A DNA stretch of 39,630 bases from a virus. Both the position numbers and the translations under genes were made by a program. This document shows, in pieces, positions 1 to 39,630 of the stretch (position 1 is its first letter; the number at the start of each line of letters is the position of its first letter). The notes below the pieces were generated by a model that saw nothing but the letters and a program-made list of their open reading frames with translations, searched no databases and was not told the origin of the DNA. Location of the stretch: positions 1 to 39,630 of the IMG/VR virus record IMGVR_UViG_3300017971_000486; one strand, 5' to 3'.

Positions 1-840
1 CATGGAATAACTTCATTAGGTGAGACAGATACTTTTGCGTACTTTAAGAAAGCAGCAAGTGCTAGTGGTGGATTGAGGATAGATGGTGTAACTGAGGCTA
101 CTAGAGCCATTGATTTGGTAGGTAGTTGTACTAGTGAGGACACTACAAAGACTACAGGCAGTGCTGGTTGCATCACCCTCTGGGCGCAAACTAAGACAGG
201 GACTACCGTTACCAATATGGGGGCTAACGCTAATGTATTAGCTGTACGCAATTACGATACCTCTGTCTTACTCCTAGACGAAGACGGCGATCTCTACATA
301 GGTGGTAGTCTCTACAGTCTTGGCGACGTAGACACCTACATAGCTTTCCCTGGTAGTGACCAGATATATTTTTACTCTGGTGGGTCTGCTTTAGTTCTTA
401 TCAACACTGAAGGGCTTAAACTTGCAGACAGCATGAGTATCAATATAGACTCCGCCCCGAGTAGCGACCACAAAGCATCTGGTATCACTTGTGAAAAGAC
501 CGCTGGAGAGAATGTGGTATTTGGTGAAGTTTGCTACATGAAGTCGGATGGCAAACTGTGGAAGTGTGATGCAGATGCTGCTGCTAGTGTTATTGGTCTA
601 TATATGGCCTTAGAGACTGTTAACGCCGACACTACAGGTACATTCTTAAAACAGGGGTGGGTGCGTGATGATAGTTGGGCATGGACTGTGGGATCTAGGC
701 TATACTGCTCTACAACTGCTGGAGATATGACACACACTGCTCCAGCTGGCTCTGGAGATGCTGTTGTCTGTGTAGGATGGGCTGAAGGTGCGGATTATGT
801 CGCGTTCTTCCCAGACTGTACGATTGTGGAGGTAGCATAG
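1..840 (+). CDS. Tail appendage/fibre-like structural protein (5' partial)
   Basis: The reading frame is open from the first base, so the true start lies outside the window; a TTG at 73 is only an in-frame codon. About 279 residues are visible. The sequence is rich in Gly, Ser, Thr and Asp with short beta-strand-like stretches (for example DQIYFYSGGSALVLINTEG), a style typical of phage appendage or receptor-binding proteins. The C-terminal ~110 residues look like a separate small beta domain. The next gene's GTG overlaps this stop by one base, so the two are probably co-translated virion proteins. The exact family is not identified and the virion role is inferred from style and context. Confidence 0.7.
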   Translation, partial: HGITSLGETDTFAYFKKAASASGGLRIDGVTEATRAIDLVGSCTSEDTTKTTGSAGCITLWAQTKTGTTVTNMGANANVLAVRNYDTSVLLLDEDGDLYIGGSLYSLGDVDTYIAFPGSDQIYFYSGGSALVLINTEGLKLADSMSINIDSAPSSDHKASGITCEKTAGENVVFGEVCYMKSDGKLWKCDADAAASVIGLYMALETVNADTTGTFLKQGWVRDDSWAWTVGSRLYCSTTAGDMTHTAPAGSGDAVVCVGWAEGADYVAFFPDCTIVEVA

Positions 841-1403
841 TGGCGACTGAGACTCTTAGACCTGATTCAGATGTCACTAAGGAGTGGTACACTTCTGCTG
901 GGACTGATCATTACCTACTGGTAGACAATGGAGTTGGTACTCCTGTTGACACAGATTATATTGGTGCCGGTACCGACGGGAAGGTAGACAGATTTACACT
1001 AACCGCACCTAGTTTTAGCGGGATTTGTACTAGTATCCGTGTACAGGTCAGAGGGGCTAGATACACTAGTGGTGACTCTTTAGATATCGGAATATATGAC
1101 GCTGGTGGACAGATAGGATCGAACAAAACTATAACTAACGCTGTGCTATCAATAGATAATGTTTGGACAACTGCCTGGTCCGGACTCTCTAAATCTAATG
1201 CAGATATAGGAGGGCTGGAAGTCCAGTTAACAGGGAATATTGGTCCCAGCGGTGACTATATAGTATATGAGATTGACGTTGAGATCACCTACTCTTCTGG
1301 CCCGAGCGATATATCAGAGGTCAATGACGTTGCAGGTGGTAGTGTAGGAGAAATCAACGACGTATCTTGGAGTTCTGTAAGTGAAGTTAATGACGTCTCG
1401 TAG
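840..1403 (+). CDS. Beta-sandwich-like virion protein with C-terminal short repeats
   Basis: 187 residues starting at GTG 840, which overlaps the preceding TAG by one base (TAGTG). The body alternates hydrophobic and polar residues and ends around residue 150 in EIDVEITY, as expected for a jelly-roll or beta-sandwich domain. After it come three copies of a short motif: SEVNDV, GEINDV and SEVNDV, each about 11 residues apart. Repeats of this kind at the C-terminus of appendage proteins can act as linkers or docking tags. The gene is probably a tail or capsid appendage partner of the preceding gene. No specific family was recognised. Confidence 0.7.
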   Translation: MATETLRPDSDVTKEWYTSAGTDHYLLVDNGVGTPVDTDYIGAGTDGKVDRFTLTAPSFSGICTSIRVQVRGARYTSGDSLDIGIYDAGGQIGSNKTITNAVLSIDNVWTTAWSGLSKSNADIGGLEVQLTGNIGPSGDYIVYEIDVEITYSSGPSDISEVNDVAGGSVGEINDVSWSSVSEVNDVS

Positions 1404-1413
1404 GAGGTTTAAA

Positions 1414-1695
1414 ATGGCAAAACAACTATTTCCACCATGCGACAAGGTTCTGATCAAAACAGTGCAGATCAGTCGCAAGGAGAGTGAGGGAACCTGGACT
1501 AGCTACGCTGTCATCATGGGAGAGGCACAAGCAGCTGACGGTACGAAGCTCCAGGACATACACACCAAGATTCCTGTCGGTGTGAACGGTCCAGACCCTT
1601 GGGATCAGGACACTATAGAGAAGGATATAGAGGAAGTGGCCACGATTGTTAAGAACGCAGTCAAGGCCATCGAGGATGAACACACCATAGAATAG
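1414..1695 (+). CDS. Hypothetical phage protein, 93 aa
   Basis: ATG at 1414 is chosen over an earlier GTG because AGGAGG lies at 1402-1407 with ideal spacing. The product is small, mixed alpha/beta and soluble, with no signal peptide or membrane segment. The C-terminal third is an acidic helix. It sits between the appendage genes and a further small unknown gene, all in the same direction with short gaps, so it is probably part of the same late operon. The family was not recognised. Confidence 0.75.
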   Translation: MAKQLFPPCDKVLIKTVQISRKESEGTWTSYAVIMGEAQAADGTKLQDIHTKIPVGVNGPDPWDQDTIEKDIEEVATIVKNAVKAIEDEHTIE

Positions 1696-1703
1696 GAGAT
1701 CTT

Positions 1704-2027
1704 ATGAGGCTGGATGTAGGTTTAAGACTTAGGTTATTGGAACTCCTCCAGGGATACCAAGGGGGAGTGGTTGACCTTAAAGTGGTCAGGGACCTTACTG
1801 ACAAAGTTGGCTTAAGCGAAGAAGATTTCAAAAAATTTGGAGTAAAGGTAGCCGACAATAGGATAGTGTGGGACAGTACCGTAGAGGCTGAAAACATTGA
1901 AGTAGGCGACAAGGGCAGGGAGATAGTATGCGGCCTACTCAAGAAGAGGGATGAGGAGAAGACTCTTTCCGTTGCCGAACTACCTCTTTGGGAAATGTTC
2001 ATGGAGGAGGGAGCAGATGTCTCTTAG
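1704..2027 (+). CDS. Hypothetical phage protein, 107 aa
   Basis: Starts at ATG 1704, 8 bases after the previous stop, with AGGAG just upstream. The protein is charged and largely helical, beginning with a Leu-rich helix and ending in an acidic tail. Small proteins of this size and composition often sit next to packaging genes, but no family was recognised. Its 3' end overlaps the next gene by 11 bases, so translational coupling is likely. Confidence 0.7.
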   Translation: MRLDVGLRLRLLELLQGYQGGVVDLKVVRDLTDKVGLSEEDFKKFGVKVADNRIVWDSTVEAENIEVGDKGREIVCGLLKKRDEEKTLSVAELPLWEMFMEEGADVS

Positions 2028-2253
2028 GTTTGCCATCATCAAACACATAAGGACCCTGATTGGCAAGGAATGGGAGGATGTGGTTTTTGAGTATCGGGCC
2101 GAGAAGGTGTACGAAGAATTAACGTCCAATCTTTTAGCCGAGCTTCCGAAGAAACGTGTTTTTCTAAAACCAACAGATGTCGAGTATGCCTTTGAACGTG
2201 CCTGGGAGAAAACCATAAACGATTTCAAGAAGGTTACAGTAAGAATATTTTAA
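2017..2253 (+). CDS. Hypothetical phage protein, 78 aa
   Basis: ATG 2017 is preferred to an earlier in-frame ATG at 1951 because it follows GGAGGGAG directly and leaves only an 11-base overlap with the upstream gene. The product is a basic, helical protein with no membrane segment. It is the last gene before a palindrome and an intrinsic terminator, so it probably ends a transcript. Function unknown. Confidence 0.7.
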   Translation: MSLRFAIIKHIRTLIGKEWEDVVFEYRAEKVYEELTSNLLAELPKKRVFLKPTDVEYAFERAWEKTINDFKKVTVRIF

Positions 2254-2278
2254 ATAACATATAAGCGCTTAATGTTAT
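2254..2278. repeat. 25-bp near-perfect palindrome
   Basis: ATAACAT (2254-2260) is the exact inverse of ATGTTAT (2272-2278). Between them TAAGCGCTTA (2262-2271) is itself a perfect palindrome; a single unpaired A at 2261 is the only break. It begins directly after the stop codon at 2253 and lies six bases before the terminator stem. It could be a protein-binding operator, an RNA processing hairpin, or the first hairpin of a two-part terminator. Confidence 0.6.
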
Positions 2279-2283
2279 CTCAA

Positions 2284-2317
2284 AGACCCATTCTAGGAAA
2301 CCGGAGTGGGTTTTTTA
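2284..2317 (+). terminator. Intrinsic terminator before the packaging genes
   Basis: ACCCATTCTAGG (from about 2287) can pair with CCGGAGTGGGT (2301-2311), allowing a few G-U pairs, around a short A-rich loop. The stem is followed at once by TTTTTT (2311-2316). It separates the appendage and small-gene block from the packaging block. Confidence 0.7.
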
Positions 2318-2330
2318 TTGGAGGAAAATT

Positions 2331-2501
2331 ATGGCTAACTATGCAGTAGTGGACAAAGTAATAACCGGAACCCCGACAGTTGCCATGGCCGAGGCCGAGA
2401 CTTACATCGAAACCCTCGATGAAACAACTGGGGCGATTATTAGCCTCCAGGTTGTCGGGAACAACGAGTACATAACCATTTGCATTATTCACAAGGGGTA
2501 A
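2331..2501 (+). CDS. Small hypothetical protein, 56 aa
   Basis: An ATG at 2331 follows GGAGGAAAATT, a strong ribosome binding site, and opens a 56-codon frame ending TAA at 2499-2501. The product starts MANYAVVDKVITG, has a central helix and a beta-like end, and contains no membrane segment. Short phage proteins of this build (a strand, a helix, two strands) are common before terminase genes. The next start codon is 2 bases after the stop. Function unknown. Confidence 0.65.
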   Translation: MANYAVVDKVITGTPTVAMAEAETYIETLDETTGAIISLQVVGNNEYITICIIHKG

Positions 2502-2503
2502 TC

Positions 2504-2983
2504 ATGGCTAAGCCAGGCGGAAAGAGAAACAGCCAAAGAAAAGACGGTGGCAAGACAGAACATAGAACAGTTCACGCTGCTTGGCTTCAGGACATTCTTG
2601 GCGAGGCATTGCATCTGATTATGACCACGAGGGACACGAGAAAGCTCAGGAAGGTTCTCAATGACTCCTCGTGGAAGGTCAAGAAAGCAGTTATGGCTGA
2701 TGCCCTGGAGCAGGGCAACCTAACAAAAGCTAATGCCATTGCCACTTACATCCTCAACCTTACAGAGGTTAGGAAAGCGGCTGTTGAGAAAAATATTAAC
2801 GTAAACGAGAACGTTAGAGTTCTCATGGATGAGATAATTGATGCCGACTTCGAAATCCTCGAAAAAAGGGCCAGTCAGCTCAGGGAAGCTAAACGACTTA
2901 GAGCTGGAGCTGATAGAGCAGGAGATGATGCGTCAGGCACCGGAGAAGTACTTCTGGTGGAAGATGCTTCCGTACAAAAATAA
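2504..2983 (+). CDS. Putative terminase small subunit
   Basis: 159 residues from ATG 2504; an upstream in-frame start at 2480 would overlap the 56-aa gene and is less likely. The N-terminal ~20 residues are strongly basic (Lys, Arg, Gly), followed by several helices. This fits a DNA-binding small terminase, and the gene lies directly upstream of and overlaps the large terminase. No specific TerS motif was seen, so the call rests mainly on position and composition. Its 3' end overlaps the large terminase frame by up to 146 bases. Confidence 0.5.
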   Translation: MAKPGGKRNSQRKDGGKTEHRTVHAAWLQDILGEALHLIMTTRDTRKLRKVLNDSSWKVKKAVMADALEQGNLTKANAIATYILNLTEVRKAAVEKNINVNENVRVLMDEIIDADFEILEKRASQLREAKRLRAGADRAGDDASGTGEVLLVEDASVQK

Positions 2984-4463
2984 ACCTGAAAGATTTGCCG
3001 AGGAAATGCTCGGATTCATACCAACCGACCAGCAAAGGAGTTTTTTCAGGTCGATAGCCAACGGAACTCATGTTGCTGTAAAATCTGGTCATGGTACTGG
3101 GAAGACTGCAGCTGACGCTGTAACAATTATTTGGTGGATGCTAACCAGGGAGCATGCCAGGGTACCCTGCACGGCCCCGAGTGAGGCGCAGTTGAAGGAC
3201 GTTCTGTGGGCCGAGCTTTCAAAGTGGCACATGGAGCTGCATCCATTTTTTAGGGGTCTGTTTGTTGTAACCTCCGACAGATTTTATCACAAGGAGTACG
3301 ACAGAACCTGGTTTGCTGTAGCTAGAACAGCGAGAAAAGAGAAGCCTGAGGCCTTACAGGGTTTTCACTCTGGGAATCTTTTGTTCATGATCGACGAGGC
3401 CTCGGGTGTTGCTGAGGAGGTTTTCACGGTTGTTCGTGGAGCCCTAACCGAGGTTGGCAACCGCTGCGTGATGACATCGAACCCAACTAGAACGGTTGGG
3501 TTTTTTTATAACGCTTGCACACTTTGGGAGGATGACCCCTGGACAGTCCTCACCTTTAATGGGGAGGAGTCACCAAGGGTTAGCCCAGAGTTCGTCAGGC
3601 AGATAGCTATCGAGTTCGGTGAGGATTCTGACGTTTACCGGGTTCGGGTTCTTGGGGAGTTCCCTCTTCAGAGTGATTACACCTTAATACCAAAGCATTG
3701 GATAGAGGCCGCCCTCAAGAGGGAGGCTGATTACCCGAAGAAGCTTTCGAGAAACAAGTTCGATGCAGCCGGGGTAGACATTGCCAGGTACGGAGAGAAC
3801 AAGACGGTTTTTGTTTTGGTTAAAGGTATAAAGGTCGTCGGCATACTCTCCTACAGTAGGCAGAACACCATGAAAACAGCCGGGCAGATAGTGGGCCTGT
3901 GCAAGCGCATGAACCCCAACAACATTAAGATCGACGAAATTGGGGTTGGGGGCGGAGTTGTAGACAGGCTTTTAGAGCAAAACCTAGATGTGCATGGTGT
4001 TGACGTAAGTAGACCAGCCATAGAAAAAGATAAATTCGCAAACCTAAGAGCCGAGTATTACTGGAATTTAAGAACCAGATTTGAAGAGGGGAGTATATCC
4101 CTTAAGCCCATCGCAGTCCAGATGAGCAAGGCCGAGATCGTCAAGCTCATCGAGCAGCTCACTTCCATTCGCTATGAGTATGGTAGTAACGGAAAGGTGG
4201 CGATCTGGAGCAAGGAGAGAATGAGGCGTGAGGGGATAAAGTCTCCCGACGTAGCAGATGCAATGATGCTGGCTTTTGCTGAGTATTACCCGGAACTAAA
4301 ACCAAAGAGGCGAAAGACTTGGGGTGAAAAGTGGAGCGACAAACTCGAACAAACGATGCCTACAAATGTTCATGACACTTATGAGGACTATGCAAATGAC
4401 TTCTACAGGCGCTCACGTTACCCCATAACCGATGACGATCTTCTGGAGGACATGACATGGTAA
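2838..4463 (+). CDS. terL: Terminase large subunit (ATPase-nuclease)
   Basis: Packages phage DNA into the prohead. The N-terminal ATPase shows Walker A VAVKSGHGTGKT (residues 79-90) and Walker B LLFMIDEAS with D186/E187. The SNPTRT stretch near residue 216 fits the coupling motif of large terminases. The C-terminal RNase H-fold nuclease shows D314 (GVDIARYG), D366 (KIDEIGVGGG) and D471/D474 (SPDVADAM), the expected acidic set. At 541 residues it has a normal two-domain length. The start is uncertain: ATG 2838 gives a 146-base overlap with the upstream gene, while ATG 2925 would shorten it and follows AGGAG closely. The next gene overlaps the stop by 7 bases. Confidence 0.95.
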   Translation: MMPTSKSSKKGPVSSGKLNDLELELIEQEMMRQAPEKYFWWKMLPYKNKPERFAEEMLGFIPTDQQRSFFRSIANGTHVAVKSGHGTGKTAADAVTIIWWMLTREHARVPCTAPSEAQLKDVLWAELSKWHMELHPFFRGLFVVTSDRFYHKEYDRTWFAVARTARKEKPEALQGFHSGNLLFMIDEASGVAEEVFTVVRGALTEVGNRCVMTSNPTRTVGFFYNACTLWEDDPWTVLTFNGEESPRVSPEFVRQIAIEFGEDSDVYRVRVLGEFPLQSDYTLIPKHWIEAALKREADYPKKLSRNKFDAAGVDIARYGENKTVFVLVKGIKVVGILSYSRQNTMKTAGQIVGLCKRMNPNNIKIDEIGVGGGVVDRLLEQNLDVHGVDVSRPAIEKDKFANLRAEYYWNLRTRFEEGSISLKPIAVQMSKAEIVKLIEQLTSIRYEYGSNGKVAIWSKERMRREGIKSPDVADAMMLAFAEYYPELKPKRRKTWGEKWSDKLEQTMPTNVHDTYEDYANDFYRRSRYPITDDDLLEDMTW

Positions 4464-4747
4464 CAGAATTGATAATTGCTGGAATTTCTTTTGGAGTTGG
4501 GGTCCTGCAGACACTGGCCCTTGTTTTAGTCGGATACGGGCTAGGAAGGAAAAGCATGGGCCTAGATCCAGAGGTTGAACTTGTGCTTCCAAGGTTTAGA
4601 ACAGAGAGGCACTACAAGACCGAGGAAGAGAAAGTGGATGAACTGAGTGAGGATTATTTCAGTAAGGCCCTACTGTCTCCCGAAGAGGGCGGCCATGAGT
4701 TTCCAAGTGATGAAGAGTTGGCTTACATCAACAGGCACAGCAACTAA
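4457..4747 (+). CDS. Small single-pass membrane protein, 96 aa
   Basis: Starts at ATG 4457, overlapping the terminase stop. Residues about 4-30 form one hydrophobic segment (IIAGISFGVGVLQTLALVLV) followed by Gly, Arg and Lys. The rest is acidic and soluble. A single N-terminal membrane anchor with a cytoplasmic acidic tail is the simplest reading. Its place between terminase and portal is unusual for a membrane protein. Function unknown. Confidence 0.7.
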   Translation: MVTELIIAGISFGVGVLQTLALVLVGYGLGRKSMGLDPEVELVLPRFRTERHYKTEEEKVDELSEDYFSKALLSPEEGGHEFPSDEELAYINRHSN

Positions 4748-4758
4748 TAGGGGGAACA

Positions 4759-5268
4759 ATGATATTTAAAGAGATAGACATATTAGCCGGACTCAACGAA
4801 GACAACATTGAGGAAATCACAGACGTTGGTGAGGAAAGGCTGAGGGAAAAAGAGGAAAGCACAGACCAAGTGAACATCATATGTTTTCAGTGTAGGGATA
4901 GAGTGGGCTTTATAATTCCCGCAAGAACCGATCTTCCACTCAGGGGATACATGATCAACCCACACCCTGGTTGCGAGAATTGGCCGCTACCTCTAGATGA
5001 CGCTACCCCGCTGGAATTTGTTTGTCCTCATGCCCAAGAAGAAGGGCTGGATCAACACCTCTTCGTTCCATTAGTGGAGGGCAGGGCAGATCTAACAAAT
5101 TCATTCATGGATGAAAACCATGAATTTCATATAATCACTAAGGCTGCTGGTGAGTGCCCTTGTGGGTGCGGTGGAGTGGTGAGAGGAACCCGCAAATATG
5201 CAAAAGGTCTAGAATGTTACAGAAAACACCAGGCCAAGATGAGGGAAATAGAAGATGGAAACAATTAA
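4759..5268 (+). CDS. Zinc-binding hypothetical protein, 169 aa
   Basis: The protein has two clear cysteine clusters. C42-x2-C45 (ICFQC), with C72 and C89, could form one zinc site. The C-terminal CPCGCGG (C133, C135, C137) with C153 and H157 resembles small zinc motifs found in other phage proteins. The first ~35 residues are an acidic helix. The start is ATG 4759 after AGGGGG, and the 3' end overlaps the portal gene by 14 bases. A role in DNA or RNA binding, or as a portal partner, is possible but not shown. Confidence 0.75.
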   Translation: MIFKEIDILAGLNEDNIEEITDVGEERLREKEESTDQVNIICFQCRDRVGFIIPARTDLPLRGYMINPHPGCENWPLPLDDATPLEFVCPHAQEEGLDQHLFVPLVEGRADLTNSFMDENHEFHIITKAAGECPCGCGGVVRGTRKYAKGLECYRKHQAKMREIEDGNN

Positions 5269-7258
5269 GAAGGCCGTCAAGAAAGTGGGGGATGCTTTAT
5301 CGACAAAAAACAAGGAATCCCTCCAGTCAGACGAGAAACAGTTCGTGAAGTGCATAATCCCTCCAGATGGTCATGACAATGTGGGGCACTATGCCTTCTT
5401 CATATTGGGGGAAATTATAAAGGACAAGGACAAGAAGAAGCTCCCTCATAAATGGTTCCGCAACTACGAGCTTTTCAGGGCAAGACATTGGAGGAGTCAG
5501 GGATCGATAAAACTCTCAACTGTCAATTTAGTTTGGAACTATGTCACAAGAACTGTAAACCTTCTTACTGATAACAACCCAACTTTTGACATACACGCAG
5601 AGAATGATGACGTAGCTCAGACCATACATAAAGTGTCAAGGCACTGGTGGAACGAGACTGAGCAGCAAGATGTCTTGGCAGAAAGTATCACAACTGGCGA
5701 AATCAATGGCTGCGTTATTGAGAAAATAATTTTCAACCCCAGCCTCAATAACGGCTTTGGCGATGTCGAGGTAATATCGGTAGATCCGCACAATTTCGGG
5801 TTTTGGCCATTAAACGAGAAGCGTCCCAACAAGTGGGAGGCCGCCTTACACTATTACACGGTGCCAGTTAACCAGGCTCGGCGCAAGTGGCCACATATGG
5901 CTGAGTATATCACCGACGACAAGCTGTGGCGTGACAAGCTTGGTGAGCATAGGAGGGAGATCTTTGGTGGAACCACCAGGGGTATAGGTAAGGAATTTGG
6001 TGACTACGGTGTAGACCATGCCACTTTCACGGGGAACATACAGGCTGTTGCCAAGATGATGGGTGGCAAGGGAGAAGTGCTTATACTTGAGTTCTGGGTA
6101 AAAGACTTCACTACGATTGAGCGAGTGGTGGAACCTGCAAGGATGGTCTATGACGAAGAGAGTGATGAACTTATAAGCATACCGGAGAGGAAGGAGAGGG
6201 TGCCAAAGTACCCCGGTAATATCCGCTGTATCACATGTTGTAACGGTGGTGATATTGTGTTGAGCGATAGGCCCAACCCATCCATTAACCCAACAATTCC
6301 AGCGGAACTTGCTTCGTTGACGCACCTCTGGGATAAGTTCCCGTTCACTCTTACACAGTCAAATAAGGACATAGTTTCCCCTTGGGGGTTCAGCTCTATC
6401 GAGCAGCTAGAATCTATCAATTTCGAGATCGACAAGTGTCTTAGCCAGCTCAACCTGGCTAAGGACAAGGCAGTGAGGAGCCCGGTAATAAACCCGAAAG
6501 ACGCTCAGGTTCCGAATAGTCATTTTACCAACAACCCCGCAAAGGTGATTAATCCAAAGAATCACGTAGTTGCAAGCGCTATTCAACACATGAAGCCCCC
6601 CCCGGTACATCGTGACATAGAACACGTTATGTCGATCTATCGGGAGCTGTTCGACAAGATAAGTGGCCAGTTCGACATGACAGATCCCAACCTGGCCAAG
6701 GGCCGGATGGCGTACAAGACCGTGGCCACTATTATCGAGTCAATGCATACCATGCTGAGGGGAAAGATTCGAAGCTATGGAAAGATGATTAGAGACAGGG
6801 GCCGAATGTATCTGTCTCACGCAATGAATTGGTTCACAGAGGACAGAATGTTCTTTGTGGAGCGTGAGGGAGGGACAACTGAGTCCGGCTCCTTCGTGGG
6901 CAAGGATCTTATAATCCCGATGCACTTCTCAGTTGTGAGCGGTTCTACCATGCCGACCTCTCGCCTGCAGCAGCGTGAGGAGGCCCTTGAATTATTCAAG
7001 GCTGGCGCCGTAGACGTTAGAGAGCTTCTTGAGCGCCTTGACTGGCCGAACCGTGCCGAAGTCATACACCGTATGGAGCTTGGTCAGCTTGCTCCGATCA
7101 TGCAGAGGCTTGAGGCCCTCGGGGTAAATCCCGAAGTTATTGCAACTGTCCAGAAGATAGCCAACATGGATGAGTCTGAGTACAACGCAGTGGTTAACCA
7201 GATGAAAGAGGCACAGGCCGATAGTGCTGATCAGGGTAACCTAGCACCACCACAATAG
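5255..7258 (+). CDS. Portal protein
   Basis: 667 residues. The gene follows the large terminase and precedes scaffold and capsid genes, the expected place for a portal. The sequence matches large podovirus-type portals in style: a basic N-terminus, a long central wing and stem part, a helical segment with WGFSSIEQLESIN near residue 375, and an acidic Gln-rich helical C-terminus. The portal forms the dodecameric ring at one capsid vertex, binds terminase during packaging and later the tail. The start ATG 5255 overlaps the upstream gene by 14 bases. The family call rests on length, order and general pattern. Confidence 0.88.
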   Translation: METIKKAVKKVGDALSTKNKESLQSDEKQFVKCIIPPDGHDNVGHYAFFILGEIIKDKDKKKLPHKWFRNYELFRARHWRSQGSIKLSTVNLVWNYVTRTVNLLTDNNPTFDIHAENDDVAQTIHKVSRHWWNETEQQDVLAESITTGEINGCVIEKIIFNPSLNNGFGDVEVISVDPHNFGFWPLNEKRPNKWEAALHYYTVPVNQARRKWPHMAEYITDDKLWRDKLGEHRREIFGGTTRGIGKEFGDYGVDHATFTGNIQAVAKMMGGKGEVLILEFWVKDFTTIERVVEPARMVYDEESDELISIPERKERVPKYPGNIRCITCCNGGDIVLSDRPNPSINPTIPAELASLTHLWDKFPFTLTQSNKDIVSPWGFSSIEQLESINFEIDKCLSQLNLAKDKAVRSPVINPKDAQVPNSHFTNNPAKVINPKNHVVASAIQHMKPPPVHRDIEHVMSIYRELFDKISGQFDMTDPNLAKGRMAYKTVATIIESMHTMLRGKIRSYGKMIRDRGRMYLSHAMNWFTEDRMFFVEREGGTTESGSFVGKDLIIPMHFSVVSGSTMPTSRLQQREEALELFKAGAVDVRELLERLDWPNRAEVIHRMELGQLAPIMQRLEALGVNPEVIATVQKIANMDESEYNAVVNQMKEAQADSADQGNLAPPQ

Positions 7259-7266
7259 GAGTAATT

Positions 7267-7629
7267 ATGCCGCTGTACGATTACTGTTGTCATGAGTGTG
7301 AGATTATCACAGAGAAATTCCATAAGATGGACGTTGTACTTGATGTCGAATGTCCCGACTGTGGCGCCATGATGCAGAAGACAATCACTCTTGGCCATGG
7401 TGGAATCAAGGTGTCAGATCCCTCCTGGATTAAGGACATCAACGGCTTTATCAATGATCTGGAATTTGTCAGAGATGGCAAACAGGAAGAGATAACCACC
7501 AGGGATCAAGCAAGAAAGAGAATTGCTGAGTTGTACGCAGATCCCTTTCCTGTGCCCAAGGATGAACAAGAAGTGTCTGCAAATAAACGTGTAGCCACGC
7601 TAAGGCAGAGGTACACAGAGAGATTTTAG
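7267..7629 (+). CDS. FmdB-type zinc-ribbon protein
   Basis: The N-terminus MPLYDYCCHEC with C8-x2-C11 and C29-x2-C32 (ECPDCG) is the classic FmdB/CxxC_CxxC_SSSS zinc ribbon, known in bacteria as a putative regulatory domain. The remaining ~80 residues are helical and charged and not recognised. It starts 8 bases after the portal stop with AGGAG upstream. Versions next to phage portal genes are plausible assembly or DNA-binding factors; the role here is inferred only. Confidence 0.8.
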   Translation: MPLYDYCCHECEIITEKFHKMDVVLDVECPDCGAMMQKTITLGHGGIKVSDPSWIKDINGFINDLEFVRDGKQEEITTRDQARKRIAELYADPFPVPKDEQEVSANKRVATLRQRYTERF

Positions 7630-7638
7630 GAGGTTATT

Positions 7639-7956
7639 ATGTCTGATATGAAATCAAAAATGGTCAAAAAGCTTGTAGATCTAAGGAGGGCCAAGAAGAA
7701 GAACATGCCAGAGCCTATGGCCGTGGACTCCGAGAGGGAGAGGTATCCCTATGGGACGAGACTTTCCTTTAACGACGAAGAAGTAAAAAAGCTCGGCATC
7801 AAAAACCTCAAGGCCGGGGAGGAAGTTGAGGTAATGGGTATTGGCTCTGTTGATAGTGTTAACATAAGGGAGGAAGTCAAGGGAGGAAACAGGCACGACA
7901 TCTCAGTCCAGATAAAGAAGATGGTTGTGAGGCCAAGGAGGGGGAAAGGTGCCTAA
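7639..7956 (+). CDS. Capsid staple/stabilisation-like small protein
   Basis: 105 residues with a basic N-terminus followed by a compact beta domain containing YPYGTRLSFNDEEVKKLGI and a later AGEEVEVMGIGSVDSV stretch. This pattern recalls the small proteins called capsid staple or stabilisation proteins, encoded beside scaffold and capsid genes in several podovirus-like phages. If so, it binds between capsomers on the shell. The very basic C-terminus overlaps the next small gene by 8 bases. I recalled the family from pattern, not by alignment. Confidence 0.55.
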   Translation: MSDMKSKMVKKLVDLRRAKKKNMPEPMAVDSERERYPYGTRLSFNDEEVKKLGIKNLKAGEEVEVMGIGSVDSVNIREEVKGGNRHDISVQIKKMVVRPRRGKGA

Positions 7957-8086
7957 GTACAAAGGGGAAAGCAGAGACAAGTGGATGGATAAGTGCATTC
8001 CCAAGGTCGAGGCTGAGGGAAAGACTAAGTCTCAGGCCATAGGTAAATGCCTTGGCATGTTTAGAACCTATAGTAAGAAGAAATAG
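7949..8086 (+). CDS. Tiny conserved-type phage protein, 45 aa
   Basis: A GTG at 7949 follows AAGGAGGGGGAAAG and opens 45 codons to TAG 8084-8086. The product begins MPKYKGESRDKWMDKC and ends in a Lys-rich tail. Its spaced pattern W-x2-KC, EGK-x-KSQAIG-x-C resembles a short motif seen in other phages next to capsid genes (two Cys separated by a helix with an EGK..QA core). It overlaps the preceding gene by 8 bases. Function unknown. Confidence 0.65.
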   Translation: MPKYKGESRDKWMDKCIPKVEAEGKTKSQAIGKCLGMFRTYSKKK

Positions 8087-8095
8087 GGGGAAGTT

Positions 8096-8302
8096 ATGGC
8101 TAATACTATCTCTAGGGGTGGAACCCAGGTAGAAGATGAAAAAAGCTTTGTTAGACGGATGATCGAGAAGATCACCGGGTGGCGAGAGAAAAACAAAAAG
8201 AAGAAGCAAACCTATTATGGTTTAGGGCGACAGAGCATGAAAAACGTGAAAAAGAATGTGAAGAAACGTAGGGAAGCTCTGGAGCAAGTTGGTAACCCTT
8301 AA
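8096..8302 (+). CDS. Small basic hypothetical protein, 68 aa
   Basis: Starts at ATG 8096 with AGGGGGAAG upstream, 9 bases after the 45-aa gene. Residues 28-62 are very Lys/Arg-rich (many KK pairs). This could bind DNA or the acidic scaffold encoded just downstream. No family was recognised. It is one of three tiny genes between portal and scaffold. Confidence 0.65.
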   Translation: MANTISRGGTQVEDEKSFVRRMIEKITGWREKNKKKKQTYYGLGRQSMKNVKKNVKKRREALEQVGNP

Positions 8303-8316
8303 CAGTGAGGTGACTT

Positions 8317-9312
8317 ATGTCGGATAAGGACAAAGATGTAAACAATGGCGAAGGTGTTGATAACTTGATCCACGATCAAGACGCCGATGTCGGTTCATCT
8401 ACCGACGACCTAGAAACCCATAACCCCGACGTTGATGATTACGACGAGATAATCAAATTGATGGATGACGATGACGATGACTCGTCCGGAGGGACGGAAA
8501 ACGCTGACGATTCGAATTCTGACGACACAGATGTAGACGAAGGGAAAGATAAGGACGGGGATGACGACGACGAACCCAAAGCGGTTCCGTATGAGCGCTT
8601 CAAGGAAGTCAATGACAAGATGCGTAAATACGAAGAGGAACTGTCCGGTGAGAGAACTGCTCGATCCAAGCTCGAAGGAAGAATGGAGCTTATGGAGAAG
8701 ATGCTCGAAGGCAAGAGCGATGATCCGGATACCAAAGAGGTCACGCCCCTTCCATTGGATGACATTCTGAGCAATGAAAACCCTCAGGCTATCCTCGATG
8801 CCTTTCAGGAAAATCCTGCTGACTTTCTCAAGAACTATGAGCAGAGGATAACTCAGCTCAACAAGCAGAGGGCAGAAGAGGAGAATGCTGAGAAGGAGTA
8901 CTACAGTACGATCCACAATGCTCTGGATGAATTCGGCAAGGAAAATGAAGACTTCCACCAGAATATCGACAAGCTTGTCGGTATTGTGCAGGAGAAGCCC
9001 CACCACAACGTGGTAAGTGCTTACTACGAGACAGTGACCATTCCAGCCCTCAAGGCTGAGTTGGAGTCCAGTGGTAAGGACATTGAGTCCAAGCTGGAAG
9101 AGGCCAAGAAGGAAGGCTTCAAGGAAGGCCGAAAGAAGACCATTGAGGAGATTCGTGCCAAGGGTGGAGCTTCAGTTCTCGACGGTTCCTCATCTTCTGA
9201 AGGTGGGGATCGGGGCAACCCGGAAGTTGCAGACTTGAAGAACATCAAGGATAGGGACGAACTCGTTTCACATCTAACCCAAAAACTAATTAAAAAGCGT
9301 TCAGCATCATAA
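8317..9312 (+). CDS. Scaffolding protein
   Basis: 331 residues directly before the major capsid gene. The first ~95 residues are extremely acidic (a DDDDDD run near residue 50). Then come VPYERFKEVNDKM and long Glu/Lys-rich coiled-coil segments (residues ~90-145 and ~190-290). Highly charged, helical, coiled-coil proteins in this position are scaffolds that guide prohead assembly and are then removed. No separate prohead protease was recognised, so exit without cleavage is possible. The stop overlaps an inverted repeat. Confidence 0.82.
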   Translation: MSDKDKDVNNGEGVDNLIHDQDADVGSSTDDLETHNPDVDDYDEIIKLMDDDDDDSSGGTENADDSNSDDTDVDEGKDKDGDDDDEPKAVPYERFKEVNDKMRKYEEELSGERTARSKLEGRMELMEKMLEGKSDDPDTKEVTPLPLDDILSNENPQAILDAFQENPADFLKNYEQRITQLNKQRAEEENAEKEYYSTIHNALDEFGKENEDFHQNIDKLVGIVQEKPHHNVVSAYYETVTIPALKAELESSGKDIESKLEEAKKEGFKEGRKKTIEEIRAKGGASVLDGSSSSEGGDRGNPEVADLKNIKDRDELVSHLTQKLIKKRSAS

Positions 9313-9337
9313 CCTAAGTATCACACTTGTGATGCTG
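9302..9337 (+). promoter_or_regulatory. Hairpin between scaffold and capsid genes
   Basis: CAGCATCA (9302-9309) and TGATGCTG (9330-9337) are perfect inverse copies enclosing the scaffold stop codon. A second, inner pairing ATCAC/GTGAT is also possible. There is no T-run, so it is not a normal terminator. It ends 19 bases before the capsid ATG at 9356 and could set mRNA stability or the scaffold-to-capsid ratio. Confidence 0.45.
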
Positions 9338-9355
9338 CGTGAAGGAGTATGAACT

Positions 9356-10306
9356 ATGGCTTTAACGAGAGGCGAACTTGAATCTATCACAAGATCGTAC
9401 TTTCTGACTGACGGCGGGAAGGCCTTCGATCAGTTTTTTGGATCTAACTACCTCCTGCGTAAAGGTGTCAAGAAGCCCATGAGGAAGCCCAGCGGTGGTC
9501 GTGAGATCAAGATACCCATCGGGTATGACCGCATGCTTGGTGGTTCCTTTTACGGGGCCGACCAGTTTGACACCAGTCATCAGACGATCTTTAACTCGGT
9601 AATCTTCAACTGGCGCAACCACTACATCAACGTGACCATCACGTGGGATGAAGAGTTGGAAAACAACGGCCCTGAGGAAGAGGTCGACATGGTCGTTGGC
9701 AAGTTGGAGAACGGACAGAAGTCTATGGAAGAGGACTTGGCTGACGGACTGTACTCTGACGGTACTGGCAATCAGAGCAAGGACCTAGACGGACTCCTGG
9801 CCCTGCTTAACACCACAACCTCAACCGCTTACGGCGGGATCGCTGAAGATGACATGTCTAAGTGGAAGGCTAACGCCAGCTCCACTTCCACCCCCATTAC
9901 CTCTGCGGTACTCCGAACTGGCCGCACCACGGTCAAGGTCGGTGACGGGATCAAGGACAAACCAGATATGATCGTCCTCAATGATACCCAGTGCGATGCG
10001 TGGTTGAATCAGCTTCAGGCTACCCAGCGTATGGAGAGCCCCCAGGCCGCTAAGGCTGGATTCTCCGGCGTTTATATGCTGGATCAGGCTGAAGTGTGGC
10101 CAGATGGCAAGTGCCCTAGCGGTGCTGGTTTCTGGCTGAATTCCCGCTTCTGGGGATTCGTGATCCACAAGGACGCTAATTTCGTAAGGACTCCGTGGAA
10201 GGTGCCGACCAATCAGGCCACCAAGTCCATGCAGTACTTATGGAAAGGCAATATGGTCTGCACCCGTAGGAACGCCCATTACTACATGAGTGCGCTGACC
10301 GGATAA
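9356..10306 (+). CDS. Major capsid protein
   Basis: 316 residues, placed after portal and scaffold, with a strong ribosome binding site (GAAGGAG). Size and pattern fit an HK97-fold shell protein. There is an N-terminal helix and extended arm, an E-loop-like stretch around residues 40-80, a central acidic segment (EDLADGLYSDGTGNQ), and a C-terminal part with PDMIVLNDTQCDAWLN that is typical of such proteins. Ala- and Gly-rich codon choices suggest high expression. There is no N-terminal delta domain; the separate scaffold gene takes that role. Confidence 0.85.
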   Translation: MALTRGELESITRSYFLTDGGKAFDQFFGSNYLLRKGVKKPMRKPSGGREIKIPIGYDRMLGGSFYGADQFDTSHQTIFNSVIFNWRNHYINVTITWDEELENNGPEEEVDMVVGKLENGQKSMEEDLADGLYSDGTGNQSKDLDGLLALLNTTTSTAYGGIAEDDMSKWKANASSTSTPITSAVLRTGRTTVKVGDGIKDKPDMIVLNDTQCDAWLNQLQATQRMESPQAAKAGFSGVYMLDQAEVWPDGKCPSGAGFWLNSRFWGFVIHKDANFVRTPWKVPTNQATKSMQYLWKGNMVCTRRNAHYYMSALTG

Positions 10307-10315
10307 ACCACAACC

Positions 10316-10388
10316 GAGATAGGGTTAATTTTATTAGCCCTATCTCAATTTAAAGTCAATGCGGAGTCTTCCGGCTGAGAATCGGAAG
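10316..10388 (+). promoter_or_regulatory. Two hairpins after the capsid gene
   Basis: GAGATAGGG (10316-10324) pairs perfectly with CCCTATCTC (10338-10346) around a T-rich loop. It is followed only by AATTTA, so any termination would be weak. A second stem CTTCCG/CGGAAG (10368-10373 and 10383-10388) ends 20 bases before the next ATG. Together they may end or slow part of the transcription after the capsid gene, or protect its mRNA 3' end. Confidence 0.5.
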
Positions 10389-10408
10389 GGCGCAAAGGAG
10401 TAATTATT

Positions 10409-11179
10409 ATGGCAACTAGAGGTTTTGAAGTAACAACTGGCTTAGTGATTCAGCAAGGAATATGGGAAGATAGTTCCACCGCTAAGCACAAACTCGGTAC
10501 CCGCATGCAGTTGGCCGATGGGCGTGTGTTTTATTATGCCCTTAATGGTGCAGTTGCTGGCGTAGCTGGTACTTTGGCTGAGTGTCTACCCGCAGTGGCT
10601 GGGCACTACAATGTTAACTGTAGTGCAGCCGCCATAGGTGATCAGTCTATCAATGTGACCATTACCTCCACCGCAGCCACGGCCAATCAGTACGCTGAGG
10701 GTTATCTGCACGTTCAGGATGGTACTGGAGAGGGTCATTACTACAAGATTAAGAGTAACACAGCTGCTTCAGCTAGTGGCACCGTTACCGTTACTCTGTA
10801 TGATCCTATCCGAGTAGCCACTGTTGCCTCGGGCACCTCCGAGGTGAGCATGACCTACAATCCATATTACAAGCTGGTCAAGTCTGCAACAGTGACAAAT
10901 ATGGTCGTAGGTATCTACAACTATGTGGTTACCGCAAGCTATTACTTCTGGACTCAGACTTGGGGTCCTGCGGTAGTTCTCGGCTCTGCGGCCATCTCAG
11001 CTGTGGGCGAGCCGTTGGCTGTCCATACAACCGATGGATCAGTGGGGTACAACTATCAAGCCATTACGTCTCAGGCCGAAGTGGATATAAGGTTCGCTTA
11101 CGAGCGAGTCGGTGTAGCCCTTGGTCAGATTACCGTTAGTGAAGAGTACACCCCTATCTTCCTGAAGATCAACTGCTAA
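10409..11179 (+). CDS. Capsid decoration/minor head-type protein
   Basis: 256 residues, Ala/Thr/Val-rich and almost all beta-strand-like, with no signal or membrane segment. It begins with AGGAG-spaced ATG 10409. Position directly after the major capsid gene and composition suggest an abundant head surface or head-completion protein. The segment YNYVVTASYYFWTQTWG is reminiscent of virion proteins in related podovirus-like contigs. No named family was identified. Confidence 0.65.
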   Translation: MATRGFEVTTGLVIQQGIWEDSSTAKHKLGTRMQLADGRVFYYALNGAVAGVAGTLAECLPAVAGHYNVNCSAAAIGDQSINVTITSTAATANQYAEGYLHVQDGTGEGHYYKIKSNTAASASGTVTVTLYDPIRVATVASGTSEVSMTYNPYYKLVKSATVTNMVVGIYNYVVTASYYFWTQTWGPAVVLGSAAISAVGEPLAVHTTDGSVGYNYQAITSQAEVDIRFAYERVGVALGQITVSEEYTPIFLKINC

Positions 11180-11205
11180 CCCAGAAACATCAAATCGATA
11201 CAACG

Positions 11206-11235
11206 GGGGAGGGAATACCTCCCCTCTTGTATAAT
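11206..11235 (+). promoter_or_regulatory. Terminator-like stem followed by a -10-like TATAAT
   Basis: GGGGAGG (11206-11212) pairs with CCTCCCC (11218-11224) across the loop GAATA. The stem is followed by TCTTGTAT, a modest T-rich tract. A perfect TATAAT lies at 11230-11235, only about 35 bases upstream of the glycosyltransferase ATG; there is no matching -35 at 16-18 bases. The pair may end the head transcript and give the glycosylation cassette a weak or activator-dependent promoter. Confidence 0.45.
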
Positions 11236-11242
11236 CAGAAAA

Positions 11243-11284
11243 TTGTATGAATACGTACAAAGGAGTTGTATGAATACGTACAAA
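11243..11284 (+). repeat. 19-bp direct repeat over a translation start
   Basis: TTGTATGAATACGTACAAA occurs at 11243-11261 and again at 11266-11284, 23 bases apart. The second copy contains the real glycosyltransferase start (ATG 11270) with AGGAG between the copies. The first copy opens an 8-codon minicistron (11247-11273, MNTYKGVV) whose TGA overlaps the real ATG as ATGA. Confidence 0.85.
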
Positions 11285-12001
11285 ATTGCGGTTGGCCTTA
11301 TCACGGTGGATTATAAGGTTCACTGGTGTCAGGTGGCGTCATTCCTCAAGATGTTGCCGAAGAATTATTCCAACTATGAATTCGAGCCGATATTCGAGCA
11401 AGGGATCTATCTCGACGAACTGAGAAATCGAGTGGCAATGAAATTCCTAAACACGGATGCCGATTACTTGCTTTTTTTGGATTATGATAACGGCTTACAC
11501 GAAGACGCCTTGGAATATTTCATGGAGGACCTTAGCAATCCAGATATACATATAGTTTCCGGTGCTTACAAATTTAAAAACGAGAGAGCTGATTATGTTG
11601 CTGGCTTCAGTCAGCCGGAGCACCCAAGGGGTACTTACCTTTGGGTTGGTGATAACTTTTTCTCGAAACCATTAATCAACCTAACAAAGGTTGGTGGCGG
11701 AAGTGCCGGAATTGTTGGAGCCGGGTGCTTAATGATTAGGCGTTCGGTGTTTACCACAGTCAAGTATCCTTGGTTCATGACTTCTTGGGGTATTGCTAAC
11801 AAGGGAGTGATGTTCTGGGGAGAAGATACAGGATTCTGCAGGAATGCAGAAGAGGCTGGCATAGATATATACCTGGATCAACGAATCAGATCTCCACACA
11901 TGGCTGGGGACAGATGCTATCCAGAGGAGTGGAGGCAGTTTCCCAAGGTCGGCGGATTTGGTCAGGGGGACCCCCTATCTCAGGAGGTCAACTATGAGTA
12001 G
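11270..12001 (+). CDS. GT-A (family 2-like) glycosyltransferase
   Basis: 243 residues from ATG 11270, the start with AGGAG. The fold pattern is that of GT-A enzymes: an N-terminal strand, then FLDYDNG with D71-x-D73 as the metal/nucleotide-sugar site, and late in the protein WGEDTGFCRNAEEAGI (E185, D186), the usual acceptor/catalytic-base region. It transfers a sugar from a nucleotide donor. It overlaps the next glycosyltransferase by 8 bases, so both are co-expressed. Targets could be virion proteins, phage DNA or host surface glycan. The place inside the structural block favours a virion target, but that is inference. Confidence 0.82.
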   Translation: MNTYKIAVGLITVDYKVHWCQVASFLKMLPKNYSNYEFEPIFEQGIYLDELRNRVAMKFLNTDADYLLFLDYDNGLHEDALEYFMEDLSNPDIHIVSGAYKFKNERADYVAGFSQPEHPRGTYLWVGDNFFSKPLINLTKVGGGSAGIVGAGCLMIRRSVFTTVKYPWFMTSWGIANKGVMFWGEDTGFCRNAEEAGIDIYLDQRIRSPHMAGDRCYPEEWRQFPKVGGFGQGDPLSQEVNYE

Positions 12002-13046
12002 GTATATAGTGTTTGGAGACAGTTCCTTTACGTATGATGGTAGCACCCCTGAACTAGAACCACTTGGCGGTTCCCACAGTGCCTTGGTGTATTTAGCTAG
12101 ATCGTTGGCGCGGTTGGGTAACAAGGTCAGAGTGTATAATCGGTGTGAAAGGCCGGATACCTACGACGGAGTGGAGTACCTTCACTGGCATGATCTGATA
12201 GCTCATGGACACAATGAAAATCCTGATTTTTTCATTTCATTGAGAGATCCGAATATAGGTCAGTATTTCTGGAAAGGCGGTGGTGTGAAGATACTTCTCT
12301 GTCAGGACTATATTGACCAGCCCATAGTTCACAGTATCAACGGTGACACCAACCATATTGTATTTGTGAGTGGGTGGCAGATGGATGAATTCTGCCATTA
12401 CCTACACTGGCCAAGGTCACGTGGATGGGTTGCCCCAAATGGGATCGTGTCTGATTACTTCAATGTCGACGACCACTTCTTCAGAGATGGAAAGAAAATT
12501 GCTTATACCCCTACTCCATTTAGGGGACTGGAACATCTGCTGAAACTGTTTCCCAGGATAAGGGAAATGGTTCCCGAGGCAGAACTTCACCTGTATGGCG
12601 GCATGGCTACATACCAAGAGGATGGCCACAGGTTCGACAAACTCTATCGCACAACCATAGAAGGTGTGCATTATCACGGAGCCATAGGCCAGCGTAAACT
12701 TGCCGAGGAATTGGAGAAATGCCGGGTTTGGGCATACCCTAATGTTTGGCTAGAGACGTGCTGCACTGCAGCATATGAGGCCATGGCTGCTGGGTGTGTA
12801 GCTGTTGCATCAGACAGGGGAGGGCTGAGCGAAACTATTTCTTGGAGAGGTGAATTAATCCCAGGAATACCAGGAAATAAGGAACACGACGACCTTTTTG
12901 TTGAGAAGTGTGCTTACTATCTACAGGACGATGTTCAGTGGGGCCTAAAAGCAAGGCAATCATGGGCGTGGACGCTAAATAATCGTCCATGGTTTCCAAC
13001 CATGGCTCAACACTGGGAAAACCTATTTGACCTAATGGAAGGATAA
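11994..13046 (+). CDS. GT-B (family 4-like) glycosyltransferase
   Basis: 350 residues starting at ATG 11994 after AGGAGG; an earlier in-frame GTG at 11958 is inside the upstream gene and less likely. It starts with a donor/acceptor Rossmann part containing a Gly-rich LEPLGGSHSALVYLARSLA stretch. It ends with the family 4 nucleotide-sugar motif ETCCTAAYEAMAAG (E254 and E262, the EX7E pair) followed by VAVASDRGGLSE. This is a retaining GT-B enzyme pattern. Paired with the GT-A gene just upstream, it probably builds a short glycan in two steps. Confidence 0.85.
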   Translation: MSRYIVFGDSSFTYDGSTPELEPLGGSHSALVYLARSLARLGNKVRVYNRCERPDTYDGVEYLHWHDLIAHGHNENPDFFISLRDPNIGQYFWKGGGVKILLCQDYIDQPIVHSINGDTNHIVFVSGWQMDEFCHYLHWPRSRGWVAPNGIVSDYFNVDDHFFRDGKKIAYTPTPFRGLEHLLKLFPRIREMVPEAELHLYGGMATYQEDGHRFDKLYRTTIEGVHYHGAIGQRKLAEELEKCRVWAYPNVWLETCCTAAYEAMAAGCVAVASDRGGLSETISWRGELIPGIPGNKEHDDLFVEKCAYYLQDDVQWGLKARQSWAWTLNNRPWFPTMAQHWENLFDLMEG

Positions 13047-13047
13047 C

Positions 13048-13848
13048 ATGGCTCACGACTATACCGAGAGACTTTATGATACTGACCTGGTTGGCAAGCT
13101 GCAACCCTACGTTAACTCCAGACAAATTGGTTATGAATTTGTTGGAGATGACTGGCTAAGAATGCATGAAACCAAGGAAACCAACACGCCTTGGTTGGTT
13201 CATAAGCGTTGCAAGGGTCAGTTATGCCACATATTTCATACCACATACCTAGGTGTGTTCGGTGTCATTCCACAATATTGCTTCAAACACTGCTGGAAGA
13301 TAGCAGCATGCAATAAGGGGATGACTAAGGATACCATTAGGCAATTAACCATGAAAGAGATAATGGAGATTGAAGAGGCCCAGCAATATCTCGATATGCC
13401 GTCGAAGTGTGGAATGGACAGAAGGGACTATACCCCTAACACATGGGGATCATTCTGGTACTTCAACTCACTCGACGAGGCCCGGCGCAACTTCAACAAG
13501 ATAAGGGGCACCTTAGACCTCATCGATCCTGATATAGATCTAATAATCAAGCGTAGTTGCACCGAGTTCGAATTGTATCTCGGTCCCTCGGATACCTGGG
13601 ATGATCTCGAACTGGACTGGATGGAGAGGGAGTCAGTGCTTGACGGTTGGATCTTAAGGGAAGACCGCGAACCCACGTATCAGCACGAGCTGATTAAGCG
13701 CAATGTTCGCAACAGGATGTTGCAGTGGGCGCACAAGCATGGTGATTTCACCTATAAACAATTTAACAGGGGGGATGATTTGATTTTCTCATTCCCCGCA
13801 GAAAAACGTGTTCCGATAATCCCATCGGTAACATATAAACCGCAATAG
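13048..13848 (+). CDS. Unknown Cys-rich protein in the glycosyltransferase cassette, 266 aa
   Basis: Starts 1 base after the glycosyltransferase stop, so it belongs to the same transcript. Residues ~54-90 carry a cysteine/histidine group (C-x4-C, H, then CFKHCWK and another C) that could bind a metal. The middle holds a WGSFWYFNSLDEARR helix and RSCTEFELYLGPSDTWDD. The last motif is one I associate with uncharacterised phage proteins, but the function is unknown. It may be the glycosylated target, a sugar-modifying enzyme or a scaffold for the two transferases. It lacks membrane segments. Confidence 0.65.
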   Translation: MAHDYTERLYDTDLVGKLQPYVNSRQIGYEFVGDDWLRMHETKETNTPWLVHKRCKGQLCHIFHTTYLGVFGVIPQYCFKHCWKIAACNKGMTKDTIRQLTMKEIMEIEEAQQYLDMPSKCGMDRRDYTPNTWGSFWYFNSLDEARRNFNKIRGTLDLIDPDIDLIIKRSCTEFELYLGPSDTWDDLELDWMERESVLDGWILREDREPTYQHELIKRNVRNRMLQWAHKHGDFTYKQFNRGDDLIFSFPAEKRVPIIPSVTYKPQ

Positions 13849-13858
13849 GAGGAAACAA

Positions 13859-14116
13859 ATGTCTAACTATAGCCCAACCGTAAAGGGGAGACACAGCCTC
13901 GGTGATCGAGTGTTGGTTGTTGCTGAACTTACTGGTGATGGTTCTGCCACTGGCGTTACTGCCGCCTCTCTTGGCCTGAGTTACATCGATTACTTCTGGT
14001 CAATGGACGTCGACGATGATGCCCAGCTCGGCACAAGTGACTACACTGGTTCGTCTATCACAATAGACGCCATCACGAATACCAAGAAACAACTGATCTT
14101 CGTTGTAGGTTACTAA
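13859..14116 (+). CDS. Small virion-type protein, 85 aa (tandem paralogue 1)
   Basis: Follows AGGAGG, 10 bases after the preceding gene. It is a compact beta-rich protein with the pattern EL-x-GDGS in the first half and the end IFVVGY. The gene downstream (14177) has the same layout: TGDGSS near residue 25, a conserved W in the middle and the end LLVVIGY. The two are probably diverged copies. They may be head fibre or decoration subunits. Function not shown. Confidence 0.65.
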   Translation: MSNYSPTVKGRHSLGDRVLVVAELTGDGSATGVTAASLGLSYIDYFWSMDVDDDAQLGTSDYTGSSITIDAITNTKKQLIFVVGY

Positions 14117-14121
14117 AGGCT

Positions 14122-14154
14122 TTGGGGTGAGTTGCCCCAAGAAGCCTCACCCCA
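14122..14154 (+). promoter_or_regulatory. Competing hairpins between the paralogues
   Basis: TGGGGTGAG (14123-14131) pairs perfectly with CTCACCCCA (14146-14154). The same left arm can also pair as TTGGGG (14122-14127) with CCCCAA (14135-14140). The two folds exclude each other. No T-run follows, so this may act on translation or mRNA stability rather than as a terminator. Confidence 0.5.
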
Positions 14155-14176
14155 GGCTCTTTAAGGAGAAAAGCAA

Positions 14177-14467
14177 ATGGCTTTGACACTAACTGAACTT
14201 ATGGTGGTACCGGGCACCGGGGACAAAAGGATGTCTATATGGAAGGTTACCGGCGATGGTTCCTCCTATCAGGTAAATGTGGCCGACCTGAAGATGAGCA
14301 AGGTTCAAGCTGCCTGGACAGAGAACCTGAATGCCTCCTACAAGATCCCTATATACATAGGGAATTATGATTATGTTGACGGAATGGTTAGCATAATTGA
14401 ACTAGGAGACGGGGGAAATGTTCTGGAGAATGGTAAAGAGCATCTTCTTGTAGTCATTGGCTATTAA
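14177..14467 (+). CDS. Small virion-type protein, 96 aa (tandem paralogue 2)
   Basis: ATG 14177 follows AAGGAG. It shares layout with the gene at 13859: an N-terminal strand, V-x-GDGSS, a central AAW, and a hydrophobic end in VVIGY. It has no membrane segment despite that end. The pair sits between the glycosyltransferase cassette and the head-tail adaptor, so a head or neck surface role is likely. The family was not recognised. Confidence 0.65.
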   Translation: MALTLTELMVVPGTGDKRMSIWKVTGDGSSYQVNVADLKMSKVQAAWTENLNASYKIPIYIGNYDYVDGMVSIIELGDGGNVLENGKEHLLVVIGY

Positions 14468-14494
14468 CCATAAGCACTTATCAGGGGATTAAGA

Positions 14495-15853
14495 ATGGGA
14501 GCAACCCTTTCGACCTTAAGAAAATATATACGAGCTGAGGTCAACGATCCCAAGCCCTCAAGGAAGATGTCTAGTAGCACCCTTACCCACGATGGTGGAG
14601 ATAGTGCTGCTTTCTTTCAAGACCAGAGCTTTAATTTCGACAGTCAGGGCATAGAGATAGGCGACGTTATTTACAACACCAGTGATGGTGGGTCTTTAGC
14701 GGTTATCCGTCAGATTACAGACGGAGGCGCCACGAATGACAAGTTAGTTGTTGGCTCCATTGAAGGTGGTACCGACAACGATTATGACGATGGCGATGTT
14801 GTCTATATATATGACCGTCATGCCCAACGAGGCCTCGATGGTACTCGATGGACAAATACTGAAGTGGAAGACGCTTTGGCCCAGGCTCAAAAAATCGTTG
14901 CCCTACGCTTCGGTGGGGTGGAGAAATTTGATGTTAAGCAGGACATCCATGTCGTTACCAAGTATGACCTAGTTGGAACCTCCAGTACGTTTACAGTCGG
15001 AGAGACGGTCACTGGCGGAACCAATAGCCATGCAGCTACGGTTCTATATGTCGGGACTGATTTTATCGTGGTTAATGAGTTTATAACCAGGGTGCCGATA
15101 GATAACGTTACTGGGACATTCAAGGTTGGTGAGGTTGTTACCGGGTCTACCAATAGCTATACGGGTGTGATCGAGGAGGTTAACGCCGCATATCTTGATT
15201 TGTACGCCGTGAGTGGTACTTTCGCTGATAACGAGACTTTGACCGGGGGCACAACTAGTGCAACTTGTCTAGTTAACTCGGCAGCTGGTTATTCGAGTGG
15301 TGTATTCGCTTCAGGGGAAACCATAACTGGCGGCAGCTCGTCTGCTACTGGAATCATTAAGGAGACTGAATCAGCGAATAACTTCTACCTCGGCCAGGCA
15401 ATGCCTACCGACGTTAAACACCTTTTACAGGCTAGATGGTGGACTGGAAGCAACTGGGAATACCTCAGGCGTGACCATATAGAGGAATATAACGCCCGTG
15501 ACAAGAGTACTGGTGATCCTAGCGAGTACGCTGTGTTTGATGACAGGATCTGGTTGTGGCCGAATAACTCGACAAAGCAATACAACGAGATACACCTGTT
15601 CTATATGGCATGGGATTCTTCTTTGAGTGCAGATACCGACACTACCGACTTTGATAACAAGGTTGAGCGCTTACTTGTTCTTGAGGCATCTAAGATTCTA
15701 GCTGGTCAAGCGAATGAGGAGAGAACCTTTGCAAGGATCGTTAACGACATAACTCTTATCAATACTGACATCCAGGGAACTGACGACAATCAGGCTTACT
15801 CTGTACGCCAGGAGATAGAGTGGAATTCAGGGGGGTCACCCTTCCTAGAATAG
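14495..15853 (+). CDS. Head-tail adaptor-like protein with four inserted repeats
   Basis: 452 residues. The N-terminal and C-terminal thirds are helical (RWTNTEVEDALAQAQKIVALR; then FDNKVERLLVLEASKILAG), the pattern of gateway/adaptor proteins that bind the portal. Between them, residues about 160-291, are four copies of a ~25-residue beta repeat with the core F-x-x-GE-x-(V/L/I)-TG-x-(T/S)-(N/T/S)-S. The repeats would project from the neck. Family assignment as an adaptor rests on position and helical pattern; it could instead be a tail accessory protein. Confidence 0.6.
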   Translation: MGATLSTLRKYIRAEVNDPKPSRKMSSSTLTHDGGDSAAFFQDQSFNFDSQGIEIGDVIYNTSDGGSLAVIRQITDGGATNDKLVVGSIEGGTDNDYDDGDVVYIYDRHAQRGLDGTRWTNTEVEDALAQAQKIVALRFGGVEKFDVKQDIHVVTKYDLVGTSSTFTVGETVTGGTNSHAATVLYVGTDFIVVNEFITRVPIDNVTGTFKVGEVVTGSTNSYTGVIEEVNAAYLDLYAVSGTFADNETLTGGTTSATCLVNSAAGYSSGVFASGETITGGSSSATGIIKETESANNFYLGQAMPTDVKHLLQARWWTGSNWEYLRRDHIEEYNARDKSTGDPSEYAVFDDRIWLWPNNSTKQYNEIHLFYMAWDSSLSADTDTTDFDNKVERLLVLEASKILAGQANEERTFARIVNDITLINTDIQGTDDNQAYSVRQEIEWNSGGSPFLE

Positions 15854-15862
15854 GAGAAGATC

Positions 15863-18800
15863 ATGAAGATGAAGACAGCCGGACAGTTCAGGCATGGCTT
15901 CGGTAAGATGATCAAGGGTGTGCATTCCTTCCTACTTAAAGATGACGAGTTAAGTGATACCCAGAATATGCAACCTGGGTTCTTTTGGCAACAGAGGAAG
16001 GGGCTAACCACCCTCACATCAGATGCAGTCGCCAGTGGTCTGCGCTTTAAAAGTATTACACAATTCACCACACTAGACGATAGTACGGATGTACTGTTGT
16101 CTCACGCCTATGACTCTTCGAATGGTGAGAGAATTCTTTACGGGAGTGCTTTACCTACGAGTTCAATCACCTGGTCATCCCTCTACACCCTTACTGCCTC
16201 CTGCGAAATGACGCAGTTCGCACAGGTCGGAAAGGCCCTTTTAGCAGCTAACAACAAAGAATTCCTTATCTGGCGTGGAAATACCTACATGCCCCACGGG
16301 GCCTGGTATTATGACGCCACAAATACTTCTTACATAAACTACTTCGAGGAGCTGACTGACGGTAAGTCATCGACTTCTATGTCCGTCAATTCAATGCCGC
16401 CGGAGGATTATCTTTACACCATCGCTCCAATGTCCCTTGAGAGCGTTATAGCAACCTCCGGAAATGCCAACTCAACTTCGTCTTGGCTCATAGGTGAGTA
16501 CTGGAATGGAGTTTGGACTATTCTCAAGCAAGCAAGCTGGTGGTCAAACGACACCTACATGGATGAGGATTGTGACGACCTTACCGGGTGGACCGATAAT
16601 GATGCTGGAAGCGGAGCATCAACTCAGGTTGAATTTTACGGCAGGGAGTGTTTCAAGTTTGATAGCGGCGACACTCCGGGTGGCGGTGTGAAGGCCATGC
16701 GTACTAAAGACGCTGGAACCTTTTCCGATTCGGTGACTGTATCCATCCTGGCATACCATGACAATATTGGGGCACAAGCGGACACTGACTACTTTGCCTT
16801 AAATGTGGAAGAGTCTGGTGTCAGGCTCAATGCTGTATTCTGTAGTGATGGATTATTCATCTACGACGGTGCCTCACTGAACGAGGTTGGTACTGATGTT
16901 GTTGATGAAGACGAGTGGGTATTATGGACGTTCGTGTGTGACTTCTCCACCCCAGCAACAGCGACATGTGATGTTTATAAAAACGGTACCCTGCTAGAGG
17001 CGGACGTTGACTGCTCGGACACCGGGGCCTATACGGATGGAGAGGTTAACCTAATACAATTTGGTGTGACCACAGCCGACCAGATAACCTACATAGCCCA
17101 GGTGGTTGTGGGTGGCGCCCTGGATACGACAGGACACGGTTTCTCTGACGGAACCGCCTCCGGTGGTGCCACATTAGCGCAGAGCGGAAGTGTCACCTGG
17201 ACAGATCCAGGAGATGCGGAGAAGAAGCTTGTCGAGGGGATACCCGGATATGCCTACAGGTTTTCTCCAAGTGTGACCCTGGATGCCTCAGTGTCCCTAA
17301 CACACCTAGACGTGAAATCCCCCATGGGGGAAGTAAAGGATCAATGGGATGGAATGCCCCTTCCCTGCCTCGGGTGCAAGATTTACGATGGTACATCATA
17401 TGATGATTTCACGGCATATGTGAACAACGATGTATTTTCTCAGCATGCAGCCCTAGACGGGGCTACTACTTCTTATAAGTTTTATGCTGGTTTTGCCGAG
17501 GAAGTTCAGGGTTTGATATTGAGTGTTTACCCTGACGAAGCCAACGCTAACAATGTTTCTATTTCCAATGTTAAATACCACAGCACAACTGGTGCGGCCA
17601 CAGCTCTTTCTGATGTTGTAGATGGTACCGAAACTGGGAGTGCCAGTTTATCCCAGAATGGTACCGTTATGTGGACTGCCCCAGCGAGGTACTCCGAGAA
17701 ACCGAAGAAGCTTGCCGGTGATCTTATCCCATTATATTGGTACGAGATCACGTTTGACGCCACTCTTTCAAATCCCACTTCAGTTTATAGGGTTCAGGGC
17801 ATACCAGTGGGACAAGATCCTGATCCATGTTACGGGTGCTTTGAGTACAAAACCAGAGCTTGGCAGTTGGCTCCATGGAACGACGAAAATGCTGTTCGCT
17901 ATTCAGCCTTTAACCTTCCTAATGTGTGGAATGGGAATGATTCTGGATATGTTCACTTTGGAAACAGACCGCTCAGGAGGGCATTACCATTCTACAACGA
18001 AGAGGTGATATGGGCTGATCGAGAGATGTGGATGCTTCAGGGAAACGCCCCGGCCAACTTTGGGAAACTAAAGCTATCTTCCTTCATAGGTATATCGGCA
18101 CCCATGTCTGCCATCCCGATAGAGATAGGCGTCCAGGTTGGTGAGCACAAAAGGATCGTTTTGGCTTGGATGTTCTGGGATGGAATCTACATGTTTGATG
18201 GTGTTAAATGGTTTAAGATCTCGTCTCCAGATATTGATAACTTCTTCGATCCAGATCATGACGATTTCATAAATAAAGACTACATGGATCAATGCTACGG
18301 TGTGTGGGACTACACAACCCAGTGCGCTGTCTGGCTTGTTTACACTGGAAGTAGCACGACACCGAATAAAGCAATAGCTCTTCATCCTGCTACGATGCAA
18401 TACGGCATATACGATTACGGCGTAGACATATCGAGTCTCTACATGGCTTACAACGATGGACTTTATCTAGTAGGTGGTGGGCATGCCTGTGGCAAGTTCT
18501 ATCGTCTTAACTATGGTATCACAGATCTTAACGCTAGTGGCACAGCTGTTGCCGTGGATGCTTACGTTATTACAAGAGACATGTTTACATCTTACAGTGA
18601 AGGTCTGAAGCAGAGATTGTTATCACTAGTGGGTGACTCGACAGCTGGTGGACTCATAGAAGTTGATGAGTATCCAGACAGCAGTGACACCGAACAGGCA
18701 GCCGGGAAGGGCTTCATGCAAAAGCTTGGTAAGAAAATTTCTGCATGGCAATGGAGACTGAAACTGTGGACTGGTCAGAAGGCTACACGATTCAGATTTA

Positions 18801-18877
18801 GAAATCGCAGTAAGAACGCTAGGATGACACTCTTCGGCTATGACGTTGATATAGACGAAGGAAGGTCTGAAGAATAA
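15863..18877 (+). CDS. Large tail-tube/stabilisation-type protein, 1004 aa
   Basis: The opening (LKDDELSDTQNMQPGFFWQQRKGL) and the long beta-rich body with YKTRAWQLAPW and NVWNG patterns resemble podovirus tail tubular B or gp10-like stabilisation proteins. Inserted in the middle are a LamG/concanavalin-like segment (about residues 255-425) and two copies of a smaller domain (about 430-545 and 588-665) marked by SGSVTWTDP and NGTVMWTAP. These insertions could bind glycans. ATG 15863 or 15869 could serve as start. The stop overlaps the next ATG (TAATG). Confidence 0.72.
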   Translation: MKMKTAGQFRHGFGKMIKGVHSFLLKDDELSDTQNMQPGFFWQQRKGLTTLTSDAVASGLRFKSITQFTTLDDSTDVLLSHAYDSSNGERILYGSALPTSSITWSSLYTLTASCEMTQFAQVGKALLAANNKEFLIWRGNTYMPHGAWYYDATNTSYINYFEELTDGKSSTSMSVNSMPPEDYLYTIAPMSLESVIATSGNANSTSSWLIGEYWNGVWTILKQASWWSNDTYMDEDCDDLTGWTDNDAGSGASTQVEFYGRECFKFDSGDTPGGGVKAMRTKDAGTFSDSVTVSILAYHDNIGAQADTDYFALNVEESGVRLNAVFCSDGLFIYDGASLNEVGTDVVDEDEWVLWTFVCDFSTPATATCDVYKNGTLLEADVDCSDTGAYTDGEVNLIQFGVTTADQITYIAQVVVGGALDTTGHGFSDGTASGGATLAQSGSVTWTDPGDAEKKLVEGIPGYAYRFSPSVTLDASVSLTHLDVKSPMGEVKDQWDGMPLPCLGCKIYDGTSYDDFTAYVNNDVFSQHAALDGATTSYKFYAGFAEEVQGLILSVYPDEANANNVSISNVKYHSTTGAATALSDVVDGTETGSASLSQNGTVMWTAPARYSEKPKKLAGDLIPLYWYEITFDATLSNPTSVYRVQGIPVGQDPDPCYGCFEYKTRAWQLAPWNDENAVRYSAFNLPNVWNGNDSGYVHFGNRPLRRALPFYNEEVIWADREMWMLQGNAPANFGKLKLSSFIGISAPMSAIPIEIGVQVGEHKRIVLAWMFWDGIYMFDGVKWFKISSPDIDNFFDPDHDDFINKDYMDQCYGVWDYTTQCAVWLVYTGSSTTPNKAIALHPATMQYGIYDYGVDISSLYMAYNDGLYLVGGGHACGKFYRLNYGITDLNASGTAVAVDAYVITRDMFTSYSEGLKQRLLSLVGDSTAGGLIEVDEYPDSSDTEQAAGKGFMQKLGKKISAWQWRLKLWTGQKATRFRFRNRSKNARMTLFGYDVDIDEGRSEE

Positions 18878-20040
18878 TGGGTGGCGAGAGGGCTACACTA
18901 AAGCTCTACCTAGACACAGAGAGAGAGTACCTGGAGATAGTAAAGACAGAGTCGTTTTTTGACAAGGAGGCGGAATACGGATACCTCCTGCCGTACTCAG
19001 AGTTTCAGAAGCCCTACTTCGAAACAGGTCAGGATGAAGGGTATCCATGGTGGGAGTGGAACTGGATAGATCCCATATGGTTTCCACCGTGGCCACCAGT
19101 ATCACCAGAACCCCACCCATGTGTCGCAGATGAAAGATGCACTTGGGCACTTGTTTTTGGCCCTGGAACGTTAGATGTAAATGACTACGGAACCTACACC
19201 CAGGCCCATGTTTGGATAGGATGTACAATCGCACCCTGGTGGGCAGCCTATGGTGGCTGGACGCTCGACAAGGGAAATACAGAGGCGGAGATTGTTTTCT
19301 CTGGCCCCATTATGGCAACTGTTGACGCCGGATCTGTGGCTGGAACCTTCACTATAACATACAATGGCCCCGGATGCTCAAACAGTATGAGCGTTGAGGT
19401 CTTGGACGAAGAAGAATGCTGTGCGGAGTTCACCCTAACTGGCGATGACACAGTTAACCAGGGTGATACATGGACTGGAACAATAAGTCCGGCCTGTCCG
19501 ACTGCGGAGTGTAGTGTATCGTCCAACTCTGGCTGTAGTTTAACATGTACGGTGAATGCTGCAGGTTCCCAGGTAACGGTGGGCACCACTGGCGCTTGTG
19601 GTTCTTTTACTGTAACGGTTACAGACCAAGCCAGGGACGGTGAGTGTTCGGAAACCTCGGATACCCAGTCGGTTAGAATTATCGGCGGTGGCGGCTCTTT
19701 TTCATCTGTAGAAGTTCAGTCGTCAGAGAATTGTAGTGAGAACTGTACGGTTGGTTGCGGTAGTGCCTTTAGCGATAATTGCTGGGATGAAGACAACGCT
19801 TATTATTATGGATGGCAGTCATCGAGCCCATGCGACAGCAGTTATAGTGCCGAGTGTGCTGGTTGCCAGGTAGATGAGTGTCCATCAATGGAAACCAATA
19901 AACCGCCATGCAGGACGGCCACTGCCACCTGTGACAGCATAGGTAGAACTTCTGGCTTTTGTAGTGGATCGGGGGACGACACAAAGTGCCCCTGTACAAA
20001 ATGGTCATGGCAAAAATGTGAATGGGTATGCTCATGCTAG
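18877..20040 (+). CDS. Cys-rich adhesin-like virion protein, 387 aa
   Basis: The start overlaps the upstream stop by one base. The first ~75 residues are soluble and aromatic-rich, with a Pro/Trp stretch (WFPPWPPVSPEPHP). The rest contains two Ig-like beta domains (about 80-175 and 180-270), a GGGG hinge near 272, and a C-terminal ~115 residues holding 16 cysteines; about 28 Cys in all. Disulphide- or metal-stabilised tips are rare in phage tails. The position suggests a tail tip, adhesin or receptor-binding protein. No family was recognised. Confidence 0.6.
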   Translation: MGGERATLKLYLDTEREYLEIVKTESFFDKEAEYGYLLPYSEFQKPYFETGQDEGYPWWEWNWIDPIWFPPWPPVSPEPHPCVADERCTWALVFGPGTLDVNDYGTYTQAHVWIGCTIAPWWAAYGGWTLDKGNTEAEIVFSGPIMATVDAGSVAGTFTITYNGPGCSNSMSVEVLDEEECCAEFTLTGDDTVNQGDTWTGTISPACPTAECSVSSNSGCSLTCTVNAAGSQVTVGTTGACGSFTVTVTDQARDGECSETSDTQSVRIIGGGGSFSSVEVQSSENCSENCTVGCGSAFSDNCWDEDNAYYYGWQSSSPCDSSYSAECAGCQVDECPSMETNKPPCRTATATCDSIGRTSGFCSGSGDDTKCPCTKWSWQKCEWVCSC

Positions 20041-20516
20041 TTAACGGCAAGAATTTAAAAGAGTATGTGTCGGGTCACGGCTTTGATAGTGCCAAGATTG
20101 TAAGGCAGTATCTTAGGTGGTTTGACTGCTGTCCAGCCCTGCGGGAGGCTCTTGACGAGCTTTATGAGGAACACCTGGAAGCCCAAAGGATACTTGCGGA
20201 AAGACGCAGATTTAGTCCCGAGGGGGAAGCGGAGAGAGTAAAAAGGCTCCACGAAGAAGCCAAGGGCGTTAAGGCAAAGCACAAGACGGGAGTGTCTGAA
20301 AAGAAAAAAAGTAAGGTCACATACGCTGAGCCTAGAGTGCCAGAGACTGTAATCGATTTTTGCCCTCGCTGTGGATCGGTGGTTAGGGGGGAACCAGTTC
20401 CCGGCTGCGAAAAGGAAGCGAGTGGTAGGGCATTCTATGCTGAGTGTTCTGCTTGCACATATTACTACGAAATTTTTGAGAAGGGGAAAAGACACAGAAA
20501 GGTGGAAGGGGGATAG
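20022..20516 (+). CDS. Zinc-ribbon hypothetical protein, 164 aa
   Basis: Three in-frame ATGs (20022, 20028, 20034) lie before the body and none has a clear Shine-Dalgarno, so the start is uncertain; coupling to the upstream stop at 20040 is likely. The middle is a Lys/Glu-rich helix. The C-terminal part has FCPRCGS and ECSACTYYYE, two CxxC pairs that make a zinc ribbon. It sits among virion genes but could be an assembly factor. Function unknown. Confidence 0.65.
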   Translation: MGMLMLVNGKNLKEYVSGHGFDSAKIVRQYLRWFDCCPALREALDELYEEHLEAQRILAERRRFSPEGEAERVKRLHEEAKGVKAKHKTGVSEKKKSKVTYAEPRVPETVIDFCPRCGSVVRGEPVPGCEKEASGRAFYAECSACTYYYEIFEKGKRHRKVEGG

Positions 20517-20518
20517 AA

Positions 20519-21193
20519 ATGGCAGCTAACAAAAACGTTTACTTACAGAACCTCATGGAGGCGATTATGCCCAACATGAGGAAGCAGCAGGAGGCGACGT
20601 ACAACTATCTTGTCCAGCTGGGTCAGAGGCAGGGGATACCCCAGGCCATGAGAAGTGCCATGAAGGCTGTAGCTCCTTATGCGGCTGAGTCAGGCGAGGC
20701 AGCCGCTAAGGCTGGCGCCGAGGCGGAACGCCTCTCCCAGAGGGAGTCAGAGTACGCACGTCAACTAGAACAAAGAGAGAAGGAATTGGCCGCCCAACGG
20801 GAGATGTGGGAGAAGCAGTTTGGGGCAAGCCAGGAGCAACAGGAATTCTCTAACATGATGGCTCTCTCGGGAATGACCGGGCTTACCCCTGAGATGCTTA
20901 GCAGGATGGGATATAACCCAGGTGATCTTGGTTTGCCCATGTCCGGAGCATCAAACAGGATGGCCGGGATAATGTCTAAGTTCGGTGGGAAGAACCCAGT
21001 CGTCAACAAACTTTACGGCTCAGGTTCGGGCGGTGGCTACAACTACGGAGGAAACATGTACAACACCTATGGGTATAGAGCCCCCACAGGTTCGGGCGGT
21101 GGCGGAGCTTCTTATAGGTACAGTACTCCAGCAAATCCGTTCAGAAGAGTTACCGGCCCAGGCCAGGGGCCAGGACTCATGGCAATATCATAA
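20519..21193 (+). CDS. Coiled-coil minor virion protein, 224 aa
   Basis: Residues ~55-110 form an Ala/Glu/Gln-rich coiled coil; the C-terminal ~60 residues are Gly/Ser/Tyr-rich and disordered (SGSGGGYNYGGN). Small helical proteins with flexible Gly-rich ends directly before a giant ejected protein are often ejection or internal head proteins. It starts 2 bases after the previous stop, with AAGGGGG upstream. The role is inferred from position. Confidence 0.6.
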   Translation: MAANKNVYLQNLMEAIMPNMRKQQEATYNYLVQLGQRQGIPQAMRSAMKAVAPYAAESGEAAAKAGAEAERLSQRESEYARQLEQREKELAAQREMWEKQFGASQEQQEFSNMMALSGMTGLTPEMLSRMGYNPGDLGLPMSGASNRMAGIMSKFGGKNPVVNKLYGSGSGGGYNYGGNMYNTYGYRAPTGSGGGGASYRYSTPANPFRRVTGPGQGPGLMAIS

Positions 21194-21206
21194 TAGGGGG
21201 GATAAA

Positions 21207-21971
21207 ATGGCTTACACAAAAAGATTATCAGATTACTCAATACGTGGTGGATCTGGTGGCTACACCCCCACTCGCTCCCAATTTTTCCATGATGCTCAGG
21301 GAAACCTAATGGGCCACCTAGGCCAGTTTGGCTACTCAGGCCTCGTTTCCGGGCCCGATGATGGTATACCGATAGGTCGTCATCAGACTAAGGCTGACAA
21401 ACTATTGTCAAACATCTACGGAAGAATGGAGAAAGGTAGGAAGGAGAGGGAGGTCACCCAAGGTGCCGAACATGTTGCAAAGGTTCAAATTCTTGGTCAG
21501 CAGTATGCAGATCTAGCAAAGGCTTTAGGCCCGGCTGCGTTGGAAGATGAAACACTTAAGTCACTCGGGAAGAAGCTGAACGAGGCTATAACCCAGTGGT
21601 ATAAGTCTGGCGGAATGGGATATGAGGCAGAAGCACTTACGCCAGGAGGAGCAGGACTAAAGGTTTCTCCCCTAGGGAAAGGTCAGGAACCAGTGGCTCC
21701 CGAATTCCAGCCCAAGGCTAAGGCACCACCTAAGCCCAAGGCTGCAGCTCCTGCGAAGCCCAGGCCGACCAGAATTGACGGAACCTTCAACGGACGCAAG
21801 GGTTTTGTTTTCAAGGGCAAGAATGGAAAACTATTCTTCTACGATACGGCAACCCGGCAACAGATCCCGGTAACACCGGAAACCCTCGATAGCAACTTTG
21901 TTTCCGAGTCTGATTTACAGGCACAGCGGGAAGCAAGGGCCAGATCTATACAGGAAAACATAATTCCATAA
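21207..21971 (+). CDS. Putative internal/ejection virion protein, 254 aa
   Basis: ATG 21207 follows AGGGGGG; an earlier in-frame start at 20985 would overlap most of the upstream gene. The N-terminus is Gly/Ser/Tyr-rich. A helix follows (residues ~75-145), then a Pro/Ala/Lys linker (about 172-196) and a small beta domain (IDGTFNGRKGFVFKGKNGKLFFYD). The modular layout with a flexible linker fits a minor virion protein handled with the giant protein just downstream. The family was not recognised. Confidence 0.55.
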   Translation: MAYTKRLSDYSIRGGSGGYTPTRSQFFHDAQGNLMGHLGQFGYSGLVSGPDDGIPIGRHQTKADKLLSNIYGRMEKGRKEREVTQGAEHVAKVQILGQQYADLAKALGPAALEDETLKSLGKKLNEAITQWYKSGGMGYEAEALTPGGAGLKVSPLGKGQEPVAPEFQPKAKAPPKPKAAAPAKPRPTRIDGTFNGRKGFVFKGKNGKLFFYDTATRQQIPVTPETLDSNFVSESDLQAQREARARSIQENIIP

Positions 21972-21982
21972 AGGGCTAAAAC

Positions 21983-24900
21983 ATGGCCACTAAAAGTATA
22001 TGGGACACACTTGAACCCATAGATGTGGAAGAGGAAGACTACAAGAAAAGTCTGTGGGACGAGCTTGAACCAATAGACCTACCAGAAGAGATAGGCAGGA
22101 AACTGATACATACGCCACCACTGCCTTCACCACCAGCAACTCCCGAATCAGCCCCCCAAGCACCACCAAGGCCTCGCATGCCCCTATTTAGGCCAGAGGC
22201 AGAACCCGTAGCTCAAAAACTCGGTCTATCCCCCACCGAAAATGAATTCGGGTTAGCAGAGGCAGACACAGACGAAACGTTTGTCAAGAGATACACTGAT
22301 CTACTCTGGCAGGGTGCTAAGTCCGTACCCGCTGCGATGTTGGGAGGCCTAGAGCAGATAGCTCACATAGTTGGGAAGGGTGAGGTATTAGAGACTCCTG
22401 GTGTAGGCGGATCACTTGCGGAAATCGGCCCGGAGTTGGAGGAAGCCCTCCATGAAGGAGCTGAATGGGAAGGCTTTAAGCCTCCTGAGGGTTGGCAACC
22501 TCCCCAGAATATATTTGAAGGAGCAGTATTCAACCTACCTCAGATGGCAGGTCAGGTGGGTAGCTGGATAGTAGCTGGCCCGGCTGCGGCTGGAATGTAT
22601 ATGTTTAGCCAGATAGCTGGTCAGCAATACCATGACCTGGTTAACCAGGGAGTGGATAAAGACCTGGCTACTGCCATGAGTTTGGCCAATGCTGGGGTGC
22701 AGATGCCTCTTGAGCATATCGGTCTTGGTAAGCTCCTTAAGCCCTGGATGCCTACTCAGGGGATAGCGAAGGTTCTATCCCAGTGGGGTAAGAGAGCTGG
22801 GACTGAGGGACTAACAGAGTGGCTGCAGAAATTTCCTGAGGAGATAACATACCACATTGCGACACACCCAGGCGATGAGTCCAGCAAGATGCTGATGGAC
22901 ATAATTAAACAGGTTCCTGAGTGGGCCTGGGAAGGTGCAAGGTGGGATGCCCCAATAGGTGCTTTGCTTGGCGGCTTCTTTAGCGCCCCTGGCGCTATGT
23001 ACGCCGTAAAGAATGAAGTAAATCAGAAGAGGAAGGATCAGGTTATTACGGGACTGATAGACCAGATTGAGGAGGAAATTAAGAACAATCCCCAGCTTGC
23101 TCTTTCCCATCCTGAGGCATTCATGAAGCTAGAAAAAGACCTTGCACTACCACCTGGTCAAGGTTTTGTATTAGCTGCACAGTACAGTAACTGGTCACCG
23201 GAATTGGCTCAGAAACTAATTGACGAAAAAGAAAAACTCCCCCCACCCCCAGATAGAAAGCTTCTTCCTCCAGGAGAGGAGAGGAAGCAGTTACCCAGAG
23301 GCGAAAAAGAACCCGTTGATTTTAGTGTCTACTCACCCGAGGTGGCAGAATTTTTAAGATGGGTACACAAGCCCGGCAACTTCCCCATTGAAGAGCAGAG
23401 GACAGATCCCTCCAAACGCCAGCTGCTACCGGAACCAGAGTTGGGGCCCGAATTTGTAATGGAAGAAGCTGAAGGCCCCGAGGCTGCGGCAAGGGCTGTA
23501 GAGGCTGCCCTTGAAATGGGCAGCCGGGAGGCCATAGAACAGGCAACTCGTGAGTACGAGAAGGCGCAGGGGCGCTTCGATAGAACCGGAGCAGTAGTTA
23601 GAAACATCCTTAGAGAAAAACCCGGTGCAACCATAGGCGAAATATACAGGGAAGCGAGAAGCAGGGGTGCCGACATAAACAGGCAGGATCTTGCCAAGAT
23701 GGTTAACTCCATACGGGAGCCCTCCAAGGCGAAGGCCACAGCCACTCAAAAATTGGTAGGAAAAGACCCCAAGGGCATACGTTCGGAACTTGAAGGCACC
23801 ATAGAGAAGGACGGCTTCAATGAAATGCAGGATAAATACAACCCGGCCAAAGTTGGGGGCGTACTCTTCCAGGATCTAAAAACCCAAGGCCTAACAAACG
23901 GAGAGGCTAGGGCACAGGTTGAAGAGCAGATTGCTCAATACACTGAGCAATATAACTCAGTGGTTCAGGATGAGTTAACCAGGAGAGAGACTGAAAAGCT
24001 TAAAAAAGAAGAGGCCGAAAAAGAGGCCAAAAAGGTCACAAAAGAGGAAGGGGCTACCGAAGTACCAACCGAGAAAAAAGAGGTCACAGAAAAGAAGGAA
24101 AAGGAACAGAAGGGCAAGGAAAAACCCAAGAAGGAAACCAAGGGAAAAAAGAAGGGGGTTAAGACTCAGTACAGGGGACAGATTTTCCCGACTGGCACAA
24201 GAGTGCTCCTCGATGGTGATCCCGGTGTTGTAATCGAGCCCCCAGAGGATGCTTCTGAGATATATACGAAAAATGCGAGATACGTGCGCCTCGACGACGA
24301 TGGTGAAGCATACCCAGCTGGCCTCGACGAGCTTGAACTTGAAGGTGTGGAAGACCTACCCCCACCAAGAACCGAAGAGGAGATAGAGGAGAGCAAGCGT
24401 AGGGTTATCGATGAAGTCACAAAGGAACTAGCGGAGGAAAAAACTGAAGAGACTATCACAGAAGAGAAAAAACGTGAACCCGAAGTCGTAACCAAAAAGA
24501 AGGGTGAGAGAAAACCTAAAAAGAAAGAGAAGCCGAAAGTTAAGCCCGAAGACCGTGACATGATCCGCTCCAATATAATGGAGCTGAGGAATCACCCCTT
24601 CAGAGAGCAAGGGCTTAACTCCCCCCAGAGGATCTGGAAGGACTTTCACAAGAGACTTCACAAGTATCTTAAGGCCTGGGCTCCTGAGCACACCTACCTG
24701 GCCGACCACTTTGAGAGCTTTATGTACCAAGATAAGCGTGACATGGCCATCAATGTGGCAGAAGAGGGTATGAGTACCCTTCATGACGCTGCGGGAAAGA
24801 TGGGTCTTGAGATTGAGGCTGCTGAGATGGCCGAGAAGATAGCGCTTGAGCCCGTACTAGACGAGGGCTTTGTTCCATACGAAAACTCCATCCCCGAAGA

Positions 24901-27900
24901 TGACCGGATGTATCTGGTCAGATACCACCCCGTAGCAGGTAAGGCCACATTAGATCCAACCGAAGAAGAATACACCAACATCAAGGGCGAGGAAAAAAAG
25001 ACAAGAGTAGGTTCTGAAGCTCCTCACATGTACCACTATTACATGGAGGGCGGAGCCGAGGAACTCCAGGTTAAAGCCTTGCCCATTAAGTATAGATCTC
25101 TGGTACCGAAGAGCAAACTTTACGATGTAATCAAAGATCCGCTTGACCTGAAAAGCAAGGCCAAACCAAAAGGTATGGTCACAATAGATATAAACCTGGC
25201 CGAAAAAATGATGAAGGAGGCCGGGTACTGGGGCTACCACATACCAAAGAGCCGATGGCCCTCAACCGTAAGGATCTTCCAGAAACTTCCATCTCATGAG
25301 ATCGCAAAGCGTGAGCCCATAACCGTCAAGTCATACAAGGACGGAGTGGAGGGGTACGAGGATGTCAAGAGAAACATACTAATTTCAGACAAGAAGGAAA
25401 TCACCAAGGGAAGCGGTAAAGGTCGAACCCTCTTGGTTCAGATAAGCTCTAAGACCATGTCCGATTCTGTGTCTGACGAGTACTTTGACAAACTTTACTC
25501 ACAGAGAGAAGGATATTACAGACCCGAGGATTTTTGGGAAGTCCCCGTATGGATAGGGGAAGCCGCACACGTTTTTCCCAACTCTGATGCCTACGTTGTT
25601 CGTGGAGTAAGCGAAGCTGTAGATCTAATGAATTTTACTGAGTATGACACTGTCATGTTCAGTGCCATGGATACCAACAAGGAAATTATTAAGGATATAG
25701 CCGAGCGCTACGGAGGTAAGGTCGTTGTTGGTGGATACATAGATCCTACATTCTTTAAGGGCTTAAAGAATGTAAAGTTTTACGACTCCATGGATAAGGC
25801 AGCCAAGGGTGAGGGAGTGAAGTATTCCCGTGGCATCAACTACCACCACTTCAAGGGAACCAAGACTGTACCACGTCTATGCCTGTCAACCGGATGTCTT
25901 CACAAGTGCGCTTTTTGTGTAGTGAAGAAGAAAGTAATGGCACAGCCCACCAAGTTTATTGATCAACAACTTGAGGCAATTAAGGATCTAGACTTCGAGC
26001 TTGTGTACCTCGACGACAAGACCTTCGGACAGGCATCGAACTATAAGTACTTGTCAGAAGTAAACAAGAGAATCAAAAAGTTTAATCCGAAGTTCAAAGG
26101 CTTCGTCATACAAACCACGGCTCCACAGTTTATGAAACTTGACGATGGGTTCATCCAGGAGTCCGGGATAAGGTATGTCGAGCTTGGTGTGGAATCATAC
26201 AATGATGAGATCCTCAAAAGGGTCAAGAAGCCCCACAATACAAAGCTCTTGGACAGAGCTGTCAACAAAATAAGAAAGAACAACCTCCAATTCATACCTA
26301 ATATTCTCGTTGGCCTAGCCGGGAAGGACGCTAATGGCAAGATATGGTCTGAGACTCAGCAGAGTTACGCTAGAACTATGTCCTTCCTAAGAATAAACAG
26401 GAATATTATATCGCACATTAACGTTTACAACCTTGCCCTATATGAGGGAACAGAACTTGCAGCTCAACTGGAGGTTAAAAGCGAAATAGACCTGGACGAA
26501 AATCAGGTCACGAGATCCTACCACCTAGATCCTGAGATCCACGAACAATTCTATCATAATGTGATGGAATTTGCTTCTGAACGGCTAGACCTCGGGAAGA
26601 AACAGGTAAGGACAAAACAGGTCGGACGCAAGGTCGACACCAAGACAGACTCAAAATACTACGACATACTCAGACAAACGTTTCCGGAAGCCGAGATAGG
26701 ATCTTACAGCTTCGCCTCGGATTCATACTTTCTTACCTTGCCAAACGGAGCAAGGATAGAGGTGGTTATGGGATCTCTCCCGGAGGATACCAAGGTAGAG
26801 AATTTCAAAATTCATCACAATCTTGAGGGAATGAAGCAACCGGAGGTTGTGGGCCTTTGGAAGGTGTCTACGGATGCATCCATAACTGGTGAGGGGGTAA
26901 TATACCTGGCTCACCCATCAAAATTCTATGCCAACCATGAATCGTTCCATGCGGCAGTTTCAATGGTTCTTACCGTGCCGGAAATTAAATATTTACGAGA
27001 GAGGTTTAAGGGTGGGAAGCACCCCAATCCCGAAGAGAATGCAGCTGACGCTTACGCAGAATTCTCCGAGAAAATATCTGCTAATCCGATATTTAGAAAA
27101 ATCCAGCTGTGGGCCCGGAGACTTATGCAAGCCCTAGGCTTCAGCGATCACCCCAAGGTTTTTTACGACATAGCTTCCGGCAAAGTGTGGAAAAGACCCC
27201 TAGGGAAGCCTTCCGGAAAGGGTAGGGTTTATGATGCTATTGCCGGAATGGAGCGGCATTTACCCAAATACAAGAAGGGAACTGTACGGTATTACGATAA
27301 AGAAGCTGGGAAGTGGATAGAAGAGGACATAAAGAAAGCAACCGAAAAGGCCAAGAGAAAAGCCCTGGACGATGACTTTGAGAGAATAAGCATCACAGGG
27401 GCAATCCGCTTCGCAGAGGGGGTTAAGGGTGCCAACTGGACATCGCTCATGGCCCAAGAAATCAGAGAGGCTTACGGACTCAAAGCTATCCCGAAGGGGC
27501 TACTGAAAAGAGTAAGGAAAAAATCCCAGGAGATATTTAAACTGAGAACCGAGGAGACGCTTGAGGGTAGACTCCCAACCATGGAAGAGATTTTGTCAAT
27601 AGAGGAGCGTGGAGCAAAAGAGGGTGGCCTAGTTTGGTATGACGTGAGAGACGGCCTCAGTGCCCTAACCACCGATGACAGTGGAGAAGTAGTGGCCAAG
27701 TCAGCCAAGACGGAGTTGGAAGAATACTTCGGGGAAGATGCGGAAGATATGGCTCTTCTCATAGCCCACCTAAGTTCCTCAATGAACGTGGTTGACAACG
27801 TAAAGAAAGCTATCGACGTTTACGTTAGGCTGAAAACTGGCCAACCAATAACTGGCACACATGCCGTGCAAGACTGGAGTATCTATTCGGCCATAGAGTC

Positions 27901-30900
27901 TGGAATCACCACGGGTGATAAGAGAGTGCCATTCCTGGAGGCAATCCTCGGAAATGCAGATGCGGTGGTTATCGACAGGTGGATGGGTAGGGTATTCAAC
28001 TTTGCCAAATATGATCCCAAAACCAAAAAGCTGACACCTATAGACAACCCAACTACAAACCAAAGAAAGATGATCAGGCAGTGGATCGAAATGGGAGCCA
28101 AGAGGTATGGAGTATCGAATAGAGCATACCAGGCCCTACTCTGGGCCGGAAAGAAAGCCCTGGACGAGGAGGCCAAGGGCAGACCAACCGGAACCTTAGA
28201 TCCGCTGTACAAAGTAATTAACGATCATGTCAAAAAAGCCTCTATACCAGTCAAGGAGATCCCAAAGGGTGAGGCGGATAGGTATGCAATCCTCCCAGGT
28301 GATCCGTCCAGGGCAGTGGGCTCACCGCTACAAGCGATTGACCAGCAGACATTATTTGCCAGCGTAGCTGATCAACGCACACCCGAGATGACCATAGACG
28401 ATGTTTTTGGTGAAATGCCTACTAATTTCAGAAAGAAAGTGAAGGGCACCCTGGCCAAGGCTAGAAAATGGAGGAAGTACTTAGTAGATAAGTACGATCC
28501 GATTAAGGAGCGACTGGGTGAAAATGCTTATAAGATGTTTAGAATGCTCGCCGGATCTGACGCTTTGTTTCAGGCAGTGATGGAGAAGGGCAAAATCACC
28601 ATAGATGACAACGGCAGAGTTGGAATAGATAGAGCGACTGGTGGGGCAGGTGAATTTTTCAAGAAACACGGTGACGACGCCAGGAACATGCTCTATTGGG
28701 CCGCACTCAAACGTGCCGAGAGGTTAGGGAAGAGCTACAAGTATAAGAAAGTTAGGGAGTATTCTCGTAACTCTGTAGACCTGGCCCAGCGATACATAGA
28801 CAACCACCCCGACGAACATCTTAAGATGAGGGTCACAGATAACAAGATAATCATCGAGAGAGGTCGGCCACGTGAGCAGTGGTTAGTGGGTGAAAGACGT
28901 GCGGCAGTAGAAAAACATCTTCGGGAAACCGGGAAACCGGACGAATTCTACCAAGGACTTTATGATGAATTTGTCAAGTTTCATACGGGCATACTAGACC
29001 TTGCTGAGGCCATGGGGCTCATAAGCAAAAAGCAAAGAGATACCTGGCTTTCAGATATATACGTTCCGTTCCACCGAATCTTCCAAACGGCAGAGGGGGA
29101 TGAGGACTCCAAACACCCCTACTCAACTGATGTTATAGGATCTAAGCTCAAGGATCTTTATGGAGCAAAGATGAAGCTCGGTGATCCGATAGAAAACGTG
29201 GTAGCCAACTGGTCTTACTTAATTAAGGAGTCACTGCGGAATGCAGCTACAGCCAACGCTTTTGATGCTGCTAGGTCTATTCAAGCAGAGCAGGGTGGAG
29301 ATCCGATAGTGACAGATGCTGACAAGGCCGGATTTGACACCATATCTTACATGGATAAGGGTAACCGCAAGTTCGTAAGGCTTCATGATTTTGAGCTTTT
29401 CCAGACTATTAGAAATGTCAACCAAAATGCTGTACCACGGTGGATGAGATCCATATTCGGTAGACCGAAACGGTGGTTGACCTACGGTATCACCAGAAGC
29501 CCAGCGTTTGTTTTGGCTAACTCCACACGTGACACACTGGCAAGTTGGGTATTAACTAAAAACTTTATTCCAGTGATAGACTCGATCCGTGGTGCCTTTC
29601 ATATCATGACCAACTCAGATGAGTACGTTAATGCCATGGCAGCCGGGGCCCTCTTCGGTGGAAGTTACATGAGGGCAGAAGACCCACAGTCACTCCAGAA
29701 GATGGCCAGAAGAATGGTGCCCAAAAAGGGTAAGGGTGTAGTCCTAGATACACTCAAATCTGCCTGGGAGTTCTATGAGAAGTTCATTGACGCCTCAGAA
29801 AATGCTGCAAGGATGGGCATATTCCTAAAAAATATTAGATCAGGCCTTTCAGATTTTGATGCCGCATATGAAGCCAGAGACATTACAGACTTTTCTAACC
29901 ATGGTGCTTCGGTGCCGCTACAGTACCTTCTCGCAACAGTCCCATTCCTCGGCGCCAGGGCTCAGGGTAACTACAAGTTCTATCGTGGGCTTAAGGAAAA
30001 TCCACTCGGCTTTGCGGCTAAGGGCAGCCTCCTTGCCCTCGCATCGCTCGGGCTTTGGGCGCTATACGCCGACGATGATCGATATAAGGAGCTTGAGGAC
30101 TGGGATAAGTGGACATACTACCATTTCTGGGCAGGGGACAAGCACTACAAGATACCCAAACCATTCGAGGTTGGTGTTGTATTCTCGTCAGCAGTCGAAA
30201 CCGCAGCTAATCTGATCACCAACAAGGAGGAGAAGGAGTTTCTTAAGAGATTCATCTTCCACTCCATGAATCAGACTTTTGCTATCGACATGCCCCAACT
30301 GATAAAACCAGCCGTGGAGCAGTGGGCTAACAAGTCATTCTTCACAGGTAGGCCAATAGAAAGCTATAGGCTCCAGGGGTTGAAGAGAAGCGAGAGATAC
30401 TATTCTAACACCTCAGAGCTTATGAGGGTTCTCGGGAAACAGCTCAACCTATCTCCAACAAGAATGGAGGAGCTGGTTAATGGATACTTCGGTACCCTCG
30501 GTGCAGGACTGCTTACAATGGCAGATCAGGGAACCAGGTGGTTCGCAGACTTCCCGGAAAGGCCGAGGCCTAGAACCGACGACTATCCTCTCGTGGGCAG
30601 GTTCTGGAAAGAAGGCCCGGCCAAAAACAACAAGTACGCCACCCGCTTCTATGACATGGTTGAAGAGAGCGAAAAGCTGGTAAAGACAGTGAAACATTAC
30701 ATGGAGCTGGGCGACATGGCCGAGGCCAGGAGGCTGATGAAGGAAGATGTTACAGCCTACGCATATAACAAACATTTAACATCTATCCGGAGGCAACTCT
30801 CTGACATCAGAAAGGTTATGAGGCAGATCGAGAACAGTAGAAAATACACCTCGGACGAGAAAAGGGAGAAGTTGGATAGGTATTACAGACTAAGGAACAA

Positions 30901-30949
30901 GCTTGTGAAAAACGCTTATGACATATACACAAGGGCAAGAAAAGGATAG
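21983..30949 (+). CDS. Giant polyvalent virion-type protein with radical SAM and HExxH domains, 2988 aa
   Basis: A single uninterrupted frame making up over a fifth of the window. In order: twin short motifs IWDTLEPID (6-14) and LWDELEPID (~24-32); a hydrophobic, helix-rich part (~115-330) with a membrane-like stretch at ~189-212; a winged-helix-like stretch (~538-582); a Lys/Glu-rich linker (~669-860) interrupted by a small beta-barrel-like piece (~729-785); a radical SAM domain (~1190-1560) with CLHKCAFC (C1305, C1309, C1312); an HESFH metallopeptidase-like site (1652-1656); a helical domain with VVIDRWMGR (~1995); and a long C-terminal region (~2290-2988) like phage large-polyvalent-protein domain LPD38, with a second membrane-like stretch at ~2680-2696. 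Such proteins are packaged and injected with DNA. The order and combination are seen directly; injection is inferred. Confidence 0.85.
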   Translation: MATKSIWDTLEPIDVEEEDYKKSLWDELEPIDLPEEIGRKLIHTPPLPSPPATPESAPQAPPRPRMPLFRPEAEPVAQKLGLSPTENEFGLAEADTDETFVKRYTDLLWQGAKSVPAAMLGGLEQIAHIVGKGEVLETPGVGGSLAEIGPELEEALHEGAEWEGFKPPEGWQPPQNIFEGAVFNLPQMAGQVGSWIVAGPAAAGMYMFSQIAGQQYHDLVNQGVDKDLATAMSLANAGVQMPLEHIGLGKLLKPWMPTQGIAKVLSQWGKRAGTEGLTEWLQKFPEEITYHIATHPGDESSKMLMDIIKQVPEWAWEGARWDAPIGALLGGFFSAPGAMYAVKNEVNQKRKDQVITGLIDQIEEEIKNNPQLALSHPEAFMKLEKDLALPPGQGFVLAAQYSNWSPELAQKLIDEKEKLPPPPDRKLLPPGEERKQLPRGEKEPVDFSVYSPEVAEFLRWVHKPGNFPIEEQRTDPSKRQLLPEPELGPEFVMEEAEGPEAAARAVEAALEMGSREAIEQATREYEKAQGRFDRTGAVVRNILREKPGATIGEIYREARSRGADINRQDLAKMVNSIREPSKAKATATQKLVGKDPKGIRSELEGTIEKDGFNEMQDKYNPAKVGGVLFQDLKTQGLTNGEARAQVEEQIAQYTEQYNSVVQDELTRRETEKLKKEEAEKEAKKVTKEEGATEVPTEKKEVTEKKEKEQKGKEKPKKETKGKKKGVKTQYRGQIFPTGTRVLLDGDPGVVIEPPEDASEIYTKNARYVRLDDDGEAYPAGLDELELEGVEDLPPPRTEEEIEESKRRVIDEVTKELAEEKTEETITEEKKREPEVVTKKKGERKPKKKEKPKVKPEDRDMIRSNIMELRNHPFREQGLNSPQRIWKDFHKRLHKYLKAWAPEHTYLADHFESFMYQDKRDMAINVAEEGMSTLHDAAGKMGLEIEAAEMAEKIALEPVLDEGFVPYENSIPEDDRMYLVRYHPVAGKATLDPTEEEYTNIKGEEKKTRVGSEAPHMYHYYMEGGAEELQVKALPIKYRSLVPKSKLYDVIKDPLDLKSKAKPKGMVTIDINLAEKMMKEAGYWGYHIPKSRWPSTVRIFQKLPSHEIAKREPITVKSYKDGVEGYEDVKRNILISDKKEITKGSGKGRTLLVQISSKTMSDSVSDEYFDKLYSQREGYYRPEDFWEVPVWIGEAAHVFPNSDAYVVRGVSEAVDLMNFTEYDTVMFSAMDTNKEIIKDIAERYGGKVVVGGYIDPTFFKGLKNVKFYDSMDKAAKGEGVKYSRGINYHHFKGTKTVPRLCLSTGCLHKCAFCVVKKKVMAQPTKFIDQQLEAIKDLDFELVYLDDKTFGQASNYKYLSEVNKRIKKFNPKFKGFVIQTTAPQFMKLDDGFIQESGIRYVELGVESYNDEILKRVKKPHNTKLLDRAVNKIRKNNLQFIPNILVGLAGKDANGKIWSETQQSYARTMSFLRINRNIISHINVYNLALYEGTELAAQLEVKSEIDLDENQVTRSYHLDPEIHEQFYHNVMEFASERLDLGKKQVRTKQVGRKVDTKTDSKYYDILRQTFPEAEIGSYSFASDSYFLTLPNGARIEVVMGSLPEDTKVENFKIHHNLEGMKQPEVVGLWKVSTDASITGEGVIYLAHPSKFYANHESFHAAVSMVLTVPEIKYLRERFKGGKHPNPEENAADAYAEFSEKISANPIFRKIQLWARRLMQALGFSDHPKVFYDIASGKVWKRPLGKPSGKGRVYDAIAGMERHLPKYKKGTVRYYDKEAGKWIEEDIKKATEKAKRKALDDDFERISITGAIRFAEGVKGANWTSLMAQEIREAYGLKAIPKGLLKRVRKKSQEIFKLRTEETLEGRLPTMEEILSIEERGAKEGGLVWYDVRDGLSALTTDDSGEVVAKSAKTELEEYFGEDAEDMALLIAHLSSSMNVVDNVKKAIDVYVRLKTGQPITGTHAVQDWSIYSAIESGITTGDKRVPFLEAILGNADAVVIDRWMGRVFNFAKYDPKTKKLTPIDNPTTNQRKMIRQWIEMGAKRYGVSNRAYQALLWAGKKALDEEAKGRPTGTLDPLYKVINDHVKKASIPVKEIPKGEADRYAILPGDPSRAVGSPLQAIDQQTLFASVADQRTPEMTIDDVFGEMPTNFRKKVKGTLAKARKWRKYLVDKYDPIKERLGENAYKMFRMLAGSDALFQAVMEKGKITIDDNGRVGIDRATGGAGEFFKKHGDDARNMLYWAALKRAERLGKSYKYKKVREYSRNSVDLAQRYIDNHPDEHLKMRVTDNKIIIERGRPREQWLVGERRAAVEKHLRETGKPDEFYQGLYDEFVKFHTGILDLAEAMGLISKKQRDTWLSDIYVPFHRIFQTAEGDEDSKHPYSTDVIGSKLKDLYGAKMKLGDPIENVVANWSYLIKESLRNAATANAFDAARSIQAEQGGDPIVTDADKAGFDTISYMDKGNRKFVRLHDFELFQTIRNVNQNAVPRWMRSIFGRPKRWLTYGITRSPAFVLANSTRDTLASWVLTKNFIPVIDSIRGAFHIMTNSDEYVNAMAAGALFGGSYMRAEDPQSLQKMARRMVPKKGKGVVLDTLKSAWEFYEKFIDASENAARMGIFLKNIRSGLSDFDAAYEARDITDFSNHGASVPLQYLLATVPFLGARAQGNYKFYRGLKENPLGFAAKGSLLALASLGLWALYADDDRYKELEDWDKWTYYHFWAGDKHYKIPKPFEVGVVFSSAVETAANLITNKEEKEFLKRFIFHSMNQTFAIDMPQLIKPAVEQWANKSFFTGRPIESYRLQGLKRSERYYSNTSELMRVLGKQLNLSPTRMEELVNGYFGTLGAGLLTMADQGTRWFADFPERPRPRTDDYPLVGRFWKEGPAKNNKYATRFYDMVEESEKLVKTVKHYMELGDMAEARRLMKEDVTAYAYNKHLTSIRRQLSDIRKVMRQIENSRKYTSDEKREKLDRYYRLRNKLVKNAYDIYTRARKG

Positions 30950-30978
30950 TTGACGGCATATCACATCAGTGATATAAT
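30950..30978 (+). promoter_or_regulatory. Sigma70 promoter for the lysis block
   Basis: TTGACG (30950-30955) and TATAAT (30973-30978) are separated by exactly 17 bases, one mismatch from full consensus. The -35 starts on the base after the stop codon of the giant gene. The predicted start is near 30985, just before AGGAG and the ATG at 30999. It is the clearest promoter in the window and would allow host-polymerase transcription of the lysis genes. Confidence 0.85.
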
Positions 30979-30998
30979 GGGAAGTAGGAGAGGTCGAG

Positions 30999-31280
30999 AT
31001 GAGTACATGCAACGACTGTGGAGCACATATAGTGATGCCCCATGACTGCAGACAGGAGGGCTCAATAGCCAAGCTCCTGACCAAGGTGGAAAGCATGGAG
31101 AAGGGTCAGGACGAAATGAAGTCAGACATTAAAGACCTAGTGTCCTGTATCAAGGGAAACGGGGACAGTAGGGGGATAATTGCACGTCTGGCTACCATTA
31201 AAACACATGTGAAGCTACAATGGGCAGCCCTGGCTGCACTGCTCGGTGCATGGGGAAGTAAACTTCTAAGTATCTGGTAG
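30999..31280 (+). CDS. Zn-knuckle/coiled-coil/membrane protein (XhlA-like lysis accessory)
   Basis: 93 residues, three parts. The N-terminus CNDCGAHIVMPHDC could bind zinc; the middle (~22-50) is a heptad-like helix; the C-terminal ~22 residues (LQWAALAALLGAWGSKLL) form one membrane span. Helix-plus-C-terminal-span proteins such as XhlA assist holins. It is the first gene after the strong promoter and precedes the M23 peptidase. The zinc knuckle is not part of the usual XhlA pattern. Confidence 0.6.
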   Translation: MSTCNDCGAHIVMPHDCRQEGSIAKLLTKVESMEKGQDEMKSDIKDLVSCIKGNGDSRGIIARLATIKTHVKLQWAALAALLGAWGSKLLSIW

Positions 31281-31289
31281 GAGGTGTTT

Positions 31290-31778
31290 ATGAGAATCGA
31301 AGTACCAGTTTTGCCATGCAAGGTGAGGTCTGACAATAGAGGCAACGGTAATTTCGGTGCATCAAGGGGCGTTAACCCAGACGGGAGCAGAGACTTTCAC
31401 GATGGTGTTGACCTGGAAGTGGAGCCAGGTCAAGCAGTGGTGGCCCCCTTCAATGCCTATGTAGAAAAAATAGAATACCCATACGCCTCAGACCTGTCCT
31501 GGAAAGGCGTCCAGATCTCGAACGATAGGGTTCGCTGCGAGATATGGTATATGGAGCCGAGGCTGAGCATTATAAAAACACATGTCGGGATCGGTCACAT
31601 TCTTGGCTATGCCCAAGACATTTCCCTGAAATACCCCCCAAATGAGCACGGAGCCATGACACCCCACATTCATGTGAGGGTAAGTCTGAAGCCGTTCACC
31701 TACCTAATAGACGGGAGATACCAACAAAAATCCGTCTTTGTAGATCCTTTAATTTTCTTTAACCTATCACAGGTGTGA
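31290..31778 (+). CDS. M23-type peptidase (endolysin)
   Basis: ATG 31290 is preferred over GTG 31284, which lies inside the AGGAGG site. The 162-residue protein shows the LytM/M23 zinc pattern: H37-x3-D41 in FHDGVDLEVEPGQAV, a later conserved H (GIGHILG), and H126-x-H128 (TPHIHVRV). These enzymes cut peptide bridges in peptidoglycan. There is no signal peptide, so export would rely on the holin encoded next. Together with the neighbouring membrane proteins it forms the lysis module. Confidence 0.82.
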   Translation: MRIEVPVLPCKVRSDNRGNGNFGASRGVNPDGSRDFHDGVDLEVEPGQAVVAPFNAYVEKIEYPYASDLSWKGVQISNDRVRCEIWYMEPRLSIIKTHVGIGHILGYAQDISLKYPPNEHGAMTPHIHVRVSLKPFTYLIDGRYQQKSVFVDPLIFFNLSQV

Positions 31779-31793
31779 TAAAAGGAGAAACTC

Positions 31794-32288
31794 GTGGGAA
31801 AGATACTAGACTTCTTCACTGGTAACACTGCGGCAGGAGTGGTCAAGGAAGGACTCGGAGCAGTTGGCTCGGGGATAAGCAACCTTCTTGACAGGTTTGT
31901 CCCGAGAAAGATGTCAGAGTCCGAGAAATTCCAGGCCACAAAGGAGATGTTCCGCCTAGAAGTCGAGCAAGGCAATCAGGAGATAGCTGACGTCAACAAG
32001 GCAAGAGAGATGTATATGACTGTCCTTAAGACTCAGAAGCTACCCTGGATAGCCAGGCTTCTCAATGGAACATTTACCCCGGTAGCTGGATTCACAGCAC
32101 TAGGCTATCTGGCTGACAAGTTCTGGGTGCAGTGGGCCTACAACATAGCCAATATTTTCGGAAAAACCTTCCAGTGGCAGTTCATCCAGAGAGATCCTGT
32201 CACCGATGCGGCCATGACCACCATTATACTCTTCTTTTTTGGCTACAGATACAAGAAGAAGAGAGAGGGGATAACAAATGTGGGATAG
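31794..32288 (+). CDS. Holin, three-helix GTA-type
   Basis: Starts at GTG 31794 after AAAGGAG. The 164-residue protein has an amphipathic N-terminus, a charged helix, and hydrophobic segments around residues 92-115 and 138-150, ending in a Lys/Arg tail. This is the pattern of the GTA_holin_3TM group. It would form membrane lesions that release or activate the M23 peptidase. It overlaps the next tiny membrane gene by 11 bases. Confidence 0.72.
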   Translation: MGKILDFFTGNTAAGVVKEGLGAVGSGISNLLDRFVPRKMSESEKFQATKEMFRLEVEQGNQEIADVNKAREMYMTVLKTQKLPWIARLLNGTFTPVAGFTALGYLADKFWVQWAYNIANIFGKTFQWQFIQRDPVTDAAMTTIILFFFGYRYKKKREGITNVG

Positions 32289-32445
32289 CTGGTGGGCTTA
32301 CGTTTTTCCGATTGTCATCATGGGAGAGATGTTTGCGTCCTCAATTATTCTGGCAATCGCTGGCAAGTGGGGCACCGCACTTTATTGGTTTTTTGGTGCA
32401 GCCATCTCATTTAGTGCCACTTTTCTAATACCAAAACTTGGGTAA
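32278..32445 (+). CDS. 55-aa two-span membrane protein, possible second holin
   Basis: ATG 32278 lies 11 bases inside the holin gene and opens 55 codons to TAA 32443-32445. Two hydrophobic stretches, residues ~8-28 and ~33-51, are joined by GKWG. A Trp-rich N-terminus (MWDSWWAYVF) precedes them. Its size, two spans and place after the holin fit a class II holin or holin regulator. The upstream RNA has GAGAGGGG as a possible ribosome binding site. Confidence 0.65.
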   Translation: MWDSWWAYVFPIVIMGEMFASSIILAIAGKWGTALYWFFGAAISFSATFLIPKLG

Positions 32446-32454
32446 GGAGCGCAC

Positions 32455-33210
32455 ATGAAAATTAAGACAGACACCATTGCTGTTGGTTTACCCGATATGC
32501 ATTTAGACCCTTTTGACACCGAGCTTCACCCGGCCTACCGGGTGGCTAGAGAATACGTTCTTGACATTAAGCCTGACATCTTGGTCTTCATGGGAGACTC
32601 AGGTGAGTTTGCTTCATTGAGCAACTGGAACAAAAAGAAGCCAAAGATTGCCGAAGGAAGACGCTACAAGGATGACTATGAATCAGTAAAGGAAGAGCTT
32701 TACCTATACAGGTATGCCCTTCCAGATACCGAGATGATCTACATCATAGGCAACCACGAGAAACGGGCTGAATGGTATGTTGAGAAAAATCCTGCAATGG
32801 CGGACCACATCGACATCATCAACGATCTCCACCTTGAAGAGCTGGAGATGACAGTTGTCCCCTTTGGCGAAGCTTACCAGATAGGTCAGCTCTGGTGGGC
32901 TCATGGGTGGTTCTACAATAAATACCATGCCAACAAAACCCTTCACGAGTTTGGTGACAACATCCTCTATTGTCACGTCCACAGCTTCCAGCAAGACACC
33001 AGGAATGTTCACTTCGCCAGAAAAGAACAAATAGCTCAATGTGTAGGATGCCTTACCCATCGATACCCAGACTGGAAGGGGCAGAAGCCTACCAGGTTCC
33101 AGAATGGCCACGTCACGGTTGAATATAATCACTATGGTGAATTCCAGCTTTACCCGCACATTATTATCAACGGAGGGTTCTCTTACGGAGGGTTCACCTG
33201 GAGGGCGTAA
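32455..33210 (+). CDS. Calcineurin-like metallophosphoesterase
   Basis: 251 residues with the family's metal ligands in order: D14-x-H16 (PDMH), D48 (FMGDSGE), N100-H101 (GNHE), H near 151 (WAHGW) and H174-x-H176 (CHVHS). The usual second Asp after GD is replaced by a Glu-containing stretch. Phage members act on nucleic acids, nucleotides or cyclic nucleotides; the substrate here is unknown. It starts after AAGGAG and its stop overlaps the next ATG (TAATG), so both are translated together. Confidence 0.85.
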   Translation: MKIKTDTIAVGLPDMHLDPFDTELHPAYRVAREYVLDIKPDILVFMGDSGEFASLSNWNKKKPKIAEGRRYKDDYESVKEELYLYRYALPDTEMIYIIGNHEKRAEWYVEKNPAMADHIDIINDLHLEELEMTVVPFGEAYQIGQLWWAHGWFYNKYHANKTLHEFGDNILYCHVHSFQQDTRNVHFARKEQIAQCVGCLTHRYPDWKGQKPTRFQNGHVTVEYNHYGEFQLYPHIIINGGFSYGGFTWRA

Positions 33211-33545
33211 TGACAAAGAAACAGGCAGATAGCTTCCTCCACTGGCTCTATAAGTTCATGAGGAACAGGACCACCTTTATCAGGTTCAAATTCCTCGATC
33301 CGGACATACTGGCTGAATATCTTGCCTACAGAATAGATGACACTGTTGACATCTATGATATTCCAATAGATCCGACTGCCCCTCTCCTCCCGGCAATTAT
33401 ACATGAAGGACTTCACGTGAGGTATCCGGAAAGGGAGGAATCAGAGATAGAAAAAATGACTTGCCAAGTCTGCGAACACCTTACCGAAAAGCAATACCTC
33501 AATCTTTTCCGTAGATTATCAGAAGAACTACTTTCAGTAGTATAA
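33210..33545 (+). CDS. Small HExxH metallopeptidase-like protein, 111 aa
   Basis: The motif HEGLH (residues 65-69) in AIIHEGLHVRYPEREE, with an acidic helix after it (E73 or E75 could be the third ligand), is that of a zinc metallopeptidase. An Asp-rich strand precedes it. The protein is short for a peptidase, close to SprT- or minimal gluzincin-like phage proteins. It is coupled to the phosphoesterase gene. The substrate is unknown; a role in turnover of a host or virion protein is possible. Confidence 0.65.
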   Translation: MTKKQADSFLHWLYKFMRNRTTFIRFKFLDPDILAEYLAYRIDDTVDIYDIPIDPTAPLLPAIIHEGLHVRYPEREESEIEKMTCQVCEHLTEKQYLNLFRRLSEELLSVV

Positions 33546-33564
33546 ACAATAAGCTAGACTAAAT

Positions 33565-33606
33565 ACCCCTGTTTGACGAATTCGTCAACCGGGGGTGTTT
33601 TGTTAA
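33565..33606 (+). terminator. Palindromic terminator closing the late operon
   Basis: ACCCC (33565-33569) pairs with GGGGT (33592-33596). Inside lies a perfect 16-bp palindrome TTGACGAATTCGTCAA (33573-33588). The stem is followed by GTTTTGTT. It ends the lysis/phosphoesterase transcript, though a small gene follows with its own ribosome binding site. On the opposite strand the T-run would be weak. Confidence 0.75.
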
Positions 33607-33621
33607 TTTAGGAGGATTAGT

Positions 33622-33762
33622 ATGCTTACCCCAGGTGAAAAGCCTTCCGAAGAGGTGATCTTTGCCTTTAGAATGATGATGAATAGATATGGGCTAGCCC
33701 CTTCGGATGTAATGAAAATACTGGTATCGCTGGACAGGGAAAGGGGCAGGGACGAGCCCTAG
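33622..33762 (+). CDS. Small hypothetical protein, 46 aa
   Basis: ATG 33622 follows TTAGGAGGATTAGT and opens 46 codons to TAG 33760-33762. The product is a charged helical peptide (EEVIFAFRMMMNRYGLAP, then SDVMKILVSLDRERG). It could be a mini helix-hairpin or HTH. Its last 4 bases overlap the stop of the convergent DUF2845-like gene. It lies after the main terminator, so expression would need read-through or its own promoter. Function unknown. Confidence 0.6.
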   Translation: MLTPGEKPSEEVIFAFRMMMNRYGLAPSDVMKILVSLDRERGRDEP

Positions 33763-34130
33763 TACTTTCTTCTAACCTTTGACTTTGCAAACCCACCGAG
33801 AACGCCACCGACGAACTCCAGGGTATAATAATACCTACCAATCCTATAGACCCAGTGCTCAATGTCTGCGGTGATTGTGGCACTCTTGTGTCTCCCCCTT
33901 ACCACCCGATCCTTACCCTTCTTAAAGGTGGATTTCCCAGCACCAACCGATATAGATGAGCTGGGATAGTAAGTCCTGACGGGCTCACCACATTTATCCA
34001 TTACGGTTGTTTTAGTGTCTTTTCCGGGGATGATCATGTACTTATAGCCTCCAGCCTTACAGTACATGGTTCCAGCATTGGCGGGAATGGTGAACAGCAA
34101 CACAAGAAAAGTAGTTACCAGGTATCTCAT
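33759..34130 (-). CDS. Secreted DUF2845-like protein, 123 aa
   Basis: The N-terminus MRYLVTTFLVLLFTIPANAG is a Sec signal peptide with a likely AxA cut after residue 19. The mature part has C24 and KCGEP (C47) and then EHWVYRIGRYYYTLEFVGG, the spacing of DUF2845 proteins known from Gram-negative bacteria. A periplasmic role in an infected or lysogenised cell is likely, such as a host-fitness or exclusion gene, but no function is known. A strong ribosome binding site (GGAGGGG) precedes the ATG at 34130. Confidence 0.7.
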   Translation of the reverse strand: MRYLVTTFLVLLFTIPANAGTMYCKAGGYKYMIIPGKDTKTTVMDKCGEPVRTYYPSSSISVGAGKSTFKKGKDRVVRGRHKSATITADIEHWVYRIGRYYYTLEFVGGVLGGFAKSKVRRKY

Positions 34131-34176
34131 TTTGCCCCTCCTTTAAAAATTTATCAAAAGCAACAAACATGCCAAT

Positions 34177-34359
34177 CTACCCAGGCATAGAAAGAGCGGC
34201 CTTATATGTTTTCAATATGGGGCAGCCTGGTTTGTGTTGAGCCATTGCTCTCTCTATAGTTCCTGCGCCAGCATCGTCAATATCTATTGTAGCAACTATT
34301 CTTCCAAAACAAAATGGGCATCTGAATTCAACTATGTCTTTGTGTTTACCCCGTGCCAT
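34177..34359 (-). CDS. Small zinc-finger-like protein, 60 aa
   Basis: Starts at 34359 with GGGAGG upstream. FRCPFCFG gives a CxxC pair and HKPGCP supplies H and C at a distance that fits a small treble-clef or zinc finger. The rest is a helix. It is the first gene of the short leftward unit with the DUF2845-like gene. It may bind nucleic acid. Function unknown. Confidence 0.65.
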   Translation of the reverse strand: MARGKHKDIVEFRCPFCFGRIVATIDIDDAGAGTIERAMAQHKPGCPILKTYKAALSMPG

Positions 34360-34383
34360 GGCGCCTCCCTTTTCTTGATAAGA

Positions 34384-34430
34384 AGGAAATTATATTATAG
34401 GATAGAATGCCTTTAGTCTATTAACCTGGA
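34384..34430. promoter_or_regulatory. Divergent AT-rich promoter-like region
   Basis: This gap separates the leftward zinc-finger gene from the rightward HTH gene. It contains TTATATTATAGGATAGAAT (34390-34408). Read leftward this gives TATAAT (34399-34394). Read rightward it gives TATTAT or TAGAAT as a possible -10. No strong -35 is seen on either strand, so an activator or relaxed promoter is likely. Confidence 0.35.
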
Positions 34431-34441
34431 GTGAATTGACT

Positions 34442-34843
34442 ATGTGTGAAAAACTAAGTCAAACCGAGATCGCAAGGAGGGCAGGGGTTTCGCCTTCTAC
34501 GGTACACTACATATTACAGGGTGACCGTGAACCTAGTAAAGAGATGTGTGTTAAATTGGCTATTGCTACTGGTGTCCTCCCTGGTGCGTGGGCCTTTCCT
34601 GAGACTTTCTACAATCCGTACATCCCCATCGAATCTGCACCTCTTGGTGCGAGAGCATGGAAATACCCTATAAGAGATTGCGAAGAATGGGCAAGGCAAA
34701 GGTGTGAGTGGTTAGCTCAACACGCTGCGATAGATGGAGATGCAAACCATGAGCTTAGGGATAGTTGGTGTGGGGGATACCTAAAAAACAAAAAACCCCC
34801 GGCAGGAAAAGGAGGAGAAAACCTACCGGGGGCCGGGCCGTGA
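34442..34843 (+). CDS. Cro/C1-type HTH regulator, 133 aa
   Basis: The N-terminal domain (residues ~5-50) contains SQTEIARRAGVSPSTVHYIL, a clear Cro/C1-type HTH, followed by a helix (KEMCVKLAIATG). Such proteins bind operator DNA as dimers. The C-terminal part is soluble and unrecognised. A TTG at 34436 is an alternative start with a closer GGAG. The last ~15 codons coincide with the terminator of the convergent leftward operon. It is the only rightward gene in the right arm and a candidate switch or early regulator. Confidence 0.8.
   Translation: MCEKLSQTEIARRAGVSPSTVHYILQGDREPSKEMCVKLAIATGVLPGAWAFPETFYNPYIPIESAPLGARAWKYPIRDCEEWARQRCEWLAQHAAIDGDANHELRDSWCGGYLKNKKPPAGKGGENLPGAGP
34783..34832 (-). 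terminator. Strong terminator of the leftward operon
   Basis: CCCCCGGCAGG (34796-34806) and CCTACCGGGGG (34822-34832) form a GC-rich stem with one mismatch. Read on the - strand, the stem is followed by TTTTTTGTTTTTT (34795-34783). It lies just past the stop of the HAD gene and inside the coding end of the HTH gene on the other strand. Confidence 0.88.
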
Positions 34844-34856
34844 GTCGGTGGGGGGA

Positions 34857-35429
34857 TTACCGAAAAAACCTCACAGTCAAAGCACTTCTCAGATCATTCC
34901 AAGATTTTACCCTGGTGAACCAAGTTTCGTACCAGCCCATATCTCTCAGGTTTCTATTCCAGGGACGGTCTATCAGGACACGCATACCGTTAAACCGGGA
35001 AATGTTTGGAGGATAATCATCCACCATGACATGTCCCTGGAGCAGGTGTTTGTGGCGAAGCATGATAAGGTTGTGCTCTGGATCGAGGAATGGTAAATTA
35101 TCCTCTACCCATAAACGCTTCTCCCAGGCGCAGTTGTCGGATCTAAAAGGCTTCGTTGCTATGTAAATGTTATGCCCTTGGTCGTGCAGCTCCCTGACTA
35201 TCTCAACTGCGCCAGGAAGCGGAGGTAGGTTCTCCCAAAATCTAGGACGATGAAAGGGTTCTAAGACCGACTCCACCGACAGGGGGACTACCTTAGTCAT
35301 GTCATACATGTCTATGTCTTCTCTTGTAAAACTGTAACCGTTCCCGAGCTTTGCATTGAGGATGTCGAGCCAGGGGTCTACCAAGTTAACCAAGGTTTCG
35401 TCCATATCAAAGTATATCGTCAGATTCAA
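34857..35429 (-). CDS. 5'(3')-deoxyribonucleotidase-like HAD phosphatase
   Basis: TTG at 35429 is chosen as start because GGAGGG lies 6 bases upstream; an ATG further up is possible. The 190-residue product shows the HAD motif I IYFDMDETL (D8, D10), a later IATKP (motif II) and MVDDYPPNI (motif IV), with VLIDRPWN near the end. That set matches the NT5C family, which removes phosphate from dNMPs. It overlaps the upstream gene and ends at a strong terminator. Nucleotide salvage or 3'-phosphate removal during RNA repair are both possible roles. Confidence 0.78.
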   Translation of the reverse strand: MNLTIYFDMDETLVNLVDPWLDILNAKLGNGYSFTREDIDMYDMTKVVPLSVESVLEPFHRPRFWENLPPLPGAVEIVRELHDQGHNIYIATKPFRSDNCAWEKRLWVEDNLPFLDPEHNLIMLRHKHLLQGHVMVDDYPPNISRFNGMRVLIDRPWNRNLRDMGWYETWFTRVKSWNDLRSALTVRFFR

Positions 35430-35658
35430 AATGTGCCCTCCTTTCGATTTCATTTTGTAGGATACCGGAAAGCTCTTCGAGGACATCGGCTATGTGTGAA
35501 GCTCCGGGAACCGGAGACTGAGCCTCACTCTTTAAAATTACAGTGGCAGACAATCTCTTTCCGCCCTTGTTTACCAGGTAATGGATCATCGCCTCGATGG
35601 GTTGATCTTCTCCGATGATCTTAATAAACCCCCTAGTTGGATTTTCAACCTTAGCCAC
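35407..35658 (-). CDS. Hypothetical phage protein, 83 aa
   Basis: GTG at 35658 follows TATAGGAGGGCTACCACT and is preferred to an ATG further upstream at 35727. The product starts MAKVENPTRGFIKIIGEDQP, with a beta-alpha pattern, an acidic C-terminal helix and no membrane segment. Its end overlaps the HAD gene by 23 bases. It may be a subunit or regulator for its neighbours. Function unknown. Confidence 0.6.
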   Translation of the reverse strand: MAKVENPTRGFIKIIGEDQPIEAMIHYLVNKGGKRLSATVILKSEAQSPVPGASHIADVLEELSGILQNEIERRAHFESDDIL

Positions 35659-35730
35659 AGTGGTAGCCCTCCTATAATAGAATGTAATGACTTGCAAGTT
35701 TGTTGAAATAGTATGTTCGTGGATCAAACA

Positions 35731-36309
35731 TTACCTTGCCTCCATTGACCTCATTCCAGTCTCTGATAGCATCCAGAGATATACTGCTGCCTCTGCAGGG
35801 TCTTCCTCTTTGAGCCCCTCGAACCTCGCCATTCCCTTAGTGTTGAGGCTAGACTGGATCACCCTGCGGTTATACATGGGGTACCAACCGGGCCTCCGCC
35901 CCATTTTGTCCCACCGAGCTAACTGGACAAGCTCGGGCAACCAGGGGTGGTTGGCCAGGTATAGGCACTTACCCAGCCTCTTCATCTCTCCCTTGAGGTA
36001 GGCCCATACCCTCATGTGCTGCTCAATTAGCCAGATAGTCTTGGGGCTCACATAGTCTCTCAACCATTCGGCCCCTACGGTTTCATGCCCACTCCTCTTG
36101 TCTAGTGGGAGCCCAGCCTTCCCAACGTCGTGTAACATGGCAGCCAAGATGAGGTCTGTATCGTCTGTTTCCCTGAGTGCCTGGTGCATAACTTGGAGGG
36201 AATGAGTAAACACGTCTCCCTCTGGGTGGTGCTTGAGAGATTGGGGAACCCCCATGGTGCCCTCAAGGAAAATAAAAATTGGCTCCATGAATTCATCTGT
36301 AAAGATCAT
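35731..36309 (-). CDS. HD-domain phosphohydrolase, CCA-enzyme-like
   Basis: 192 residues with the HD metal set: H36 (HPEGDVFTHS), H60-D61 (AAMLHDVGKA), H75 (GHETVGAEW) and further helices. The stretch HHPEGDVFTH and the spacing to LHDVGK match the HD part of bacterial multifunctional CCA-adding enzymes, which has phosphodiesterase/phosphatase activity on RNA ends. Here it is a stand-alone gene, coupled by an ATGA overlap to the upstream nucleotidyltransferase. A role with that partner is likely. dNTP hydrolysis is an alternative. Confidence 0.75.
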   Translation of the reverse strand: MIFTDEFMEPIFIFLEGTMGVPQSLKHHPEGDVFTHSLQVMHQALRETDDTDLILAAMLHDVGKAGLPLDKRSGHETVGAEWLRDYVSPKTIWLIEQHMRVWAYLKGEMKRLGKCLYLANHPWLPELVQLARWDKMGRRPGWYPMYNRRVIQSSLNTKGMARFEGLKEEDPAEAAVYLWMLSETGMRSMEAR

Positions 36310-37277
36310 CTTGGTACCCCCGCTGTTGGATCTGCGTGAACTGTGTCATAAACCATCAATATGAAATCATCCCAGAATCCACGGTTCACCTTTGTGGGGA
36401 GATCAGATGCATCGGCCAGGTTCTCGATTTGTCCCATCAACATTTCGATAACGGAGATAACCTCCCTACAATCGCGCTCCCCCCTCTTTATTGACAGTAA
36501 GTGCTTCGCCTCTGGTCTGGGGAATGTCATCGTGCCATCCTCAAAAAACTCTCGAACCCGAAAGGCCACTCGCAAAGCATGGCTAATAGCCTTCCAATCA
36601 ACACCCTCGTTGCGCTCGGCCATCCTTGCCCTCTTACCGTATTGGCTGAGAAAGTCCTTGAGGATGCTGGAACAATAGGCAGTGGTTGCCGTCTCTTGCA
36701 GGATCTTTCCACATACCTGATATTGGCGAATGCCATTCGGGCCAGGCTGGACATGGCGGAGATGTTCGGACTCCGGGAGGAGGTGCCAAACATCCATCAT
36801 TCTGACCTGGGAGTTTGGCGGAGAATCAATGATACTGAGAACTTTTTTTGCAGCAGCTATTCGACTACCCTTGATCCCATACTTCGCCGCCTGGCGCCGG
36901 GCGTAGCCCACAAAGGCCTTGAGGTTCTTGGTGTAAAATCTCTCACGGTTCCTCACCAGCTCATCCCAGATCCAGTTCTTCTCGATAATCATAGTGTCCG
37001 GAGCGTGAAGCATATCGAAGGCGACAGTCTCACCCTTACAGGCAAGCTCGATGAAGTAATGGAGGCTGTAGATCTCCTCGTCTACATCAAGGCTAGTATT
37101 CTTTTCGTCGCTGCCTTTCTTAGTAGAAGTACTTATACTCTTACACCTCTTCCCGAGGATTAGATCGCTTTTCTCCGGCAGAAAGATCCCTTTGTAGTCA
37201 TGGTCTGAATTTTCAGTGGCTGTCCCATAGAGATGGCTACCAAAGTGCATTCTGACCACAATATCAATCGGCTTCAT
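36306..37277 (-). CDS. RlaP/YcgL-type nucleotidyltransferase
   Basis: ATG at 37277, after GGGGAG, gives 323 residues; the longer frame upstream overlaps another gene and is not used. The active site is clear: G13-S14 in FGSHLYG and S24-D25-x-D27 in NSDHDYKG, the GS...DxD pattern of the polymerase-beta superfamily. The layout and the following EEIYSLHYFI match RlaP (YcgL, PF10127), known from E. coli and phages and linked to RNA repair. It adds nucleotides to an RNA or related acceptor. The 3' end overlaps the HD gene (ATGA). Confidence 0.78.
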   Translation of the reverse strand: MKPIDIVVRMHFGSHLYGTATENSDHDYKGIFLPEKSDLILGKRCKSISTSTKKGSDEKNTSLDVDEEIYSLHYFIELACKGETVAFDMLHAPDTMIIEKNWIWDELVRNRERFYTKNLKAFVGYARRQAAKYGIKGSRIAAAKKVLSIIDSPPNSQVRMMDVWHLLPESEHLRHVQPGPNGIRQYQVCGKILQETATTAYCSSILKDFLSQYGKRARMAERNEGVDWKAISHALRVAFRVREFFEDGTMTFPRPEAKHLLSIKRGERDCREVISVIEMLMGQIENLADASDLPTKVNRGFWDDFILMVYDTVHADPTAGVPR

Positions 37278-37527
37278 AATCTTTCTCCCCTTCACACTCG
37301 TCAATTTCTGTGATACTGGCATCAAAAATAATGGGGTCTTCGTCCGGCCAGTCACGGTTGTAGAGTCGTATGTCGGAATAGACAGGCATGAATCCGATAG
37401 AGTTCCCAACGTAGTCTCCCGAGAGAGTGAAGGCCCCAAGGCCAATATCAACCTCGAAGCTTCCCTTCCATTTGAAGAACGAACGTGGCACGTAGTAGCG
37501 GTCAGGTAGTTTCTCTTCGGTTGACAT
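37264..37527 (-). CDS. Hypothetical acidic protein, 87 aa
   Basis: Starts at 37527 with AGGAGA upstream. The product is beta-rich in the middle (FEVDIGLGAFTLSGDYVGN) and ends in a strongly acidic tail. It overlaps the nucleotidyltransferase by 14 bases and the Tat-signal gene by 26, so it lies within one tight operon. It may regulate or bind the nucleotidyltransferase. No family was recognised. Confidence 0.6.
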   Translation of the reverse strand: MSTEEKLPDRYYVPRSFFKWKGSFEVDIGLGAFTLSGDYVGNSIGFMPVYSDIRLYNRDWPDEDPIIFDASITEIDECEGEKDYEAD

Positions 37528-37801
37528 CTTTTAATCTCCTAAGCAAGGGTGTTGGTTTGAAAAGTTGCTCATAAACTGCGTCACAGTATTGATTTCTCAG
37601 GGGCTGCATGAGTGTCATAATCTCCATGCCACTCATGTTCCTACCATAGTGTAGCGGCACTGTCATCGTAGCGCCGTAATTCTTCCAGTGATACACAGGC
37701 CGACTTGCCCACTTACACAAAGTGCTTATAGCACCCTTAAGGTCTACCAAAGGCAAGGCGGCCAGGAGACTGCAGCCCTTTATGAATGATCGCCTATTCA
37801 T
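37502..37801 (-). CDS. Tat-signal protein, 99 aa
   Basis: The start at 37801 gives MNRRSFIKGCSLLAALPL, a twin-arginine signal with the RRSFIKG consensus followed by a hydrophobic core. The mature part is small, basic and aromatic, without known motifs. Tat export carries folded proteins, often with a bound cofactor. A stand-alone Tat protein of this size in a phage is unusual. It overlaps the upstream gene by 8 bases and the downstream gene by 26. Function unknown. Confidence 0.65.
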   Translation of the reverse strand: MNRRSFIKGCSLLAALPLVDLKGAISTLCKWASRPVYHWKNYGATMTVPLHYGRNMSGMEIMTLMQPLRNQYCDAVYEQLFKPTPLLRRLKDVNRRETT

Positions 37802-38003
37802 TTTGCGCCACCACTGTGTCGGCATTGAAACGGGTTTTTGCCTCATCATATATTTCCAGCGCAACATCGTGTCCATAGGACATTGCTATTTGATGAAATC
37901 TTTTTGCAATAGGTTCCTCTTGCAACATCCAACCAAGAAAAGTAATCTCTTTTGTTGGCCAAAGATGTAACAATTCATTTACTAATTCTTCTTTGATACT
38001 CAT
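37794..38003 (-). CDS. Hypothetical helical protein, 69 aa
   Basis: ATG at 38003 with GGAGG 7 bases upstream. The product is a helical protein (MSIKEELVNELLHLWPTKEI then WMLQEEPIAKRFHQIAMSYG), with no membrane span. It overlaps the Tat gene by 8 bases and the previous gene by 4. It belongs to the tightly packed leftward operon. Family not recognised. Confidence 0.65.
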   Translation of the reverse strand: MSIKEELVNELLHLWPTKEITFLGWMLQEEPIAKRFHQIAMSYGHDVALEIYDEAKTRFNADTVVAQNE

Positions 38004-38188
38004 CCCCAAACCTCCCCTAGTTGTCTGATCTCAGCCGCTATTTTCTCACCGATATAGTGGGGCCATTCATCAGCTACTCTAGCTGCTTCTTCAAGGGTTT
38101 CTTGGCGAATGTTACGCAGTTGTTTCCTAAGATCAGAGATGCGCTTATCTTTCACCCTAATGATTTCATCAATATTGTTTATACACAT
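38000..38188 (-). CDS. Small helical protein, 62 aa
   Basis: ATG at 38188 follows AGGAGGAAGGGTCTT. The longer in-frame start at 38251 would overlap the 49-aa gene heavily. The protein is a charged helix with IRQETLEEAARVADEW and AAEIRQLGE, a pattern common in tiny phage early proteins. The overlap with the next gene is 4 bases. Function unknown. Confidence 0.65.
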   Translation of the reverse strand: MCINNIDEIIRVKDKRISDLRKQLRNIRQETLEEAARVADEWPHYIGEKIAAEIRQLGEVWG

Positions 38189-38193
38189 AAGAC

Positions 38194-38233
38194 CCTTCCT
38201 CCTAAACTTACTCAATATGTTGATTAAAATGTT
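38194..38233 (-). repeat. Duplicated block, copy 1 (palindrome plus ribosome binding site)
   Basis: Contains TTACTCAATATGTTGATTAA (38208-38227), an imperfect 20-bp palindrome, followed leftward by AAGTTTAGGAGG. The same arrangement, with about 90% identity over ~35 bases, recurs at 38654-38690. Here it carries the end of the 49-aa gene and the ribosome binding site of the 62-aa gene. Confidence 0.75.
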
Positions 38234-38357
38234 GTCGCATGACCCTATCATGCCACTCTTGCCCTGCCTGTTCCAAACTCTTGGGTTCGGTTAGCAGTTC
38301 CAACAGCTCGATAATCCTGTCTAACTTGTGATGTATTGCGTTGATGTCGAATTTCAT
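38208..38357 (-). CDS. Small hypothetical protein, 49 aa
   Basis: ATG at 38357, preceded by CTGGAGGTAAAA, opens 49 codons to TAA at 38210-38208. The product is one long charged helix (KLDRIIELLELLTEP) ending RQHFNQHIE. Its last codons fall in a repeated palindromic block also found at 38665-38684. Function unknown. Confidence 0.62.
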   Translation of the reverse strand: MKFDINAIHHKLDRIIELLELLTEPKSLEQAGQEWHDRVMRQHFNQHIE

Positions 38358-38424
38358 TTTTACCTCCAGTTTTCTTTCAAATCTCCCAATTTAGTCTTTT
38401 GAGAGAAAATGATATAGTTTTCGG

Positions 38425-38652
38425 TCACTCCCCCCCGATTTTGGCTGCGATTGAGTGGCAAATACAGTCGCATGTTCTACGAGTGGGATGATAGCAACTG
38501 GGGCAATCTTCCTCCGCAATCCTCGCATCCCTCTCCCGCTGTTCGGCTTGGGCGGCTTGCCATGCTCTCTGGGCAATAGTTTTGGTTATCTCATTTCGAT
38601 AATGTCTGCTCACTTGTTCGTGGGCAGTCCACCATTCCCCAAATTCCATCAT
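38425..38652 (-). CDS. Small Cys-rich hypothetical protein, 75 aa
   Basis: ATG at 38652 follows GGGAGGGG and overlaps the upstream 59-codon frame as ATGA. The N-terminal two-thirds is a charged helix with AWQAAQAEQRERDARIAEED, a pattern seen in many tiny phage proteins. The end has CPSCYHPTRRTCDCICH, which could bind zinc. Its C-terminal IAAKIGGE resembles the IAAEIRQLGE of the 62-aa protein, so the two may be related. Function unknown. Confidence 0.65.
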   Translation of the reverse strand: MMEFGEWWTAHEQVSRHYRNEITKTIAQRAWQAAQAEQRERDARIAEEDCPSCYHPTRRTCDCICHSIAAKIGGE

Positions 38653-38828
38653 CCCCTCCCAAACTTACTCAACATGTTGAGTAAAATGCTGGCGGTGTCG
38701 GCCATTTCCAACAAACAAATCATCCGACTTCCCTTACCCCCACTGCCCATGATAAGGGGCATGGTTTGAGTTTGTCCAGTGACCTTCTCACCATACCACG
38801 AGCAGACCGCCAGCAAAATTGTTACCAC
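38649..38828 (-). CDS. Possible small membrane/secreted protein, 59 aa
   Basis: A frame from GTG 38828 to TGA 38651-38649 encodes a hydrophobic start (MVTILLAVCSWYGEKVTG) followed by a Gly-rich stretch and a helix. It ends in an ATGA overlap with the 75-aa gene, as real coupled genes do. No good ribosome binding site is seen for the GTG, so start and reality are uncertain. The 3' part carries the palindromic repeat. Confidence 0.4.
   Translation of the reverse strand: MVTILLAVCSWYGEKVTGQTQTMPLIMGSGGKGSRMICLLEMADTASILLNMLSKFGRG
38654..38690 (-). repeat. Duplicated block, copy 2 (perfect palindrome)
   Basis: TTACTCAACATGTTGAGTAA (38665-38684) is a perfect 20-bp palindrome, followed leftward by GTTTGGGAGGGG. 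It matches the block at 38194-38233. In the frame used by the 49-aa gene, this copy still reads RQHFTQHVE and a stop (compare RQHFNQHIE), which suggests the remnant end of a lost second copy. Confidence 0.8.
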
Positions 38829-38857
38829 TCCCCATTCAACGTATCCTTGTAAACGCG

Positions 38858-39031
38858 CTACCTATGACCCTCATCCAATGGTATAACTTCATAATCAGGA
38901 TATAATCGTACCCGCATAATGAATCTTTGCTTACACTTGACACAGTCAACCAAATGGATTGTGGGTTCTAATTCTTCTTGGGTTCGTTGCCCACAATAGG
39001 GACACATAGGATTAAAACGATATTTGGTCAT
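38858..39031 (-). CDS. Zinc-ribbon protein, 57 aa
   Basis: ATG at 39031 follows AGGAGGTATGT; the longer frame to 39082 lacks a good site. FNPMCPYCGQ and VDCVKCKQRF give two CxxC pairs 22 residues apart, a small zinc ribbon. The C-terminus is beta-like (MRVRLYPDYEVIPLD). It could bind nucleic acid or RNA polymerase; no closer match was recognised. The gap between this gene's stop and the next start is about 30 bases. Confidence 0.7.
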   Translation of the reverse strand: MTKYRFNPMCPYCGQRTQEELEPTIHLVDCVKCKQRFIMRVRLYPDYEVIPLDEGHR

Positions 39032-39054
39032 ACATACCTCCTGGTTCCCCCAGC

Positions 39055-39444
39055 TTAGTACTCCGTTGTTGCGAAGAAACAAGGGAACTCAATACCCTGG
39101 TCTATCATGTGTTGAAGCTCCTCTCTGAATGTGATGGGATAGTCGTAGAGGTTATCTTCGCCTCCCCAGTACTTAAACCTGTCCATCGCCTCGTCTGATA
39201 CTTCACCTTCATCCATGAAGGCCTCTTCCTCAGGGACTCCGGTTTCCTTTATATAGGCCTTCTTGACAGATTCAAGGCTGTAGCCAGCCCACCAATCATA
39301 CTCATTCAGCTGGTATACCTTGACCTTTTTAGGGTTAACACTGTAGACTACATAGCCCAAAAGCTTGTACCACCAATACTTGAAAAAGGAGATCTCTTTG
39401 ATCCCGAGGTGGCCAAAGTATCCTTTACGAACGTAGTATTTCAT
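39055..39444 (-). CDS. Conserved-type hypothetical phage protein, 129 aa
   Basis: ATG at 39444 follows CAGGAGAAACC. The protein has an aromatic N-terminus and a middle stretch QLNEYDWWAGYSLESVKKAY. Later come ETGVPEEEAF, TFREELQHMI and the end FPCFFATTEY. I associate this combination with an uncharacterised phage family, but no activity is known. It is the first leftward gene visible and may head or continue an early transcript that begins outside the window. Confidence 0.7.
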   Translation of the reverse strand: MKYYVRKGYFGHLGIKEISFFKYWWYKLLGYVVYSVNPKKVKVYQLNEYDWWAGYSLESVKKAYIKETGVPEEEAFMDEGEVSDEAMDRFKYWGGEDNLYDYPITFREELQHMIDQGIEFPCFFATTEY

Positions 39445-39470
39445 GGTTTCTCCTGTGCATGCACTGTGCA

Positions 39471-39562
39471 GGGTGGGCGAGGAGGCCCGTGGTTGACACA
39501 TCTCGTGGAGTGCCGTCCTCACACGGCGGAAGGCGGGAGTTCGAATCTCCCCCCGCCCACCA
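39471..39562 (+). tRNA. tRNA-Val(CAC)-like gene with an over-long D region
   Basis: GGGTGGG (39471-39477) pairs fully with CCCGCCC (39552-39558), followed by A and encoded CCA (39560-39562). The T-arm is perfect: GGGAG, TTCGAAT, CTCCC (39535-39551). The anticodon arm is CCGTC/GGCGG with the 7-base loop CTCACAC, anticodon CAC (39520-39522), and a normal 5-base variable loop. The acceptor end (GGGTG...CACCCA-like with A73) fits valine. Between acceptor and anticodon stem there are 35 bases instead of about 19, and no standard D-arm. It may be a degenerate or variant tRNA. Confidence 0.6.
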
Positions 39563-39630
39563 GTGCAACGTCAGTGCAAGTCCGTTTTTGGTGCTGCAGA
39601 CTCGTAGAGGCTTACAACATCAACCTCACC

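Follow-up and report, generated by a model that had tools for sequence, protein, structure and literature searches.

A radical SAM enzyme of an unnamed family embedded in a giant polyvalent-type protein of a probable podovirus

A protein of 2988 residues, predicted from the window (the whole stretch of DNA analysed here, a virus record of 39,630 bases), harbors a full-length radical SAM enzyme at residues ~1148-1540 (window 25424-26602), which by conservation and structure modelling is complete and probably active. The reading that we favor, at roughly even odds (about 0.5), is that an active enzyme of the family marked by the motif DDKTFGQ has been spliced into an LPD38-type giant, and that it would be packaged, ejected, and modify a substrate in a manner that favors infection.

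Genes for a large terminase subunit, a P22-like portal and a major head protein are found upstream of the giant gene and on the same strand (Table 1), and for this reason the window is assigned by sequence to a tailed phage, probably of the short-tailed type. The preliminary description of this DNA had located the giant after the tail genes and before lysis. The head-type genes upstream bear out part of this placement, but the matches immediately 5' of the giant are tail-like at most weakly, and 3' of it there is a single weak Peptidase_M23 match (E=0.006), under the cut-off. In coliphage PTXU04 and Achromobacter phage CF418P1, the lysis genes do come after the homologous giant. Elsewhere in the window, two glycosyltransferase-like genes (11243-13046), the first of them a weak match only, are present between the head gene and the tail-type genes, and the non-structural region includes a gene for an RlaP-type RNA-repair nucleotidyltransferase (36306-37451, minus strand) that adjoins the gene of an HD-domain protein (35731-36309, minus strand). 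Close to the end of the window (~39500-39600), tRNA-like text is found (GAGTTCGAATC, CGCCCACCA), with no call by ARAGORN or Rfam.

Table 1. Features of the giant gene, of its radical SAM module and of the head-type genes (window positions).
Feature	Position	Strand	Basis
Large terminase subunit	2838..4463	+	phrog_2, 1.4e-48
P22-like portal	5255..7258	+	PF16510 2.7e-7; phrog_156 1.8e-20
Major head protein	9356..10306	+	phrog_9953, 5.6e-40
Giant polyvalent protein gene	21983..30949	+	single frame from ATG, 2988 aa; largest frame of the window
Lead segment, residues ~1113-1150, in embedded copies, absent from stand-alone ones	25319..25432	+	alignment, 12 giants
N-terminal Rossmann-like (B12-binding-type) half, without DxHxxG	25424..25792	+	model; alignment; Foldseek
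Radical SAM barrel	25874..26602	+	PF04055; model; Foldseek; 33-sequence alignment
CX3CX2C [4Fe-4S]/SAM motif, CLHKCAFC, C1305/C1309/C1312	25895..25918	+	33/33 aligned sequences
DDKTFGQ family motif, residues 1344-1350	26012..26032	+	DKTFGQ invariant in 33/33
ELGVE motif, residues 1400-1404	26180..26194	+	E-x-G-x-E invariant in 33/33
HESFH, residues 1652-1656, possible zincin metallopeptidase motif	26936..26950	+	HExxH motif only
DUF7178 domain, residues 1911-2054	27713..28144	+	Pfam 1.5e-8, above cut-off
C-terminal third conserved in podovirus giants, residues ~2140-2987	28400..30943	+	sequence identity
LPD38 domain, residues 2698-2871	30074..30595	+	Pfam 1.2e-40

The fold and motifs of the enzyme are established by profile, alignment and model. 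The Pfam profile PF04055 (Radical_SAM) matches residues 1301-1444 with E=5.9e-9 and 36.8 bits, for a cut-off of 29.5. The cysteines of CLHKCAFC, which stand where the preliminary description had put them, are the sole conserved cysteines in an alignment of 33 sequences sharing 21-57% identity with the window domain. The segments DDKTFG (1344-1349) and GVESYNDEILKRVKKP, singled out in the same description, are present and among the best-conserved ones of the family. Modelled by AlphaFold with the 33-row alignment, the domain reached a mean pLDDT of 93.4 and a pTM of 0.90. In this model strands and helices alternate in the N-terminal, Rossmann-like half, in which WExPxW, S1227, N1232 and GGY are conserved and where the VVVGGYIDP stretch reported earlier is found. 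Foldseek comparison with the PDB returned full-length matches to MtaB, AprD4, CysS, RimO, TsrM, MgmA and MiaB, with E values from 1.6e-15 to about 1e-11 and TM-scores by query length of about 0.5-0.65, and AprD4 also ranks first in a profile search of PDB sequences (1.4e-12). A chance motif is ruled out by profile, structure and conservation together. The claim that a virion-type giant contains a radical SAM enzyme domain thus stands, including on the two points that could have overturned it, as the barrel is matched and the cysteines are present in all 26 viral relatives. Its location was correct; its true extent is wider, ~1148-1540, with a short lead from ~1113. A near-perfect inverted repeat, ACATTCTTTAAGGGCTTAAAGAATGT, lies within the coding region of the domain (window 25749-25774), probably by chance.

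To which class the enzyme belongs was addressed with the HMM search that had been proposed, in which the domain passes the Pfam Radical_SAM cut-off but reaches that of no named NCBIfam family. The best match is to PhpK, with 44.3 bits for a cut-off of 600, and HpnJ (31.8 vs. 577.6), TIGR00089 (29.7 vs. 251) and the AprD4 family (13.5 vs. 500) also score low. Because no NCBIfam cut-off is approached, we assign the enzyme, on sequence and modelled structure, to an unnamed family inside the broad B12-type/methylthiotransferase-type group. The likeness of fold to that group suggested by the preliminary description is thereby upheld, but identity as a methylthiotransferase is ruled out. MtaB, MiaB and RimO have the same two-domain layout and barrel, but the window domain is devoid of the cysteines of their N-terminal, second cluster; moreover, Pfam searches of the giant found no UPF0004 domain and no TRAM match at E<=10, and the NCBIfam scores are far under the cut-offs. 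AprD4, a radical SAM 1,2-diol dehydratase (PDB 6fd2), similarly combines a Rossmann-like half with a radical SAM barrel and superimposes with a TM-score of 0.63-0.65 by query length, but its identity to the window domain is 16%.

The strongest competing interpretation, to which we give appreciable weight though less than even odds, is that of a class-1-type cobalamin-dependent radical SAM methylase whose Rossmann half would bind B12 without a histidine ligand. The motif DxHxxG is absent from every member of the 33-sequence alignment, as had been noticed for the window; this absence does not settle the matter of cobalamin, since class-1 cobalamin radical SAM enzymes are known that bind B12 without such a ligand (PMC13331322). 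A Rossmann domain precedes the barrel in PhpK, TsrM, CysS and OxsB, as it does in the model and its structural matches, and TsrM, CysS, MgmA, TokK and OxsB are all among these structural matches. The conserved S1227 and N1232 are in the loop that follows strand 3, where OxsB uses Asn186, PhpK is the best NCBIfam match, and a cobalamin adenosyltransferase gene adjoins the Rhizobium relative. On the other hand, AprD4 is an equally good structural match and is no methylase, and every NCBIfam B12 family is far under its cut-off.

When the window domain was used as the lone query, no close relatives were found in viral or genome contigs. It is matched (9e-10) by a radical SAM protein of a Mesorhizobium plasmid that shares with it two features outside the core, an early WExPxW and DKTFGQ. 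The two were combined as a joint query, which yielded 26 other viral contigs (28-57% identity) and 28 bacterial loci; a repeat scan of the viral contigs with the full alignment returned the same 26, and DKTFGQ is kept along with the three cysteines in all of them. Among 50,697 records of phage isolates, the domain gives just four weak matches, with E of at least 0.009, the best of them to a separate 569-residue radical SAM gene of an unverified human faecal contig that does not have the family motif. The bacterial relatives, from Rhizobium smilacinae (L033), Halovulum marinum (L034), Mesorhizobium (WP_258580589) and Streptomyces, align over the full length and contain DKTFGQ and WExPxW but, unlike the window domain, are separate genes in apparent metabolic loci, with 21-35% identity to it. 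That of Mesorhizobium adjoins agmatinase and phosphotransferase genes. The nearest one, of R. smilacinae, is followed by genes for a class II aldolase, an aldehyde dehydrogenase, a cobalamin adenosyltransferase and a PNP_UDP_1 protein (L033:7158-10800), which we take to resemble a 5'-deoxyadenosine salvage set. ATP-grasp and MatE genes are also found near bacterial relatives, and these neighborhoods are too variable to name a substrate.

Comparison of the viral relatives reveals the behavior of a cassette. Of the 26 viral contigs, 14 have the enzyme as part of a larger ORF of 1113-4989 residues, and the other 12 have it as a stand-alone gene of 370-420 residues or the cut end of one; with near-duplicates merged, there are 11 lineages of the embedded kind and about 11 of the stand-alone kind. 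Apart from the radical SAM module (about 1104-1150 to 1536-1572), the window giant has no long stretch in common with the other giants carrying the enzyme. The LPD38 third was not found to be common to them, in an LPD38 search that had no positive control among named genomes. These other giants share further segments with one another and with LPD38-type giants, and are thus mosaics; ART-PolyVal and LPD23 domains are present in one of them (L062) and a RadC-like domain in another (L061). In the lead segment that precedes embedded copies, the consensus is 'Y..A.....N..V......R.LLVQ', with N1131 and Q1153 invariant, and the upstream regions of the 12 giants are otherwise unrelated; the stand-alone proteins begin within a few residues of LLVQ. 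In a phylogenetic tree, the phage copies are united with their closest bacterial relatives, L033 and L034, in one group with 100/100 support, in which embedded and stand-alone copies are intermixed, requiring 4 changes on the best tree, and the well-supported branches remain compatible with a single origin of embedding. Among about 20 further viral contigs that encode LPD38-type giants, not one has CX3CX2C in the giant frame. Separate radical SAM genes, outside the giant, were seen elsewhere in two records of this kind (L012, L013).

The carrier has a polyvalent architecture: Radical_SAM, DUF7178 and LPD38 are the three Pfam domains above cut-off in the giant, and the combination of unrelated domains in one chain with the phage-specific LPD38 is that of phage-type polyvalent proteins. 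According to a 2017 survey (PMC5512222), LPD38 has been reported solely from such proteins, for which packaging and injection are predicted. The C-terminal third shares 31-39% identity with most viral giants and 24-33% with those of phage isolates. It is homologous to PTXU04 gp25 (29%, E=5e-63), a putative polyvalent protein of 2198 residues that knock-down proved to be essential (PMC11879866) and whose gene is placed after tail-type genes and ahead of those for the holin and endolysin. Purified virions of Burkholderia phage JC1 yielded 51 unique peptides of its gp69, an LPD38 protein of 4515 residues (PMC9144972). With the LPD38 group of the survey and these two proteins, the window giant shares its large size and multi-domain build, a place in the virion gene block and LPD38; unlike the LPD38 group, it bears a radical SAM enzyme. 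The HExxH motif is likewise found in most related giants, and the region of HESFH has no Pfam peptidase match. In five other records with radical SAM-bearing giants, the giant is encoded on the strand of the terminase and/or portal genes; it is downstream of them in the same orientation in four, and in the fifth (G011) only if that record is circularly permuted. By analogy with these relatives, which also support its importance, the window giant is likely to be packaged in the virion, and its ejection with the DNA is plausible. N4-like phages offer a precedent for the ejection of an enzyme of ~3,500 residues (PMC12633501).

An unlikely alternative is that the enzyme acts late, in the producing cell, with virion proteins, DNA or a metabolite as its target, and that its place in a virion protein is incidental or serves co-expression. 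The giant sits in the late structural gene order, the cytoplasm would supply the Fe-S cluster and the reductant without passage through the tail, and the stand-alone copies are ordinary phage genes. Because 12 phage contigs have such a separate gene, the job of the enzyme needs no delivery by the virion, as its separate copies in larger phages also indicate. Late expression, however, would need just a stand-alone gene, and the cassette recurs in polyvalent-type giants, a class for which the 2017 survey predicts injection (PMC5512222).

The favored reading is that of an enzyme spliced as a cassette into an LPD38-type polyvalent internal virion protein of a podovirus and delivered at entry; its later steps, namely ejection of the radical SAM domain, activity at entry and the choice of substrate, we infer. 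Late synthesis of the giant would be followed by its packaging and by ejection along with the DNA, after which the domain might work free or still tethered, with possible release by the HExxH peptidase region. In the new host, it would take up or rebuild a [4Fe-4S] cluster, host flavodoxin or ferredoxin would reduce that cluster, and cleavage of SAM would generate a 5'-deoxyadenosyl radical to modify a small-molecule, nucleotide or sugar-type substrate, favoring infection. To leave by way of the tail, a folded Fe-S enzyme would probably need to be unfolded and afterwards to have its cluster restored, a requirement that speaks against action very early on. The bacterial neighbor genes and the position of AprD4, an aminosugar enzyme, as best PDB profile match incline us weakly toward small molecules.

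That a nucleic acid is modified instead, either the phage DNA or a host tRNA as by MiaB and MtaB, for instance for anti-restriction or altered translation, also appears improbable. Anti-restriction domains are frequent in polyvalent proteins (PMC5512222). A model of MtaB is the top Foldseek match, with MiaB and RimO also high, but TRAM, UPF0004 and the second cluster are all absent. In three large-phage contigs, the stand-alone gene is immediately preceded by a gene for a Dam-like N6-adenine methylase (L079:1256-2059, L080:1367-2170, L081:9138-9935). This adjacency would agree with a DNA-linked role; it is confined to these three, two of which are near-identical. An RNA ligase gene is found near the stand-alone gene in another contig (L085). 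Finally, giant virion proteins may gather inactive segments, but that the domain is a degenerate structural passenger is very improbable, as the three cysteines, DKTFGQ and ExGxE are invariant in 33 sequences, as retained catalysis predicts.

The existence of polyvalent giants was already known; what is new here is a polyvalent protein with a new enzyme class, drawn from an unnamed radical SAM family. The 2017 survey, which covers 131 polyvalent-protein domains, nowhere uses the terms 'radical SAM', 'Fe-S' or 'iron' in its main text (PMC5512222), and our search of the full-text literature found no report of a fusion between a radical SAM enzyme and a polyvalent giant. In its most far-reaching form, which we put forward tentatively, the proposal is that the virion delivers a working radical SAM enzyme within an ejected polyvalent protein, that radical chemistry would be among the first acts of infection, and that the family is exchanged as a cassette between giants and free genes.

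Polyvalent giants are a known, little-tested class of proteins that are probably injected, and the essential gp25 of PTXU04 is without known activity. A radical SAM enzyme in such a giant adds redox chemistry that is oxygen-sensitive and requires a reductant to the possible cargo of the virion, and it raises the question of how an Fe-S enzyme survives ejection or is rebuilt thereafter. The family has a sharp DDKTFGQ signature, its small free-standing proteins lend themselves to expression, and its bacterial representatives lie in apparent metabolic loci, so that its reaction can be sought directly.
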